From positions 1 through 64,000 of the forward strand of contig JADFNE010000002.1 in NCBI GenBank assembly GCA_022563535.1: DNA of 64,000 nt, written 5' to 3'. Below, piece by piece: positions 1 through 64,000 of this stretch. Source of the stretch: Myxococcales bacterium (GTDB lineage Bacteria > Myxococcota_A > UBA9160 > UBA4427). Both the position numbers and the translations under genes were made by a program. Below the pieces are notes generated by a model. The model saw only the letters and a program-made list of their open reading frames with translations. It ran no database searches and was not told the origin of the DNA. Each line of letters begins with the position of its first letter. Positions within the stretch are counted from its first letter, which is position 1.

Positions 1-308
1 GCTTCGCGGCCGTCAATGGCCAGGGCCCAGCCACGTTCGCACGAGCCACTCGGCCGGTTTCGATCACCGATGCGTCCGATTGTGGGCCACGCCATAGGGC
101 AACGGCCCGACACGGCCCGGTACATGGTAGCGGGTGGCCCCGATGCACTTCTGGCTTTGACTTCCGGAGAGCCGTCTCGATTCCGAATTGCTTTGACGAC
201 GTACACCACACCACGAGCAGGCCGTCCGCGGCAGAACGCGGTTCGCAGCTGCCGGAGATCCTCGATGCGGGCAGAGCAAGACCCACGGGCCAGAGCTAGT
301 TGTTCAAC
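1..308. other. Left edge, no supported gene
   Basis: No gene is supported here. The open frames on both strands are Arg/Pro/Ser-rich translations of GC-rich DNA without a convincing ribosome binding site or family resemblance, and no tRNA or clear terminator is visible. Confidence 0.5.
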
Positions 309-1025
309 CTAGTCTTCGCCAACCTCGAAAGTATCCGGGTCGATTGAGAATCCCTTATTCACGGGGGCCCCGCCGCCCACAGTGAGCTCACCGAATGCGA
401 GGAGGACTTCGTCCTCGAAATCGAAGAAGAGCTGGCCGCTGAACGAGCTCGTGGTTCCGCTGCTGCTTTCGGTACTGGTGAAGACGAGACTTGGCACGAT
501 GGTGTCCGTATCTCCGACCTCCCATGATGTCGTCACGTTGGCCGTCGAGAAAGAACAGGTTCCGCTGCTGTTCTCCAGGCTGAAAGGCCCGGAGATGAAG
601 AGATGTGAGGGGCCGCGGGAGAAGGTGACCGCATTCGCGCCGACGATGGCACCCTGGAAGGTGATGCTGATCATGATAATCTCGTTTACCTGCATTCCAT
701 CGCTGATGCTGTCTCCGCCTGTGACCACGAGGTCGACGGTAAAGTCCGGCGTGCCGTCGGGCTCGAGGTCCAACGCAAACTGGTACTCCTTGTCCGGGTC
801 GATCTCGGTAATGCCCGCCGCCAATGGGGCGCCGTTGAAGTGGTCGAAGAGATCCTGCATCCCATCGATAAAACGGGAGAACGCCCTCACGTGCAGCGCG
901 GTGCATTGCGCGACTGGCAGCAGCTCTGAGTCAGTCAAGGGGTCAACTGCGCTGCTACCGCTTTCACTACTACAGCCGGCGCTCAGAAGGGAACAAAGGA
1001 GTATTCCAGTCGTCCAGTTCCGCAT
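309..1025 (-). CDS. Putative secreted lipoprotein of unknown function
   Basis: This predicted 238-residue protein starts with a short basic N-terminus and a hydrophobic stretch ending in a lipobox, LLSAGC, with the acylated cysteine at about residue 18. It should therefore be exported and lipid-anchored. I chose the ATG at 1025 rather than a longer upstream frame because GAGGAAA lies just upstream and the signal peptide then starts correctly. The mature part is rich in Ser, Thr, Gly, Asp and Phe, has alternating hydrophobic residues suggesting beta structure, and has only two further cysteines. I recognise no family. The nearest gene is on the other strand, so it is probably transcribed alone. 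Confidence 0.7.
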   Translation of the reverse strand: MRNWTTGILLCSLLSAGCSSESGSSAVDPLTDSELLPVAQCTALHVRAFSRFIDGMQDLFDHFNGAPLAAGITEIDPDKEYQFALDLEPDGTPDFTVDLVVTGGDSISDGMQVNEIIMISITFQGAIVGANAVTFSRGPSHLFISGPFSLENSSGTCSFSTANVTTSWEVGDTDTIVPSLVFTSTESSSGTTSSFSGQLFFDFEDEVLLAFGELTVGGGAPVNKGFSIDPDTFEVGED

Positions 1026-1307
1026 CGGTGATTTCCTCACTATTTTGGAGAGATTAAGCACCGTCGCGATCACCAAAGTCAAGCGCCCCAGTTGCCTGGG
1101 AATTGCCAACTCAATCCGGCAACGTTGCAATCCAGGGCGGCGGTGCCAGCCTCAACGGACGGGGGTTCTACCCCTTTTCCACGGACGGTTGAGTTAAGCC
1201 TATGGACTTCCCCCAAAGCAGTGGACACCTCGGAGACTAGTATTGAGCCAGCCGGTAGTCAGAACGAACCTCCCCGCGCCAACCTGCGGGCGGAACTGGA
1301 GTGCACG

Positions 1308-1622
1308 ATGCTGGTAGTTACAGTCGAATTCGCTCTTCGTGAAGGCGCCGAGCCGGAGTTCCTGGCGGCACTCAAGGCGATGCAGGCGCGGGTTCGGAGC
1401 TTTGACGGCTTTCTTGGCGAGGAGCCGTGTCAGAGCGTCTCCGATCCAAACCACCAGGTGACACTCTCCTATTGGCGCGATGCAGAGTCGATGGCCGCTT
1501 GGCGCGTGGATCCAGAGCATATGCGCATCCAAAAACGGGGTCGGGAAGAGTTCTTCCGTTGGTACCGAATCCATATTGCCAGAGTCGAGCGCGAGTACGA
1601 CTGGAATCTCTCAGATCACTGA
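1308..1622 (+). CDS. Antibiotic biosynthesis monooxygenase (ABM) domain protein
   Basis: This 104-residue protein has the size and pattern of a single ABM ferredoxin-like domain: an opening strand MLVVTVEFAL, a helix with EPEFLAALKAM, a central strand QVTLSYWRDAES, and a helix containing WRVDPEH. The family includes small dimeric monooxygenases, heme-degrading enzymes and proteins of unknown activity, so no substrate can be given. The ATG at 1308 is preceded by GGAG at good spacing; the open frame extends further upstream but that part looks non-coding. It stands alone between a lipoprotein gene and a LysR gene, both on the opposite strand. Confidence 0.75.
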   Translation: MLVVTVEFALREGAEPEFLAALKAMQARVRSFDGFLGEEPCQSVSDPNHQVTLSYWRDAESMAAWRVDPEHMRIQKRGREEFFRWYRIHIARVEREYDWNLSDH

Positions 1623-1671
1623 TTGCGCTGCCGTGGTGCTTCTATATCGATGGCACCGTCACCAAGTGCCG

Positions 1672-2586
1672 TCATTGCATCCGTGAAGCCCGGCCTTGGC
1701 TGGAGAAGTGCTCTACCAGGAAGTCGATGAAGGCTCGGACCTTGGGCGGACGATGGCGATCGCGTGGGTAGACGGCATAGATTGTGCTGGTCGCTGGAAC
1801 CGCCCGGTAGCTCGACAACACGGGTCGGAGTTGCCCTTCACGGAGTTCGATCCCGACGTTCCAGTCCGGAAGCAAGACCAGGCCAAGGCCGCCCACCGCC
1901 GCCGCAACGAGGGCGTCCGCGTTGGCGGCAAAAAGGCTGCCCGACGCCCTGACCTCTGACCGTCCATCCTTCCCCTCGAAGCGCCAGAGGTTGCTACCGG
2001 GGTGCTCCCTCCACGTGAGGCAGTCGTGATCCGCGAGCTCGCTGGGTAGCGTCGGCTCGCCGGCTCGCTCGAGGTAGGCGGGACTGCCACACACTATCCT
2101 GGCGCTCTCCGCAATCTTTCGTGCGATCAAGCTCGAGTCGCGCTGTTGGCCGACGCGGATCGCGAGGTCGAAGCCCGTGTCGACAAGATCGATGAGACGG
2201 TCTGTCATCGAGAGAACGAACTTCACTGCTGGGTAGCGGGCGCAGAATGCCGGAATCGTTTCGGCGAGCAGGAAGCGGCCGACGCCCGAAGGCATGGTGA
2301 TGCGCAGGACCCCCGTCGGACTTCCATCCAGCTGCGCGACAGCGAGTTCGGCTTCATCGACTTCGTGGAGAACTCGCTCCGCCCGCTCGAAGTAGGTGTG
2401 CCCAGCCTCCGTGAGACTCAGCTTGCGGGTGGTGCGGTGGAACAGGGTGGCACTGAGCTGGTCTTCCAGTTCAGAGATCTGGCGGGATACGGACGAGGGT
2501 GCCAAGCCGAGATGGCGTGCCGCGCCGGAAAAGCTCCCTGCCTCGACAACCCGTACGAAGACTCGGATAGCCGCGATGGTGTCCAT
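1672..2586 (-). CDS. LysR-family transcriptional regulator
   Basis: The 304-residue protein starts MDTIAAIRVFVRVVEAGSFS, the classic N-terminal winged helix-turn-helix of LysR proteins (residues 1-60, with SSVSRQISELED as the recognition region). It is followed by a linker helix and a periplasmic-binding-like effector domain (about 90-295). Proteins of this sub-type often control a divergent oxidoreductase gene. That fits here: the next gene, an MDR-type oxidoreductase at 2741, is divergent with a 154-bp shared intergenic region, where the operator is expected. I could not identify a clear T-N11-A box by eye. The start at 2586 fits the family; the frame is open upstream but the added residues are not family-like. 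Confidence 0.92.
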   Translation of the reverse strand: MDTIAAIRVFVRVVEAGSFSGAARHLGLAPSSVSRQISELEDQLSATLFHRTTRKLSLTEAGHTYFERAERVLHEVDEAELAVAQLDGSPTGVLRITMPSGVGRFLLAETIPAFCARYPAVKFVLSMTDRLIDLVDTGFDLAIRVGQQRDSSLIARKIAESARIVCGSPAYLERAGEPTLPSELADHDCLTWREHPGSNLWRFEGKDGRSEVRASGSLFAANADALVAAAVGGLGLVLLPDWNVGIELREGQLRPVLSSYRAVPATSTIYAVYPRDRHRPPKVRAFIDFLVEHFSSQGRASRMQ

Positions 2587-2740
2587 GTGTCGAAACCTCT
2601 GCCGATCCTGTCCTTTGCGAATTTCGCATAGATCTTTACCCGATTTGACCACTTATCACAAAGGACAATCGCGTGCAGACTGCCACCTGTTCGGGACGGA
2701 TCCCGGACCTCAGACAGCCAAGAGACAAGGAGAGAATCCC

Positions 2741-3775
2741 ATGAAGGCCGCAATCATTCGTACATTTGGTGGACCCGAAGTTCTGCAAATCGAGGAGGTT
2801 GAGACTCCCCAGGTCCAGCCGCGCCACGTTCTGATCAAGGTGCTCGCCGCCGGCATCAACCGCCTGGACCACAACATCCGGGAGGGTTCGATCGCCCCCG
2901 AGCTGCCCTTTCCACACATTCTCGGGGCCGATGCCGTCGGTGAGGTGGTCGCGTTGGGTGACCGCGTGAGCGAGGTCCGAATCGGCGATCGCGTGATTCC
3001 GGTACCCGGCTTCCCGACGGACGAGTCTGAGTACGACGTGCGCCCCGCTGCCCTGGCGCCAAGCTTCACCCTCCCCGGCCTCGGCAGCTGGGGCACCTAC
3101 GCCCAGTACATGCACGTACCCGTCCACTTCGTCATCCCCGACGACACCGGTCTCGCACCAGAGGAGGTCGCGACCCTACCCATGGTGCTTGGAACAAGCA
3201 TCCGGGCGGTGAAGGGCGTCGGCGAGGTAAAGGCCGGCGACCGAGTGCTTGTGCAAGCGGGCGCGTCGGGCTCGGGGAGTATGCAGATCCAGGTGGCGAA
3301 GGCGCTCGGTGCCCAGGTTGCAACGACGGTGCGCAGTACGCACAAAGCCGACCTCGCCGGGAAACTTGGGGCCGATTTGGTGATCGACGTTCGCAATGAG
3401 GACCTACTGCAGAGCATCGAGAAGTGGACCAATGGCCGTGGCGCCGACGTCGTAATCGACAACCTCGGTGGCGACATACTGAAGCAGAGCATCGCGGCCG
3501 TGAAGCCGCAGGGCGTGGTGGTCGTCTATGGCTTCGCTTCCGGCACGGAGGTCTCGTTCGATGTGCGCGATCTCTTCTTCGCGCAGAAGCAACTCAAGGG
3601 ATCCATGGCGAGCGACAAGGAGGATCTGGTGCTCGGCCTCGAGTGGGTCCGCACCGGAAAGATCCGGCCGGTCCTCGACCGGGCGTTTCCGCTCAGCGAG
3701 GCCGCCGAAGCCCACCGGCTGATCGCCAGCAACAAGGTGGCGGGCAATCTCGCGTTGCTGCCCTGGGCCGATTGA
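2741..3775 (+). CDS. Zinc-independent MDR oxidoreductase (quinone reductase-like)
   Basis: The 344-residue protein belongs to the medium-chain dehydrogenase/reductase superfamily. It has the GroES-like N-terminal domain (about 1-125, MKAAIIRTFGGPEVLQIEEV) and a Rossmann NAD(P)-binding domain (about 135-300) with the glycine motif in VLVQAGASGSGSMQIQVAKA. The structural and catalytic zinc cysteines of alcohol dehydrogenases are absent, which points to the NADPH:quinone/enone reductase branch. AAGGAGAG before the ATG at 2741 fixes the start. It is divergent from a LysR gene that probably regulates it, and is followed after 85 bp by a GST gene on the same strand, suggesting an electrophile or quinone detoxification pair. 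The substrate is unknown. Confidence 0.9.
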   Translation: MKAAIIRTFGGPEVLQIEEVETPQVQPRHVLIKVLAAGINRLDHNIREGSIAPELPFPHILGADAVGEVVALGDRVSEVRIGDRVIPVPGFPTDESEYDVRPAALAPSFTLPGLGSWGTYAQYMHVPVHFVIPDDTGLAPEEVATLPMVLGTSIRAVKGVGEVKAGDRVLVQAGASGSGSMQIQVAKALGAQVATTVRSTHKADLAGKLGADLVIDVRNEDLLQSIEKWTNGRGADVVIDNLGGDILKQSIAAVKPQGVVVVYGFASGTEVSFDVRDLFFAQKQLKGSMASDKEDLVLGLEWVRTGKIRPVLDRAFPLSEAAEAHRLIASNKVAGNLALLPWAD

Positions 3776-3860
3776 AGTGCTCCGGATGCGTCGGCCTCGC
3801 GGTCGGCGCGTTCGGTCCAGTCGACGCCATCAACCGGGCGCCTTTGCAGGAGGCAACGTC

Positions 3861-4499
3861 ATGATCGATCTCTACACGTGGCACACATCCAACGGGCGCA
3901 AGGTGTCCATCGCGCTCGAGGAAATCGAGCTCCCCTACCGGGTCATTCCCATCGACATCACCGGTGGCCAACAGAAGACTCCCGAATTCATAGTCATCAG
4001 TCCGAACGGGAAGATCCCCGCGATCGTCGATCGCGATGCTCGCGATCGAACCCTGATGGAGTCGGGGGCCATCCTGCTCTATTTGGCTGAGAAGGCTGGC
4101 CGGCTCATGCCCAAGGACGAAGACCGGCGCTGGCGGGCCATCGAGTGGTTGATGTGGCAGATGGGTGGAGTGGGTCCGATGCTGGGCCAGCACCTCCACT
4201 TTAGCCACTACCAGCCCGACGCTTCGGAGTACGCAAAGGAACGCTACGCCGACGAAGCCCGCAGGCTCTACGGCGTGCTCGACCAGCGGCTGGCCGAGCA
4301 TGAATATGTCGCCGACGAGTACTCGATCGCCGACATCGCCATATGGCCCTGGATCGCCAGGTTCCCGTGGCAACGGATCGGACTTGATGACTACCCAAAC
4401 GTTCGACGTTGGTATGAATCGATCGCCAATCGACCCGCCGTACAACGGGGCTGGCGTGTTCCCGAGAACGATCAGCTCATCCCAGGTGTAGGTCACTAA
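3861..4499 (+). CDS. YfcG/Ure2-like glutathione S-transferase
   Basis: The 212-residue protein has an N-terminal thioredoxin-fold domain (1-80) beginning MIDLYTWHTSNGRKVSIALE and containing the cis-proline segment GKIPAIVD and the glutathione-binding ESGAILLYLAEK. An all-helical C-terminal domain follows, with MGGVGPMLGQHLHF and the N-capping region YSIADIAIWPW. This closely matches E. coli YfcG, a disulfide-bond reductase of the GST superfamily that uses Thr/Asn near the N-terminus instead of catalytic Tyr/Ser/Cys; TSNG here is consistent. AGGAGG precedes the ATG. It probably forms an operon with the MDR oxidoreductase upstream. Confidence 0.9.
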   Translation: MIDLYTWHTSNGRKVSIALEEIELPYRVIPIDITGGQQKTPEFIVISPNGKIPAIVDRDARDRTLMESGAILLYLAEKAGRLMPKDEDRRWRAIEWLMWQMGGVGPMLGQHLHFSHYQPDASEYAKERYADEARRLYGVLDQRLAEHEYVADEYSIADIAIWPWIARFPWQRIGLDDYPNVRRWYESIANRPAVQRGWRVPENDQLIPGVGH

Positions 4500-4508
4500 T
4501 GGTCGGGA

Positions 4509-4652
4509 TTACTGAACGTGGCCATACTTCCGGAGTGATTTTCGAAGCCCCGCGAACTTCTGATCCGTGATCTTCCGCGGATTGTAGTCGTCGGCCATGT
4601 CGGCGAGGACCGCCGTCGGTAGTTGATCTGGAAATTTCTCGGACGCTGCCAT
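4509..4652 (-). pseudogene. Truncated ParB-like N-terminal fragment
   Basis: The open frame encodes only 47 residues, ending YNPRKITDQKFAGLRKSLRK-YGHVQ-stop. The segment NPRKI-(S/T)-D-x-x-x-x-L-x-x-S-(I/L/M)-x-x-(F/Y)-G is characteristic of the start of ParB/Spo0J-like nuclease domains, which normally continue QPIVVN. The frame stops exactly where that strand should begin, 10 bp from the stop codon of the convergent GST gene. It therefore looks like a gene cut off by a deletion or insertion end. It lies beside a phage-type integrase and is probably a remnant of the same integrated element. The family assignment rests on a short motif. Confidence 0.5.
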
Positions 4653-5093
4653 GCGTGAAGCGGACCCCCCTCCAAAAAATCGATTTTCTAGCCGTACTTC
4701 GCGACTCCGCGTCACCCGCCTGGCGGGAGGGCCCAGGAGGACCCGCTAGAGGCGCGAGTGAGGGCGCTTCGAGATAGGGCTCGGTTGGCGATGTGGCGGC
4801 GCGGAGGGCGTCGCCGGCTGCAAACGGATACTTGGATCCTACGAACCCGCCGCCAAGCCGTGAACACCGCGAGGATTCCAACGGTACGGGGCGGACGCAA
4901 ACACGGTCAGGCGGACGGTACGATCGCCCTACCGTCCTCGCAAAACGTCAATGATTCCACAAGTCGTGGATGGTGCGGACGATGCGGACGCAAAAAATCA
5001 GTCATTTTCTGGTAGCCAGAAAAGAGAGAGGTATGCACCAGATTGATTCTCGACGCCGGGGATGCCGAGTCACGGCCAATCTGCGGGTGTTGG

Positions 5094-6305
5094 TCAGGAA
5101 CTATGACTTGAGGGTCCGTCGTCCGCGTCAGCTTTCAGCCTGTCGAGATAGTCAGCCCAATCTTGCATCATCTTCTGGCGTTCAGGTAGGTGAGCCGTTC
5201 GGTTGTACGCGCGCCCGTTGGGATCCCGTACTGCGTGAGCAAGCTGATGTTCGATGAAGTCAACCCGGAAACCCAGCACCTCATCGAGGATCGTTCTCGC
5301 CGCCGCGCGAAAACCATGGCCGCTTAATTCCCTCTTGTCGATATCAAGGAGTCGCATAGCGGCGTTGACGGTGTTCTCGCTCATAGGACGCGCCGCACTA
5401 CGAGCACCACGAAACACATATCGCCCGCTCCCGGTGAGAGGATAGAGCTCGCGAAGAATTTGGACCGCTTGGCGGGAAAGCGGAACGATGTGCTGGGTGT
5501 CCGTTTTCGTGACGGTGTAACGCCATTCTGCCGCATCCAGGTCAACGTCCGCCCATTCCGCCTGGCGCAGTTCGCCCGGACGTACAAATACCAAGGGAGC
5601 GAAACGGAGCGCACAGCACACGACCAGCGTGCCTTTGCAGCCATCCAACATTCGCAAAACTTCACCGAACCGCTTCGGATCGGTAACAGATGCGAAGTGT
5701 TTCCCTTTGACTGGCGGCAGTGCTCCACGTAGATCGACTGAGGGATCGCGCTTGGCGCGCCCGGTTCCCACGGCATAGCGAAACACTTGCGAACAGCTAT
5801 TCAGAATGCGGTGGGCTGTTTCCAAGGCTCCACGCTTCTCGATCCTCCGGATGGCGTCCAATAATTGCTGGGCGGTAACGTCGGCAATAGGAGTGCCACC
5901 GATCCACGGAAAAACATTTTGTTCCAACCGGCGGATGACCCGGATCCTGTGACTGGCTGACCAATTGTTAGTGTGAGAGTCGAACCACTCTCGCGCGATC
6001 ACCTCGAAGCTGTTCGAGGCGCGAGCTACACGGTTTGCCTTTTGCGCCCGGCGGTTCTCACCAGGGTCGATTCCGTTGGCCAGCAGCTGGCGGGCCTCGA
6101 CGTGCTGGTCGCGGGCTAGCCTCAGAGAAACTTCGGGATACACGCCAAGCGCCAGGCGCTTTTCCACGCCCCCGAAGCGGTATTTAAACCGCCACAACTT
6201 TCCTCCGCTAGGGGACACCTCCAAATACAGCCCCCGGCCATCGAACATCCTCTTGGCCTTTTCTGAAGGTTTTGCAGCTCGAATTGCTGTGTTGGTCAGC
6301 GACAT
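5094..6305 (-). CDS. P4-type tyrosine recombinase (integrase)
   Basis: The 403-residue protein is a phage/genomic-island integrase. The N-terminal arm-binding domain (DUF4102 type, 1-90) begins MSLTNTAIRAAKPSEKAKRM with the typical FDGRGLYLEV strand; a SAM-like core-binding domain spans about 100-185, and the catalytic domain about 205-390. Catalytic residues are visible: Arg242 in VRPGELR, a likely Lys267, His330 and Arg333 in GHGFR, His357 in QLAH, and the nucleophile Tyr367 in RAYNR. The frame is intact. It starts about 160 bp from the 3' end of tRNA-Val, the usual target for this class. Only about 600 bp of foreign-looking DNA remains on its other side, so most of the element appears lost. 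Confidence 0.93.
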   Translation of the reverse strand: MSLTNTAIRAAKPSEKAKRMFDGRGLYLEVSPSGGKLWRFKYRFGGVEKRLALGVYPEVSLRLARDQHVEARQLLANGIDPGENRRAQKANRVARASNSFEVIAREWFDSHTNNWSASHRIRVIRRLEQNVFPWIGGTPIADVTAQQLLDAIRRIEKRGALETAHRILNSCSQVFRYAVGTGRAKRDPSVDLRGALPPVKGKHFASVTDPKRFGEVLRMLDGCKGTLVVCCALRFAPLVFVRPGELRQAEWADVDLDAAEWRYTVTKTDTQHIVPLSRQAVQILRELYPLTGSGRYVFRGARSAARPMSENTVNAAMRLLDIDKRELSGHGFRAAARTILDEVLGFRVDFIEHQLAHAVRDPNGRAYNRTAHLPERQKMMQDWADYLDRLKADADDGPSSHSS

Positions 6306-6364
6306 GGGGGCATTTCCATTTGAGATGACTCAGATGCCCCCAATTATGCCCCCAAGTGCCCCCA
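6305..6364. promoter_or_regulatory. Arm-site-like TGCCCCCA repeats at the integrase start
   Basis: Three direct copies of TGCCCCCA lie at 6335-6342, 6347-6354 and 6357-6364, with one inverted copy TGGGGGCA at 6305-6312 overlapping the integrase start codon. The spacing of 10-12 bp is close to one helical turn. G-rich repeats before an integrase gene next to a tRNA fit binding sites for the integrase N-terminal domain, excisionase or an autoregulator. The repeats are seen directly; the function is inferred. Confidence 0.5.
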
Positions 6365-6466
6365 GATGTCAACAAACATCACGGGACCTTGATAGACCGA
6401 AAATACTAATAACTAATTGATTTCAGAAACGAAAAAGACATCCCAGGATCTCCTAGGATGTCAATA

Positions 6467-6543
6467 TGGTGGGCGTACACGGACTCGAACCGCGGACCCT
6501 CTCGGTGTAAACGAGATGCTCTAGCCAACTGAGCTACACGCCC
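6467..6543 (-). tRNA. tRNA-Val (anticodon TAC)
   Basis: Read on the minus strand, the gene folds into a complete cloverleaf: acceptor GGGCGTG pairs with TACGCCC (one G-U), the D arm contains AGCTCAGTTGG, the anticodon loop is TTTACAC with anticodon TAC, and the T arm contains GGTTCGAGTCC. The 3' ACCA is encoded. Its 3' end faces the integrase gene, making it the probable historical attachment site. Confidence 0.95.
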
Positions 6544-6545
6544 AA

Positions 6546-6560
6546 AGAGCAAATTGCTCT
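6546..6560 (-). terminator. Small hairpin after lon
   Basis: A 6-bp perfect inverted repeat, AGAGCA/TGCTCT with a 3-nt loop, lies between the lon stop codon and tRNA-Val. It is followed on the minus strand by only a TTT, so it is at most a weak intrinsic terminator or processing hairpin. Confidence 0.25.
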
Positions 6561-6602
6561 GTTGGAATCGATCGATCTATTCAGCCGTGAGGCTGCGCCG
6601 GG

Positions 6603-9089
<2,487 letters not shown>

Positions 9090-9167
9090 GATTACTCTCC
9101 CTGCCCCTTAAACTGCCTGCTTCCGTTTGCGTGCAATATCCGATTTCATATTGATGGTACATGTTGA

Positions 9168-10415
9168 TCAGGCGGACTCAGCCTCCTGCTTGAGCACAAG
9201 CAACGGATTCTTTCCGTGCTCAATTACATCCTCATTGATGATACATTCGGCCACATCTTCGCGTGACGGCATATCGTACATGATGTCCAACATGGCGCTT
9301 TCCAATATTGCCCGCAGACCCCGCGCTCCCGACATTCGCTTCAGCGCTTCCTTCGCCACGGAGACCAGCGCGTCGTCGGTAAAGCGAAGCTGAACATCCG
9401 AGAACTCGAACAACCTCTGATACTGCTTGACCAACGCGTTCTTGGGCTCGGTCAAAATCTGGATCAGTGCTTCCTCGTCCAAGGATCCGAGGGTCGCCGT
9501 AACGGGCAGGCGGCCCACGAACTCGGGAATCAACCCGAAACGAAGCAGATCCTCAGGTTGAACTGCTAGCAACACCTCCCCGGGGTCACGTTCCTTCTTT
9601 AGTTGTATATCGGCCCCGAATCCCAAACCCTTCACTCCAATTCGCCGCTCGATGATGGTTTCGAGGCCCACGAACGCGCCGCCACAGATAAAGAGAATGT
9701 TTGAGGTATCGATTTGCAAAAATTCTTGCTGAGGGTGTTTTCGCCCCCCCTTGGGAGGAACACTTGCCGTAGTGCCTTCGATGATCTTGAGCAACGCCTG
9801 CTGCACGCCCTCACCCGACACGTCTCGGGTAATCGACGGATTCTCACTTTTGCGTGCAATCTTGTCGATCTCGTCGATATAGATGATGCCGCGTTGGGCG
9901 AGTTCGACGTCGTAGTTTGCCGCCTGCAACAGACTGAGAATGATGTTCTCTACGTCCTCGCCGACGTAACCTGCTTCGGTGAGGGTCGTTGCGTCCGCGA
10001 TGGTAAAGGGAACATCGAGAATCTTGGCCAGGGTCTGGGCCAGCAGAGTCTTGCCGCTCCCCGTGGGACCGAGCAGAAGCACGTTCGCCTTCTGCAGTTC
10101 GACCTCGCCGACTCCGGCTTCCGACTCGATGCGCCGATAGTGATTGTAGACGGCGACCGCGAGAACCTTTTTGGCCGTTTCCTGGCCTACGACGTACTCG
10201 TCCAGCGAAGCTTTGATTTCGTGCGGCTTGGGAAGATGCGAGGCCTGGGCCGGTGCTTCTTCTTGCCCGTACTCCTCAGCGATGATGTCGTTGCACAACT
10301 CGATGCACTCGTCACAGATATACACCGTGGGGCCGGCAATCAGTTTTTTGACTTCCTTCTGACTCTTGCCACAGAAAGAACAGGAGAGGTTTCCTTTGTC
10401 GTCCCGCTTCTTCAT
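9168..10415 (-). CDS. clpX: ClpX ATPase subunit of ClpXP
   Basis: The 415-residue protein unfolds substrates and feeds them to ClpP. It opens with the C4 zinc-binding domain (Cys12, Cys15, Cys34, Cys37) that dimerises and recruits adaptors. The AAA+ module follows, with Walker A GPTGSGKT, Walker B YIDEIDK, the pore-loop GYVGEDVE, and the ClpP-docking IGFGA-type loop, here LGFGADI. I chose the ATG at 10415 because AAGGAAG sits just upstream; a GTG two codons earlier is possible. It lies 100 bp downstream of clpP and 78 bp upstream of lon, as in many deltaproteobacteria. Confidence 0.98.
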
Positions 10416-10515
10416 GACCACTTCCTTACCTGTGTGGGTACCCGTCTATCGACTAAGTGCCTTGTAGCTCCCTCGCCATCGGGTCGTCGGTCTTCCATTG
10501 CGTCGTTCGATGACC

Positions 10516-11232
10516 TCAGGTGTCGTCGCCGCCCTTCTTGATTGCCTTGCCGGTACTCTTTGTCGCTCCGCGGGACGCGCCAATTGAACCTTTTTTGCTG
10601 CCGCTGCCGTTCGTGCGGGAGTCACCGGTCGCTGAGCTGTCCGCCCCGACGGGGCGCTGACTCACTACTTTGTCGACGATCCCGTAACTGGCCGACTCTT
10701 CCGCGGACAGGTAGAAGTCGCGCTCGGTGTCCGTGGCCACCTGGTCGACGGTCTTCCCCGTATGCTGTGCCAGGATCTCGTTCAGGCGGGAGCGAAGCTT
10801 CAAGATTTCTGTGGCCTGGATGTCAATGTCCGTTGCCTGACCCCGGGCTCCGCCCATCGGTTGGTGAATCATCACTCGCGCGTTGCTGAGCGCTGTGCGC
10901 TTGCCCGGGGTACCCGCCGCCAGCAACCACGCCGCCATCGAGGCCGCCTGGCCGATACAGGTCGTGTTTACATCCGGCCGGACGAACTGCATGGTGTCGT
11001 AGACCGCGAGCCCAGCAGTCACCGAGCCCCCCGGCGAATTGATATATAGATGGATGTCCTTCTCGGGGTCGTCAGCCTCCAGGAACAACAGCTGGGCAAC
11101 CACGACATTTGCGATGTCGTCACCAATTTCAGAACCGAGAAAGATGATGCGGTCTCTCAACAGGCGAGAGTAAATATCGAACGAACGCTCCCCGCGTTGG
11201 CTCTGCTCGATCACCATGGGGATAAGGGTCAT
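10516..11232 (-). CDS. clpP: ClpP proteolytic subunit with C-terminal extension
   Basis: With the start at 11232 the product has 238 residues and the catalytic triad Ser98 (GQAASMAAW), His123 (MIHQP) and Asp172 (TERDFYLSA), exactly the canonical numbering. The self-compartmentalised peptidase works with ClpX, encoded next. The frame is open for another 22 codons upstream, but [10 protein letters not shown] is the conserved family start. Unusually, about 45 residues follow the normal end (after VDKVV). This tail is low-complexity, rich in Ser, Gly, Lys and Thr, and ends KKGGDDT. Typical ClpP proteins have 195-210 residues, so the tail is an add-on that could affect ring faces or be disordered. 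Confidence 0.96.
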
Positions 11233-11642
11233 ATTTTCTTCTCTCACACGCGCGTTGCCGTCGGAATATGCCGGCCAGTCCGGTTCATCCGTCGCCACCT
11301 GAGTATAGACGGGATGACCGGACTGATGCTCATCATCTGAGTAATGCGGCGTTTCCTGTTGCGTCGCTTAAGTGGTGCTTTCTCGGGGGGGGATTGCGGG
11401 GAAAAACGGGAAGTTGGTTGGAGACTTGCCGTACCTTTCGCGAGTCGATTGCGGGCCTGAACAGTTCTTCCCGTTTGCGACTCTTGCCTACTCGTGTTGA
11501 CTGTGCGCTTCACCTGCCTTCGCCTTGCCCAGAACCTGCACCCATCTCTCGTTGGGGTTCCGGACACTTCATTGCACTTCCCTGAAGTAAAGCTCGAAGC
11601 AATTTACGACTCCGATGCCGTGCCTTACTCCTGTTCGGCTTT
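11233..11642. other. Intergenic region between tig and clpP
   Basis: About 410 bp separate the tig stop from the clpP start. Short frames exist on both strands but are Arg/Ser-rich without family resemblance. The length suggests clpP may have its own promoter here, but no convincing promoter hexamers or operator repeats were found by eye. Confidence 0.4.
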
Positions 11643-13022
11643 CTATTCAGCTTCCGCTTCCTGCGCAACTTCCTCTTCAACCAACTCTTCGACCGTAGCC
11701 TTGGAGACAAGGAAAGCAAGCGCCTTCTGGTCCAACAATTCTGCCTCGATCGCTTCGCCCCAACCCTGGGTCTCCGCCATCTGCTTCAATTTTTTGACAT
11801 CCATGCCCTGCGCTTCGGCCATCTCGTCAAACCGCGCATCGGTTTCCTCGGGCGTCACCTGGAATTCTTTCGCAACTGCAATGGCTTCGAGCACCAGGGA
11901 CTCGCGTACCCGCCGCTCCGCACTGCTTCGACTGTCTTCGCGCATGCGAGACAGCTGCTGCTGGAGCATGTCCGGTGGGAGCTGCCCCTGGAACTGCTGC
12001 TGCATCGACTGGATCTGGCTGTTCAACTGGCGCTCGACGACACCCGGCGGGACCTCGAAATCGGTTCGTTCTAGCAGTGAATCCATCACACTGCGCTGCA
12101 CGGCCGACTCGGCCGCCTGTTCCTGACGCTTGGTGAAGTCGCCGGTGATCTTTGCGCGCAGTTCGTCGAGGGTGTCGAACTCGCCGAGATCCTTTGCAAA
12201 CTCGTCGTCTAGTTCGGGAACCTGTTGACGCCTGATCGTGTGCACGTTGCAGCTGAACTCGGCGTCTTTGCCCGCCAGATTCGCTGCTCCGTACTCCTCG
12301 GGGAAGGTCACTTTGAGTGTAACGTCTTCACCGGCTCGGACGCCGATCAGGCCGTCTTCGAAGCCCGGAATCATGCGCCCCGATCCAATTTCGAGATCGA
12401 CGTTTTCCGCCTTGCCCCCGTCAAAGAGTTCGCCGTCCACGCGACCTTCGTAGTCAATCGAGACGGTGTGGCCCTTGGCGACCTGGACATCCTCGGCTTC
12501 TTCGATCAACGGCGCGTTGCGCTGTCGCAAGCGTTCGAGTTCTTCGTCTACTTCCTTGGCATCGACAGAAATCTTGGGCGCCTTGGCGGGGAGCCCTTCG
12601 AGATCGGGCAACTCGATCTCGGGCTTCACTTCGATTCGCAGGGTGTACTCAAAATCGGCATCCGGCTGCGGCGGGGTCGCTTCGACTTCCGGCTGCACCA
12701 GCGGAGTCAGACCCGTTTTTTCGATCGCGTCCTGGATCGTGTCATGCACCAGGGATCGCTCGATTTCTTCGGGGATCGAGGCTCCGTAGAGCTTCTCGAG
12801 CACCGAGCGCGGCACCTTGCCCTTGCGGAAGCCGCGGACCGAGGCCGTGCGCGCGAGTTGGTGGTAGGTCCGATCAAATGCGCGACGCACCTGAGATTGT
12901 GGAATAGTGACGCCAACGCTGCGCACGACCCCACTACCCTGCTGGGTCTCGACCCGGATTTCGGCCGCTTCTGTAGTCGCTTCTTTGGCCGCAGCGGCCC
13001 CCTTCTTTGCGCTCGGACTCAT
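11643..13022 (-). CDS. tig: Trigger factor, ribosome-associated chaperone
   Basis: The 459-residue protein has the three trigger factor domains: the ribosome-binding tail domain with the signature GFRKGKVPRSVLEKLYG (about residues 60-76), the FKBP-type peptidyl-prolyl isomerase domain (about 165-260, containing GHTVSIDYEGRVDG), and the helical C-terminal chaperone domain. An Ala/Glu/Lys-rich extension of about 20 residues precedes the conserved N-terminus, and the end is highly acidic (EELVEEEVAQEAEAE). The protein binds nascent chains at the ribosome exit tunnel. It is the first protein gene of the tig-clpP-clpX-lon cluster, downstream of tRNA-Lys and tRNA-Leu on the same strand. Confidence 0.97.
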   Translation of the reverse strand: MSPSAKKGAAAAKEATTEAAEIRVETQQGSGVVRSVGVTIPQSQVRRAFDRTYHQLARTASVRGFRKGKVPRSVLEKLYGASIPEEIERSLVHDTIQDAIEKTGLTPLVQPEVEATPPQPDADFEYTLRIEVKPEIELPDLEGLPAKAPKISVDAKEVDEELERLRQRNAPLIEEAEDVQVAKGHTVSIDYEGRVDGELFDGGKAENVDLEIGSGRMIPGFEDGLIGVRAGEDVTLKVTFPEEYGAANLAGKDAEFSCNVHTIRRQQVPELDDEFAKDLGEFDTLDELRAKITGDFTKRQEQAAESAVQRSVMDSLLERTDFEVPPGVVERQLNSQIQSMQQQFQGQLPPDMLQQQLSRMREDSRSSAERRVRESLVLEAIAVAKEFQVTPEETDARFDEMAEAQGMDVKKLKQMAETQGWGEAIEAELLDQKALAFLVSKATVEELVEEEVAQEAEAE

Positions 13023-13132
13023 TGCGATCCTCTCTATCTCAAATCACTTCTCGTGTGCTTGTTTTCTTGGGCTGACTGTACTGCGGCAATATCATTCGTT
13101 GCGTTGCTGACGGCGCGGTGATTACGGCTCGA

Positions 13133-13354
13133 CTAGTTCGGGAGGCGAAGCTTGTACCTGCGCCAGACGGTCGGAATCAGTGCGGCATCCAGCTCGATCT
13201 CGGGACGCGCAAACTTGCGCCCGGTCTCGGCGATGAAGCTTCGGCCTCGCTCGCGGTCGGCGGGCAGGATAGCCACACGAAGCCGGAATCGCTCGCGTTG
13301 GGAACTCGCAAATTCACTCTCACAGGCAATCTGGACGCGCTGCGTGCGACGCAA
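13133..13354 (-). CDS. Possible small ORF between tRNA-Leu and tig
   Basis: A 73-residue frame can be read from a TTG at 13354. Its codons are moderately GC-rich in third positions and its product is charged, ending PTVWRRYKLRLPN. The ribosome binding site is poor and no family is recognised. The longer frame that starts inside tRNA-Leu is certainly not used as such. It may be real, a gene remnant, or chance; confidence is low. Confidence 0.25.
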   Translation of the reverse strand: MRRTQRVQIACESEFASSQRERFRLRVAILPADRERGRSFIAETGRKFARPEIELDAALIPTVWRRYKLRLPN

Positions 13355-13378
13355 CGACCTGGGAGGGAACGGGTTGGG

Positions 13379-13461
13379 TACCGGGAACAGGACTCGAACC
13401 TGCACGCCCAAAGGGCGGTGGCTCCTAAAGCCACTGCGTCTACCAATTCCGCCATCCCGGC
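13379..13461 (-). tRNA. tRNA-Leu (anticodon TAG)
   Basis: The minus strand gives a class II tRNA with a long variable arm. Acceptor GCCGGGA pairs with TCCCGGT, including the G1-U72 pair common in bacterial tRNA-Leu. The anticodon stem-loop is GTGGC-TTTAGGA-GCCAC with anticodon TAG, the variable arm contains CGCCCTTTGGGCG, and the T arm GCAGG-TTCGAGT-CCTGT. The 3' CCA is not exactly encoded (ACCC follows). Confidence 0.95.
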
Positions 13462-13541
13462 ACACGTGCAGAGTAGCTTAGCGACCCAACACAACGGCAG
13501 AGCAGCAAGACCAAGCAGAGGGGTCTTGCAAAAAAACGGGC

Positions 13542-13617
13542 TGGTGAGCGCGCGGGGAATCGAACCCCGAACCTAGTGGTTAAGAGCCACTTGCTCTGCC
13601 AATTGAGCTACGCGCCC
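13542..13617 (-). tRNA. tRNA-Lys (anticodon CTT), intact copy
   Basis: On the minus strand this is a complete cloverleaf with acceptor GGGCGCG paired to CGCGCTC (one G-U), anticodon loop CTCTTAA with anticodon CTT, T-loop TTCGATT and an encoded 3' ACCA. A near-identical copy with a broken acceptor stem lies at 28628-28699, so this is the functional one. It sits within the left copy of the direct repeat bounding the 15-kb island. Confidence 0.95.
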
Positions 13618-13633
13618 TGCCGGACCTTAGAAT

Positions 13634-13650
13634 GCTGGAGGAACTCCGGC
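13634..13650 (-). terminator. Conserved hairpin between hydantoinase end and tRNA-Lys (left copy)
   Basis: The plus strand reads GCTGGAG-GAA-CTCCGGC, a 7-bp stem with one G-U pair. In the right repeat copy (28716-28732) the corresponding A-T pair is G-C on both sides, a compensatory change that keeps the stem. It lies just after the hydantoinase stop and before tRNA-Lys, where a terminator or RNA-processing signal would act. No T-run follows. Confidence 0.4.
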
Positions 13651-13715
13651 AAGAGTCCTCAAGGTTTTCTCAAACGGGGAGACAATCTCGCGAGCACACT
13701 TGTCGCAAATTTAGA

Positions 13716-13820
13716 CTACGAGCTTTCGGGATCGCCGAACCCGCCGCCACCCGGCGTCTCGATCAAGAGTCGATCCCCTCCATCCCTTACGGAGGATGAA
13801 CCCCGCGCTCAGTCAACAGG
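13716..13820 (-). pseudogene. Remnant of a hydantoinase 3' end
   Basis: On the minus strand the last codons read FGDPESS-stop, against FGDPDSS-stop in the intact gene ending at 28798. Upstream, about 100 bp of the intact gene is missing here and only a further 39-bp stretch is recognisable. There is no start or body. It is a degraded copy of the C-terminal end of the hydantoinase gene, left at the island's left boundary. Confidence 0.8.
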
Positions 13821-13870
13821 GCCCCTTTGTGGGGCATTGGAGCGCCGGGGTTTCTCGGTATGATTTCGGC

Positions 13871-14593
13871 ATGACCAGTCTCGCACTCTCACAGAAAGTG
13901 CAAATCCTGGGGAAAGTTCCGCTGTTCGAGTCGCTGGCGGAGGAGGATCTCGCAGCCATCGCCTCGGTCGCGATCAGCCGCAGCATCAAGGCCCGGGAAG
14001 AACTGTTCCACCAGGGTGATGAGGGGACGCACGTCTACGTCGTCGCGAGCGGGCAGCTCAAGGTCGTCACCACCTCGAGCGACGGGGACGACCTGATTTT
14101 CTGCCTTCTCGATCCGGGGGAAGTGATCGGCGAATTGGGCCTGCTGGCCAATCGCCCGCGCACCGCCACGATTACGGCCATCAAGGACAGCGAACTCATC
14201 GTAATCGATCGCCGCGATTTTCGGGCGCTTCTGCGCACACGGCCCGACGTTGCCTTCGAACTGCTAACGGTGCTGGCATGCAGACTCGCTCGAGTCAGCG
14301 AATTTGTGGAAGACACACAGTTCTTGAATCTCCCAGCCCGGCTGGCCAAGAAACTCATCAACTTCGCAAACCTTCACGGCAAGAGCGGCTCGGGAAGCTC
14401 GGGCCACGCTCTCGTGATTGACGTCAAGCTCTCCCAGGAAGAATGGGGGGATCTGGTTGGAACGACACGCGAAAGCGTCAATAAACAGTTCCGCGCCTGG
14501 AGCAGTGAGGGCCTGATCTCCCTCGAGGCAGGCAAGGTCGTGATTCACAAGCTCGACGAGATTGAAAAAATGGCAGCCTGCGTGGTGATCTGA
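13871..14593 (+). CDS. CRP/FNR-family cyclic-nucleotide-responsive regulator
   Basis: The 240-residue protein has a cNMP-binding beta-roll (about 20-140) including GEVIGELGLLANRPRTATITA, the phosphate-binding cassette with the conserved Glu and Arg of cAMP-binding proteins. A dimerisation helix follows, then a CRP-type winged helix-turn-helix (about 165-235) with LSQEEWGDLVGTTRESVNKQ. There is no N-terminal cysteine cluster, which argues against an FNR iron-sulfur sensor. It overlaps the next gene, a class III cyclase, by one base (TGATG), so ligand producer and sensor are probably translated together. Two CRP-like palindromes nearby (17489-17504 and 17994-18009) are candidate targets. The start at 13871 is chosen by family alignment; its ribosome binding site is weak. 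Confidence 0.92.
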   Translation: MTSLALSQKVQILGKVPLFESLAEEDLAAIASVAISRSIKAREELFHQGDEGTHVYVVASGQLKVVTTSSDGDDLIFCLLDPGEVIGELGLLANRPRTATITAIKDSELIVIDRRDFRALLRTRPDVAFELLTVLACRLARVSEFVEDTQFLNLPARLAKKLINFANLHGKSGSGSSGHALVIDVKLSQEEWGDLVGTTRESVNKQFRAWSSEGLISLEAGKVVIHKLDEIEKMAACVVI

Positions 14594-16551
14594 TGGGCTA
14601 TCGGTGGGGTATCGCGAAGTCGCGCCCAGCGCTGGCCTGCGCGATCGCTCTGGCGGTTTTCTTCGCACTCGGGTCCGCGCGATTGCTCGGCCTGCTCGAG
14701 GCACCAGAACTTGCGCTCTACGATCGTGATCGCGGTCTCGCCTCTCTAGCTTCCAGCCCCGAACCACCCATCACACTCGTCTTGATCGACGAAGCCGACA
14801 TCCGTCGTCACGGTCACCCCTTGCGCGACGAAATCCTGCGCACACTGATTGAAACCATCCTGGCCGCCGGGCCCCGTGCCCTGGCGATCGATCTCTACCG
14901 GGATCTTCCAGTTCCTCCGATTACCACAGGCGATCAGGCCAGCGATTCCCCGGCCTACCGCATGCTTGGTGAAACGATCATCAGCGATCCGCGGGTGGTA
15001 ATGATCATGAAGTTTCCCGATCCGAACTCGCAAGGAACCCCACCGCCGCGTTTTCTCCAGAGTACGGCGCAAGTGGGTTTCTCAGACCTGCCGGTCGATC
15101 CGGACGGGGTCGTACGCCGGGGGCTCCTCTACCTGTGGGACGGCGACTCTCCACGGCTCTCCATCTCGTTGCAGCTGGCCCTCCGCTACCTCGCCCTCGA
15201 CGGAATCTTTCCCGAAGCCGACCCAAACGATCCCGACGCCATGATGCTGGGTCCGGTTTCACTGCCTCCGTTGCAAGGAGATTTCGGACCTTACGTGCGG
15301 GCAGACGATGCCGGCTATCAGTTCCTGCTCGACTATCGCTGGGGTTCGAGACCGCTGCCATCGATAAAACTTTCACCCGTCTTGCAGCGAGACTTCGATC
15401 CCGAATTGTTCCGGGACCGAGTTGTCATGCTGGGTACTGCCGCGCACTCGGTGAAGGACTCGTTCCTTACCCCGCTCAATGTCGGTGTGAATGGTGGGAC
15501 AACCTTTGGGGTCGAGGTCCACGCTCAGGCGGTCGATCAACTCATCCGCTTTGGCCATGGTGCCAGTCGACCACTTGCGGAACCCGGCTGGGTCCTTACC
15601 TACGCGTCGATCTTCATTCTCGCCCTGGTGGGTGCTGGACTCGGGCTCTTTGGTCGCTCGCTATGGCTGCAGATCACTGGGCTCCTCGCCATCACCGCGA
15701 CGGTTGTCTATGCCGGCCGCGCCCTATTCGAGTTGGGTTGGTGGATCCCGGTCGTGCCACCGCTGTTGGCGGTGCTGATCTCGGCGGCGGCGGCAGTGGC
15801 GATCTTGTCGGTGCTCGAACGCGCTGAGCGTCGTCAGATTGCTGGACTCTTCTCACGCTTCCAGGGAGCAGTCGTGGCCGACGAAATCTGGCGGCGACGC
15901 TCGGAATTCATTGGCGAGGGAGACCGACCGGTAGCTCGCACCGTGGTGTTGACGGCGCTGATGTCGGATCTCGAGGGTTACACCGCGGCTTCGGAGCAGA
16001 TGGAGCCCGAAGAGCTGATGAGCTGGATCAACGAATACATGACGGCAATGGCCGAGCTCGTCGAAGCGCACGGTGGCGTGGTCGATGACTATGCAGGGGA
16101 TGGAGTGATGGCCAACTTTGGCTTTCCGGTGCCCAGCCAGACCGATGAAGCGATCGCAGGTGACGCCACCGCGGCGGTTCGTTGCGCGGTGGCCATGGGC
16201 GTGAAAATGCGCGAGCTGAATGCGAGTTGGGAAGCACGCGGTCTTCGCGTTGGCCGCTGTCGCGTGGGCATTTGCACCGGGCCTGCCGTGGTGGGGTGCG
16301 TGGGCGCCGCCAGCAGTCTCAAATACACATCCGTCGGCGACACCGTGAATACCGCAGCCCGACTCGAGAGCTTCGACAAGACGCAGTTTATCAGTGAGGC
16401 ACCAGGGGTAGTGTCACGTGTGCTGGTGAGCGAGGAGACCTGGCTTCGAACCCGAGATGCGTTCGAATTTCTCGATCTGGGAGCGCACTCGCTCAAAGGG
16501 AAACAGATGCCTACCAAGATCTATCGGGTCGTGGGCCCAAGCGGAGACTGA
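14593..16551 (+). CDS. CHASE2-domain class III adenylate/guanylate cyclase
   Basis: The 652-residue membrane protein has an N-terminal transmembrane helix (about 10-30), an extracytoplasmic CHASE2 sensor domain (about 35-320), a bundle of about three helices (about 335-405), and a cytoplasmic cyclase domain (about 450-630). The cyclase domain has the metal-binding motifs LMSDLEGYTAASE and DDYAGDGVMANFG, and YTSVGDTVNTAARLE near the purine and transition-state residues. It should make cAMP (or cGMP) in response to an envelope signal. It overlaps the CRP-like gene by one base. CHASE2 cyclases frequently neighbour CHAT, DUF928 and two-partner-secretion genes in cyanobacteria, from general knowledge, and the same set is found downstream here. 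Confidence 0.93.
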   Translation: MGYRWGIAKSRPALACAIALAVFFALGSARLLGLLEAPELALYDRDRGLASLASSPEPPITLVLIDEADIRRHGHPLRDEILRTLIETILAAGPRALAIDLYRDLPVPPITTGDQASDSPAYRMLGETIISDPRVVMIMKFPDPNSQGTPPPRFLQSTAQVGFSDLPVDPDGVVRRGLLYLWDGDSPRLSISLQLALRYLALDGIFPEADPNDPDAMMLGPVSLPPLQGDFGPYVRADDAGYQFLLDYRWGSRPLPSIKLSPVLQRDFDPELFRDRVVMLGTAAHSVKDSFLTPLNVGVNGGTTFGVEVHAQAVDQLIRFGHGASRPLAEPGWVLTYASIFILALVGAGLGLFGRSLWLQITGLLAITATVVYAGRALFELGWWIPVVPPLLAVLISAAAAVAILSVLERAERRQIAGLFSRFQGAVVADEIWRRRSEFIGEGDRPVARTVVLTALMSDLEGYTAASEQMEPEELMSWINEYMTAMAELVEAHGGVVDDYAGDGVMANFGFPVPSQTDEAIAGDATAAVRCAVAMGVKMRELNASWEARGLRVGRCRVGICTGPAVVGCVGAASSLKYTSVGDTVNTAARLESFDKTQFISEAPGVVSRVLVSEETWLRTRDAFEFLDLGAHSLKGKQMPTKIYRVVGPSGD

Positions 16552-16577
16552 ACCCGCGCGAGACGCGAGCGACCGTT

Positions 16578-17405
16578 TCAGTAGTCCCGAAAGAGCACGA
16601 GTCCCACCTGCTCGAGCATCGCGGCGCGGCGCGCGTGTGCGCTGGGATCATCCGGGCTCTGCCGGCCCCCCTGGCTCAATGCGTCGAGAGCCTCGTACCA
16701 GATACCCGACCCGGCAAACAGCCCGGCCACAGCGGCAGGCTCCACCTGGGCGACTCGAGATGCCAGCGCAGCATCATCAACACGCGAGATCGCACCGCGC
16801 GCAACCACGTCCGCCGAGCGTTTCTCTGGATTCGGCACCACGGCGACAAACCATTCGTAGTGTCTGCCCGACTCCAACTTCGCCTGGTGGTCGGCCAATG
16901 ACAGCAGATGAAATCCCGCCCGGAACGGGCCCGGAAGCATGACATCGACCATCGGCTCGATCAGATCCGGATCGAGCAAGGTGAAGTTCACGGAGTGGGG
17001 AGTATCCGCAGATAGATGCCAGTAGAGGTTGGGCTGCGCCGCCAGCGTCAACGCCGCCTCGTCAATCTCGGGCACCAGGGTCTGGATGGTGACCTCTGTA
17101 TTGAAACCTCGTGTGGCTCCGCCAATGCGAAAGGCTGGCGCACCGCGGCGGATACGCGGCACAAAGAACGGAGGAGCCGCATTCACTGGAGGGATCGCGG
17201 TCGCCTGTGGACTGGATTCGACCTCACCGCTTATCGCAACCCCTTCAACTGCGCGCTGAAGCTGCGCCTGGCTGGTCGATGCCAGCACAATGATGCTTGG
17301 CTTTTGCTGCTGGGCGGCCGCATCGGCCACACTCAAGGAGAGGGAAATTGTCGCAAGCACCGTGGCGACCAGTCCGACCTGCAGAACCCATCCGATTCTC
17401 GTCAT
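16578..17405 (-). CDS. DUF928 family secreted protein
   Basis: With the ATG at 17405 (AGGAG upstream), the product has 275 residues and a signal peptide ending near ADAAAQQ. The body shows the DUF928 order: a GGATRGF motif, TLVPEIDEAALTLAAQPNLYW, a beta domain with FTLLDPD, then GRHYEWFVAVVPNPEKRSADV, and a C-terminal helical part with AGLFAGSGIWYEALDALSQ. DUF928 proteins are known mainly from cyanobacteria, often near CHAT and haemagglutinin-like genes; their function is not established. It converges on the cyclase gene (26-bp gap). A CRP-like site (17489-17504) lies about 90 bp upstream of the start codon. Confidence 0.88.
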   Translation of the reverse strand: MTRIGWVLQVGLVATVLATISLSLSVADAAAQQQKPSIIVLASTSQAQLQRAVEGVAISGEVESSPQATAIPPVNAAPPFFVPRIRRGAPAFRIGGATRGFNTEVTIQTLVPEIDEAALTLAAQPNLYWHLSADTPHSVNFTLLDPDLIEPMVDVMLPGPFRAGFHLLSLADHQAKLESGRHYEWFVAVVPNPEKRSADVVARGAISRVDDAALASRVAQVEPAAVAGLFAGSGIWYEALDALSQGGRQSPDDPSAHARRAAMLEQVGLVLFRDY

Positions 17406-17488
17406 TTGCTTGGTACTCCTGTCGCAAATTCGCGCGTTGAATTCCTCCCCGTACGAATCCCAATATCGGAACCACGCGCTCCGCCGGC

Positions 17489-17504
17489 AGTGAATTACTT
17501 CACA
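17489..17504. promoter_or_regulatory. CRP-like operator upstream of the DUF928 gene
   Basis: AGTGAATTACTTCACA matches the E. coli CRP consensus TGTGA-N6-TCACA in nine of ten positions, and contains the perfect palindrome GTGAA-N4-TTCAC. Its centre is about 91 bp upstream of the DUF928 start codon. The same palindrome occurs at 17994-18009, and a CRP-family gene lies 3.6 kb away. The site is visible; binding is inferred. Confidence 0.55.
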
Positions 17505-17611
17505 GCGGGTACATCTGTTTCGCCAGAGCCTCCCCTGATTCCGGAACATTTTACACTACTCACCGGCGCGATAGGAGTTTTACACCTCTGCAGGGCGCGA
17601 AACCCGATGCG

Positions 17612-17899
17612 TCAGCGCTTGCTCATATACATGTGTTCAAACTTCACGGTCTTGGGCTCCCACCTCCACTCGCGCGGGAGTTCCGCCGGCGCCCTCGCGG
17701 CCCTCGCTGCGGCGGCCTCGACCTGCGCGGCCTGGTGGCCCCTATACGCCTCCACGGCGACGGGCGTACCGAATGCCACGGCAACACCCAACGCCATGAT
17801 GCCAGCGAGCTCGGCCGCGAAGCGCCTATCGATGTGGGGTCGGGGGGAGGCCGGGATTAGATTGTCGTAGTAGCTGTCGAGTTCGTGGAAGTAACTCAT
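17612..17899 (-). CDS. Small single-pass membrane protein of unknown function
   Basis: The 95-residue product starts MSYFHELDSYYDNLIPASP (GGAG upstream of the ATG at 17899) and has one hydrophobic segment at about 33-52. An Ala/Glu/Arg-rich helix follows, then a basic/aromatic tail ending in EHMYMSKR. I recognise no family. It lies in the same orientation as the DUF928 gene with a 206-bp gap, and a second CRP-like palindrome is centred about 102 bp upstream of its start. This makes it a likely co-regulated part of the island system, perhaps an inner-membrane accessory. Confidence 0.65.
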   Translation of the reverse strand: MSYFHELDSYYDNLIPASPRPHIDRRFAAELAGIMALGVAVAFGTPVAVEAYRGHQAAQVEAAAARAARAPAELPREWRWEPKTVKFEHMYMSKR

Positions 17900-17993
17900 C
17901 GTGTTCTCCAATTTTTCGTTCGTTCTCTCGTTTCGTTGGCAACCCCTGTCGCCAACCACGAGAAGCATCATCGTTCCCCCCAACGATCTCTGC

Positions 17994-18009
17994 TGTGAAG
18001 CGCTTCACT
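17994..18009. promoter_or_regulatory. CRP-like operator upstream of the 95-residue gene
   Basis: TGTGAAGCGCTTCACT matches TGTGA-N6-TCACA in nine of ten positions and contains the perfect 14-bp palindrome GTGAAGCGCTTCAC. It has the same GTGAA-N4-TTCAC core as the site at 17489-17504. Its centre lies about 102 bp upstream of the start codon at 17899. Confidence 0.55.
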
Positions 18010-18107
18010 GGGCGCGTAAATTTCTCAGAAAATTTTGGATGTGCTTCGTCATTATTCGATACGGCTGTGAAATTGCTGACTTTATTTCAGTGATTGGGGC
18101 TGAGGCT

Positions 18108-18569
18108 ATGATCCGCCAGATGTCGTTCAAGCTCCCACTGGTTCTCTCAATTGTTGCCGCCGTATTCAAGGATCGTGCAGATCTCGTCGCCGAGAATATT
18201 GCGCTGCGCCACCAACTTTCGTGCTTCATTCACCGAGGACCTCGCCCCAGGCTTCGGCACGTCGATCGTGTCTTCTGAGTGCTGCTCTCTCGCTGCTGGG
18301 ATGGTTGGAAGGAACGTCTGGTTATGGTGAAGCCGGCCACCGTTCTGGCCAGGCATCGCAAGGGGTTCCGGCTCTTCTGGCGTCAGCTCCGCCGAGTGAT
18401 TCGGTCGCATGGGGCCTACTACCACGAAGACCGAACGCAGCTCGGACTGGAAAAGGATGCTCCAGAAAATCGACCGATCGAACCCCGAGAAATGGGTGAG
18501 GTCATCGCGATTTCGCGGGTCGGAGGGCTGCATCATCGCTACTCGCGCGAACTTCGAAGGGCTGCCTAG
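18108..18569 (+). pseudogene. Decayed IS transposase (integrase-core type)
   Basis: The N-terminal part reads VFKDRADLVAENIALRHQLS, then LSRCWDGWKERLVMVKPATV and RHRKGFRLFWR, the conserved start of a large family of integrase-core (rve) transposases. Two lesions are clear. A TGA at 18276-18278 sits where Trp is expected (VF-stop-VLLSR), and the frame then jumps from the N-terminal region to the family's C-terminal end (YYHEDRTQLGLEKDAPENR and RVGGLHHRY), so the DDE catalytic core is deleted. It is non-functional. It marks past insertion inside the island, between its minus-strand and plus-strand halves. Confidence 0.85.
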
Positions 18570-18965
18570 GCTGGATTTGGCTTAATGACGATGCACAACG
18601 TTCGAATGAGAGACGGTGTCACAGCACTGGTACAATTTATCGGCAATTTCGAGCGATTTGTCCAACGGGAATTTATCGGCGAGCGCGAAAAGGCCGCTTG
18701 AATTCTTTAATGTCTAAGCGGCCTCTTGTCCAAGTTATGCGGCAAATTCGAGCGCTTTATCGGCCGATCTCCAGGCAGGAACCGAAGACCGTCTCGCAGA
18801 GAGAGCCGACTCTCTGTCCCTATCCGAAATTTTTTTCCGACGCACACTGCGTGTATACTGCTGCAGTGCCTTGAAGACAGTATTAGCGAGACTCCTGAGC
18901 CAATCACCCCAAACTACAGGGGCGGACCGAGATCGAGCTTGCCCCTCAGACTGATGCACGCTGTC
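18570..18965. other. Non-coding stretch after the IS remnant
   Basis: No gene is supported. It holds three related short motifs around ATTTATCGGC and GGCAAATTCGAGCG (18636-18770), probably degraded ends of the IS. There is a 9-bp inverted repeat AGGCCGCTT/AAGCGGCCT (18691-18699 and 18716-18724) and a 7-bp hairpin CAGAGAG/CTCTCTG (18797-18816) followed by a T7 run. A TATACT at 18854-18859 could be a -10 element for the large gene downstream, but no good -35 was found. Confidence 0.4.
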
Positions 18966-21900
18966 ATGATACGGTTTCTGCTAATCGCCGGATTTCTCCT
19001 CCTCACCGCAAGCCCCGGTTCAGCCCAGGTCTTCGTCTCGCCAACTACGACCTACACCTTGTCCTTCACCGACGCCCTCGGAACTACGAAGATGGGACTC
19101 GCGTACGATGGAACGAACTACTGGACGGTCACCGGTGGATTTTCCTCTGGTGAACGTCTAGCGCAGTACGACACCAACGGGGCGCTGATTTCCAAATTCT
19201 CTCCCGGGCGAGACTTTCGCTCCATCTTCAGGAACCAGGCAGGTGAAGCGTTCTCTCGAAGTTACAACTCCCCTGCCATTGAAAAGCAGACGTCGCCCGG
19301 TGTCTTCAGTGCGCATGCGACTCTCGCAGCCAACTCACTCGACCCACAGTCTACTGTCGTCCTCAACGGTGCGGGAACCGAGTACATCGCTCACGGCCCC
19401 AGCACTGGAGGGTCGGGCGGTGGCACGATCAGTCGCTGGGATCTGAACGGAAACTCATTGGGAACGGTCTCACTGTCCGGTTACGGCAGCGTCGCCGGGG
19501 AGAACGATGTACCGAACAACGTCAGCCTGGCCGCAGTTGGCGATCTCTGGCTGACCTCGAGTGACGGCGTGCTCTCGGCCTGGAACAGCAGTGGCAACCG
19601 TCTCGACCAGACGGCCCTCGTCGATGCGGGAACTCTATTCGGTGACAAGTGGACCCTGAGCTACGCGAGGGGAATGGTTTGGCTGGTCAACGCCGACCAG
19701 TGGCAGGGCTACGACGTTTTTCCGGGACAGAATCCGTATCTGTTCGCCGCAGATGGCTCCGGCGGCAACCTCAGCAACCTGATGCTCTTGAACGCCTTAA
19801 CGGGTTTGGTGGAGCAGGTGATTGGTCCCATTGGCTATTCCGTCACCGGGCTGGCACTGCATCCCTCCGGTGTACTCTTTGGTTCTACTTCCCTTGACGA
19901 TCCTGTGTCACCGGGGCATCTCATTCGTATCAACCCGATCACCGGGGCGGGGACCCTGGTGGGAGACTTCGGACTTGCGGACCACACGATGGCCGACCTC
20001 ACCGTGGCCTACACCGGCTCAGTCTTTGAGCTGAGGGGCTGGACCGAGTTCACTGCATCGGCATCCGCACCCAAGAACAGGCTCTTCCGTATCGACATGG
20101 AGACGGGCGCGGCCACCCAGCTCAGCGATTCGGGTTTGATCAACCCCGCCGGGGTGGGGCTGGCGACACAGCCGGACGAAACCCTCTTCTTCTCGGGTTA
20201 TGGTGCGAACGGTCTCCTGCATACTCTTACCGTCGCCGGAGTCGCGACCAGCGTCGCCACCATTTCGGGATCGGGTCAGACCGGAAGTATCAACGCCATG
20301 AGCTCCTGGAAGAACGGAGCGCTAGTAGCTTCCGTCGAGCTCGCGGGCGCGAACCGAATGCTGATTTCGATCGGCTCCAACACCGCCGCGGCGACCCCGA
20401 TTGGCAACACGGTGAATAACCTCGACGCGTTGGCCTTCTCGGCGTGCACGGTTCACGGAATTCCCAACTCCGGCTTCGGACCCGGCGTGGCGAGTTGGAC
20501 CAGCGTCGGTGCCGTAGAGGCTGTTACCGAGGATTTTGGCGTACAGAGCCAAATCGGTGCTCACCTGGCATATTTGTCTACGGCCTCGCTTGGCGGTCCG
20601 GCTCCGGTGGACGCCGCAACCCTGGATAGCTTGGCGGGTGGACCGCTGTCATCCATCGCCACGGACACCGTGGTCGAAGGCTCGGCCATGCGGGTCGAAT
20701 TCGAGACCCAGATGGCCGCAATTCTGTTTGTCCGCGGTCAATTTCTGACCAATGAGGGGACGCCGAGCTCGTTCAACGATTTTTCCTTCGTGAGTACCGG
20801 CACGGCGTCGCTGTTTTCCGACACGAACAACTCGTCATTCGACCCGTCCTACTTCACAACGTTCGCCGAACAAGGCGCAGGTTATTTCGAAGAGTTCTTA
20901 CCCATCGGCAGCCACTTCGTGTCGCTAGGTGTCGCCGACGTAAGAGATGCGTCAGTCGACTCTGCTCTTCTGGTCGATCAGGTCGTGCTTCATCGTTCCT
21001 TCCTCGGCCACGTTGCCGGCACGGTCGAAGCATGCAACGTACTCAGTCGCGTACGGGCAATCGATTCGCCTGTCATCAACAACATCGACCTGGCCCAGAC
21101 GACGCTCGTGCCCGTGGAGCTCACCGATTTGCCGGATCGACCGGCGGTTACCTTCACCATCACCCCCGCCAGTCTCGAGCCGCTGGTACGGATCGAATTC
21201 AGCGACTGCTTGGGAAACACGGGAGGCGCAACTTTCATCTCCAATCTCGACGTAGAGCGCGAGGAGGACGGCACGCGTTACTCCAAGGTCTACCACTATT
21301 TCCAATCGGCAGGGGAACGGGACGGTGAGGTCTGTGGCTACCAGATCAGTGGACTGCCCGGAGCCGTGGGGATTGTTGCAGTGACGATCGGGGGCGAGAC
21401 TCGGATACCGGAGGCAGGCGCGGACCCTCCCATTGTCGTTTGCACCGGGGAGGAGTGCGGCGGACTTTTGGAGGATCCCGACAGGGCGGCGGCCAATTTC
21501 ATTCCCGAAGAGGGCGGGGACTTCCGCTGGCTGGACGATGCCTCGCTCCACGGAAAGGGTATCTGCACCGGGCCGGACGAACAGGGCCCACCGATGACCG
21601 GCAACGGAGACATCGCCACCTACGAATACATCCTGGAAGCAGGCGCCACGGGCTGGGATTGCTGCACGTACCAGTGGACAGGCCTCGACGGCGTCGACTC
21701 CGAGGTGGGTTACGTCGTCTTCCAGCTCCCGGAAGGAAGCTTTCCGGTTACGCCCAACAATGATGCCGACGAACTTCTTGATCTCTGCGACGACGACGAC
21801 GACAACGACGGGCTGCCCGACACCGCGGAGACTGGAACGGGAATCTACGTATCCCCCAGCGATACGGGCACGGATCCGCTGCTGTTCGACACTGACGGGG

Positions 21901-22091
21901 ACGGCTACGGGGATTGGGAGGAGGTGCAGGCAGGCACGGACCCGAACGATTTCAACTCCCAGCCGGGCAGCCCAGAAGTGCCCGCGCTCTCGCGACCCCT
22001 CCAGTCATTGCTAGTGCTTCTACTGTTGGGCATTGGGTCTGTATTCATCCTTCCCGGCCTGCCCGACGGCCGATTTTCCCGACGCTCCTGA
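18966..22091 (+). CDS. Large surface protein with IPTL-CTERM-like sorting tail
   Basis: From the ATG at 18966 the product has 1041 residues and a cleavable signal peptide (LLIAGFLLLTASPGSAQ). About 420 residues follow with repeated strands of the kind found in beta-propellers (GLAYDGTNYWTV, GVGLATQPDETLFF). Then come further beta-rich regions, an Asp-rich thrombospondin type 3-like calcium-binding segment (DDDDDNDGLPD and DTDGDGYGDWEEVQAGTDP), and a C-terminal tail (about 1005-1041) with VPALS, a hydrophobic helix and an Arg-rich end. That tail resembles IPTL-CTERM sorting signals. It ends 28 bp before the CHAT exoprotein and is probably in the same operon. It may be a surface partner or substrate of the CHAT protease, which is inference only. 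The start has a weak ribosome binding site. Confidence 0.8.
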   Translation: MIRFLLIAGFLLLTASPGSAQVFVSPTTTYTLSFTDALGTTKMGLAYDGTNYWTVTGGFSSGERLAQYDTNGALISKFSPGRDFRSIFRNQAGEAFSRSYNSPAIEKQTSPGVFSAHATLAANSLDPQSTVVLNGAGTEYIAHGPSTGGSGGGTISRWDLNGNSLGTVSLSGYGSVAGENDVPNNVSLAAVGDLWLTSSDGVLSAWNSSGNRLDQTALVDAGTLFGDKWTLSYARGMVWLVNADQWQGYDVFPGQNPYLFAADGSGGNLSNLMLLNALTGLVEQVIGPIGYSVTGLALHPSGVLFGSTSLDDPVSPGHLIRINPITGAGTLVGDFGLADHTMADLTVAYTGSVFELRGWTEFTASASAPKNRLFRIDMETGAATQLSDSGLINPAGVGLATQPDETLFFSGYGANGLLHTLTVAGVATSVATISGSGQTGSINAMSSWKNGALVASVELAGANRMLISIGSNTAAATPIGNTVNNLDALAFSACTVHGIPNSGFGPGVASWTSVGAVEAVTEDFGVQSQIGAHLAYLSTASLGGPAPVDAATLDSLAGGPLSSIATDTVVEGSAMRVEFETQMAAILFVRGQFLTNEGTPSSFNDFSFVSTGTASLFSDTNNSSFDPSYFTTFAEQGAGYFEEFLPIGSHFVSLGVADVRDASVDSALLVDQVVLHRSFLGHVAGTVEACNVLSRVRAIDSPVINNIDLAQTTLVPVELTDLPDRPAVTFTITPASLEPLVRIEFSDCLGNTGGATFISNLDVEREEDGTRYSKVYHYFQSAGERDGEVCGYQISGLPGAVGIVAVTIGGETRIPEAGADPPIVVCTGEECGGLLEDPDRAAANFIPEEGGDFRWLDDASLHGKGICTGPDEQGPPMTGNGDIATYEYILEAGATGWDCCTYQWTGLDGVDSEVGYVVFQLPEGSFPVTPNNDADELLDLCDDDDDNDGLPDTAETGTGIYVSPSDTGTDPLLFDTDGDGYGDWEEVQAGTDPNDFNSQPGSPEVPALSRPLQSLLVLLLLGIGSVFILPGLPDGRFSRRS

Positions 22092-22119
22092 TCAAGATCC
22101 CGTGATCCGAACCTTGCCG

Positions 22120-25100
22120 ATGTCATTGGTTAAAATTGCGCTCGGCGTCGGGCTGCTTCTTCTTTATTCGACCTTTGCGCCCGCCGACGTGATCCGTGAC
22201 GGCACACTCGGCCCCGGTGTCGAAGTCCAGCCCGTCGGTCCCGACTACCTGATCCCATCCACGATGGGTGAAATCGTGGGGGGCAGGAATCTATTCCACA
22301 GTTTCTCGGAGTTCAGCCTGGGCCTCGATGGCAATGGCGATCGTCAGAATGCCGAGTTCTCTGGCCCCGATTCGATCGAAAACCTGCTGATCCGAGTGAC
22401 CGGAGACCAGCGCTCCGACCTGGATGGAAGGCTCCGCTCCACCATCTTCGGCGCGAATGTCTTCTTCATGAACCCGAACGGTGTGATATTCGGTCCCGAC
22501 GCCACTCTCGATGTCAGGGGCACCTTCGCAGTCACTACGTCGGACTACCTGAGACTCGGAAGTCTCGCGGGGGGCGGGATCTTCCACGCCACGCAGCCCG
22601 AACTCTCGCTGCTGAGCTTCGAGGACCCGTCGGCCTATGGCTTCGTAGGAGCGCCGGAACCCATTGAAGTGCACGGGAGCCGGCTCGAAGCGCCCAGTAT
22701 CAACATTACGGATCCAGAACAGCTTTTCGAAGGCGTGGCCTTCGTCGGCGGGGATCTGCTGTTCGAGGGACGAGGGGTGGGAGGGAGCCTCGCCTACCTG
22801 TCATCCCAGGTGGGGCAAATCGAGCTGGTAAGTGTCGCTTCGCCGGGCGAGGCACTCATCACCGAATCGGGCATTGAAGTGGACGGCTTCTCGGAGCTGG
22901 GCGACATCAAGATTGTCGACGACTTCGTGGTGAGCTCGGGCGGCGTGTCGCCTGGGGCTGGGCTCTTGAACTCGATCGTATTGGCCGGGGCCGGGGACAT
23001 CAACGTCCGGGGCGGGAGCCTGCTCGTCGAGGATTCGGAGATCCGGGCATTTACCGGCGGTTCGCTGGCGGGGGGGACGGTCGACATCGACGTTACCGGG
23101 GATGTCGTGTTGCGACGGGTGGTGTCGGAGAATCGTGTCGGCATTGATACGCAAAATGGTGTTCAGACACCGTTCTTCTTCTTCGGCGGAACCGGCGCTG
23201 CCGGTGACGTGCTGATCGCGGCTCGCAACATCCTACTGGAGAACGGCGCCGTGATCTCCAGCGTGAGCAAGTCAGACGGCCCGGGCGGCGCCATCGAGCT
23301 GCGCGCCGAAGAGAGCATCGAGATTGTGGGCCGGGGGCCAGGCGGAATCCGCAGCGCGCTCTTCGTAAACGCCGAGGGAACACGAGAAGCCGGAAGCATC
23401 CTGCTGCAGGCGCCGCGTATCGAGCTCGCTGACGAAGCAGCGGTCGTGGCGGAGACCCGCAATGACGCGGGCGATGCCGGCGAGATCGTGGTGAATGCCC
23501 GGGAACTCATCCTCACTGGGAACGCGAGGATCGACAGCAGCACCCGCGGCACGGGGGACGGCGGAGAAATTTTCATCGGCCGAGACCAGCCTCTGGAACT
23601 TCTGCGCATTTCAGGCCGGACGTCGGATGAGGAGTTCTCCGGTATCACAGCTCTCTCCCAGCCAGGGGCGCAGGGGCCAGCCGGCAGTATCGACATCCGG
23701 GCCGACACCGTCGAGATCTTCGACGGGGGCGAGATCAGTAGCGGAAGCCTGAGCGATGCGCTGGCTGGAAGCGTGACGCTCGAGGTCGGTGACCTCGTAC
23801 TCTCGAGCGGTACCATCGCGACATCGGCTCCCCTGTCCGATGGGGGCGACATCAACATCACCGCAAGTAACGGGGTGACGCTCCGAGACGGCAGTCGGAT
23901 TTCAGCCAGTGTCGGAGGCGGCGAGGGCGGCAGCGTCACAATCAGCGAGCCCGAGTTCGTGTTGCTCCGCGACGCCAGCGTCGTCAGCGCAAGCGCAGCG
24001 ACGTCACCGGGTACCGGTGGCCGCATCGAGTTCACCACCGGGGCGTTCTTCGCCGCGCCCGACAGTCAAGTTACCGCCTCGGCCCCCGGCGGCCCGGAGT
24101 TTCAGGGAACGGTGGAAATTACTTCCCCCGTCAACGATCTCGAGAGTCAGCTGAGTCCGCTGCAGACGAAGTTTTTGGATGCCGCCTCCAAGCTGCAGCC
24201 GACCTGCGCTGCTCGAACCGGCGCGGGCCCGGTGGGTACCTTCACGGTTTCAAGTCACCCCGGGCTGCCGGCCGCGCCGGACGGCCCGCTAATCGCGTTT
24301 GAGGACATCGGACCAATCGACGCGGATCTCCTCACGGCTGTCGCTGCGAAACATGAAACTGTGTCGGCTGCGAATCGCCTGTTGACAGCCGGTGCGCACG
24401 CCTTTCGGAGCGGCCACTTTGCGGAGGCGGAAGTCGAATACCTGCGCGCATCGGATCTTTATGCCGCGGTGGCGGAGCCGGCGGCGCGGGTCGCCGCCCT
24501 GCGCGGGCTGGCCCAGAGCCAACTGGCGAAAGGACGATACGCCGAATCCGCGAAGACCCTGAACGAAGCCGTGTCCGTCGCGAGAACCCAACGGAAGCCC
24601 ATTTCGTTGGCGTCGCTTTACGGAAGTCTGGGCAACGCCTACCTAGCGCTCGGCCAGGTCGACAAGGCAGAGGAGTACCTGCGCAAAGCAATCGACTTCG
24701 CTCGCCAGAGTTCGGATCCGGGCCTCGCCCGGCTTCACAACAACCTGGGAAACCTCCACGCTACCCAGCAGCAACTCGAAGCAGCGCTGGCCGCGTACGG
24801 AAAGAGCGCGCGGTTGGCGGGGGAGGCACGGTGGCCTGAGGAGCAGGCTCGAGCACTCGCAAATGCCGCCCTCACTGCGCTAGAAGCGAGTCAGACGAGC
24901 CGAGCGTGGTCACTGATGGAGAGTGCCAGCACTCAGGCGGCGGAACTTTCCGCCAGTCACGCATCCGTTTCGATCTGGATTCAACTGGGCAGCTCCTACA
25001 TGCGACTCGCCGACAGTTCGACCTCCCACCGCGAGGACGGCCTTCTCTCCGCTCACCGGGAACTCAGTCGGGCGGTTTCGCAAGCCAAGGAACTCGGTGA

Positions 25101-26577
25101 TGACCGGGCGCTCAGCTACGCGCTGGGGTATCTGGGCTCCCTCTACCAACGTGAGAATCGAATCCGCGAGGCGCTCTACTTGACGCGCGAGGCCTTGCAA
25201 GTGGGAGAAAAAGCCGCGTCCGAGTCGGTCTACCGCTGGAACTACCAGGAAGGGGAGCTTCTCTGGGCCCTGGGCCGGCCCAATCAGGCACTGGCCTCCT
25301 ATGGCCGAGCCGTGCGGATCCTCGAGAAGTCGCGACAGGAAACCCTGGCCCAATACGGCTCGCCGGTACTTCACTTCCGGCGGATGATGGCTCCAGCTTA
25401 TATCACCTATACCGACGCATTGCTGCGCGCGTCGGACCTGACGACCGAATCAGCGGACAGGAAACGTCTCTGGATCGAGGCGCGGGCGACCATGGAGGCG
25501 TTCAAGGCGGCAGAACTCCGTGATTACTTCCGGGACATGTGCGTCGCCGATTTTGAGGCCCGGAAAGTCGATCTCGACCTGATATCCCGCGAGACGCGAG
25601 CCGCAGTGGTGTACCCGATCCTACTACCGGACCGACTGGAGCTTCTGGTGAGCCTGCCCTCGGGACTCGAACGCTTCACTGTTCCCGTAGACGCTATCGA
25701 ACTCGCTGCGGTGGTGAAGGCCTACCGCCAGAAGCTGATGCTGCGTTGGTCGCGCTTCCCCGCGGAGGCGCATCAGCTCTACACCTGGCTCGTGCAGCCC
25801 TATGTCAACCTCCTGTCCGAGCAAGCTGTCGAGTCGCTGGTGTTCGTCCCGGATGGTGTCCTGCGCACGGTCCCCATGGCGGCTCTCCACGACGGCGAGG
25901 ATTACCTGGTGCGGCGCTACGCAGTGAGCGTGGCCCCGGGACTCTCCTTGCTCGATCCAAAGGAGCACGATGCTGCGAACGCCAAGCTGCTTGCAGTCGG
26001 AGTGAGCGAGCCAGTGCAGGGCTTCCGGGCGCTTCCCGGCGCGGCGCGAGAGGTCGAGGCCCTCCACGAGATTTACGGCGGTCAGGTACTACTGAACGAG
26101 GCCTTCAATTCTGCACGGTTCGCGGATGAGCTGGAGTCGGGGGAACCTGCGCTGGTGCACCTGGCGTCCCACGCGGTCTTCACTGGCGACGCCGCGACGA
26201 GCTTCGTGCTCACCCATGACGGGCGCATAACGATGGAAGAAATTGCCCAGATCGTCGCCCCGACGAACTACAGGAGGCAACCCATCGAGCTGCTGACGCT
26301 CTCGGCATGCGAAACTGCGGCGGGGGACGAACGCGCCGCGCTGGGTCTCGCAGGCGTTGCGATCCGCTCCGGCGCGCGCAGTGCATTGGGGAGCCTGTGG
26401 GCCATCCAGGACGATGCCACGTATAAGTTGATGCTGAGTTTCTACCGAGAGCTGCGGGCCGGAAGCATCTCCAAGACTGAGGCGTTGCGGCGTGCCCAGC
26501 TGGAGCTATTGGACAGTCACCGCTTCTCCGCCCCCTACTACTGGTCGGCCTTCCTTCTCATTGGTAATTGGCAATGA
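22120..26577 (+). CDS. Two-partner-secretion exoprotein with TPRs and CHAT peptidase
   Basis: The 1485-residue protein begins with a signal peptide (1-25). The TPS domain follows (about 26-190) with FFMNPNGVIFGPDATLDVRG (NPNG at 118-121), the region FhaC-type porins recognise. A right-handed beta-helix of Gly/Asp/Ser-rich repeats extends to about 690, then tetratricopeptide repeats (about 740-1090), and a CHAT domain to the end. The CHAT dyad is visible: His1351 in LVHLASHAVF and Cys1397 in LTLSACETAAGDERAALGL. CHAT proteases are caspase relatives. Here the enzyme should be carried to the cell surface or released. The porin gene follows with an ATGA overlap. A GTG six codons upstream is an alternative start. 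Confidence 0.93.
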   Translation: MSLVKIALGVGLLLLYSTFAPADVIRDGTLGPGVEVQPVGPDYLIPSTMGEIVGGRNLFHSFSEFSLGLDGNGDRQNAEFSGPDSIENLLIRVTGDQRSDLDGRLRSTIFGANVFFMNPNGVIFGPDATLDVRGTFAVTTSDYLRLGSLAGGGIFHATQPELSLLSFEDPSAYGFVGAPEPIEVHGSRLEAPSINITDPEQLFEGVAFVGGDLLFEGRGVGGSLAYLSSQVGQIELVSVASPGEALITESGIEVDGFSELGDIKIVDDFVVSSGGVSPGAGLLNSIVLAGAGDINVRGGSLLVEDSEIRAFTGGSLAGGTVDIDVTGDVVLRRVVSENRVGIDTQNGVQTPFFFFGGTGAAGDVLIAARNILLENGAVISSVSKSDGPGGAIELRAEESIEIVGRGPGGIRSALFVNAEGTREAGSILLQAPRIELADEAAVVAETRNDAGDAGEIVVNARELILTGNARIDSSTRGTGDGGEIFIGRDQPLELLRISGRTSDEEFSGITALSQPGAQGPAGSIDIRADTVEIFDGGEISSGSLSDALAGSVTLEVGDLVLSSGTIATSAPLSDGGDINITASNGVTLRDGSRISASVGGGEGGSVTISEPEFVLLRDASVVSASAATSPGTGGRIEFTTGAFFAAPDSQVTASAPGGPEFQGTVEITSPVNDLESQLSPLQTKFLDAASKLQPTCAARTGAGPVGTFTVSSHPGLPAAPDGPLIAFEDIGPIDADLLTAVAAKHETVSAANRLLTAGAHAFRSGHFAEAEVEYLRASDLYAAVAEPAARVAALRGLAQSQLAKGRYAESAKTLNEAVSVARTQRKPISLASLYGSLGNAYLALGQVDKAEEYLRKAIDFARQSSDPGLARLHNNLGNLHATQQQLEAALAAYGKSARLAGEARWPEEQARALANAALTALEASQTSRAWSLMESASTQAAELSASHASVSIWIQLGSSYMRLADSSTSHREDGLLSAHRELSRAVSQAKELGDDRALSYALGYLGSLYQRENRIREALYLTREALQVGEKAASESVYRWNYQEGELLWALGRPNQALASYGRAVRILEKSRQETLAQYGSPVLHFRRMMAPAYITYTDALLRASDLTTESADRKRLWIEARATMEAFKAAELRDYFRDMCVADFEARKVDLDLISRETRAAVVYPILLPDRLELLVSLPSGLERFTVPVDAIELAAVVKAYRQKLMLRWSRFPAEAHQLYTWLVQPYVNLLSEQAVESLVFVPDGVLRTVPMAALHDGEDYLVRRYAVSVAPGLSLLDPKEHDAANAKLLAVGVSEPVQGFRALPGAAREVEALHEIYGGQVLLNEAFNSARFADELESGEPALVHLASHAVFTGDAATSFVLTHDGRITMEEIAQIVAPTNYRRQPIELLTLSACETAAGDERAALGLAGVAIRSGARSALGSLWAIQDDATYKLMLSFYRELRAGSISKTEALRRAQLELLDSHRFSAPYYWSAFLLIGNWQ

Positions 26578-28352
26578 GGCGCATGAATACGGCCATGAGA
26601 TTCAGAACCCAACGCCGGTGGACGGGCGAAAGCCTGTGGATCGCCGCGTGGGTCCTCCTCTGCGCTTGGACTGCAAGCGCCCAGGACGTCCTGCCCGGGC
26701 AAGATCGTCCCGAACTCCCGAGTTACTCCGAGCCGGAACTCGAGTCGCAGGTTCTACAGTTGCCGCTGGTGCCTCGCTTCGAGCCGCCTCCTATAACTCC
26801 GGGAGACGTCCTGCCTCCCCTTCCGCTGGCCGAGGGCGAGGATACAGACGGGCTTCGGGGCGGCAGTCTCGTCACCCTGACCGAGATCCGCGTGTTGGGC
26901 AACACCGTACTGTTACAAGAAACCCTAGACACTGTGCGACGCCCATACCTGGGTCGGGAGCTTGGCTTCGAAGAGTTGCAGGAGCTGCGTGATGCACTCA
27001 CCGCCGCCTACGTGGAGCGTGGTTATGTGACGTCCGGCGCAGTCGTGCGCAGCCAGTCTCTGACCGACGGTGTGCTCGAGGTGTGGATCATCGAGGGAAG
27101 GCTGACTGAAATTCAGGTCCACACCGACGGTCGATTGCATCGAAGCTACGTTGAGCGGCGCATTGCCAGTATGGCGGAGGCCATCGTAAACGTAAACGAT
27201 CTCGAACGGCGACTGCGGGTGCTTCAGCAAGACGAACGCATCCAAGCCCTCGAGGCGTCACTGCTACCGGGCCAACAACGTGGGGAGGCAGTGCTTCGCG
27301 TGCGGGTCATCGAGGCGCGTCCGTACTACGCACGATTCCGCGGCAACAACTACAGCTCGCCCGTCATCGGCTCTGGCCGAGGCGAAATTCTCCTCGGATG
27401 GAACGATGTATCCGGCGGGGGGGACGCCATGCAGGTGGAATACAAAGGTGGAGTAGGGCTCCAGGACGTGCAGGTACGCTACGAGGTTCCGCTCAACGCC
27501 TACGACACCCGCTTCGGGCTACACCTGCGTCGCACCTGGACGGATGTAGTAGAGGCGCCCTTCGACGACTTCGGGATCAAGGGAGAGACAGCCACCTACG
27601 GGTTCAGTCTGAGGCACCCGTTCTATCGCACACCCGAGACCACGGTGGAGACTTTCTTGCGCGGAGAGTGGCGCCGTAGCAAGACCTTTCTTTTCGGCGA
27701 ACCATTCTCCTTCGTGTCCGGGCCAGACGCCGGGGTCAGCAAGCTGGCGGTACTGCGCCTCGGAGGAAACTGGACCTGGCGCGCGGATGGTCATGTGCTG
27801 GCGGCGCGCAGCGTCTTCAACATCGGGCTGCCGATTTTCGGCGCTACTGATCACTCCGGCGACATTCCCGACGGGAAGTTTTTTTCGTGGCTAGGTCAGG
27901 TGCAATGGGCCGAGCGCCTACCGAACTTCTGGGACGTGCAAATCCTGGCGCGGGCGGACGTCCAGCTCTCGGACCGTCCCCTGTTGGGCATTGAACAGTT
28001 CGCGGTGGGTGGCCACGCTACCGTCCGCGGCTATCGCGAGAATCGACTCGTCAGGGACAATGGTCTGGTCGGCTCGCTCGAGATCCGGGTACCAGTGCCG
28101 TTTCCAAGCTGGGGGGGATGGCAGCCGCACTTCGCCTTGACTCCCTTCTTCGACGCCGGTTACTCGTGGAACACGGATCGAATGGAGATCGGCGCCACCA
28201 CCCTTTTGAGCGCCGGCATCGGCGGCCGCCTCGCGATCAACGAGAACATCCTTGTCGACGTCAACTGGGGCAAGGCATTGAACGATGTGGAAACTGTCGG
28301 GGATGATCTCCAGGACAACGGTCTCCACATAGGTGCCAGCTATACCTGGTGA
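26574..28352 (+). CDS. ShlB/FhaC-type two-partner-secretion porin
   Basis: The 592-residue protein is the outer-membrane transporter for the preceding exoprotein. It has a signal peptide (cleavage near ASAQD), a proline-rich linker, POTRA domains (about 95-250; the first contains LTEIRVLGNTVL), and a C-terminal 16-strand barrel. The conserved lid-loop motif VRGY is at 484-487 (ATVRGYREN), and the end, LHIGASYTW, has a terminal aromatic residue as required for BAM insertion. The ATG at 26574 overlaps the exoprotein's TGA (ATGA), so the pair is translationally coupled. Other ATG codons lie a few codons downstream. Confidence 0.94.
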   Translation: MRRMNTAMRFRTQRRWTGESLWIAAWVLLCAWTASAQDVLPGQDRPELPSYSEPELESQVLQLPLVPRFEPPPITPGDVLPPLPLAEGEDTDGLRGGSLVTLTEIRVLGNTVLLQETLDTVRRPYLGRELGFEELQELRDALTAAYVERGYVTSGAVVRSQSLTDGVLEVWIIEGRLTEIQVHTDGRLHRSYVERRIASMAEAIVNVNDLERRLRVLQQDERIQALEASLLPGQQRGEAVLRVRVIEARPYYARFRGNNYSSPVIGSGRGEILLGWNDVSGGGDAMQVEYKGGVGLQDVQVRYEVPLNAYDTRFGLHLRRTWTDVVEAPFDDFGIKGETATYGFSLRHPFYRTPETTVETFLRGEWRRSKTFLFGEPFSFVSGPDAGVSKLAVLRLGGNWTWRADGHVLAARSVFNIGLPIFGATDHSGDIPDGKFFSWLGQVQWAERLPNFWDVQILARADVQLSDRPLLGIEQFAVGGHATVRGYRENRLVRDNGLVGSLEIRVPVPFPSWGGWQPHFALTPFFDAGYSWNTDRMEIGATTLLSAGIGGRLAINENILVDVNWGKALNDVETVGDDLQDNGLHIGASYTW

Positions 28353-28377
28353 GCAGCCGAACACCTCACACCTGGGA

Positions 28378-28479
28378 ATGATCGACGCCTGGCGCACCGT
28401 CGGTGAGATGGGACGCAAGCGGGGACTCAGTCGCTACGTCGAGAGAGCCGAACGACACCTGCGCGACTTGAGCAACTAG
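28378..28479 (+). CDS. Very short ORF or gene remnant after the porin gene
   Basis: A 33-residue frame from ATG 28378 reads basic and amphipathic (GRKRGLSRYVERAERHL). It could be the last helix of a lost gene, a small peptide, or chance. It lies between the porin gene and the right repeat copy; no ribosome binding site is clear. Confidence 0.2.
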   Translation: MIDAWRTVGEMGRKRGLSRYVERAERHLRDLSN

Positions 28480-28627
28480 TCGTCCTGGCGGTGCGGGTCG
28501 GAAGTCTTCGAACTTGTCTCCGTATTCTTCGGGCCGCCCGCATCGGAGCAATTTACCAGGGATTCCGCGCAATTTGTCATACTGCGACTTATCGGCGGAA
28601 TCTAAACATCAGCTTCTTTTTCCTATC

Positions 28628-28699
28628 CTCCGCGCGGGGCATCGAACCCCGAACCTAGTGGTTAAGAGCCACTTGCTCTGCCAATTGAGCTACGCGCCC
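28628..28699 (-). pseudogene. tRNA-Lys copy with broken acceptor stem
   Basis: It is near-identical to the tRNA-Lys at 13542-13617 from position 1 through the T arm, with the same CTT anticodon. However, the 3' acceptor strand is CGCGGAG instead of CGCGCTC, so pairs 1-3 cannot form, and no CCA is encoded. The T-loop has one change. It is almost certainly non-functional and marks the point where the island's right end interrupted the original tRNA. Confidence 0.8.
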
Positions 28700-28999
28700 G
28701 GCCGGACCTTAGAATGCTGGGGGAACCCCGGCAAGAGTCCTCGGGGTTTTCTCAAACGGGGGGACCACCGCGCGTGCACACTCGTTGCAGATCTGGACTA
28801 CGAGCTGTCGGGATCGCCGAACCCGCCGCCGCCCGGGGTCTCGATCAAGAGTCGATCCCCCGGCTCGAGTGCGATTGAACACTTTGACGCGAGATCCTCT
28901 GGGCTTGCCCCGGCGCGGATGACTCGGTTGCGGCCACGCTTCCCAGGCGAGCCCCCCGCCATTCCGTACGGAGGATGAACTCTGCGCTCGGTCAACAGG
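28635..28999. repeat. Right copy of the direct repeat flanking the island
   Basis: This is the counterpart of 13553-13820. It includes most of tRNA-Lys, the upstream hairpin and the true 3' end of the hydantoinase gene, with the roughly 100 bp (28861-28960) that the left copy has lost. Identity is about 92% over the first 226 bp. Confidence 0.9.
28716..28732 (-). terminator. Conserved hairpin after hydantoinase (right copy)
   Basis: GCTGGGG-GAA-CCCCGGC forms the same 7-bp stem as 13634-13650, with a G-C pair replacing A-T at one position. It lies about 65 bp after the hydantoinase stop on the minus strand. Confidence 0.4.
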
Positions 29000-31900
29000 C
29001 TCGCGCGCACCGGCGCAGTAAACTCGTAACAGCGTTCGATTCCATCGCCACCGCGGTAGCGCCCCGCCCCACCCGACTCTTTTCGCAGCGCAAACCGGAC
29101 CAGGCGGACCGGGTAGCGATCTTCGAGAATCTCGGCGTCGGTAATGCGGGTGTTGGTCATGTGGGTGTGGACCGCGGAAGCTCCCGCAAAGCCCGGACCG
29201 GCACCCGCGCCGCCACCGATGGTTTCGTAGTAACCGAAGTGGCTGTCCCCGAACGTGACGTTGTTCATGGTGCCCTGACTCGCCGCCGCGATCCCGAGCG
29301 CACCCAGCAGGACATCGACCACGCGCTGAGAAGTCTCGACATTGCCCCCGACCACGGCCGAACCCTCAGGTGGATCCAGAATCGAGCCCTCGGGAATCAC
29401 GATCTCCACCGGGTCAAGACAGCCTCCGTTGAGCGGAATTCGCTCGGCGACGAGCGACCGCAAGACATAGATCACGGCGGCGTGCACCACGGCGCGGGGC
29501 GCATTGAGATTGCCGGGCACAGCCGCTCCCGTGCCAGCAAAGTCGATTCGCATCCGCTCGCCGCGCACTTCGAGACTGACCTCGATCGGCGTCCCGTCAT
29601 CCAAACGATCGGCAAAGCGATGCACGCCGTCGGGTAGCTTGCCGATCTCCCGCGCAACGCGGTCCGCGGCGGCGCGTTGCAACTGCGCCATGGTTTCAGC
29701 CACACCCCGGTAGCTCTGTTCGGCCACGAACTGCGCCAACAGATGCACCCCGGTTCGATTGGCCGCCACCATGGCCTCGAGGTCCGCCACGTTGTCGTCG
29801 GGTCGCCGTGCGGGATAGCGGGCCCCCGAGAGCGCAGCACGCAGGCGGGCTTCGTCGAAGACACCGCGCTTCACCAGGCGAAACGCACTGAGGACCACAC
29901 CCTCTTGCTCGAGGGTCTGCGAGTCTGGTGGCATCGAGCCGGGGGTGGTGCCGCCGATGTCCGCGTGGTGCCCGCGGCTCGCAACGTAGAAACACGGAGT
30001 GCTGAGCGAGGACTCCGCCATGAAGATCGGCGTGACGACGGTAATGTCCGGCAGGTGCGATCCGCCTTCGAACGGGTCGTTGGTGACGATCACATCGCCG
30101 TCGTCGAGATTGGGGAAGCGCTCGCGAACGGCGCGCACCGTCTCTCCCATCGCGCCGAGATGAACCGGGATATGGGGAGCGTTGGCCACCAGCCCGCCCT
30201 GCCCGTCGAAGACCGCGCACGAATAGTCGAGGCGATCCTTGATGTTGGTCGAGACCGCAGTATTGCGGAGCGATGCCCCCATTTGTTCGGCGATCGACAT
30301 GAAACGATTGCCGAAGACTTCGAGCCGCACCGGATCGACCACACTCCAATCGACCGTGGGCTCCCGCACCGGACGCGCCGCATCCCACAGCACCAGGACT
30401 CCGCCCGGGTCGACCCGCGCGCGAAAGTCCGCCTCGATGACGATCGTACCCGCGTCCTCGAGCACCAGGGCGGGGCCACTGATCTCGCAGCCGGGGGTGA
30501 GGGATTCGCGATCGTAGACGGGCGTCGCAACCCGGCCGAGACTCGGGAAGTACACCGACTCTTCGCGTCGAGGCTGGGGGGACGATGAAGTGGCGGCCCC
30601 GCTGATGTCCATGGCTGCGGATCTACTCTCGCTTGCGGCCCGACCGGACCGTTCACCACAGCGCACCCGGGCCGTCACCATTTCGATGCTGTGACCTTCG
30701 CGGATGTAGCCGAAGCGACGTTCGTGCTCTCCAGAAAACGCGGCGCGCCAGGCCCCGGCATCAGCTTGATCGGAGTCTCCGTTCGGATGTGGTTCGCGAA
30801 TCGAGAGTGGAACGTCGGTCCCCTCGTAGCGCAGATCGAGCCAGCGTTCGCTGTGAAAGCCAGCGGAGTCGACACCCTCGGCAACCAGCGCCGCGCGCCC
30901 AGAAGCTTCGAGCGCAGCGAAGATGTCCAGCAGTTTGGATGCGAACCCTTCGCCATCCGGCGGCAGGGGCTCGCGGCCCACGTCGCGCTGGCCGTCCCAA
31001 CTCGGCTCACACAAACCGATGCCATAGGCGGAGAGCAGACCTGCCAGGGGATGAAGAATCACTCGAGGGATCCCCAACAGGCGCGCAATCCCACAGACGT
31101 GCTGGCCGGCGGCGCCGCCAAAACCGATCAGCGCGTGGTCGCGCGGGTCGACTCCCCGAGCCACTGAGACCTGGGCGATGGCCTCGGCCATGTTGGCGTT
31201 GGCGATCTCGACATAGCCCGCCGCAATCTCGTCTGGTGTGCGGCAAGTTCCGGCCTTCTCGAACATCTCGCGCTGGCGCTCCAGCGCCTCGACCACCGGC
31301 GGCCGCTCGAGCGCAAAAGGAAAACGATCGGGCTGCACCCGGCCGAGGGCAAAGTTGATGTCGGTGAGCGCGAGTTCGCTGGCCACCGCATCCCCCCGAT
31401 CATCACGGCGCCCGTAACACAGGGGACCCGGCCAAGCGCCCGCGCTTTCGGGGCCGACGCTGAGACTCAGCCCGTCAAAGCGACACAGTGACCCCCCACC
31501 TGCGGCCACGGTGTGGATGCGCATCATCGGCGCCTTCACGCGGATTCCGCCCACTTCGCTTTCGAAAGCCCGATCGACCTCCCCGTCTTCGATCAGGGAG
31601 ACGTCGGTCGAAGTCCCGCCCATATCGAACGCAATCGCGTGGGACCAACCCGCGTTCATCGCAACCACCGAGGCCGCAACGGCACCACCGGCCGGTCCGC
31701 TGAGTAGCGCGTTGGGGCCGCGGAAACGGGCGGCGTCGGTGAGACCGCCCGACGATTGCATGAAGCGCAAGCGAGATCCCGGCAACGCACTGCAGAGCGC
31801 ATCGACGTGGCGGCGCAACAGCGGGGTCAGGTAGGCGTCCGCGACCGTGGTCTCTCCCCGTGCGAGCAGACCGAGTTCGCGAGCAATTTCGTGGGACGTC

Positions 31901-32463
31901 ACGACGTAATCGAAACCCGCGGCGGTGGCCAATTCGTGCAGCTTCCGTTCGAGGTCGGGATACGCGTAGGCGTGAATCATGACGATGGCCGCCGAGGTCA
32001 TCCCCCCTGCCCTCGCACGTTCGAGGGTGCGCAGGGTTTCCGCGGGATCGAATGCTTCCAGCTCCTCGCCCGCTCGGCTGACGCGACCCGCGACTTCAAC
32101 CTGCTCCGCGTGCAGAGGGTCGGGCCGTTGTATGTTCAGGTCGAACAGATGCGGTCGCTCCTGGGTCCCGATGCGAATCACATCACCGAGGCCCCGGTTT
32201 GCGATCAACAGGGTTGGCGCCCCACGGCGCTCGAGCAGCGCGTTGGTCGCGACCGTCGATCCGAGCTTGACCCGACAAGCGGGCAACGCATCCCCGGGCG
32301 CGATCACTCCCTGGGCTTCGAGGATGTGGCGGATCGCTTCGACCGGTGCCTGGTCGCTCGAGAGAAGTTTGGTGGGATGTAATTTGCCGTCGGGGGCGCG
32401 ACCGATGCAGTCTGTAAACGTGCCCCCGCGATCGATCCAGAACTCCCAACCCGAATCGCTCAC
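28798..32463 (-). CDS. Fused hydantoinase/oxoprolinase (HyuA-HyuB type)
   Basis: The 1221-residue protein joins an ATP-dependent HyuA half and a HyuB half, as in 5-oxoprolinase. The HyuA half starts with a Hydant_A_N domain (FWIDRGGTFTDC at residues 8-19) and has the ATPase motif AFDMGGTSTDVSL near 290; the HyuB half (from about 697, DPVRLEVFGNRFMSIAEQMG) ends PGGGGFGDPDSS. These enzymes hydrolyse cyclic amides such as 5-oxoproline or hydantoins with ATP; the substrate here is unknown. The start is a GTG overlapping the murJ stop (GTGA), so translation is probably coupled. A longer upstream frame overlaps murJ and is not used. A remnant of its 3' end lies at 13716. Confidence 0.92.
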   Translation of the reverse strand: MSDSGWEFWIDRGGTFTDCIGRAPDGKLHPTKLLSSDQAPVEAIRHILEAQGVIAPGDALPACRVKLGSTVATNALLERRGAPTLLIANRGLGDVIRIGTQERPHLFDLNIQRPDPLHAEQVEVAGRVSRAGEELEAFDPAETLRTLERARAGGMTSAAIVMIHAYAYPDLERKLHELATAAGFDYVVTSHEIARELGLLARGETTVADAYLTPLLRRHVDALCSALPGSRLRFMQSSGGLTDAARFRGPNALLSGPAGGAVAASVVAMNAGWSHAIAFDMGGTSTDVSLIEDGEVDRAFESEVGGIRVKAPMMRIHTVAAGGGSLCRFDGLSLSVGPESAGAWPGPLCYGRRDDRGDAVASELALTDINFALGRVQPDRFPFALERPPVVEALERQREMFEKAGTCRTPDEIAAGYVEIANANMAEAIAQVSVARGVDPRDHALIGFGGAAGQHVCGIARLLGIPRVILHPLAGLLSAYGIGLCEPSWDGQRDVGREPLPPDGEGFASKLLDIFAALEASGRAALVAEGVDSAGFHSERWLDLRYEGTDVPLSIREPHPNGDSDQADAGAWRAAFSGEHERRFGYIREGHSIEMVTARVRCGERSGRAASESRSAAMDISGAATSSSPQPRREESVYFPSLGRVATPVYDRESLTPGCEISGPALVLEDAGTIVIEADFRARVDPGGVLVLWDAARPVREPTVDWSVVDPVRLEVFGNRFMSIAEQMGASLRNTAVSTNIKDRLDYSCAVFDGQGGLVANAPHIPVHLGAMGETVRAVRERFPNLDDGDVIVTNDPFEGGSHLPDITVVTPIFMAESSLSTPCFYVASRGHHADIGGTTPGSMPPDSQTLEQEGVVLSAFRLVKRGVFDEARLRAALSGARYPARRPDDNVADLEAMVAANRTGVHLLAQFVAEQSYRGVAETMAQLQRAAADRVAREIGKLPDGVHRFADRLDDGTPIEVSLEVRGERMRIDFAGTGAAVPGNLNAPRAVVHAAVIYVLRSLVAERIPLNGGCLDPVEIVIPEGSILDPPEGSAVVGGNVETSQRVVDVLLGALGIAAASQGTMNNVTFGDSHFGYYETIGGGAGAGPGFAGASAVHTHMTNTRITDAEILEDRYPVRLVRFALRKESGGAGRYRGGDGIERCYEFTAPVRASLLTERRVHPPYGMAGGSPGKRGRNRVIRAGASPEDLASKCSIALEPGDRLLIETPGGGGFGDPDSS

Positions 32464-34064
32464 GAGCTCGGTTCTCGACCGCGACCTCTGCGTGCCAGGC
32501 GGTACAGGATGACTTGGTTGACTGCAGATTCGCCGAACAACTTTCCCAGCAGCAACGCCGTCCCGGCGTACACCGCGCCTCCGATTCCGAGTTGTCCCCA
32601 CGCGCCCAGCGAGACTGGCACCTGTTCTGCGGCCAGGCCGCCGGCGACAGCAGCGACCAGCGCAACACTCAGTGAGCGCAGTACCGCTACGGCCAGTTTG
32701 GAAAGATCTGGGGCTCCAAAGCGCATCCGGGCCCAGACGAGAGTCACCAGCGCGTTGATCGAGATGGCCGCGGTCCCGGCCCAGGCCAGACCCGCTGCGC
32801 CCAGGCGCTGCCCGAGGGTGAAGTAGAGGGGCAGTGCGAGCAGGGCGACGCCTGTCCCCAGCAGCATCGGCCGCCACATTTCTTCCCGGGCATAGAAGGC
32901 CCGGACCCCGATCTGCTGGGCGACCCAACCCGGCACGGCCAGGCTCAAGATCGCGAGCAGAGCCCCGACCGGAAGCGTCGCCTCCTGGGTGAAGCGGCCG
33001 TATTGGTAGACGACCTGGACCAACGGCTGCGCGAAAACATGAAACCCGCCGGCGGCCAGGGCCGCGAGTCCGAGGCTGTTTGCGAGGGTGCGTTGAAGCG
33101 TGTCGTTGAGTTCATCTTCGCGGTGGTCGGCGTAGAATTTCGCGAGCAACGGCAGGGCCGCCGCGGCCACCGCCTGCCCGACCACGGCCACCGGAGCCAT
33201 CATCAGCTTCCGCGCAAACCCGAGTTGGGCCACCGTTCCCATTGCCAACTGGGCACCGAAAAACTTCTCGTACCATTCGTCCACCGTGATCAGCGACACC
33301 CCGAGCATCAGCGGAAGTGCCAGGGACAGGTAGCTCTTGAAGTGGTCGGAAAACGGAGCGAAGCGGATGCGAAGCGGCTGCACCCGAATGATCTCGACCA
33401 TGGGGATCAACCAGTTTCCGACAAAGGCTCCAACCAGGACTCCCCAGGCAAATCCTTCGACGCTGCCCGTGAGCAAGCCGCCCGCGATGGTGGCTCCGTT
33501 GTAGACAACGGGCGCGAGGGCCTGGGCGCCGAAGCGTCCGTGAGCCATCAGCACCGCGCGCAGCAACCCGCCGGTGAGAAAGAAAATCTGCGCGGGCAAC
33601 ACGATACGCGTGAGCTTTACCGTGAGTTCCTGCGTCTCGGGACCGTACTTGGGAAAGGCAAACGCGATGAGATCCGGCGCCGCAATCCACAAGAGCACGG
33701 TGGCGGCGACGGTCACCACACCGAGTGTGCCGAGGACGTTGGCCAGCAACGCCTCCCCGGCCTCGGCGCCGTCGCGTCTGCGCACTCGGTTGTAGAGCGG
33801 AATGAAGGCGATCGCGAGAGCGCCGCCAGCGAGTAGATAATTGAGAAGATCTGGAATTAGAAACGCGGTGTAGAAGGCGTCGGTGTCGCTCCCAACGCCC
33901 ACTTGATAGGCGAGCGCGACTTCGCGCAGGTATCCGATGACCCGCGACAGCATGACGCTCGCGGCCAACAGCAGCGCCGCCGCACCCAGGCCGGAAGCAC
34001 TCGCTTCTCCGAGGCCGCGTCCGCCACTACTCTGTTCTTTGTCCCGCCCCAGGTCGTTCACCAC
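32460..34064 (-). CDS. murJ: MurJ/MviN-type lipid II flippase
   Basis: The 534-residue protein has about 14 predicted membrane helices and begins, after a 27-residue Gly/Ser-rich leader, with the MurJ signature MLSRVIGYLREVALAYQVG and DAFYTAFLIPDLLNYLLAGG. Internal motifs GALLAILSLAVPGWVAQQIG and AFYAREEMWRP also fit. MurJ moves lipid II across the inner membrane for peptidoglycan synthesis. The start is one of two tandem GTG codons with GGAGGGGG upstream. The stop overlaps the hydantoinase start by four bases. The pairing with a hydantoinase is unusual and probably reflects shared transcription rather than function. Confidence 0.95.
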   Translation of the reverse strand: MVNDLGRDKEQSSGGRGLGEASASGLGAAALLLAASVMLSRVIGYLREVALAYQVGVGSDTDAFYTAFLIPDLLNYLLAGGALAIAFIPLYNRVRRRDGAEAGEALLANVLGTLGVVTVAATVLLWIAAPDLIAFAFPKYGPETQELTVKLTRIVLPAQIFFLTGGLLRAVLMAHGRFGAQALAPVVYNGATIAGGLLTGSVEGFAWGVLVGAFVGNWLIPMVEIIRVQPLRIRFAPFSDHFKSYLSLALPLMLGVSLITVDEWYEKFFGAQLAMGTVAQLGFARKLMMAPVAVVGQAVAAAALPLLAKFYADHREDELNDTLQRTLANSLGLAALAAGGFHVFAQPLVQVVYQYGRFTQEATLPVGALLAILSLAVPGWVAQQIGVRAFYAREEMWRPMLLGTGVALLALPLYFTLGQRLGAAGLAWAGTAAISINALVTLVWARMRFGAPDLSKLAVAVLRSLSVALVAAVAGGLAAEQVPVSLGAWGQLGIGGAVYAGTALLLGKLFGESAVNQVILYRLARRGRGREPSS

Positions 34065-34119
34065 CCGATCCCCCTCCCCGAGTATGTGAGACCTTGGCGC
34101 ACAAATCCCCGCACGTCAG

Positions 34120-34662
34120 TCAGGGATTGGGCTCGCGCCAGATCTCCCCGTTCCAGGTTTCGACCACGTAGTCGTCGCCGTCCCGGCCGAGGCTGGTCTG
34201 GTGAGTGATGGGGACTTTTCCGTGCGGGGTGTCGAGCACGTATTGCGGAATGGCAAAGCCGCTGGTGCGGCCGCGGAGCTGTCGAAAGAGCTCGATACCG
34301 TCTTCGATACGGACTCTAAAATGCGCAGTGCCAGCAAGCAGTTGCGCCTGATAGCAATAATAGGGTCGAACTCTCATGGCGACCAACGCTCGATTCAATT
34401 GCTTCATTGTTTCCACGTCGTCGTTGATGCCCTTGAGCAACACGCTCTGGTTGCCCACCGGGATTCCGGCGTCGGCCAGTTTTTCGCACGCGGCAATCGA
34501 AGCCGGGGTGATCTCGCGCGGATGGTTGAAGTGCGTGTTCAGCCAGATCGGATGGTGACGCTTCAACATCGCGCACAACTCGTCCGTTACACGGTAAGGC
34601 AAGGTCACGGGTAGCCGCGTGCCCAGCCGGATGATCTCGACGTGGGGGATCTCGCGCAGGCG
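34120..34662 (-). pseudogene. KamA-family aminomutase, C-terminal fragment
   Basis: Reading RLREIPHVEIIRLGTRLPV, then LNTHFNHPREITPASIAACE, DAGIPVGNQSVLLKGINDD and RVRPYYCYQAQLLAGTAHFR, this is the C-terminal part of a lysine 2,3-aminomutase/EpmB-type radical SAM enzyme, including the probable PLP lysine in DTPHGKVPI. The N-terminal half with the CxxxCxxC iron-sulfur motif is missing. Upstream of Arg15 the frame no longer matches KamA but is out-of-phase sequence of an ATP-grasp fragment, so a deletion joined two genes. It cannot be an active aminomutase. Confidence 0.88.
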
Positions 34663-34663
34663 T

Positions 34664-34816
34664 ATCGAGCCGAACCAGCTCGTGCCCCAGTTGCCGAATC
34701 GCAACTTCGATCGCCGTCACGGTGCTCTCGGGTTCGTACTCGGCCGCGTAGTCGTCGGGTTCTCCGGGTTGCCGGGGATAGGCATCAAAGCCTTCGAATA
34801 CGATTCCAATTTTTAG
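34664..34816 (-). pseudogene. D-Ala-D-Ala-ligase-like ATP-grasp, N-terminal fragment
   Basis: One frame gives LKIGIVFEGFDAYPRQPGEP and, further on, EYEPESTVTAIEVAIRQLGH followed by ELVRLD. That resembles the first 50 residues of D-alanine-D-alanine-ligase-like ATP-grasp proteins (MKIGLTYDL, then TIDAIEAALRALGHEVVR). It is then cut and joined, out of frame, to the KamA fragment. Neither start codon nor ATP-binding region remains. Confidence 0.6.
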
Positions 34817-35084
34817 CCTGCGACGAATAGTAGAAGGAGAGGTACGTGGCGGTCGCGACCAACGTGTACACAATCGTGTAGCGGGCGACGATTCGCTCAT
34901 CTTGCCAGAAACCCGACAGCACCAGGGGAAGCAGGGCAACACTCACGGCGAGCATGCCGCTTTCCGTGAAGAAATGTACCAACAGGTTTTGGAAGTCGGT
35001 CAACTTCTTTCCAAGAGTCACTCTCAGCGAAGCGACAATGGCAGAGAAGGCGACGAAGGCGATGGTTACCTCGGCCAGGATCGT
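34785..35084 (-). pseudogene. Membrane protein fragment (second copy of a repeated family)
   Basis: From about 35084 the frame reads TILAEVTIAFVAFSAIVASL, then FFTESGMLAVSVALLPLVLS and ARYTIVYTLVATATYLSFYY. These are three hydrophobic segments of a small membrane protein whose N-terminal motif (LAE-hydrophobic-AFSAIV) is the same as in the neighbouring fragment at 35122-35316. No start codon fits at its upstream edge, which abuts a C9 run (G9 on this strand), and its end is fused to the ATP-grasp fragment. No function is known to me. Confidence 0.5.
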
Positions 35085-35121
35085 CAGTGGGCGAGTTCGC
35101 GCTCCAATTCTCCCCCCCCCT

Positions 35122-35316
35122 CTACTCTTTGGACGGCATGAAGGTCGAAGGCGCAGCTACGACGAGGTTCGCCTCGAGCATGGCCTGGAGCCGTAGAGCA
35201 TCGACTCGAACCTTGGACATGCCTGAGCGAGAGCCCAGAACACCGACGATCGCCGAGAAGCCGGCCAGTGCGACACTAATCTCTGCGAGCAAGAAGAGTA
35301 AGTCCGTCTCGATCAA
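35122..35316 (-). pseudogene. Membrane protein N-terminal fragment
   Basis: The 64-residue frame begins MIETDLLFLLAEISVALAGF followed by SAIVGVLG, then an amphipathic part DALRLQAMLEANLVVAA, where the family would normally continue into a second membrane segment. Instead it ends after PSTFMPSKE, just before a run of nine C. It is related to the fragment immediately downstream (34785-35084). It may be one gene broken by rearrangement or two paralogues. Confidence 0.5.
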
Positions 35317-35336
35317 CGATTTATGCCCTCAGCCAA

Positions 35337-35771
35337 CTATGGGTGATTCGAGTATCCCTCAGTTTCGTCTCCGACTGAATTGCCATAAGAGTCGAGCTCG
35401 ATGACATTGCGATCGGGGTCCCGAATGAAGATCGCCGACATCTCACCAAACGAGAAAGACCCCGTGATTTCTATACCCTGCGCTGCGGCAAAGTCGCGGG
35501 CTTTTGAAAGCGAAGAGACGGTAAGCGCAATATGCGTGTAGCCCGGGTGCTTCTCGCTGATATCCATGAGAACATTCGAATCCCCAGCCGAGGTTGCGGG
35601 ACCCAACAGGTTCAAAACGACTCCACTGGGGTGCCGCATGATGATGGGATGCCCTTCAGCAAAACCTGCATCGGCAATTTGTACGAAGCCGAGAGACTCG
35701 TAGAACGAGACGGACCGCGATTTGTCCCTGACCCGGATTCCGATGTGGTTGACACCCTCGATATCAAGCAC
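35337..35771 (-). CDS. VOC/glyoxalase superfamily protein
   Basis: The 144-residue protein has two beta-alpha-beta-beta-beta units of the vicinal oxygen chelate fold: GVNHIGIRVRDKSRSVSFYE with a metal-ligand-like His9, then HPGYTHIALTVSSLSKARDF and a final strand FIRDPDRNVIELD with a ligand-like Glu. This is the pattern of glyoxalase I and dioxygenase-like enzymes; the reaction cannot be assigned. I chose GTG at 35771 because GGGGAG lies seven bases upstream; a TTG ten codons earlier is possible. Confidence 0.85.
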   Translation of the reverse strand: MLDIEGVNHIGIRVRDKSRSVSFYESLGFVQIADAGFAEGHPIIMRHPSGVVLNLLGPATSAGDSNVLMDISEKHPGYTHIALTVSSLSKARDFAAAQGIEITGSFSFGEMSAIFIRDPDRNVIELDSYGNSVGDETEGYSNHP

Positions 35772-35830
35772 TTCGATTCTCCCCGCTGCCACGTCGCCCA
35801 ACGGATGCCGCTTCGATCGCTGGCAGCTGG

Positions 35831-36292
35831 TTAGCCGTCGTCACTGAAATCGTCGATCCATGCCACGAAGCCGGGGTCGTAGTCAGAAGAATTGTCCTGC
35901 CACCATATGGCGAAGCCCGATATCTTGAGCCGCCGACCCACGATCAGCTCGATCACGTCCAGGTCGTGGTCCACTCGATGATCGACCACGAGAGACCGGG
36001 CACTCTCCATGTTGTCAAAGAACGACTGCACGTAGGCTCCATAACGCAGCGTTTCGCTTTCGGACAAGCTGGTGTAGGACGCGTTTCCCTTTACGACGAT
36101 ATCGGCCAGGTCACTTGAAGTCGCGATCATTTCGCTCCAGTGATTCCACTGCGCCGTGGAATCCCGTAGAGCAGTCATCGCCAGGGATCTCGAATTCTGG
36201 CGAATATCTCGCGCGACGTACATGAGGGTAAGAACCACGGCAAGCGCGCCAACGAATTCTCCGACCGCTCCGATTGCTTCCCAATTCACCAT
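35831..36292 (-). CDS. Conserved hypothetical membrane-anchored protein
   Basis: The 153-residue protein begins MVNWEAIGAVGEFVGALAVV with one transmembrane helix (about 10-28), then a helical cytoplasmic part with RDIRQNSRSLAMTALRDSTA and a C-terminal end rich in Trp and Asp (WWQDNSSDYDPGFVAWID). Proteins with this layout are common as uncharacterised small membrane proteins. I can give no function. It stands alone, with short gaps on both sides. Confidence 0.7.
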   Translation of the reverse strand: MVNWEAIGAVGEFVGALAVVLTLMYVARDIRQNSRSLAMTALRDSTAQWNHWSEMIATSSDLADIVVKGNASYTSLSESETLRYGAYVQSFFDNMESARSLVVDHRVDHDLDVIELIVGRRLKISGFAIWWQDNSSDYDPGFVAWIDDFSDDG

Positions 36293-36396
36293 AATCTCAC
36301 CTTAGCCGCCAACGCGGCCGCGCCTGAAAAAGCTGATGCCAGACGGTACAGGTGCCGGGAGTGGATGCAAGACGCGCCCTGCTCGATTGCTCCAGT

Positions 36397-36870
36397 CTAT
36401 TGTTTCGATGAGAAGGCCAGCGTAAAACGCTCACAAACAACCGGCATGGTTAAACTCGGCTGCTTGCCCAGACGCGCGCACTCCCTTGAAAAGTACAGCC
36501 AGTGCACTTCTCGCCAGTAGCGAAGCGACCCATCCCCTTCGCCTTCAGCAGCGGCAAAGGCCTCACCCACTTCCTCGTAAGGCGCAATATCCACCTGGAT
36601 CGTTTCAATGACGCATAGCGGTTCTTGCTGCCAGTTCGTGACCACGCTGAGGGCGCCGACTTGCGGGACAGGTTGATTTTTCGCTTCGTTGAGCCAAAGC
36701 AGACTGGCCGTCGCTCGTTTCGTGCCCTGTAAAACCAAGTCACCCAGCTCGTTTGCATCCGCCTCATTGTCGTCGAAGTGAAACGCTTCATAAAATCGCG
36801 CTGAAACATCCCGGCCCACGGCAGCTTCGAACTGTTTCCAGAATGCTTGAACGTGACTTGGGATGTTCAT
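36397..36870 (-). CDS. ASCH domain protein
   Basis: The 157-residue protein fits the ASCH (PUA-like) family. It has an N-terminal helix FWKQFEAAVG, the conserved ELGDLVLQGTKRATASLLWL with the Gly-Thr-Lys signature, a beta-barrel strand GALSVVTNWQQEPLCVIETI, and a C-terminal EGDGSLRYWREVHWLYF. ASCH proteins bind RNA or nucleotides, and some hydrolyse N4-acylated cytidines. No partner gene is obvious. Confidence 0.85.
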   Translation of the reverse strand: MNIPSHVQAFWKQFEAAVGRDVSARFYEAFHFDDNEADANELGDLVLQGTKRATASLLWLNEAKNQPVPQVGALSVVTNWQQEPLCVIETIQVDIAPYEEVGEAFAAAEGEGDGSLRYWREVHWLYFSRECARLGKQPSLTMPVVCERFTLAFSSKQ

Positions 36871-37014
36871 CGTCTTCTCTGCTGACTAGTCGGTCGGCCC
36901 TCGCACGCTAGCACCCTCCAATCAACTGGAAGGATCCAATGAATACGGAGCACATTCGGCCTTTCAGGGCCAGAGGGGCTTCAGGACGTCCAAGAGGTTC
37001 GCAAAATCGTCCGT

Positions 37015-37992
37015 TCAGAGCGGGATGGATCCGAGTTCACTCGATCTCAGTCGACTGACTTGATACGAATTCTCGCCGAGATGAAACCGCTGGTGGAGCT
37101 TGCCCAGAGCGATTTGAAGATCGATCAGCTGCACCGGCCTTTCGCTCGCGAAGACCCAATCTGTGCGTTTACTCTGATAGCGGGGGACCGCGTAGGTCGA
37201 CAGATGGACGCTCGAAAATCCGATCGACCCGAACAGTCTGGACACGACGTTCTTCAGTTGGAGATGTCGGTTCGACACATGCACTGCGATCATGCCGGAA
37301 TCCGCGAGCGCTGCCCGATAACCCTCGAAGGCCTCCTGGGTCATCAGATGAGCGGGGATGGAATCGCTGCTGAAAGCATCGATCACGAGCAGGTCGAAAT
37401 CCTGTCGGCGTCCTTCCGCTTGCTCTTCTTCGAGAGCCAGGCGCGCGTCTCCCAATTCGACTTCGACGGTGGCGGCCGAGTCCGAGAGATAGCGATAGAG
37501 ACCGTCGGGGCCAGCCACGTGGACCACTCCGGGGTCGATCTCGTAGAAGCGAATGAGATCTCCAGGGCGCCCGTAGGCGGCAATGGTGCCGACTCCCAGG
37601 CCGACCACACCGATTCGCCGCTTCGATTCCGGGGCACGCATAAACATCCAGGCGCCGAGGGGTGTCACCCGGCCGTAGTAAGACGTCGGAAAACGCATCT
37701 TCGGGGGCTCGAGGAACTGGAGACCATGGGCGGTGGATCCATGTCGCAGGAGGCGCTGCCGAGTGTCCCCGTCACCGGTTTCCATCACACGCAAAACCCC
37801 GAAGAAGCTGCGTTCTCTCCAGATGAGACCCTCCGATTCGCGAAGCGAGAGGCCCACATCCGCAACGACCAGAATCGCGGCGAGCACACCGATGCCCAAT
37901 GACCAGTTCCCCGCCGTTCGGGTGCCCGTCGCTCGCGAAAGAGTCGAATCGTCCCCTGTCGGCGCGTCCGGGGAGACCTTCGAACGATGGGC
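37015..37992 (-). pseudogene. Spermidine-synthase-like half of a split membrane protein
   Basis: The frame continues directly from the amber codon at 37993-37995. A short linker and membrane segment (GIGVLAAILVVADVGLSL) are followed by a methyltransferase-like spermidine synthase fold: RIGVVGLGVGTIAAYGRPGD (SAM/decarboxylated-SAM-binding loop), FYEIDPGVVHVAG, VELGDARLALEEE and LLVIDAFSSDSIPAHLMTQE. In many bacteria this is the C-terminal half of one fused membrane/spermidine-synthase-like protein. Without the upstream half it has no ribosome binding site; a TTG near 37899 is the first possible start. True polyamine synthesis is not implied for this family. Confidence 0.8.
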
Positions 37993-39231
37993 CTACGCCA
38001 AGCCCACCAGCGCGAGAATGAGGCCCGCCTCCAATTCGTAATAGTCGGGGAAGATGCGCGGGGCAAGCAACCCGACGAAAAGACCGCCGAGCGCGCCGCC
38101 ACCGGACACGTAGAGATAGAAGGAGGTCAGTCGCTCTGGAGGCGGGCGGCGGCGATACAGCTCACCGTGTAAGAGCATGCATGTTGAAAGAAGCAACAAG
38201 CTATAGATGCACACTTCAATATAGACCGAGCCCAGCATCCGGACTCTCTCGACAGTGGCAGCCTCGACGTCCCAGCCCATGGTGACGATCCAGTAGTAAC
38301 TAAGTGCCTTGACGGCGATGGCCGCGAGTGCCAGGAGCGCGAGAACGAGAAAGGGGCCAGGTCGAATCCAGCGTCTGTCGGAAAAACACAGAATGAACGT
38401 AAGAAGGTAGATCGAGAGTGGCAGGATCCAGAGAAAGGGAATGCTTGCGATGTCCAGACAGAGTTGATTGCTCACACCCATCAAGAGCACCACGGCCGCT
38501 GCCGAGAGCACGAGCCAGAGCCCGACCGGATCCCGGCCCGCCCCACCCTGCACACCCGCACTTCTGTCGGGCGCACGACCGCGTGGGCCTGCTCGAAGCG
38601 CCATCACACCACACGCGATGATCGCAAGCGCGACGCATACGAGCCCGACGCCCCAGCCTCGGCCTGCCAGTGAGAGAGGCCAACGCGGCTCGACGATGAA
38701 CGGAAAGGCGAAAAGGGCCAGCATCGATCCTAAATTCGAAAGTGCATAGAGTGGGTAGGGAGAGCGGGTTGGATGCCGTCTAGCGAACCAGGCTTGAACC
38801 AGCGGCCCCGTGGCGGCGAGGACGACGAAGGGGAGCGCGATCTCGCTCGCGAGCAAGGTCATGATCCGCAGCGTCGGTTCCTCGACCGCAACGCTGGCCC
38901 AGCTGTCCGCGGGCAGGATCGGGAGCGCCATAATTGCCGCCAGCAGCAGACAGCCGTGAATGCCAGCCTGGATCCCGGGCGGCACCCACCGGACCAGGGC
39001 ATGGGCGTAGACGTAGCCGACAAAGAGCGCGGATTGATAGAAGGTGAGGCAGAGCATCCAGACCGCGGGCGTTCCGCCAAACCAGGGCAGGATTCGCTTG
39101 GCCACCATGGGTTGGACGAGGAAGATGAGAAAGGCGGCCCCAGAGATCGCAATACCAAAGACCGCGATCCGCCAATCGGGAGCATTCCCTGTTTCCGCCG
39201 GGCGGGCGGAACGCAACATGTGTTCTTCCAC
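37993..39231 (-). CDS. Membrane half of a fused MFS/spermidine-synthase-like protein, ending at an amber codon
   Basis: The 412-residue product has about ten membrane helices. It contains features of the fused family: FLVQPMVAKRILPWFGGTPAV, FYQSALFVGYVYAH, PYPLYALSNLGSMLALFAFP and FYLYVSGGGALGGLFVGLLA. It ends at a TAG where relatives continue into a spermidine-synthase-like domain, and that domain follows here in the same frame (37015-37992). If read through, the whole would be about 738 residues. It could be a nonsense mutation, a sequencing error, or a functional split. Confidence 0.85.
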   Translation of the reverse strand: MEEHMLRSARPAETGNAPDWRIAVFGIAISGAAFLIFLVQPMVAKRILPWFGGTPAVWMLCLTFYQSALFVGYVYAHALVRWVPPGIQAGIHGCLLLAAIMALPILPADSWASVAVEEPTLRIMTLLASEIALPFVVLAATGPLVQAWFARRHPTRSPYPLYALSNLGSMLALFAFPFIVEPRWPLSLAGRGWGVGLVCVALAIIACGVMALRAGPRGRAPDRSAGVQGGAGRDPVGLWLVLSAAAVVLLMGVSNQLCLDIASIPFLWILPLSIYLLTFILCFSDRRWIRPGPFLVLALLALAAIAVKALSYYWIVTMGWDVEAATVERVRMLGSVYIEVCIYSLLLLSTCMLLHGELYRRRPPPERLTSFYLYVSGGGALGGLFVGLLAPRIFPDYYELEAGLILALVGLA

Positions 39232-39405
39232 AACCAGGCCTCAGATCAAATGGACCCTCGACCAGTCTCTAGACACAACGTTCAACAGATGGTCGTTCAG
39301 CAGCCGACGACCGGCCGCATTACCGGACGCGGAGCACCCTACACTTTATACAGTACCAGAACCCAGCAATATGTACACTAAAACCTGTCGGTATACACCA
39401 ATTAG

Positions 39406-39603
39406 TTATACCATGGGTGCTTCGGCCCCCGATCGCCACATCGCGGTCACTCGCGCATTATTGCGTACCGCTTCAAATCCCCCGACCGGCTGAAACCCCG
39501 CGCGGGTATCGAGGGAGTCATTGGCGGGGTTTGACGATTCGAGGTACGTCGGGACCCCGAGGGCGTCCCATTCCCTGAGGTCGGAGGCCAGGAGAGCCTG
39601 TAC
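39406..39603 (-). pseudogene. GNAT acetyltransferase C-terminal fragment
   Basis: The segment ASDLREWDALGVPTYLESSN followed by DSLDTRAGFQPVGGFEA and RVTAMWRSG is the last third of a GCN5-related acetyltransferase (the usual pattern is L-Y-x-R-x-G-F near the end). The acetyl-CoA-binding loop R/Q-x-x-G-x-G/A and everything upstream are missing; the sequence before about 39603 does not match. It is a gene remnant. Confidence 0.65.
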
Positions 39604-39703
39604 GGGCGCACCTTCGAAAATTATTCCATTTCGGGATCCGATTCGATCAACACTTTCAACTGTCCCCGCGTGCGGAAGCGTCACTAGGGGAAAGCGGCGG
39701 GGG

Positions 39704-40750
39704 TCATTCCTGCTTCAGCGCACGGTGCTCCTTTTCGAGCGCGGCAAGGTAGCGTTTCCACACCCAGGTCACGAGATCGCGTATGGCCGGATCGCCCTGT
39801 GTGCTGCGTTCGTGAAGATCACTGGCGACTTGCTTCGACAGGGATTCCACGCGCTCTGGAGTAAGACCCGTCGCCAGTGCCAATCGATCCAGACCTTCCA
39901 CCATCCAGAGCCCTTCGATCAAAGGAGAGCGAACCCCCTCCAGATCGTCGTGCTCGGTGGCCTGTGTGTTGCCTGACCCCGCCGAAACCTCCGGCAGGTC
40001 GCCGCGGGGATGAGGTCGGTGAAGATGATGAAGCAAGTGTGGCCGGTAGCTCTCGGCACTAATGGCAAAGGTCAGGCTCCTGTCCTTGTACATTCCAGTG
40101 GCGGTGTTGATTCCCAGTAGCTTCCCGTCCAAGTTCAGCAGAGGCCCCCCCGAGAACCCCAGCTTGATCCGTGCGGTGTGAAGCATGCCGTTCTCGATGC
40201 GCCACAGCTGATCGGGGTTTTTGGGCTCGAGATCGGTGTGAAGCTGAAGGCCCGCGCGTGCGCGCTGCAGCATGTTGATACCGGAAATGACGAGTGTGCC
40301 CGTTTCCACTGTCAGCCCTTCCTCGTCCCGGTGCTTACCCAATACCACCACCGACTCTTTGAGCGTGTGATGAGAAGCCAGTTCGAGATGGGGATAGCTG
40401 CGATTTCTCGGTAGCTGCAGCACCGCCATGTCCCGCAGTTCATCGCGGTAGATGACCTCGGCGCGCACGCGGGAACCGTTCGGGAGCCGTACCCACGTCG
40501 TACCCAAACCGACGCCGTGGCTAACGGTGAGCACAAGGCCGGAGGCTGAGACCACGACACCATTGGAATCGAAGCGGCCCGATCGCACCAACACGACGCT
40601 GTCGGCCGCCCGCTCCACCGCCGGCGTTGTCGCCAGATCCGAAACGGACATCGTGCTGCATCCACTGAAGGCGATTGCAGCGAACGGCAGAATCAGTAGC
40701 GGCGATCGGGGCGCAAGTCTTCGCCACTGCGTTTGGAGAAAGGAAATCAC
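39704..40750 (-). CDS. Trypsin-like serine protease lipoprotein
   Basis: The 348-residue protein begins with a lipoprotein signal peptide ending IAFSGC (Cys31). A chymotrypsin-fold protease domain follows with a readable triad: His78 (LTVSHGV), Asp107 (RDMAVLQL) and Ser200 (GFSGGPLL; most relatives have GNSGGP). A helical C-terminal extension ends KEHRALKQE, and no PDZ domain is visible, unlike DegP. It should act in the periplasm as a lipid-anchored protease. The GTG at 40750 has GGAG upstream and places the signal peptide correctly; the frame is open further upstream. It stands downstream of the TonB receptor on the same strand. Confidence 0.85.
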   Translation of the reverse strand: MISFLQTQWRRLAPRSPLLILPFAAIAFSGCSTMSVSDLATTPAVERAADSVVLVRSGRFDSNGVVVSASGLVLTVSHGVGLGTTWVRLPNGSRVRAEVIYRDELRDMAVLQLPRNRSYPHLELASHHTLKESVVVLGKHRDEEGLTVETGTLVISGINMLQRARAGLQLHTDLEPKNPDQLWRIENGMLHTARIKLGFSGGPLLNLDGKLLGINTATGMYKDRSLTFAISAESYRPHLLHHLHRPHPRGDLPEVSAGSGNTQATEHDDLEGVRSPLIEGLWMVEGLDRLALATGLTPERVESLSKQVASDLHERSTQGDPAIRDLVTWVWKRYLAALEKEHRALKQE

Positions 40751-40951
40751 GATGGGAGACTCCGGGCAACTGCAGCATTTCGCAATGACAACGACCAATG
40801 AACCACCGCAGGGTACTCCGGACGATCGCCGGACACCAATCACACGTGTTGCAGACGTACTACCCGTGTTCTGCACGCGCAGTTCACGTAGTAGTACGAG
40901 TGAAGGTCAGGCGGGATCGTTCCCCAGCTCCTTCCGCTGCAAGGGCAGCTC

Positions 40952-42990
40952 TTAATTGCCCATGAAGGGGATGCTGTTGAATGCGTACGAGGCCTTTACG
41001 AAAACCTCGCGGCCCCCTTCCGGGGAGTTCGCGGATCCCGCTGTCAAAGGGCTGAACGTATTCGTACTCGTTGTTGTAGAGATCTCTGACGCCAATTCCG
41101 AGGTTGATGTGATCGCCCCGATATTGCAGGTACACGTTCGTATAGAGCTGCGGGTTGAGCGCGGTGCGCGTCGCCATGCCGATTTCATAGGTGATGCGCT
41201 TGCTGATCAATGCACCGTTCACGTTGATACTCAGGCGATCGGTGAGCAGGTACGTACCGTTGTATGTCAACTTGTGTGCGGGAAAACCGAGCAACAGCCC
41301 CTTGGTTGTGCCGCAGTCTGCATAGTCCGGATCCCCGTTTACGCCCCCAGATGTGCAGAAGGCAGGGACGTCGTTTCTATAGTTGCGGTAATATGAATAT
41401 CCGAGCGTGAAGCTTCCCCAGGTATCTGCGAAGCGCATTTCTGCCTCGAAACCGTAGTTGGCTACAGAGTCGAAGTTCGAATAGGAATTGGTAAGGGACG
41501 TATAAACCAAGATGTCTGTAATATCGATATAAAATGCGTTGACTACGACAGACATGTGCTCCGAGACGCGGTAGCCAGCTTCCACTTCAACTGAGGTCGT
41601 CGTCTCTGATTTGATCGTCGGGTCTCCATTCCCATCGACGCCACCATACGTGATGATCTCGATCTGCGGCGTGCGGAAAGCCTGGCTGAAGAGCCCCTTT
41701 AGGTGAAACTTTTCCCAAACCCTTGTGAGAGCCAAACGAGGAACGAACTTTCCGCCGATCTTGCTGTGATAGTGATATCGACCCCCTACGGTCAGATCGG
41801 CCCATTCGGTATTGAACTCGGTCTGCAGGAAGGCCGAGTAGTTCTCGTGGCCCTGGGTGCTATTTCCACCGTAGTAAGTGTTCTCGTCTGTACCAGGCAA
41901 GTCTCCCGCCTTTGCGCTCTCATAGTAGAACTCGACTCCGCCCAACAGGTCGATCGATTCAAACAGGCCAAGCGCGCCCAGGCTGCCTACAGCCGTTACG
42001 TTTGCAGTAGTGCGTTGCGTCGAAATTTTGAAGGGCTCTCCCGCCAGGTCGATTTTCCACGGCTCCTGATAGGCGTAGATGATTTTTGGAGTAATGCTCA
42101 CCGCCTCCGAAAGCTTGTAATCGTATTTCGCCGACATCCCGACGGACTCAAAGTTGTCGCTATAGCGGGGCACGATCCAACCGTAATTCACGACGTCATC
42201 GACGTTGTAAACGTCATACAAGATCCTGAATTCGAGATCCTTGTAGTCCACCCCAACCAGTCAAGAAGAGAGAATTGATGTCGGAATTTCCGTTCAAATT
42301 GATTGAGACTGGAGGAGTATCGTTGTCGGTGTACTTCGAAGTAGAGAGGTAGCTCGTACCCCAGGAGCCGCTGAGATGCGCGTGCCAATCGTCACCGCCG
42401 CCACCAACTGCTACACCAACTCGAGTGGAGACGTCATCGCCGTCGGTACCATTCGCGAAGTTCACGAAGCCGCCGTTGAGATTAGCGCCCTTCGTCACGA
42501 TGTTGATGACCGAAAGTTCGGCATTGCCGCCGTACATCGCGGAGCCCGGCCCGCGGATGATTTCGATGCGCTCGATCATGTCGACTGGGATGTGTTCGTT
42601 GAGAGGGACGACTCCGAACAGGTATTCGACAATGTCGATCCCGTCCAGGGTGATCAAAGACTTGCCTTCGTAGGCCCAAAACCCTCGAATCCCCACGCCG
42701 GTAATGCCTTCTACGTCAACTCCGAAGTGGTAGCCGGGAACGAGCCACAGAACGTCGATCAAGTCACGGGCGCCGGTGGCCCTGATTTCCTGGGCGGTAA
42801 TCACACTCACGATGGCGAACTGCTCTCTGATCGTCTTGGCTTTGATCGACGCCACAGAGATCTCGATGTCTGCCAGATCGTCCAGCGACATTTCAAAGAA
42901 GTCGTCGAGATCGTTGTCTTCAGCCCAGGAAGCTGTTGCGAAACAGACACAAAACAACGTAAGGCAAATGGTGAGGTGGCGGTGTTGCAC
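40952..42990 (-). pseudogene. TonB-dependent receptor interrupted by two frameshifts
   Basis: The N-terminal frame (GTG at 42990) has a signal peptide (ATASWAED) and a complete plug domain with SVITAQEIRATGARDLIDVL and RIEIIRGPGSAMYGGNAELS. At a C4 run (42251-42254, G4 in the gene) the frame shifts by one base. The barrel continues from VDYKDLEFRILYDV in the next frame to a second shift at a C5 run (41013-41017), after which the last strand VFVKASYAF ends at 40952. Removing one base at each run restores one receptor of about 678 residues. Substrate unknown. Either the gene is decayed or the two homopolymer indels are sequencing errors. Confidence 0.85.
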
Positions 42991-43329
42991 TGCCGTGATC
43001 TCCGTTGGTCATTCTCTCTCTCTGCCTGCGGTGGATCTTCTCTCCGTGTCGCGCGCTCCAACGCCCCTTCTTGTTTGGATTTGAATCAAATCCGACAGAG
43101 AGTCTTCGTTTCTCCTGAACAAGAACTGTAAATTTCTCGGTTTGGCGGAGGTGTCTAATGAGTAAAACCTGCGCGCGGATGGGCGCATAAAACAGCGCTG
43201 GGAAAAGTAGTGGAAAGTACGGAGTGATTTCCTCGAAAACCCAGAGGCCCACCCCGAGCCTATTGCCGACTTTTCGTCAGCCCTAGCCGGGCGTAACGAT
43301 CGATGGCGCGATACACGTTCAGCGGTTCG
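42991..43329. other. Intergenic region upstream of the TonB receptor
   Basis: This 339-bp stretch presumably carries the receptor's promoter. I looked for cobalamin, TPP and cyclic-di-GMP riboswitch cores and a Fur-like box and found none convincing. The open frame across it on the minus strand is Arg-rich towards its end and not supported. Confidence 0.4.
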
Positions 43330-43758
43330 TCAGGCAGTTTGTTGGAACAACTCGAACAAGACGCAGCCCCAAAGACCTGCGAGTGCAGCAAGGCTCGTTA
43401 CAAAGGTGAAGAAGCGGACGCTGACGTCATTGGACCCGAGGTGAATGTAGGTGTGGAAACAACGGACCCCGAAAAACAACCACGCAAATGCAACGGATGC
43501 CAGTGAAACGGCTCCAACTACGAAAGCCATGATTACGCCCAGGTGGAATAGCGGTGGAACTTCGAAATGGTTCTGAACGTGACGCGAGAGGAGATGAAGG
43601 CGCGCGGGCTGTTCGCCCTCGTCGTATGTCCGGAAGAACTTGATGCTCACCGCGCCACTTTGAATGGCCAGGTACCGCGCCAACCCCATTCGCACGATTA
43701 CGCCAAAAGTGAGAAGGAACATCGCGACAGAGGGAAATAGGATGACCTGCGGTTCCAT
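43330..43758 (-). CDS. MAPEG-family membrane protein
   Basis: The 142-residue protein has four membrane helices and the MAPEG pattern: an N-terminal helix FPSVAMFLLTFGVIVRMGLA, the loop SRHVQNHFEVPPLFHLGVI, and RCFHTYIHLGSNDVSVRFFT, which resembles the glutathione-binding E-x-x-x-N-x-x-E and R-x-x-H-T-x-x-x-L elements of microsomal GST-like enzymes. The bacterial branch is uncharacterised. The ATG at 43758 is chosen because the extra upstream residues are not family-like. It is near a soluble GST gene. Confidence 0.85.
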   Translation of the reverse strand: MEPQVILFPSVAMFLLTFGVIVRMGLARYLAIQSGAVSIKFFRTYDEGEQPARLHLLSRHVQNHFEVPPLFHLGVIMAFVVGAVSLASVAFAWLFFGVRCFHTYIHLGSNDVSVRFFTFVTSLAALAGLWGCVLFELFQQTA

Positions 43759-43825
43759 TCGCCGTACCTCATGAATGATTGATGCCAAACAATACCAGAG
43801 GTCGATTGAATTTCGCTCGATACGC

Positions 43826-44452
43826 CTAGGGCCAGGCCAGGAGCTCACCCACCGAATCTGTAATGCGTACATGTCCCTGTTGAGACGCCACTCTTTCAAG
43901 CCACGCTGTCACCGAAGGGAACCGGCTCAAATCAAAACCTCCTTCCTGGGCTACGTGGGTGTACGCGTAAAGTGCGACGTCGGCGATGGAGTATCGATTG
44001 GCAGCAAAGAACTCGTTGCTCGACAAGTGTCGCTCCATGACGCCGAGGGCATCGTATCCGCCGTCCATCTTGTCAGATAACGCTTCCTTGTTTTCATCGA
44101 GGGTTTTGGAGAAGTGCCAGAAACGCACGACCGCGATGTAGGGCTCGTGACTGTATTGTTCAAAAAAGAGCCACTGAAGGATCTGCGCCCTCTCCCAAGA
44201 ATCATCGGGCAAATAGGGCGAACCTTCAGCGAGGCAGAAAAGAATCGCGTTCGACTCGGCGAGGAGCCGGCCATCTGGCCACTCGACCAGGGGAACACGA
44301 TGGTTCGGGTTCTTGGAAAGGAACTCGGGTTGGCGTGTTTCGTCTTTGAGGATGTCGAGATGCACCCGTTCGAAGGGCTGCCCGAGCTGACTGAGCAGCA
44401 GGCGGACCTTGTAGCAGTTTCCGGATTCCCAGTAGTCGTAGAGCCTCAGCAC
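43826..44452 (-). CDS. Glutathione S-transferase
   Basis: The 208-residue protein has the N-terminal thioredoxin-like domain (MLRLYDYWESGNCYKVRLLL, cis-Pro in HRVPLVEWPDG, glutathione-binding AESNAILFCLAEG) and a helical C-terminal domain with NRYSIADVALYAYTHVAQEG, the conserved N-cap box. The tyrosine/serine/cysteine near residues 7-13 could activate glutathione. It is seven bases upstream of nothing on this strand but follows the peroxiredoxin gene with a 7-bp gap, so the two are likely co-transcribed. Confidence 0.92.
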   Translation of the reverse strand: MLRLYDYWESGNCYKVRLLLSQLGQPFERVHLDILKDETRQPEFLSKNPNHRVPLVEWPDGRLLAESNAILFCLAEGSPYLPDDSWERAQILQWLFFEQYSHEPYIAVVRFWHFSKTLDENKEALSDKMDGGYDALGVMERHLSSNEFFAANRYSIADVALYAYTHVAQEGGFDLSRFPSVTAWLERVASQQGHVRITDSVGELLAWP

Positions 44453-44459
44453 TGTAGAT

Positions 44460-45035
44460 CTACGCTCCTTCTCTTCTGATGCCGCCCAACCAATTCAAGA
44501 CTTCCTCTGCGTGACGATCCGGAGGAAATACAGGGTAGAAGACGTGATCAATTTTGCCGCTCTCGATGATCATCGTAAGGCGTTTGAGAAGCCTCATCCC
44601 CTCCACTTCAAAGGTCGGAAGCCTCAGCGCATCGCAGAGGTGGTAGCTCGCGTCGCTCAAGAGCGGGAACGGGAGGTGCAGTCGGTCTACGACCTCACGC
44701 TGATCTTCGATTGACTGCGTGCTTAGCCCGTAGACGTGCGCACCGGCCCGTTGGAGTTCATTGTGATGATCCCGGAATGCACATGCCTGCGGAGTACAGC
44801 CACGGGCTCCGGGAATCTCATTCCATCCCGGCGGCAGCTCTTCGCCCGACCTTCCGGTCCGCGGGTAGCAATACACAACGGTCCGGGCTGTCAGTTGCGC
44901 GAGTGAGACGACAGCTCCGTTGGTCGCCGGAAGATCAAGATCCGGTAAGGCAGTCCCAGGCAAGTGCCGCGCTGCACCGTCGTCCGGAGGAGCGGGCAAG
45001 TCGTCGGGTAGCTGATAGACGTTATCTGAAGTCAT
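44460..45035 (-). CDS. Peroxiredoxin (PrxQ/AhpC-TSA superfamily)
   Basis: The 191-residue protein has a thioredoxin fold with the peroxidatic cysteine in GARGCTPQAC: Cys80 is probably peroxidatic and Cys85 resolving, the one-turn spacing typical of PrxQ. Upstream TVVYCYPRTG and downstream VYGLSTQSIEDQREVVDRLH also fit. It reduces peroxides in the cytoplasm using thioredoxin-type partners. Its ATG overlaps the stop of the 72-residue gene upstream (ATGA), and a GST gene follows directly, suggesting a three-gene redox operon. Confidence 0.92.
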   Translation of the reverse strand: MTSDNVYQLPDDLPAPPDDGAARHLPGTALPDLDLPATNGAVVSLAQLTARTVVYCYPRTGRSGEELPPGWNEIPGARGCTPQACAFRDHHNELQRAGAHVYGLSTQSIEDQREVVDRLHLPFPLLSDASYHLCDALRLPTFEVEGMRLLKRLTMIIESGKIDHVFYPVFPPDRHAEEVLNWLGGIRREGA

Positions 45036-45250
45036 CGCCCGCGACGCTTTGCAAGATGCTCCCGGCCGACGGGCGTCAAAGCAACCAACGAGCCGTCTCG
45101 ACTAATCAAGCCCCGATCGCTCGCTTCTTCCCATACGGGCAGGCGAGGACAGGAGGTACGCCAAACCTCTATAACCTCTGAATAGGCCCGCGGCTCGGGA
45201 GCAAGCGACTCGAGAAGATCGAGGATCAGTGCTTCAATCGGATCGTTCAT
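45032..45250 (-). CDS. Small winged-helix-like protein coupled to the peroxiredoxin
   Basis: The 72-residue product (MNDPIEALILDLLESLAPEP, then YSEVIEVWRTSCPRLPVWEE and LISRDGSLVALTPVGREHL) looks like a compact winged helix: two or three helices and a hairpin ending in a LTPxGREHL element common in MarR/PadR-like and uncharacterised small HTH proteins. The four-base overlap with the peroxiredoxin gene implies linked function or regulation. DNA binding is a guess from pattern only. Confidence 0.6.
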   Translation of the reverse strand: MNDPIEALILDLLESLAPEPRAYSEVIEVWRTSCPRLPVWEEASDRGLISRDGSLVALTPVGREHLAKRRGR

Positions 45251-45442
45251 TGAACTCCCGGTAATCGAGGCCGGTGCCGTTTAGCGGATTGGCGTTCAGC
45301 GGCCCGCGTCGATTTTCCGCTGCAGCTGACACACCGTAGACGTTTGCATGCTAACACCATTAAAATGGGACGAAGCCCTGGCCGGCCCGATTGCAACGCC
45401 TGGTTATACGGCGGGGCGTGCCTGCGGTAAGCCTCTGGGCTC

Positions 45443-45850
45443 TCAGTCCTCCCCGAGATTGAATCGGTGCTGCGGCAGTTGATCCGTGATCGTGAACCAC
45501 GTCGCCTTGGATCCGACGAAGATGTGCGCCTGTGGCGTATGGCCAGGGTCGTCATCGAGACTACCCATCGGGATGACGGCAAGTCCTCGCGCTTCATTTC
45601 GGAATGGAAGGCTAGACCCGCACTCGTCGCAAAACACGTGAGTAAAGCGTTCTGCCTCGGGTAGTTTGTAGGATCTGAGGAGCTCCTCGCCCTGCGTATA
45701 GCGAAAGGACTCGAGTGGAACGAACAGATTCGATGCGAACGCACTCCCGCGAATCTTCCGACAACGCTGGCAATGGCAGTTATGAGCCCAGACCGGCTCC
45801 TGAGTGAGCTCGTAGCGAATTGCTCCGCAAAGGCAGCTACCCAAAATCAC
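45443..45850 (-). CDS. GFA family zinc protein
   Basis: The 135-residue protein belongs to the glutathione-dependent formaldehyde-activating (Gfa/Mss4-like) family. It has the zinc ligands in order: SCLCGAIRYEL (Cys6, Cys8), CHCQRC (Cys25, Cys27, Cys30) and CDECGSSLPF (Cys74, Cys77). The best-known member catalyses addition of formaldehyde to glutathione, but most paralogues have unknown substrates. It stands alone, near other glutathione-linked genes. Confidence 0.9.
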   Translation of the reverse strand: MILGSCLCGAIRYELTQEPVWAHNCHCQRCRKIRGSAFASNLFVPLESFRYTQGEELLRSYKLPEAERFTHVFCDECGSSLPFRNEARGLAVIPMGSLDDDPGHTPQAHIFVGSKATWFTITDQLPQHRFNLGED

Positions 45851-45933
45851 GCTTTGCTCCTTGCTAACGCCGATCTACTTGGCAGGCGTCAAGGGACGAC
45901 AGTGCCTGTTGACAGACGGGGGCCTGACAGGTG

Positions 45934-46365
45934 TTAGGCTGCTGGCCGCTGTGGGACTCGTGAATCTAGGCGAACGGGGGTCTCGTTGGACGACATTCGT
46001 GCGATGAAATCAAGGTAGCGATACACGAGTCCATAGCGCTCGAGCATCACTCGGTCGAACTCTGCCGCATCCGCGGGGTTGCGAGAGACTGATGCACGGA
46101 CTGGGAGCCAGGCGCCGCCACGATAGAGTTCAGCGATAGCGTTCGCCTCGATACGCCGAAACCAGCCTCGATATGGCCGACCTCGCACCCAAGGCGTATT
46201 GGCGATATCGATGACCGTGACCCGCGTCTCGTGCGCAAGACCATCAGAGTCGTAGGTCCGGAGCACGACGATCTCCGTGTAAACCTCTGCGACGGCAAAG
46301 AGGCTCGCGTAGAAGATCACGGCCAGGACAATGACGCCCACGAATATCCGAATGACTCGCTTCAT
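45934..46365 (-). CDS. Membrane-anchored hypothetical protein
   Basis: The 143-residue protein has one N-terminal membrane helix (IRIFVGVIVLAVIFYASLFA) followed by a beta-rich domain with TRVTVIDIANTPWVRGRP, RIEANAIAELYRGGAWLPV and MLERYGLVYRY. The order strand, W-x-R-G, N-x-x-x-E-L-Y-R-G-G and a late R-Y-G resembles FMN-binding split-barrel (nitroreductase/deazaflavin-reductase-like) proteins, but the match is weak and unproven. Confidence 0.65.
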   Translation of the reverse strand: MKRVIRIFVGVIVLAVIFYASLFAVAEVYTEIVVLRTYDSDGLAHETRVTVIDIANTPWVRGRPYRGWFRRIEANAIAELYRGGAWLPVRASVSRNPADAAEFDRVMLERYGLVYRYLDFIARMSSNETPVRLDSRVPQRPAA

Positions 46366-46634
46366 TCACCTCCCCGGCGGCCCAACTACCATTCAACCCC
46401 CAGCCCCCAATCGAGCTGGATGTATGACAGCCTAATTATATTCGCGAGATAAGTCGAGAACCCATCCAAGCCCAAGCACTTCGTCGACCCGTCATGTCAT
46501 CCAACGCGTATACGAACTCATGCGCCTGTCAATGAGACAATGGCTTACCCTTGATCCCTCAACCTCCCCCTCCCTTGCCCCCCTGCGCGAGCAAAGGGTG
46601 TTGGCCATCGGGCACGCTGTTATCTTCCTCCTCT

Positions 46635-47168
46635 GTGAACCCACCCGATCCCACAAGCCACTCGCGCGCCGTCCGGTCCTGGATCTGGGCAGCCCTATGG
46701 GCAGCGTTCATCTGGGCGCTCGGAACCGAATATCTATCCATGGAGAGCACGTCCCGCTTCCTCGGCCAGCTGATCCAATGGCTGCTCCCAAACGTTTCCC
46801 AGGTCGATAGCGAGCTGGTGCAGTTCTATGTCCGCAAGACCGCACACGTCGCGGAATACGCCGTGCTGGCCGTGCTGATCCTGCGCGCGCTGTCGGCGGG
46901 GCGGCGGCCTGCAATCATCAGGCCTGCACTCGCCGCCCTGGGGCTCGCCACTGCCTTTGCCGCCGCGGATGAAACGCGTCAGAGTCTCTCGGCGGTTCGG
47001 CTGGGGTCGGTCTGGGACGTTGCTCTCGATGGGTTTGGGGCGGCGGCCGGAATCGTCCTTCTTCTATTATGTACGCGAGTTTGGAAACGAAGGGGGTTGG
47101 TAGATTGGGCTCCGGGGATCTCAAAGACTGTGTCCGCTGAGGACACCCACACAGGAGCTGCCGAATGA
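46635..47168 (+). CDS. VanZ-like membrane protein
   Basis: The 177-residue protein has four hydrophobic segments and the VanZ pattern: VDSELVQFYVRKTAHVAEYA (the R-K-x-x-H-x-x-x-Y core), AADETRQSLSAVRLGSVWDV with conserved Asp-Glu and Gln, and LDGFGAAAGIVLLL. VanZ relatives are linked to teicoplanin or phosphate-related membrane functions, but their activity is not settled. I use GTG 46635 because the upstream residues are Pro/Ser-rich and not family-like. Its TGA overlaps the cstA ATG (ATGA). Confidence 0.8.
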   Translation: MNPPDPTSHSRAVRSWIWAALWAAFIWALGTEYLSMESTSRFLGQLIQWLLPNVSQVDSELVQFYVRKTAHVAEYAVLAVLILRALSAGRRPAIIRPALAALGLATAFAAADETRQSLSAVRLGSVWDVALDGFGAAAGIVLLLLCTRVWKRRGLVDWAPGISKTVSAEDTHTGAAE

Positions 47169-48832
47169 ACGCTGCGCTGCTCGCCGTCATCGTTCTCGTC
47201 GCGTTTGCCCTCGGCTACCGCTTCTATTCCAAGTTTCTCGCGGACGTCGTGTTCCAGCTCGACGCCAGCGAACCCGTGCCCGCCCGGGAGTTGGAGGACG
47301 GGGTCGACTACGTCCCGACCCCCCGGCATGTCTTGTGGGGACACCACTTTGCGTCGATTGCCGGGGCCGCGCCGATTGTCGGGCCCGCGATCGCTGTAAT
47401 CTGGGGCTGGCTCCCGGCGCTGATCTGGATCTGTGTCGGAACCCTGTTGATGGGGGCCATGCACGACTTCTCGGCTCTGGTCATCAGCCTGCGTCATCGG
47501 GGACGCTCGATCGGCGAGATTGCGGGCCATGTAATCAATCGCCGGGTTCAGGTGTTGTTCTTGATCGTGATCTCGTTTCTGATCTGGGTCGTGCTCGCGG
47601 TCTTTGCCTTCATCATCGCCACCTTGTTCAAGAACAATCCGGCTTCGATCTTCCCAATCAACGTACAAATCGTGGTGGCCATGATCCTCGGCTGGCTGGT
47701 GTACAAGCGCGGGATCTCGATGCTCGTACCCTCGCTGGTGGGATACGCGATCCTACTGGGTGCCATCTTCATCGGCGGTGACGTTGCCGCGGCGTTCCCG
47801 TTCATCACCGAATTCTCCATCACGACCTGGGTCTGGTTGTTGCTCACCTATTCGTTCGCGGCTTCAGTCATGCCGGTCTGGTTGCTCCTGCAGCCGCGCG
47901 ACTACCTGAACTCACACCAACTCGTGACAGCCCTCGTGGTTCTGACCCTCGGCCTCTTCACCCTGCAACCGACCATGGTAGCCCCGGTCATCAACTTGTG
48001 GCCCGAGGGTGCGCCGTCGATGTTTCCGTTTCTCTTTGTGACCATCGCGTGCGGCGCAATTTCGGGGTTTCACGGTTTGGTGGCGTCGGGCACGACATCG
48101 AAGCAGGTGAGTTCGATGACCGACGCCCGGGCGATCGGCTACGGAGGCATGCTCGCCGAGGGTTACCTGGGTCTGTTGGCCACCCTCGCCGCCACCGCAG
48201 GCTTCGCCACCGCGGCCGAGTGGTCGAGCCACTACTCGAGTTGGGGAGCCGCCAACGGGCTGGGCTCGAAGCTCGGCGCCTTTGTCGAGGGCGGAGCTCG
48301 CTTTGTCGGCAGCTTGGGGATTCCCGTAGAAATGGCCGAGACCTTCATGGCGGTCGTGATCATCGCCTTCGCCGCCACGTCCCTGGACACAGGCGCGCGA
48401 ATCCAACGACTTGTGCTCTCCGAACTCGGCGAACTCTACGGAATAAAGGTGCTCCGCAACCGGTTCATCGCCGGCGGGCTCGGCATTGCAGCCGCGTTGG
48501 TCCTCGCCATAACCCAGGGTGGTGGCAAGGGCGGGCTCGCATTGTGGCCGCTGTTCGGAACGACGAATCAATTGGTCGCGGGGGTGACATTGCTGATCGT
48601 CTCGGTCTGGTTGAAGAAGCTCGGGCGACCGGTGATCTACACGTTAGTCCCCATGATCCTGGTCGGTGGGGTTACGGCCTTCGCCATGCTGGGCAACCTG
48701 ATCGACTACTTCACCAATTTCGAAGAACTGTGGCTGCTCGCATGCGCGGGGTCGGTTGTCCTGGTGCTCGACATCTGGATCATGTTCGAAGGCATCCGCG
48801 TACTCTCGAACCCCGACGCCGACGCTCAGTAG
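47165..48832 (+). CDS. CstA-family pyruvate/peptide transporter
   Basis: The 555-residue membrane protein carries the CstA hallmark HHFASIAGAAPIVGPAIAVI with the following WGWLPALIWICVGTLLMGAM, as well as GFHGLVASGTTSKQVSSMTD and ALWPLFGTTNQLVAGVTLLI. About fourteen helices are expected. E. coli relatives CstA and BtsT take up pyruvate by proton symport. At 555 residues it belongs to the shorter form that lacks the C-terminal extension. It is translationally coupled to VanZ upstream and overlaps by 7 bp the convergent phosphatase gene. Confidence 0.93.
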   Translation: MNAALLAVIVLVAFALGYRFYSKFLADVVFQLDASEPVPARELEDGVDYVPTPRHVLWGHHFASIAGAAPIVGPAIAVIWGWLPALIWICVGTLLMGAMHDFSALVISLRHRGRSIGEIAGHVINRRVQVLFLIVISFLIWVVLAVFAFIIATLFKNNPASIFPINVQIVVAMILGWLVYKRGISMLVPSLVGYAILLGAIFIGGDVAAAFPFITEFSITTWVWLLLTYSFAASVMPVWLLLQPRDYLNSHQLVTALVVLTLGLFTLQPTMVAPVINLWPEGAPSMFPFLFVTIACGAISGFHGLVASGTTSKQVSSMTDARAIGYGGMLAEGYLGLLATLAATAGFATAAEWSSHYSSWGAANGLGSKLGAFVEGGARFVGSLGIPVEMAETFMAVVIIAFAATSLDTGARIQRLVLSELGELYGIKVLRNRFIAGGLGIAAALVLAITQGGGKGGLALWPLFGTTNQLVAGVTLLIVSVWLKKLGRPVIYTLVPMILVGGVTAFAMLGNLIDYFTNFEELWLLACAGSVVLVLDIWIMFEGIRVLSNPDADAQ

Positions 48833-49473
48833 AGACTGTTGCCGTTGGCTGCGGGCAAGCTCGCGTTGTCGTAGCGGACGCGGGGCCGCGCATCGCGAAT
48901 CCCTTCGAGGGTGATCTCGACGCTTTCGGTGTTGGCCGGGTTGGCTTCCGGAACCAGGGCTTTGATCACTCCGGCGTGAACCACCAGCATGAGATGCTCC
49001 CCCGCATGCGCGACCGACAGCCGTTCGACGGCTGCCCGCACCCGGGTTCGGATTTCGTTTCGGGTTTCGCCTCCGCCGGGGCGAACGTTCGGGTCCCCGG
49101 AATCAAATGCATCGAGCAGTCTACCGTCGGCAACTTCGATTTCTGCGCGGGTCATCCCGGTCCAGCGTCCAATGGCGAGTTCGCGCAGCAGGGCCGTGGG
49201 TTGTGGGATGAGTCCGAGACTCTCACCGATCGCCTCTGCGGTCTGGCGGGTGCGCAGCAGATCGCTGCAAAGCAGCCGGTCGATCCGCTCTCCCGAATCC
49301 CTGAACCGCGCAGCACAGTCATGGGCTTGCTCGAAACCCCGGGCAGAAAGCGGAGGATTTCCGTGACCCTGCCAGTGCCCGGTGGCGTTCCACAGGGATT
49401 CGGCGTGTCGCACAAGGGTAAATCGGGTTTTCTTCACGGCGTCGGCACTATAGGCCATTCGGGTATCGAACAT
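48826..49473 (-). CDS. Histidine phosphatase (phosphoglycerate mutase-like)
   Basis: The 215-residue protein has the catalytic LVRHAESLWNATGHWQG (nucleophile His23 next to Arg22), SDLLRTRQTAEAIGES with the second arginine, and VVHAGVIKAL with the second histidine. Branch 1 members include phosphoglycerate mutase, alpha-ribazole phosphatase and sugar phosphatases; nothing here selects one. It is transcribed toward cstA, overlapping its end, and away from the NhaC gene. Confidence 0.9.
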   Translation of the reverse strand: MFDTRMAYSADAVKKTRFTLVRHAESLWNATGHWQGHGNPPLSARGFEQAHDCAARFRDSGERIDRLLCSDLLRTRQTAEAIGESLGLIPQPTALLRELAIGRWTGMTRAEIEVADGRLLDAFDSGDPNVRPGGGETRNEIRTRVRAAVERLSVAHAGEHLMLVVHAGVIKALVPEANPANTESVEITLEGIRDARPRVRYDNASLPAANGNSLY

Positions 49474-49594
49474 ACAACCTCGCGAATTGGCCGGGGGATG
49501 CGGACTCTATCGGTCGCCATTCTCCAAATCCGAAGCATTCCCGTTGAGATTCTCGAACGTGCGCCTCGAGTTGCCGGCGTTATTCTCCGTCACC

Positions 49595-51034
49595 ATGACT
49601 GAAACCATCGATGTCGGCTGGCTTTCACTCCTCCCTGCACTGGTGACCCTGGGTCTGGCCTTTGCGACTCGCCAGGTGCTACCCGCACTGTTCGCGGGAA
49701 TCGTCACCGGTTCACTGGTGCTGTTTTCGGTTTCGAGCGACCCGGCCGACCTGAACTTCATCAATCGCTACTTCTTGCCCGCGCTCGGCTCCAAGAAGTA
49801 CGCCCAGATTCTGCTGATCTATTTATGGTCCCTGGGTGGGTTGATCGGCATCTGGGAAGCCACCGGCGCGGCGCGTCACTTTGCCGACACAATCGGACTG
49901 CGTTTTTCAAAGACACGGGAGTCGTCGCTGTTCTTTGCCTGGCTGTTGGGCTGCATCTTTCACCAGGGCGGAACCGTGAGCACGGTGCTCACCGGATCGA
50001 CGGTGAAGCCGGTCTCCGACGCCCACGGTGTAAGCCACGAAGAACTCTCCTACATCGTCGACTCGACGGCATCCCCAATCGCCACCATTTTGCCGTTCAA
50101 CGCCTGGCCAATCTTCATCGCGGGCCTGGTTGCCGGAAGCATCACACTAATCCCCGACGAAGCTGCGGGGTACGCCTTTTTCATCAAGAGTCTGCCCTTC
50201 AACTTCTATGCGATCCTCGCCGTCGGCTCCACGCTGCTGTTTGCGTACGGCAAACTGCCTTTCGTGTCAGGACCCATGCGCGAGGCCCGTGCACGCGCAA
50301 TTCGGGGCGAAGGCCTCAACGCACCCGATGCAAAGCCAATGATCGTCGACGAAGCACTCGCGAGTACGGCCGCGCCGAATGAAGGGGCGGGATACGAGCC
50401 CGCACTGATCGATTTTCTCTTGCCGCTCGGAATCTTGCTCGGCATCAACATCGTCCCGGTCATGCTCGGCATGGGGAGCTACGTCAATGAAGCCTTCATG
50501 GCGTCGGTGCTCTGCGCCATGATCCTGGCCCGGTCTCGGGGCATGTCGCTCGGCCGGGTGCTCGACGGGTTCATCACCGGATGCAGCAAGATGACGATCG
50601 GCGCCATCATCCTGGGTCTCGCGGTGACGATCGCCGAAGTTTCAAAGAGCCTCGACACCGCGGCCTACCTGGTCTCGATCGGTGGCGACGCAATTCCCGC
50701 AATGGCATTGCCGGCGCTGCTCACCGGGCTCTGCATGATTATCGCCTTTGCGACGGGCACCTCGTGGGGAACCTACGCGGTTGTCTTTCCAATCGCGCTT
50801 CCGCTGGCGTGGTCGGTGCTGCCCGATCCTTTGTTCATCCAAATTTGCTTTGGCGCCGTGCTCGGGGGCGCGGTCTTCGGCGATCAATGCTCACCAATCT
50901 CCGACACCACAATTCTGTCGAGCATGTTTACCGGTTGCGATCTGATGGATCACGTTCGCACCCAGCTTCCCCTCGCCCTGACGGCCGCGGGGCTCGGGGT
51001 CGTGCTCTCGACCCTGTCTGTTGCATTCGTCTGA
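49595..51034 (+). CDS. NhaC-family Na+/H+ antiporter-like transporter
   Basis: The 479-residue membrane protein begins MTETIDVGWLSLLPALVTLG and has about twelve helices. It shows the NhaC pattern: FHQGGTVSTVLTGSTVKPVS, YIVDSTASPIATILPFNAWP, CMIIAFATGTSWGTYAVVFP and AVLGGAVFGDQCSPISDTTI. Such transporters exchange sodium for protons or for other ions and organic substrates. The ATG at 49595 is chosen from the family start; the frame is open upstream without a good ribosome binding site. Confidence 0.92.
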   Translation: MTETIDVGWLSLLPALVTLGLAFATRQVLPALFAGIVTGSLVLFSVSSDPADLNFINRYFLPALGSKKYAQILLIYLWSLGGLIGIWEATGAARHFADTIGLRFSKTRESSLFFAWLLGCIFHQGGTVSTVLTGSTVKPVSDAHGVSHEELSYIVDSTASPIATILPFNAWPIFIAGLVAGSITLIPDEAAGYAFFIKSLPFNFYAILAVGSTLLFAYGKLPFVSGPMREARARAIRGEGLNAPDAKPMIVDEALASTAAPNEGAGYEPALIDFLLPLGILLGINIVPVMLGMGSYVNEAFMASVLCAMILARSRGMSLGRVLDGFITGCSKMTIGAIILGLAVTIAEVSKSLDTAAYLVSIGGDAIPAMALPALLTGLCMIIAFATGTSWGTYAVVFPIALPLAWSVLPDPLFIQICFGAVLGGAVFGDQCSPISDTTILSSMFTGCDLMDHVRTQLPLALTAAGLGVVLSTLSVAFV

Positions 51035-51110
51035 CGCGCCGCCGCCCTGCCCGCAGGTCAAATTCTTCATTTTTGCCGACACTTGTGGGTCGTTCGACCC
51101 ACTAACAGGT

Positions 51111-51410
51111 ATGAGTCAGCGGCGCTTCAACCACTTCTATATAGAGCTTTGTTGCGCGCAGGATCGGCGTATCGCGAGATATGCGCTGTGGTTGGAATTG
51201 TGCGATCGAGGTCTCACCCCTGAGAAGCTGGACCGAGAGGGTCTGCTCTTCTTCTTCGACACACACTTAGATGCGTATCTTGCGCACGGGGGAACCCCGC
51301 TCACCCCGCGCTCTCGCAGGCGACTCCGGCGCGCTCTCGAACGCTACAACCCTCGGTTCGCCACCCCCGACGAGTTCATGGAGCGAATCGCGGCCCCGCA
51401 AACAACCTAA
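51111..51410 (+). CDS. Conserved-looking small hypothetical protein
   Basis: The 99-residue product begins MSQRRFNHFYIELCCAQDRR and has a helical, charged pattern with GLTPEKLDREGLLFFFDTHL, LTPRSRRRLRRALERYNP and a C-terminal DEFMERIAAP. Codon use is like that of neighbouring genes, supporting a real gene. I recognise no family. It begins 76 bp after the NhaC gene and may be co-transcribed with the PilZ gene that follows. Confidence 0.6.
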   Translation: MSQRRFNHFYIELCCAQDRRIARYALWLELCDRGLTPEKLDREGLLFFFDTHLDAYLAHGGTPLTPRSRRRLRRALERYNPRFATPDEFMERIAAPQTT

Positions 51411-51456
51411 AGCCGACACAGTTTTACACCGATGACCCGCTGGCGGAGCGCAAATC

Positions 51457-52245
51457 ATGTCTCTCAATCAGCCCAGGGTACGATCCATGGTCCCATCGTT
51501 GGTCTCGACGGAGCCCATCACACGGCATGTTCTCGTCCTGATGAGCCCCGAGGAGATGGCGACGGCAGACCTCGCTCGCCGTCTACGCGAGATCGGTGCC
51601 CCGACCACGATTGTCGAATCTTTTGAAGAAGTCGAGCAATTGCTCAGCAAGGGAGGCCTGGACGTCGGCGCCTTGTTGATTCCGACTCACTTCTCACCCG
51701 GTACATTGACCGAACCACTCGAGACCCTGCGCGCCGTCGCCCCACCAGCGGGAATCAACTTCATCTCCGTAGGCAAGGCCGCTACAAAATCGGACTGCAA
51801 GAAACTCCGCAACGCCGGCGTAGAACTCGCCCTGTGGAGCCCCATCTGCGAGGCAGACCTGCGCTTCCAGATCAATCGCGCCCTCTTCGCCAACCACAGC
51901 GGATTTGGCAATCGCGGCAATCCGCGGATACCCACGGAGCTTGGTTGCACGGTAACGATTGTGGACCGCACAAAGGAAGCGTTGATTTACAGCTTGGCTG
52001 CGAATGGTGCCTTTCTCGCGACTCGCAGAGCGAGCATGACTGGAGCGCAGCTTGGTCTCGAGCTTCGCCTTCCGGGTGGCCCAATTCTGACTGCCGCGAA
52101 GGTCGTGTACGCGAACGTTCCCGGGAATTTGCAGCGACCGGGTCTGCCTTTGGGGATGGGGGTGCACTTCGAGCCGCTCGATCGCAGCGACGAGAAGCGG
52201 ATGAAGAAATACATTTCGGAATGTATTGATCGCCTACAGGTTTAG
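51457..52245 (+). CDS. PilZ domain protein with receiver-like N-terminus
   Basis: The 262-residue protein has an N-terminal alpha/beta region (about 22-145: HVLVLMSPEEMATADLARRL, then DVGALLIPTHFSPG and FISVGKAATKSDC) resembling a degenerate response-regulator receiver without the usual Asp pocket. A PilZ-like domain follows (about 150-262), with AANGAFLATRRASMTGAQLG, an LRLPGG turn and GLPLGMGVHFEPLDRSDEKR. The canonical RxxxR and D/NxSxxG motifs are not clearly intact, so cyclic-di-GMP binding is uncertain. GGAG precedes the ATG. Proximity to flagellar genes suggests a motility-related role. Confidence 0.75.
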   Translation: MSLNQPRVRSMVPSLVSTEPITRHVLVLMSPEEMATADLARRLREIGAPTTIVESFEEVEQLLSKGGLDVGALLIPTHFSPGTLTEPLETLRAVAPPAGINFISVGKAATKSDCKKLRNAGVELALWSPICEADLRFQINRALFANHSGFGNRGNPRIPTELGCTVTIVDRTKEALIYSLAANGAFLATRRASMTGAQLGLELRLPGGPILTAAKVVYANVPGNLQRPGLPLGMGVHFEPLDRSDEKRMKKYISECIDRLQV

Positions 52246-52269
52246 CTTGCGCCCGACCCCGAATGGGTC

Positions 52270-52878
52270 CTACGAATCCACGCTCCCCGCCCACCGCACA
52301 TACAAATCCCGAATTGCCAGCGCCCGATGCGAAATCCGGTCTTTTAGCGCAGGGTCAATCTGTGCCATTGATTGTACGTACCCGTTCGGTTGAAAGATCG
52401 GGTCGTATCCAAACCCGCCATCGCCACGCGGGGCATCGAGTATCAAACCACTGCATTCGCCATAGGCCACTACCGTGTCGCCGTCCGGCGTAGCAAGAGC
52501 CGCGTAACAAACAAACCGCGCCGTGCGCTTCGCCCCGGGCACATCATTCACAGCAGCCAGGAGCATTGCGCTTCTTTCTCGATCGTTCAGTCCTTCACCC
52601 CCGTAGCGAGCCGAGATTGGCCCCGGCGCCCCGGCGAGGGCATCGACCTCGATCCCCGAATCGTCGGCCACCGCGATCTCCCCGATCTGGCTCGCCACCG
52701 CCATCGCCTTGGCGATCGCGTTTTCCCGGTAGTCGAGACCTTCTTCGGGAAATGAGACCGGGGCGAAGCGGGCGAGGCCTTCGACTTCGAGGTTCATCGC
52801 CTTCAGGATCTGGGAAATCTCGCGTTGCTTGCCCGGGTTGCCGCTTGCGATCACCCAGAGAACTGGCTTGTCAGCCAC
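52270..52878 (-). CDS. rdgB: XTP/dITP pyrophosphatase (RdgB/HAM1)
   Basis: The 202-residue protein begins with the family's [12 protein letters not shown] motif (residues 11-22) and has [20 protein letters not shown] and [15 protein letters not shown], the nucleotide- and metal-binding signatures. It hydrolyses ITP, dITP and XTP to monophosphates and so keeps these bases out of DNA and RNA. It overlaps rph by 8 bp; the rph-rdgB pair is a common bacterial arrangement. Confidence 0.96.
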
Positions 52879-53611
52879 GCTTGTTTTTCTCGAGGGCTGC
52901 GCTGATCGCCTCGGTCTGTAGGATGCTCAGCTCGGCGATACCCTTGAGTGCCATCGACGTCAACTCGTGGAGTTGCTTTTCGCTGAATGTTGTGCCTTCT
53001 CCTGTTCCCTGCACTTCGATCAACGCACCGCTTCCAGTCCCCACGACGTTCATGTCTACGTCGGCCCGCACGTCCTCTTCATAGGGAAGATCGAGCATCA
53101 TCTCGCCGCCGACGACGCCGACGGAAATGGCACCCACGGAATCGCGCAGTGGATTTCTCTTGATGCTTCCGTCGGCGATCAGCCGGCCGCAAGCGATCGC
53201 GAGGGAAACGTAGGCTCCAGTGATCGATGCCGTGCGCGTGCCGCCGTCAGCTTGCAGTACGTCGCAGTCGATCCATAGGGTGCGTTCACCCAGGGCCCGA
53301 AGATCGGCGACGGCGCGCAGGCTTCGGCCGATCAGACGTTGGATTTCCATGGTGCGGCCGCCCAGCTTGCCGCGGCTGCTCTCGCGCTCACTGCGGCGAT
53401 CGGTCGAACCCGGCAGCATCGAGTATTCGGCCGTGATCCAGCCTTCACCGCTGCCTTTCAGCCAGCGCGGTACGCCGGTCTCTACGCAAACCGTACACAG
53501 CACCTTGGTGTTGCCCATGCTGCAAAGCACCGAGCCCAGCGGGTTCTCGGTAAAATCGGGTATCAGTTCAAACCGTCGCAACTCATCGAGTGCGCGTCCG
53601 TCTTTTCTCAT
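52871..53611 (-). CDS. rph: Ribonuclease PH
   Basis: The 246-residue protein begins [20 protein letters not shown] with GGAG upstream and has the RNase PH core: [59 protein letters not shown] and [19 protein letters not shown]. It trims the 3' ends of tRNA precursors by phosphorolysis. The 26 codons upstream of 53611 in the same frame are not part of the family and are excluded. It lies 28 bp after the amidase gene. Confidence 0.97.
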
Positions 53612-53639
53612 GGAATCTCCGGTATCGATTGGGCCCGGC

Positions 53640-54476
53640 CTAGTCCGCCAGGGAGGCGAGGCCGCGACGCGCATCGTACCGCTTTCCAAAGGCGATCACC
53701 GCTCTGGCGAGGGCCTCGGCGACCCGCTGGCGATATCCGGATTTTGAAAGCGAGGCAGCATCTCGATCATTGCTCAGAAAACCGATCTCGATCAGGGCCG
53801 CCGGCATCTGGACACCCATCAACACGACGAACGGCGCCTGCTTCACCCCGCGCGACGAAGTCGAGTCGACTTCGGAGAGTTCGGCCTGCGCGAGTTTCGC
53901 GAAGGTGCTGGAATCCGCCATGTGATCGGCGCTGATCATGTCCCCCAACAACGCCAGGAACGGATCGAATTGCGCGGACGCCGCACCACCTCGGCCGAGG
54001 GCTTTGTTTTCGCGTTCGGCGACCTGGCGAGACGCCGAATCGCTGGCTTCTAGAGAAGCAAAGTAGGTCTCGATACCGCTGGCGCGGCGACTGCTCGCCG
54101 CGTTGGCGTGAATCGAAATGAAGAGGTCGCCCCGAGCGTCATTGGCCCTCGAAGTGCGCACTTCGAGGGGCACGAAGCGATCGGTGGTGCGGGTGAGGAT
54201 GACTTTCAAATCACGAGCCTTGAGCAAGCGCTCTAGACGCGAGGTGACGTCGAGCACGAGTTCCTTTTCGAGGATCCCGTTGGTGCTGGTGGCACCTTCG
54301 TCTTTGCCGCCGTGGCCGGCGTCGATGATGACCCGGCTAAATGGCGCCTGATCGCCGACCTCGGACATCGCCGGAGCCGAAACGCCCAATGTGGCGGCTG
54401 TCAGCGCCAGAAATATTCGTGCACCAGGGATAATCCTGGCCATCGCCGTCACAATTCGGCTCGCAGTCGATCGCAT
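53640..54476 (-). CDS. N-acetylmuramoyl-L-alanine amidase (Amidase_3)
   Basis: The 278-residue protein has a signal peptide ([17 protein letters not shown]) and an Amidase_3 zinc domain with the ligands [13 protein letters not shown] (His), [15 protein letters not shown] (Glu) and [19 protein letters not shown] (His), and the catalytic Glu in [13 protein letters not shown]. It cleaves the amide bond between MurNAc and the stem peptide in the periplasm. There is no AMIN domain, unlike AmiC of E. coli. It follows the flagellar gene flgE after a strong hairpin. Confidence 0.94.
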
Positions 54477-54532
54477 TCGCCTACCACCCCCCGGCAAACC
54501 ATACCACGCCGGCGCGCTGCAGCGATGCCCGA

Positions 54533-54567
54533 TGCGCGCCCGAACCCTCAAAGAGTTCGGGCGCGCA
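54533..54567 (-). terminator. 13-bp perfect hairpin after flgE
   Basis: The arms TGCGCGCCCGAAC and GTTCGGGCGCGCA pair perfectly around a 9-nt loop, just after the flgE stop and before the amidase start. It is very stable. No T-run follows on either strand, so it may act with Rho, as an RNA-stability element, or as a partial terminator separating the flagellar run from amidase-rph-rdgB. Confidence 0.5.
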
Positions 54568-54585
54568 CCACGAATCTTACGGAAC

Positions 54586-55920
54586 CTACCCGCCGAGACC
54601 GACCAGGTTCCCCATCAACTCGTTGGTCACCGATACGACTCGCGTGTTGGCCTGGAAGGCACGCTGATTGATGATCATTCGCACAAACTGGCTCGCGAGA
54701 TCGACATTGGACTGCTCGAGCGTACTCGACCGCACCGAACCGAAGTTACCCGTGGTCGGCCCGCCGTAGAGCGGCTGTCCGGAGACATCCGACTCAATGC
54801 TGCGATTGCTGCCAATGCTGACCAGGCCCTCGAGGTTCGGAAATACCGCCAAACCGAGCTGGGCGACATTGATGTTGGCGCCATTGGAAAACTGGCCGCT
54901 CAACACACCATCCAGTCGGATGGATACCGACTGCAGGGTTCCCGGACCGAATCCATCCTGGGAGAATGTATTGACGGTGCTGCCCGCGCCACCGAACTGG
55001 GTGGTCGCGTCGCCGGATCCTCCACTAGCGAAGGGCCCGAAGTTCAAGCCGATGACCTGAGTGGGATCCGCGCCCCCGTTGAAGGGGAAGGTGATCGAGT
55101 GCGACTCGGACCCATCGATCAGCGCTGCAGCCGAGGCCGGATTGACGCCGATCAAGATGCCATTAGTATCGAACGTGAGAACACCCGAGTCGACCTGAAC
55201 GAACAGATCACCTGCTGTCGCAACTGCGGTGTCGGTTTCCGCCGGATCAATTCCCACGTAGTAGTTCCACACATTGTCGGTCGCCGTCTTCTCGAAGAAG
55301 GTGGTCGCGGCGTGGGGATTGCCGAGGGAGTCGTAAACGGTCGCCACGGTCCGGAAATTTGATGTCGTGTCGGGAGTCGACAGACTGAACCCACCAAGGT
55401 CGGTGTCTTGGGCATCAAGGTTCACCGACAACTGGTAGTTGGCGGTCTGACTGGGCGGCGAAACTGCGGAGTTGAGTTGGATCGCACTCAATGTCCCGGA
55501 CACTGAGCCAGTCGCCTGGTCGATCGAATACCCCTGCAAACGCAATCCGTCCGGAGTGGACAGGAATCCATTCTTGTCGAAACCGAAGATTCCGGCGCGG
55601 GTAAACGATCGCGATCCGGCCGGAGTATCGACCACGAAGAACCCGCGACCTTCGATCGCGAGATCGGTCGGTCGCCCGGTATTTTCGAATGTTCCCTGGG
55701 AGAAGATGGTGGAGATTCTCGCGGTCTTCACACCCGCGCCGACCTGAGAGAAGCCACCCACGCTGGAAATCGTTTGCCCCAGCACGTCCGAAAACTCGGC
55801 TCTGCGCTCCTTGAAGCCGGGGGTATTTACATTGGCGATGTTGTCGCCGACCACCGAAATGGCGGTAGATGTCGCATCCAATCCCGTAACACTGCTGAAC
55901 AACGCATTTGAAAGTCCCAT
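54586..55920 (-). CDS. flgE: Flagellar hook protein FlgE
   Basis: The 444-residue protein begins MGLSNALFSSVTGLDATSTA with the flagellar rod/hook signature ISVVGDNIANVNTPGFKERR, then AIEGRGFFVVDTPAGSRSFT (hook core) and the C-terminal NVDLASQFVRMIINQRAFQA NTRV module typical of FlgE/F/G. The central variable domain (about 170-360) is Asp/Ser/Thr/Gly-rich and beta-structured. FlgE builds the flexible hook and is exported by the flagellar type III system. It follows flgD with one small ORF between. Confidence 0.97.
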   Translation of the reverse strand: MGLSNALFSSVTGLDATSTAISVVGDNIANVNTPGFKERRAEFSDVLGQTISSVGGFSQVGAGVKTARISTIFSQGTFENTGRPTDLAIEGRGFFVVDTPAGSRSFTRAGIFGFDKNGFLSTPDGLRLQGYSIDQATGSVSGTLSAIQLNSAVSPPSQTANYQLSVNLDAQDTDLGGFSLSTPDTTSNFRTVATVYDSLGNPHAATTFFEKTATDNVWNYYVGIDPAETDTAVATAGDLFVQVDSGVLTFDTNGILIGVNPASAAALIDGSESHSITFPFNGGADPTQVIGLNFGPFASGGSGDATTQFGGAGSTVNTFSQDGFGPGTLQSVSIRLDGVLSGQFSNGANINVAQLGLAVFPNLEGLVSIGSNRSIESDVSGQPLYGGPTTGNFGSVRSSTLEQSNVDLASQFVRMIINQRAFQANTRVVSVTNELMGNLVGLGG

Positions 55921-56013
55921 TGCAGTCTCGCCTCCTGATGGCTCTGAAGTCTCTGTTCCAGAGCAGTTTCTTGGCTGGTCCCGAAGACCGAGCCCAATTC
56001 AATTTCGTTCAGT

Positions 56014-56217
56014 TCAATCCCGATTCGCGCGATCCGCGCGCCACGATCGTTCGAGCGCTCCGGCCCGCAGCCAAACCCAATCAGTTTCCTCCAGGACCTG
56101 GTCGAATACGTCCCTGAATTCGACCGGATCAGTTCGGAGAGCGCGATCCCTGCGCCCCATCCATTTGAGAACGCGTTCACCCGCGAGGGCCAGACGCGCA
56201 CGCAACTTCATACCCAT
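56014..56217 (-). CDS. Small flagellar-operon protein of unknown function
   Basis: A 67-residue frame starts at ATG 56217, immediately after the flgD stop, with AGAGGAAA as ribosome binding site (within the flgD end). Its product, MGMKLRARLALAGERVLKWM and then EFRDVFDQVLEETDWVWLRA, is basic at the start and then helical and Trp-rich. It lies at the place where many flagellar clusters have a small flgD-flgE intervening gene, but I do not recognise the sequence. Overlap and signals favour a real gene. Confidence 0.55.
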   Translation of the reverse strand: MGMKLRARLALAGERVLKWMGRRDRALRTDPVEFRDVFDQVLEETDWVWLRAGALERSWRADRANRD

Positions 56218-56218
56218 C

Positions 56219-56968
56219 TTAGATTTCCTCTGAATTGCTGCGAACTTCGAAGACATTCACGAGGTCAACTCGGCGACCGTCCGCGAGTCGCAATACCGTC
56301 GTGTCGAACCCCATCGAACTGGCAACCACGGTTCCGATCGATACGCCGTTCCCCCGGACCGTGTTGCCGCCCAGGTTGGCGGAGATTTCAAAAACAACTT
56401 CGTCGGGTCCGCGCACGTAATCCTCCGCGCCGGTGGGTCTCGTCCACTCAAAAGTGTTCAGGCCCCGCTGCCAGACCGTGTTCGAGTCGTTTCCTTCAGT
56501 GGATGGGTTTACTGCGGGAATCGTGTATAGGGCGTTGCCCTGATCGTCGAGCACTCGTATTTCGACCTTGCTCGCGGGTCCATCGAGATAGAAACTGATC
56601 GACTGCGTCTCGCCGGGAGCCGGGACGTCGAGCCGGTCGTCAAACACCGAGACTTCCTTGCCCAGCAGATTGGCCGCAATGAGATCTTCACCGAGGGTAT
56701 CTCGCTGGTCACCGCCAGCGATCTGGAATTCGACGAGCTTGTCGATGCTCGCCTTGATGGAGATCAACTGCTCGAGACTCGAGAACTGAGCCAGTTGTGC
56801 AGAAAATTCCGAAGCATCCTGAGGGTTCAGGGGATCTTGATGTTCGAGTTGAGCCACCAACATGGTAAGAAACTCTGTACGGCCGAGTTCATCGTTTGCC
56901 TTCTTGCGTGCTGCAGCGGCGTCCGTCGCAGCCTGCAAACCGAAGTCATTTCCAATATCGAAACTCAT
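56219..56968 (-). CDS. flgD: Hook-capping protein FlgD
   Basis: The 249-residue protein has the FlgD N-terminal segment ELGRTEFLTMLVAQLEHQDP followed by LNPQDASEFSAQLAQFSSLEQL (about 28-71), the region required for export and hook capping. The C-terminal beta domains follow (FlgD Ig-like, about 105-230). It forms the cap under which FlgE polymerises. It lies between fliK (32-bp gap) and the small ORF before flgE. Confidence 0.95.
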   Translation of the reverse strand: MSFDIGNDFGLQAATDAAAARKKANDELGRTEFLTMLVAQLEHQDPLNPQDASEFSAQLAQFSSLEQLISIKASIDKLVEFQIAGGDQRDTLGEDLIAANLLGKEVSVFDDRLDVPAPGETQSISFYLDGPASKVEIRVLDDQGNALYTIPAVNPSTEGNDSNTVWQRGLNTFEWTRPTGAEDYVRGPDEVVFEISANLGGNTVRGNGVSIGTVVASSMGFDTTVLRLADGRRVDLVNVFEVRSNSEEI

Positions 56969-57000
56969 GATTGTTCACCTCTTTTGGTCAGCGTATCGTC

Positions 57001-58572
57001 CTATACCCTGAGATTGATTCGATCGTCGCCATTCCTGGAGTCGTTGCCGCCGCTCGGATGCATCAACGCACTCGCTACGCCTCGAGGAGCCCCTTGCCCC
57101 TCTCCGTCTTGCGAGTCGCCGCCCCCATCGGACTCCGATTGATCTCGATCGGCCCGATCGTCGCGAGATGCCGATCCATCGCGGTTCGACCAATTGCGAA
57201 CCTCGAATTGATCGAGCTTGAGATCCTTCGCCGCCAGGCTGCTTTCGAGAGAGTCCCGGTATTCGGCGACGATGGTCTGGGCCGCGCCCTCTTGCACGTT
57301 CATCACGACCTGTACGTCCCCGCCCCGCACGATTACCTGAATCGATAGCCTTCCCAGTTCTGGCGGATGAAGGTGAATTTCTGCCCTGCCACCTCCACGT
57401 GCCACCAACCATTCAATGTGCTGTGGGATCGCTTCGGGAGGCATGGGCCGAGAAGCGCTGGGCGGCGCGCTCGGCTCCGCCGTTTCAACCGGGGCCTCGA
57501 CCGGGAGCGCCACCATGTTTGTCGCTCCCGAGGCGATCGTCGGATCCATGCGACTTTCGATGGACGGGGTCGCCGCCGCGAGGTTTCTCACGCGCTCGGA
57601 TTCAACCAGGTTCTCGGCAACCGTGGCAGCAGCGATGGCGGTCGACCGGGGGACGGGTTCGCCATGGTGTGCCGAGGCATGCTCGCGTTGGGACGCATCC
57701 CGCTGCTCGTTCCCAGTGTCGGATTGTTGCCCGTTCTCCGAGAGAACCGGTGGCTCTACTTTGGCCTCCCGCACCGCGATCGGTTCTGCACCCGTCTGTC
57801 GCGCCGGGGCATCGGACTGGACCGGGACTGGACGAGACTCCGCGACCGTCGGTCGCTCCATGCGATGTTCGCTGGCGTGCTCTTGAGCGTTCCGTGCTTG
57901 CAGGTTGCGTTGTTCTAGATTGCGTTGTTTCAGGCCGCGCTGTTGCATGTTGCGGTCCTCTGCAATCTCTGCTCGGGCTTCACCTAGATTGGGGCGTCGT
58001 TCTTCTGTGCCCTCGGCTTCGGCTCGCTCGGTCGCAGCCGGCTTCAGCTCCGAGGGTGCAGATTCGATGTTTCTCGACTCGATTGGAATTGGCGGAACCG
58101 GCGCGCCGCTTCGTGCACCCTCCGCGTGGGAGGCGTTGGATTTGCCGGACCCTTCTCTTGCATAGGCATCGGATTGTGGCAACGAGAGAGCTTCGCGAGC
58201 CCGATCCGACATCTGCTGCTGGAACTCGTCGGTTAGCGAGGACTCTTTTTCAACATCTGACGACGCTGTGTCTGCTGCGAGCGAGGCTTCGGTCGAGTCT
58301 TCTGCGTCGAAGTCCCGTTCAGCGGGGGCGTCAGCGGCAACCGCGTCGTCATCGACACGTTTTGCTTCCTTGACCCGGTGCTCATCATCAGCACGCCTCT
58401 CTTGCCCAGAGGCATGCTCCTGCTCGGAATGACGTTCTGGTTCTAGTTTCTCGGCTGAATCGAGTACGCCCATCAGCGAAGATTCAAAACTCCCACTCTT
58501 CGAGTCATCGCGCAGCGGTTCCAGGGGCGTAAGACTCGCACCGCGACTCGGCTCTACGCTTTCAACTCTCAT
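57001..58572 (-). CDS. fliK: Flagellar hook-length control protein FliK
   Basis: The 523-residue protein has a long disordered region (about 1-385) rich in Glu, Ala, Ser, Arg and Gln and a conserved C-terminal Flg_hook domain (about 395-485). That domain contains GGGRAEIHLHPPELGRLSIQ and then AAQTIVAEYRDSLESSLAAK, which switches export specificity from hook to filament. A final Asp/Gly/Arg/Ser-rich tail follows. A 15-bp tandem repeat at 57902-57955 encodes Q-R-x-L-x units. The position before flgD and flgE is normal for deltaproteobacteria-like clusters. Confidence 0.9.
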   Translation of the reverse strand: MRVESVEPSRGASLTPLEPLRDDSKSGSFESSLMGVLDSAEKLEPERHSEQEHASGQERRADDEHRVKEAKRVDDDAVAADAPAERDFDAEDSTEASLAADTASSDVEKESSLTDEFQQQMSDRAREALSLPQSDAYAREGSGKSNASHAEGARSGAPVPPIPIESRNIESAPSELKPAATERAEAEGTEERRPNLGEARAEIAEDRNMQQRGLKQRNLEQRNLQARNAQEHASEHRMERPTVAESRPVPVQSDAPARQTGAEPIAVREAKVEPPVLSENGQQSDTGNEQRDASQREHASAHHGEPVPRSTAIAAATVAENLVESERVRNLAAATPSIESRMDPTIASGATNMVALPVEAPVETAEPSAPPSASRPMPPEAIPQHIEWLVARGGGRAEIHLHPPELGRLSIQVIVRGGDVQVVMNVQEGAAQTIVAEYRDSLESSLAAKDLKLDQFEVRNWSNRDGSASRDDRADRDQSESDGGGDSQDGEGQGAPRGVASALMHPSGGNDSRNGDDRINLRV

Positions 58573-58648
58573 GTTTGACTCCTCTCCATCAACTCAAACT
58601 TCTCCAACAGTTTCTTGCTTGGCATGATCTCGCTGCATTCTCGTGCGT

Positions 58649-59215
58649 TCACTTCGACCGACCTGCCGGAGATACGCTGAGGGGCCGTACCAATCTCCTG
58701 CTCACGCTCAACGCACGAGACGAGGGCATTGCCGCGAGAATCAAGGCTGAACTCTTTTGCTTCATCTTGCCGATCACTGCGACCGCAAGGTCGAGTTCGA
58801 GGCTCTCGAGCAGGCGCGCTGCCTTGGTAGCTGGCATCGCGGAGTAGACCTTCGAGAGTTTTTTGATGCGATCGCCGTCCTTCAACTCCCAGGCCGCAAT
58901 GCGATCTTCTATTTCTTGTCGGCTGGCTTCGAGAGCGGCGATTCGTCCCTCGATCAATCTCTCGAGATCGGCAACCGCCGCCTCTCTTCGCGCCATCTCT
59001 CGCTCCACTTCGGTGAGCGCTTTTTGTCGCTCGTAAATCTCCTTGAGCAGGCGATCGACCCCCTGGCTCAGGCCGAGCTTCGAACCCGTTGATGCACGGG
59101 AATTCATCGTGCCCTCTCCCGCTTTGGCAGTCGAATCGGTCGCCGCGAACACAACCGTCGCGCGGGCCGTCAACACGGCCGCAACCAGTGCCAAGGCGAG
59201 ACTTCCCCACTTCAC
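58649..59215 (-). CDS. MotE-like flagellar chaperone
   Basis: The 188-residue protein has a signal-like N-terminal hydrophobic segment (LALALVAAVLTARATVVFA), a long coiled coil (about 55-115, with YERQKALTEVEREMARREAA and DLERLIEGRIAALEASRQEI), and a C-terminal MgtE-N-like helical domain (KLSKVYSAMPATKAARLLES, then LAVAVIGKMKQKSSALILA). This is the MotE/FliG-middle-like layout found between fliJ and fliK in many flagellar operons, where it helps stator protein MotC. It overlaps fliJ by four bases. A longer frame in another phase over the same DNA is a shadow. Confidence 0.85.
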   Translation of the reverse strand: MKWGSLALALVAAVLTARATVVFAATDSTAKAGEGTMNSRASTGSKLGLSQGVDRLLKEIYERQKALTEVEREMARREAAVADLERLIEGRIAALEASRQEIEDRIAAWELKDGDRIKKLSKVYSAMPATKAARLLESLELDLAVAVIGKMKQKSSALILAAMPSSRALSVSRRLVRPLSVSPAGRSK

Positions 59216-59697
59216 GGGCGACTCCCTTCGCGTTCGCCGGGCAACTTCGAGAGCCGCTCGGCCAGCGACCGGGTGCGCCCCGCAACTTCATCCAACAGAC
59301 CCATCTCTTCGCGCGCACAATCCGCGTCGTAGCGCTCGACCGCGCGTTCCCGAAGCTTTTCGATCGCGCGTACATCGGTGTGAGAGCGGACGACTTCTTC
59401 GCGCGCCTGCGTAACCACCATCTGCTCTGCCAAAACACTCACCTGGCTGTTGCGCCACGAACGAAACGCATTCTCGACCGCGAGTTGGAAGAACCCCAGC
59501 CGCTGGGACGAAACCCCGCCCTTGGCGCTCGCGCTGAACTCCGCTGCCCGTTCTGATGCGGCAATGCTCGCACTCTCGGTCGTGCGTTCGACGTCAACCA
59601 GCCCCGATAGCGCAAGCGCGAGGGTGCGCTGGCGAGTTTCGAGTTCGTGACGGCGAAGTTTCAGCACCGACTCCAGGCGAAATGCAAATCGCTTCAC
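59212..59697 (-). CDS. fliJ: Flagellar export protein FliJ
   Basis: The 161-residue protein is almost entirely helical with the FliJ start FAFRLESVLKLRRHELETRQ and a two-helix coiled coil through the rest (heptads rich in Ala, Glu, Arg and Leu). It couples the FliI/FliH ATPase to the export gate and carries chaperones. I chose GTG 59697 because GGAG is six bases upstream; a TTG four codons earlier is possible. It overlaps the MotE-like gene downstream and starts 22 bp after fliI. Confidence 0.88.
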   Translation of the reverse strand: MKRFAFRLESVLKLRRHELETRQRTLALALSGLVDVERTTESASIAASERAAEFSASAKGGVSSQRLGFFQLAVENAFRSWRNSQVSVLAEQMVVTQAREEVVRSHTDVRAIEKLRERAVERYDADCAREEMGLLDEVAGRTRSLAERLSKLPGEREGSRP

Positions 59698-59719
59698 CGA
59701 GACCTCCAAACAAGCGCCC

Positions 59720-61069
59720 TCATTGCACCGCTCCGCCGCTGGTCAAATTGAGAATTTCGCGCAGGGCCTCGACACTTTCTTCGATCGTTGAGCGGTCTTC
59801 TAGTGATTGCTGCAGAAACTGTTTCAGCGGTTCATGCAGACTTCGCGCGTTATCAATTCCCATATCGCTACCCGCCTGGTAGGCCCCAATCGAAATCAAA
59901 TCCTCGGCATCGGCGTAGGTCGCAAGGGCCAACCGCGCAGCGCGCATGAGTTCCATGTGTTCCTTCGATACAACGTCCGTCATTACTCGCGAGACACTCG
60001 CGAGCACGTCGATCGATGGAAAGTGGCCGCGCTCAGCGAGCCTTCTCGAAAGACTCACGTGACCGTCGAGCAGCGAACGAGTTGCGTCGGCAATGGGCTC
60101 GTTGAGATCGTCACCTTCAACCAAAACGGTGTATATACCGGTGATACTGCCTCCCGAAGCCGCAATCCCCGCTCGTTCGAATAGTTTGGGCAGTTGACTG
60201 AAGACCGAAGGCGTATAGCCACGCGTTGTCGGCGGCTCTCCGGTTGCAAGACCGATCTCCCTCAGGGCCGTACAGAAACGCGTGACCGAGTCCATCATCA
60301 GGAAGACATGTTTGCCCTGGTCACGGAAAGACTCCGCGATGGCCGTCGCCGCGTGGGCCGCGCGCACGCGCAACAGCGGAGCCTCGTCGCTCGTGGAAAC
60401 CACCAGAACCGAGCGGGCGAGCGAATCACCCAGATCGCGTTCGATGAAGTCGCGCACCTCGCGCCGACGCTCGCCGATCAGGGCGATCACGGCTACGTCC
60501 GCGTCGGTGTGCCGGGCGATTTGTCCGAGCAGAGTCGACTTTCCAACCCCGGAGCCCGCAAAGATTCCCAAGCGCATGCCACGACCCACGGTGCAAAACG
60601 CGTTGATGGCCCGCACTCCCAAATCCATGGGTTTGCTCACGCGTTCTCGGGCCACCGCCGATTCGGGAACGCGGTAGAGGGGAACCGTGGCCGCACTGTC
60701 CAACGGACCCCCGCCGTCGATCGGGCGCCCCAGTCCGTCGAGTACGCGCCCCAGACAAGCCGATCCTTCGGGAACGACGGCGCGGGTTTCACAGATGCGA
60801 AGCCGCGATCCCGGAGCTACCCCTTCGTGTTCCGCCAGCGGCATGAGCAAGAAGCGGCCTTCGCGAAAACCGACGACTTCGGCTTCAAAGGGTCGTGCTC
60901 CATCTAGCGGTTCGACGATGCACACTGAACCCAGGCGGGCAGGAATTCCCTCTCCCTCGATGAGGAGGCCGACCAGGGAACACACCCGTCCATCGGCCTG
61001 AATCGGTTCGAAGGCTGCGACTCGGGCGATGCAGCTCTCGCCGAAGGAAGCGTCGACAACCGCACTCAC
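59720..61069 (-). CDS. fliI: Flagellum-specific ATPase FliI
   Basis: The 449-residue protein is an F1-beta-like ATPase with Walker A in RLGIFAGSGVGKSTLLGQIA, a Walker B-like VFLMMDSVTRFCTALREIGL and the family signature PPTTRGYTPSVFSQLPKLFE. It energises export of flagellar rod, hook and filament subunits. Its ATG overlaps the fliH stop by four bases (ATGA), so the two partner proteins are coupled. Confidence 0.97.
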   Translation of the reverse strand: MSAVVDASFGESCIARVAAFEPIQADGRVCSLVGLLIEGEGIPARLGSVCIVEPLDGARPFEAEVVGFREGRFLLMPLAEHEGVAPGSRLRICETRAVVPEGSACLGRVLDGLGRPIDGGGPLDSAATVPLYRVPESAVARERVSKPMDLGVRAINAFCTVGRGMRLGIFAGSGVGKSTLLGQIARHTDADVAVIALIGERRREVRDFIERDLGDSLARSVLVVSTSDEAPLLRVRAAHAATAIAESFRDQGKHVFLMMDSVTRFCTALREIGLATGEPPTTRGYTPSVFSQLPKLFERAGIAASGGSITGIYTVLVEGDDLNEPIADATRSLLDGHVSLSRRLAERGHFPSIDVLASVSRVMTDVVSKEHMELMRAARLALATYADAEDLISIGAYQAGSDMGIDNARSLHEPLKQFLQQSLEDRSTIEESVEALREILNLTSGGAVQ

Positions 61070-61737
61070 GACGACACCTCGGGAATCTCATAGAGCTCGG
61101 AAAGGGCTGTCCGCACTCGAGCCAACAACGAAGCGACCCGGGCATCGACATTGGCGACAGCGCCCAGAACGCGAACGTCACCCGGTGCCAACTCGACGCT
61201 CGCCTCGATTTTCGCCCCACTCTCGTCGCAGAAGCTCGACAGGGTCTCTGCCATGCCAGCCTGCAGGGCCTGGAAGTCCTCGTTCGAGAGCATGACCCGC
61301 AACTTCGCTTCGTCGGGCAGAGTTTCTACAGCACGCTCGACGATCGCCGTAAGTTTGTCGGTGTCGGTCTCGATGCTGTGCCGCAACAATTTTTCAGCGA
61401 TCGCAACGGCCAGCTCCACGACGATGACGCGCTGTTCACGCAGCGAACTGCGTCGCAACTCGGCCACGCCAGACAACGCTTCCTCGAGGGTTTCGATCAG
61501 CCCCCGAAGCTCCTCCGCCTCCTGCCAGGGAAGCTCGGCGCGACCGGCCGCAACGCCTTCAGCATATGCCTCTTCGCGAATTTCCTCCGGCGTGGGCTTG
61601 TGCACCACCACAACATCGACTCCGCCACCACCTACACCTGTCGCCACGAAAGTTTTTTCGGGGCCATCCGGATCCGCGATCGGCTTGGCAACAAAATCGA
61701 TCGCCGTCGCGTTGGGAGCGGGATTAAACGAGGACAT
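61066..61737 (-). CDS. fliH: Flagellar assembly protein FliH
   Basis: The 223-residue protein has a Pro/Val/Gly-rich N-terminus, a helical middle with EEIREEAYAEGVAAGRAELP, and the C-terminal FliH/HrpE/YscL domain including VVELAVAIAEKLLRHSIETD and KLRVMLSNEDFQALQAGM. It regulates FliI and anchors it at the basal body. GGAGGAG precedes the ATG at 61737, which overlaps the end of fliG by 14 bp; longer upstream starts are less likely. Confidence 0.93.
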   Translation of the reverse strand: MSSFNPAPNATAIDFVAKPIADPDGPEKTFVATGVGGGGVDVVVVHKPTPEEIREEAYAEGVAAGRAELPWQEAEELRGLIETLEEALSGVAELRRSSLREQRVIVVELAVAIAEKLLRHSIETDTDKLTAIVERAVETLPDEAKLRVMLSNEDFQALQAGMAETLSSFCDESGAKIEASVELAPGDVRVLGAVANVDARVASLLARVRTALSELYEIPEVSS

Positions 61738-62737
61738 CGTCTCCTCCGCCTCCCGCATCGATCGTGAGGGTGCCTTCTTCTTCGAGCCGGCGGGCAATAT
61801 CGACAATCCCGAGCTGAATCGCCTCGATCTCCGAGAGCTTCATCGGCGGCAGCAGTTCCGATTCTTCGCGGATCTGATCTGCGGCGCGGGACGAAACATT
61901 GCTGAACACCTGCTCTTTCATCTCGTCCGAAGCGGTCTTGAGCGCAATCACCAGATCCTCGGTCGGCACTTCGCGCAGCAGCGATTGGAAGCCGCGCTTG
62001 TCGATCGAGGAAAGATCGTTGAAGGTGAGCATACGCTTGCGGATCTCGCCGGCGATATCGGGATCTCGGGTGTCCACACCTTCGAGAATCGTTTGACCGT
62101 CGCTCTTGGGGACGCCGTTGAGAATCTTCGCAGCGGCATCGGTACCCCCGAGCGGAGTCGGTGCGCCGAGTTCGCGATGAAACATGATCGCGATTTCTTC
62201 TTCGAGCTTGAACACGACACCACTGTCCACGACTTCAAGCCCGGCGATCCGCAAGAGGACATCGGACTGAACTCCGTCCGGCAACTCCTTGATGATCTGC
62301 GCACCGCGCTCCGAAGAAAGTTGGGCAAGAATCACCGCGATGGTCTGTGGGTGTTCATCCTTCAACTCGTTGGCGATGAAGTCGGAAGAATAGCCTCGTA
62401 ACGTCCAGTCGATCCTCTTTTCATCACGTCCAAGCTTCTCTTTCAAGCGCTTGGCCCGCTCGCCCTCGAGGGTCTCAGAGATCAAGTTGAGCGCCCGTTC
62501 GCGACCCCCGTGAATATTGAGTTCGTGATGGCCGATCGCATCGATAAATTCTTGCAACACCCGATCGAGAATGGTGGCGGCAATCTCGTCAAAGCGAGAA
62601 ACCGAGGCGAGAATTCGCTCGACTTCGTGGTCCTCCATCTTCGCCAACAATTCGGCCACCCGATCCGGACCCATGGCCAGCATCAAGATCGCGGCCTTCT
62701 CCGCACCGGTCAGCATTTCGAATTGAATGGCAGACAT
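61724..62737 (-). CDS. fliG: Flagellar motor switch protein FliG
   Basis: The 337-residue protein has the three FliG domains: an N-terminal FliF-binding part (LTGAEKAAILMLAMGPDRVA), a middle armadillo-like domain (SDFIANELKDEHPQTIAVIL), and the C-terminal torque domain with FNDLSSIDKRGFQSLLREVP, TEDLVIALKTA and a run of charged residues (DEMKEQVFSNVSSRAADQIR). It forms the switch ring facing the stators. It lies 3 bp after fliF. Confidence 0.97.
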   Translation of the reverse strand: MSAIQFEMLTGAEKAAILMLAMGPDRVAELLAKMEDHEVERILASVSRFDEIAATILDRVLQEFIDAIGHHELNIHGGRERALNLISETLEGERAKRLKEKLGRDEKRIDWTLRGYSSDFIANELKDEHPQTIAVILAQLSSERGAQIIKELPDGVQSDVLLRIAGLEVVDSGVVFKLEEEIAIMFHRELGAPTPLGGTDAAAKILNGVPKSDGQTILEGVDTRDPDIAGEIRKRMLTFNDLSSIDKRGFQSLLREVPTEDLVIALKTASDEMKEQVFSNVSSRAADQIREESELLPPMKLSEIEAIQLGIVDIARRLEEEGTLTIDAGGGGDDVLV

Positions 62738-62740
62738 GCT

Positions 62741-64000
62741 CTATCCCGCCATCCAGCTTCGAATGGTCTTCACGCTGTCGTCGGCGCGCTTGGCCGCCAG
62801 GGCGTCGACTCGTTCCTGCAACGTGAGTTCGCGTTGGGGCAGTTCTTCTTCTTGTTCGAGTTCCGCATCAACTTCGAGCTGTGCGGCCAGATTCCCGGCG
62901 GTCGAGAGTCCGAGCAACTGCGGATTGCTCTCACCCTCGAGCACGGCCGCCAACGGCTGGACCATGAATTTTCCAAACAGAATCAGAGCGAGAAGTAGTC
63001 CTACGATATTGAGCACCGTGGTGATCAGTACAGTGACCTGGGGATCGAACCAACCGGGATCTTCTTCGATCGTAATCGTGTGGAATGGCGCGTTGATCAA
63101 GCTGAACTCATCCCCGCGCTCTTCCGAAAACCCAATGGCCGCCTTGGCGAGCAGCTCGAAGTGTTCCATTCGCTCTTTGTTCCAGGGCCGGAATCCGCCT
63201 TCGCTTTCTTGTGCTTCCTGACCCCCTTCTAGACCTTGGGGCGTGGTGGCTGCTGGGGGCATCCCATCGATCAGAACGGCGACCGATAGACGCTGGATGG
63301 TTCCCATGGGCAGAACCGTGTGGCTCACCAACTTGTTGATCTCGTAGTTGATCGTCGAGGTTCTGCGATTGGCAGCGCTCTCACGTCCTCCACCCCCAGT
63401 ATCCGGAGCAACGGCATCGGCAGCATTGGCACGAATACCCGCCACGCCTCCGGCGGCGGCCACGCTCCCATCTCTGGAATTGTCTTCGCTCAGACGCTCA
63501 CTGCGCACCACCTGGGAGTCGGGATCGAAGGTTTCTTCGGTCGTCTCGGTCTTGGTCCAATCGAGTTGGGCGTTGACTTGTGCGGAGACATTGCCAATTC
63601 CGATCGTGCGCTCGAGCAGAGAAATAATCTGCTTCTCGAGAGACGCTTCGATGCGCGCCTGCTGGGCCATCGCCCCATCAGGTGCGAGAGGACCTGGCGG
63701 GCCCGAGCCCATCGGTGCCAGCAGGCGACCGTGATTGTCCACCACGGTAACTCGCCCTGCTTCGAGTCCTTCGATGCTCGAGGCCACGAGATGAACGATT
63801 CCGTTTACCTGATCGGGCATCAAATCTCGCCCGGGCTTCAAACGAGTGATCACCGACGCGGTTACGTGCGAGGTTTTCTTCCGCAGGAACACCGATTTCT
63901 CGGGGATCGCGATCTGCACCCTGGCAGATTCGATGGAATCAATCTGCTCGATGCTGCGAGCGAGTTCACCCTGCATGGCCCGCTTGTAGTTGATCTTCTG
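62741..64000 (-). CDS. fliF: Flagellar MS-ring protein FliF (5' end outside the window)
   Basis: At least 420 codons are present and the frame is open to the window edge, so the N-terminus lies beyond 64000. Visible features are the YscJ/FliF ring-building motif INYKRAMQGELARSIEQIDS, then ARVQIAIPEKSVFL and GIVHLVASSIEGLEAGRVTV, a variable loop (about 120-260 of this part), a transmembrane helix VTVLITTVLNIVGLLLALIL near the end, and the FliG-binding C-terminal tail. FliF forms the MS ring on which the basal body assembles. It heads the visible operon. Confidence 0.96.
   Translation of the reverse strand, partial: QKINYKRAMQGELARSIEQIDSIESARVQIAIPEKSVFLRKKTSHVTASVITRLKPGRDLMPDQVNGIVHLVASSIEGLEAGRVTVVDNHGRLLAPMGSGPPGPLAPDGAMAQQARIEASLEKQIISLLERTIGIGNVSAQVNAQLDWTKTETTEETFDPDSQVVRSERLSEDNSRDGSVAAAGGVAGIRANAADAVAPDTGGGGRESAANRRTSTINYEINKLVSHTVLPMGTIQRLSVAVLIDGMPPAATTPQGLEGGQEAQESEGGFRPWNKERMEHFELLAKAAIGFSEERGDEFSLINAPFHTITIEEDPGWFDPQVTVLITTVLNIVGLLLALILFGKFMVQPLAAVLEGESNPQLLGLSTAGNLAAQLEVDAELEQEEELPQRELTLQERVDALAAKRADDSVKTIRSWMAG

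What the first reader, a model, noticed from the sequence alone, without database searches (positions are those of the whole stretch)
13871..28352. Candidate system: envelope-sensing cyclase and CRP controlling surface export of a CHAT peptidase
One island holds a CRP-type regulator overlapping a CHASE2 cyclase, a DUF928 secreted protein, a small membrane protein, a large surface protein with a sorting tail, a TPS exoprotein with TPRs and a caspase-like CHAT domain (His1351, Cys1397), and its coupled porin. CHAT, DUF928, CHASE2 and TPS genes are known to co-occur in cyanobacteria, but as far as I know the function of the set is not described. An exported caspase-like protease under a dedicated second-messenger circuit would be new. 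Possible roles are contact-dependent killing, surface-protein maturation or defence.
Basis: partly seen in the sequence, partly recalled or inferred. Interest (0 to 1): 0.78.

Follow-up and report, generated by a model that had tools for sequence, protein, structure and literature searches.

The report
Widespread cyclase-linked surface caspase-like protease system
A 15-kb genomic island encodes a caspase-like protease built to be exported to the bacterial surface, beside an envelope-sensing nucleotide cyclase and its DNA-binding partner; the same gene set recurs in at least nine bacterial groups, and no paper describing its function was found.

Summary
Pfam confirms CRP, CHASE2-cyclase, DUF928, TPS-TPR-CHAT and the ShlB porin. 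His1351 and Cys1397 are invariant in 110 of 110 aligned relatives, and the CHAT model matches Csx29 best. In 80 genomes of the same order, DUF928 lies within 15 kb of CHAT in 25 of 56 cases (0.7 expected) and of CHASE2 in 28 of 56 (0.5 expected). The cluster recurs in Nitrospirota, Desulfobacterota, Proteobacteria, SAR324, Verrucomicrobiota, Methylomirabilota and Cyanobacteriota.

New evidence:
- A CRP-type palindrome (GTGAA-N4-TTCAC) occurs 5 times in the 4.6-Mb genome. Two copies are in this island, ~91 bp before DUF928 and ~102 bp before a small membrane protein. Relatives have it before DUF928, CHASE2, TPS-CHAT and CRP genes.
- DUF928 comes in two exclusive forms: secreted beside CHASE2 cyclases, or as the outer domain of an anti-sigma factor beside an ECF sigma factor. 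It looks like an interchangeable envelope sensor.
- The island is an insertion at tRNA-Lys; three congeners have an empty site.

Not shown: proteolysis, substrate, the cyclic nucleotide made, or CRP control of the CHAT operon in this genome.

The parts
13542..13617 (-). intact tRNA-Lys(CTT), left edge of the island
   Evidence: ARAGORN, Rfam 70 bits
13549..13778 (.). left copy of the 230-nt direct repeat (tRNA-Lys plus a duplicated 3' end of the hydantoinase gene)
   Evidence: hydantoinase C-terminus matched at 13719-13826
13871..14593 (+). CRP-family regulator (cNMP-binding plus Crp-type HTH)
   Evidence: Pfam; orthologues beside CHASE2/DUF928 in 8 further genomes (with 14 and 16)
14593..16551 (+). 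CHASE2 receptor plus class III nucleotide cyclase, translationally coupled to CRP
   Evidence: Pfam; catalytic domain closest to CyaB 3r5g
16578..17405 (-). secreted DUF928 protein: signal peptide, Ig-like beta-sandwich and helical C-terminus
   Evidence: Pfam, AlphaFold2 pLDDT 91.5, Foldseek Ig-like folds
17489..17504 (.). CRP-type palindrome AGTGAATTACTTCACA, centre 91 bp upstream of the DUF928 start
17612..17899 (-). 95-aa small membrane protein
   Evidence: sequence; no homologue in the loci held
17994..18009 (.). CRP-type palindrome TGTGAAGCGCTTCACT, centre 102 bp upstream of the small membrane protein
18109..18569 (+). degraded transposase-like remnant (in-frame stop) between the palindrome and the surface-protein operon
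   Evidence: reading of the translation from memory of DDE transposases; no Pfam match to ORF 17901-18278, which holds its first part
18966..22091 (+). large secreted protein: signal peptide, TSP3 repeat, VPALS/hydrophobic/Arg tail
   Evidence: Pfam TSP3_bac; weak homologues beside CHAT loci L055 and L059
22120..26577 (+). TpsA exoprotein: signal peptide, TPS domain, beta-helix region, TPR, CHAT peptidase domain (His1351, Cys1397)
   Evidence: Pfam, alignments, model and Foldseek, numbering
26574..28352 (+). TpsB transporter (POTRA_2 plus ShlB barrel), overlapping the CHAT gene
   Evidence: Pfam, junction
28628..28698 (-). degenerate second tRNA-Lys at the right edge
28631..28860 (.). right copy of the 230-nt direct repeat, 92% identical

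Best explanation
The island is a recently gained envelope-signalling and surface-proteolysis module. Output arm: TpsB (26574-28352) secretes the TpsA-CHAT protein (22120-26577), a TPR-CHAT cysteine peptidase that acts at or outside the cell surface; its most likely partner or substrate is the large surface protein encoded just before it (18966-22091). Sensing arm: the secreted Ig-like DUF928 protein reports the state of the envelope to the CHASE2 receptor. Its cytoplasmic cyclase then makes a cyclic nucleotide that activates the overlapping CRP. CRP binds GTGAA-N4-TTCAC palindromes before DUF928 and the small membrane protein, closing a feedback loop; in relatives the same sites also precede the cyclase, TPS-CHAT and CRP genes. 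In other genomes the same DUF928 domain is the outer part of an anti-sigma factor paired with an ECF sigma factor, so DUF928 is an exchangeable sensor and the CHAT/TPS/surface-protein set is the constant output. Shown: gene content, catalytic residues, co-occurrence, palindrome enrichment, two DUF928 contexts. Inferred: secretion, proteolysis, substrate, DUF928-CHASE2 contact, CRP binding, messenger.
For: Domains and dyad. CHAT model matches Csx29 (8eex, E 7.7e-15), the membrane anti-sigma factor DdvA, separase, gingipain and caspases. In 80 genomes of the order: DUF928 near CHAT 25 of 56 (0.7 expected), DUF928 near CHASE2 28 of 56 (0.5), CHAT near ShlB 33 of 79 (0.8); 32 of 34 genomes with DUF928 also have CHAT, Fisher 1.2e-10 without correction for relatedness. 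Outside the order, among 45 CHAT loci of at least 17 kb: TPS 35, DUF928 33, ShlB 28, CHASE2 24. Palindrome: 2 of 5 genome-wide copies in the island; TGTGAA-N4-TTCACA found in 45 of 80 genomes against one for the reversed control pattern; 12 of 15 near-perfect sites in the order loci held lie in upstream regions of system genes, 1.55 expected. L202 repeats the same CRP-cyclase-DUF928 arrangement in another genus, CRP 69% identical, with a perfect site before DUF928. L221 has a perfect site directly before a TPS-CHAT gene. Site counts track presence of the CRP orthologue: mean 2.9 against 0.5 per genome, p 7e-6, uncorrected for relatedness. DUF928 beside ECF genes is the anti-sigma type and none of those is beside CHASE2 (ECF and zinc-finger Pfam).
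Against: In this genome no palindrome lies directly before the surface-protein/CHAT/porin operon, and a transposase remnant separates the nearest one from it. The palindromes are part of a wider regulon in several relatives, so another CRP-family protein could use them. CRP is adjacent in only a minority of clusters. Many CHASE2-DUF928 pairs have no CHAT gene within 15 kb (CHASE2 near CHAT only 7 of 72), so the sensing arm is not tied to CHAT everywhere. The cyclase has Asp where the aligned CyaB has the purine-contacting Lys. No substrate or cleavage site was identified. Most genomes compared are fragmented metagenome assemblies.
Confidence: 0.5

Rival explanations
1. The CHAT protein is itself part of the sensing chain: an extracytoplasmic site-1-type protease that cleaves DUF928 (secreted, or on the anti-sigma factor) to switch the signal, as Csx29 cleaves the anti-sigma-like Csx30.
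For: Csx29 cleaves Csx30, which inhibits the ECF-like CASP-sigma (PMC10028731). CHAT structural neighbours include Csx29 and the transmembrane anti-sigma factor DdvA. DUF928 and CHAT are tightly linked, and in several relatives CHAT lies directly beside ECF plus anti-sigma-DUF928 (L060, L061, L064). Unfused CHAT proteins mostly have signal-like N-termini (89 of 99).
Against: In the window CHAT is fused to a TPS domain with its own TpsB, which should place it outside the cell, away from DUF928. Many DUF928-CHASE2 pairs have no CHAT within 15 kb.
Confidence: 0.2
2. Two independent modules (cyclase/CRP/DUF928 and surface-protein/TPS-CHAT/TpsB) that merely share an island; the sensor does not control the protease.
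For: The modules are separated by a transposase remnant, and no palindrome lies immediately before the second operon. CHASE2-CHAT proximity is weaker than CHASE2-DUF928.
Against: DUF928-CHAT proximity is strong (25 of 56, 0.7 expected); CHAT, CHASE2 and DUF928 are contiguous in several phyla (L085, L108, L113, L117, L123, L128); palindromes precede CHAT genes in L221 and L067.
Confidence: 0.2
3. Contact-dependent killing or another antagonistic exoprotein, with CHAT as the toxic tip.
For: TpsA/TpsB architecture resembles CdiA/CdiB delivery; a C-terminal enzymatic domain.
Against: No VENN motif, no immunity-type gene after the CHAT gene (the next gene is TpsB, which overlaps it), CHAT in most relatives is a separate protein with its own signal-like N-terminus, and the domain is conserved rather than a variable tip.
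Confidence: 0.06
4. Anti-phage defence (cyclic-nucleotide signalling to a caspase-like effector).
For: The cyclase scores to Pycsar PycC models (5e-22) and CRP to the cNMP-binding part of Pycsar effectors; CHAT proteins act in CRISPR type III.
Against: These are shared-domain matches: the cyclase has a CHASE2 receptor, the regulator has a DNA-binding HTH, and the CHAT protein carries a secretion signal and TPS domain, so it is not built as a cytoplasmic suicide effector.
Confidence: 0.03

Closest known systems
Csx29 (TPR-CHAT) / Csx30 / CASP-sigma, type III-E CRISPR Craspase
   Same: TPR plus CHAT peptidase, same fold (8eex E 7.7e-15), His-Cys pair at similar spacing (46 here; H615 and C658 in Csx29); in relatives an ECF sigma and anti-sigma partner is encoded beside it
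   Different: extracytoplasmic and fused to a TPS exoprotein; no CRISPR effector; no detectable sequence match to any PDB chain with the profile
DdvA, transmembrane anti-sigma factor (PDB 8rot, 8rw5)
   Same: structural neighbour of the CHAT domain in an envelope-signalling protein
   Different: matched only through the predicted fold; here CHAT and the anti-sigma factor are separate proteins and the output in the window is a cyclase/CRP; its paper is not in the library searched
Two-partner secretion systems (FhaB/FhaC, HMW1A/B)
   Same: TPS domain on the exoprotein, POTRA_2 plus ShlB barrel transporter next to it
   Different: exoprotein ends in TPR plus CHAT peptidase instead of an adhesin or toxin tip
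Class III cyclase plus CRP-family pairs (P. aeruginosa CyaB/Vfr, R. centenum GcyA/CgrA; from memory)
   Same: membrane class III cyclase signalling to a CRP-family regulator; catalytic domain closest to CyaB 3r5g
   Different: CHASE2 receptor, genes overlap, DUF928 partner, Asp at the purine-contact position
Nostoc punctiforme WD40-CHASE2-DUF928 gene cluster (PMC5587647)
   Same: CHASE2, DUF928 and beta-propeller proteins adjacent
   Different: the paper mentions no CHAT and gives no mechanism; the only paper in the library naming DUF928

Membership tests
CHAT peptidase (clan CD) | CHAT domain above Pfam cut-off | tested here: met
   203 bits against cut-off 24
CHAT peptidase (clan CD) | catalytic His and Cys present | tested here: met
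   His1351, Cys1397; invariant in 110 of 110
CHAT peptidase (clan CD) | caspase-like fold | tested here: met
   model pLDDT 86.6, best PDB matches Csx29, separase, gingipain, caspase
CHAT peptidase (clan CD) | proteolytic activity | not testable with these tools
   needs protein biochemistry
Two-partner secretion pair | TpsA with signal peptide and TPS domain | tested here: met
   TPS 9.5e-26, TIGR01901 3.7e-15; signal peptide read from sequence
Two-partner secretion pair | adjacent TpsB with POTRA domain and barrel | tested here: met
   POTRA_2 2.9e-20, ShlB 1.5e-24, overlapping genes
Two-partner secretion pair | actual secretion | not testable with these tools
   needs secretome data
cNMP-responsive CRP regulator | cNMP-binding domain plus Crp-type HTH | tested here: met
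   binding cassette GELGLLANRPRTA, HTH RESVNK
cNMP-responsive CRP regulator | CRP-type operator in the circuit | tested here: met
   two GTGAA-N4-TTCAC sites, 2 of 5 in the genome; conserved in relatives; binding itself not tested
cNMP-responsive CRP regulator | which nucleotide it binds | not testable with these tools
   Asp/Lys charge swap in the cyclase and RTA in the cassette leave cAMP or cGMP open
Contact-dependent inhibition (CdiBAI) | VENN-delimited toxin tip and immunity gene after cdiA | tested here: not met
   no VENN; next gene is TpsB
Pycsar defence | soluble cyclase and cNMP-binding effector without DNA-binding HTH | tested here: not met
   CHASE2 receptor and Crp HTH present

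The most novel reading that the evidence does not exclude
DUF928 is a general, unrecognised envelope-sensor module that plugs into either anti-sigma/ECF or CHASE2-cyclase/CRP signalling, and the extracytoplasmic CHAT peptidase is its partner protease: an envelope counterpart of the Csx29-Csx30-sigma cascade, spread over at least nine bacterial groups.
Probability: 0.2. Interest if true: 0.82.

Novelty: new variant of a known kind. Interest (0 to 1): 0.62.

Why it matters
It would give a role to DUF928, a family named in one paper of the library searched, and put caspase-like CHAT peptidases outside the cytoplasm under defined envelope signalling in many environmental bacteria. The conserved palindrome, the two exclusive DUF928 contexts and the invariant dyad turn a vague co-occurrence into specific, testable predictions.

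Tried and rejected
A DUF928 alignment had no stretch conserved enough for a collection scan, so CHAT was used as the anchor; the 80 loci are therefore the nearest CHAT relatives, not a random sample. Two region requests were one base too long. Sequence searches of PDB with the CHAT and DUF928 profiles gave nothing. Foldseek for DUF928 gave only generic Ig folds, no specific relative. A CHASE2-cyclase-DUF928 single ORF (L114) looked like a fusion, but the join is an intact-looking signal peptide in frame, so it may be a lost stop or an assembly error. The 'CRP' of L122 has no Pfam HTH, so it was not counted as a CRP. CRP-profile matches in L108, L116 and L134 lie in oversized ORFs and were not counted. 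In other phyla the palindrome is not enriched, so the footprint claim is limited to this order. The three other palindromes in the own genome may be chance: the reversed control has 3. Tyrosine-integrase insertion was considered and not adopted: no integrase was noted in the island, and the repeat extends upstream of the tRNA rather than covering only its 3' end. Paper searches for CHAT with TPS, with CHASE2/DUF928 and with haemagglutinin in cyanobacteria found no description of the system.
Full report
Observation. With sensible starts: CRP 13871-14593; CHASE2-cyclase 14593-16551 (TGATG overlap); DUF928 17405-16578 on the minus strand; 95-aa small membrane protein 17899-17612; large secreted protein 18966-22091; TpsA-TPR-CHAT 22120-26577; TpsB 26574-28352.

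The island. It is bounded by a tRNA-Lys (13542-13617) and a degenerate second copy (28628-28698) inside 230-nt direct repeats, 92% identical. The last ~36 codons of the neighbouring hydantoinase gene are duplicated too (13719-13826). In the three other members of the genus, hydantoinase, tRNA-Lys, tRNA-Leu and trigger factor are contiguous, with 0.7-2.2 kb between hydantoinase and trigger factor and no island. The repeats are closer to each other (92%) than the hydantoinase region is to the relatives (76-78%), so the gain is recent in this lineage. No integrase was noted; the mechanism of gain is open.

Co-occurrence. Family searches over the same 80 genomes of the order, compared, give, within 15 kb: DUF928 near CHAT 25 of 56 (0.7 expected), DUF928 near CHASE2 28 of 56 (0.5), CHAT near ShlB 33 of 79 (0.8), but CHASE2 near CHAT only 7 of 72 (0.6). 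Expectation assumes random placement in 4.8 Mb; contig breaks make the observed counts lower bounds. Phyletic association of DUF928 with CHAT is 32 of 34 (Fisher 1.2e-10, not corrected for relatedness). A scan of named genomes with the CHAT alignment returned 80 loci from Nitrospirota, Desulfobacterota, Alpha-, Beta- and Gammaproteobacteria, SAR324, Verrucomicrobiota, Methylomirabilota, Cyanobacteriota and this order, whose records are titled Myxococcales or Deltaproteobacteria. Of the 45 with at least 17 kb, TPS is present in 35, DUF928 in 33, ShlB in 28 and CHASE2 in 24. Candidatus Competibacter phosphatis (L105) holds the full set including a true CRP.

The protease. His and Cys are invariant in 26 of 26 and 110 of 110 aligned CHAT domains. 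The model (pLDDT 86.6) matches Csx29 first, then the anti-sigma factor DdvA, separase, gingipain and caspases. In 89 of 99 relatives with a complete 5' end the protein has a hydrophobic N-terminal segment (a crude hydropathy criterion), and 10 are fused to TPS. So CHAT in this family is usually extracytoplasmic, but only the fused form, as in the window, has its own route across the outer membrane.

DUF928. The model (pLDDT 91.5) is an Ig-like beta-sandwich followed by four helices, with only generic Ig matches. DUF928 occurs in two forms. In one it is a short secreted protein beside a CHASE2 cyclase. In the other it is the C-terminal, presumably outer, domain of a protein with an anti-sigma-type N-terminus (sub-threshold zf-HC2 in L061) and a membrane span, directly after an ECF sigma gene and mostly beside CHAT/TPS genes. 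None of the ECF-linked copies is beside CHASE2. Two listed as short (L054, L069) were mis-assigned to a weak internal match; their real DUF928 domain is C-terminal. This is the main basis for calling DUF928 a sensor with interchangeable outputs; it is inference from context.

Regulation. GTGAA-N4-TTCAC occurs twice in the 64-kb window (0.06 expected from shuffles) and five times in the whole genome: 17490, before DUF928, and 17995, before the small membrane protein. TGTGAA-N4-TTCACA is a genuine motif of the order: it occurs in 45 of 80 genomes, while the reversed control occurs in one. In the order loci held, 12 of 15 near-perfect sites lie in upstream regions of system genes (1.55 expected). 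Seven of the exact sites listed lie 303-418 bp before a DUF928 domain, as in the window (367 bp). L202 repeats CRP, cyclase and convergent DUF928 with the same overlap, in another genus, with a perfect site before DUF928; L221 has a perfect site directly before a 1520-aa TPS-CHAT gene; L220 has one 102 bp before the CRP gene. CRP orthologues are adjacent to CHASE2 and/or DUF928 in G037, G039, G045, G046, G047, G048, G049 and G013 as well as here. Genomes with the orthologue have more sites (2.9 against 0.5, p 7e-6, uncorrected). The regulon is wider than this system, reaching other secreted proteins and ECF sigma genes.

Messenger. At the purine-contact position the window cyclase and most order relatives have Asp (VVDDY.GD) where Nitrospira and cyanobacterial partners mostly have Lys, and the residue two before the Thr swaps the other way (Lys for Glu/Asp). 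The solved neighbours include CyaB (adenylate) and 2w01, which I recall as a guanylyl cyclase. cAMP or cGMP is open.

Reading. The best-supported account is an envelope sensor (DUF928, CHASE2-cyclase, CRP) linked to a surface-proteolysis output (TpsA-CHAT, TpsB, surface protein). The partners of CHAT in relatives include large secreted beta-propeller/TSP3 proteins (FG-GAP, RCC1, BNR), often with dockerin-like or PEP-CTERM-like tails by eye, which makes the co-encoded surface protein the first substrate to test. The strongest rival is that CHAT cuts DUF928 itself, by analogy with Csx29 and Csx30. Killing and defence readings found no specific support.

Known or new. The library of 5.39 million open papers has one paper naming DUF928, which describes a WD40-CHASE2-DUF928 cluster in Nostoc punctiforme and infers signalling, and none on CHAT with two-partner secretion. 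Subscription journals are mostly not held. Components are known kinds; the assembly and the exchange of signalling outputs appear undescribed.

Noticed in passing
window 13542-28860; L174, L175, L176: The island sits between duplicated tRNA-Lys/hydantoinase 3' ends; three congeners have the empty site. No integrase was noted and the repeat extends 5' of the tRNA, which is unlike ordinary tRNA-targeted integration.
   Followed up: partly
G000:C19:26376-33417 (L044 6362-14216): Second TPS-CHAT gene (1971 aa) with its own TpsB in the same genome, without DUF928, CHASE2 or CRP nearby.
   Followed up: partly
L085, L086, L108, L128 against L087, L113, L119, L129: Charge swap in CHASE2 cyclases: Asp at the purine-contact site with Lys before the YT motif, or Lys with Glu/Asp. 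It covaries in the cyclases where both sites were read, apart from one Gln/Glu case, and may mark a change of nucleotide or a compensated active site.
   Followed up: partly
L114 3427-6042: CHASE2-cyclase and DUF928 in one ORF, joined through an in-frame signal-peptide-like segment (Rhodospirillales MAG); possible fusion or lost stop.
   Followed up: partly
L050, L055, L047, L088, L159: Tandem duplicated DUF928 genes, some with a CRP-type palindrome between them (L047, L050, L055).
   Followed up: no
G071 (26 exact TGTGAA-N4-TTCACA sites): One genome of the order has a strongly expanded set of the palindrome.
   Followed up: no
L061 8247-12038, L055 7931-11956, L059 16187-19999: Large proteins beside CHAT/TPS genes use different propeller families (FG-GAP, RCC1, BNR) with dockerin-like or PEP-CTERM-like tails.
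   Followed up: partly
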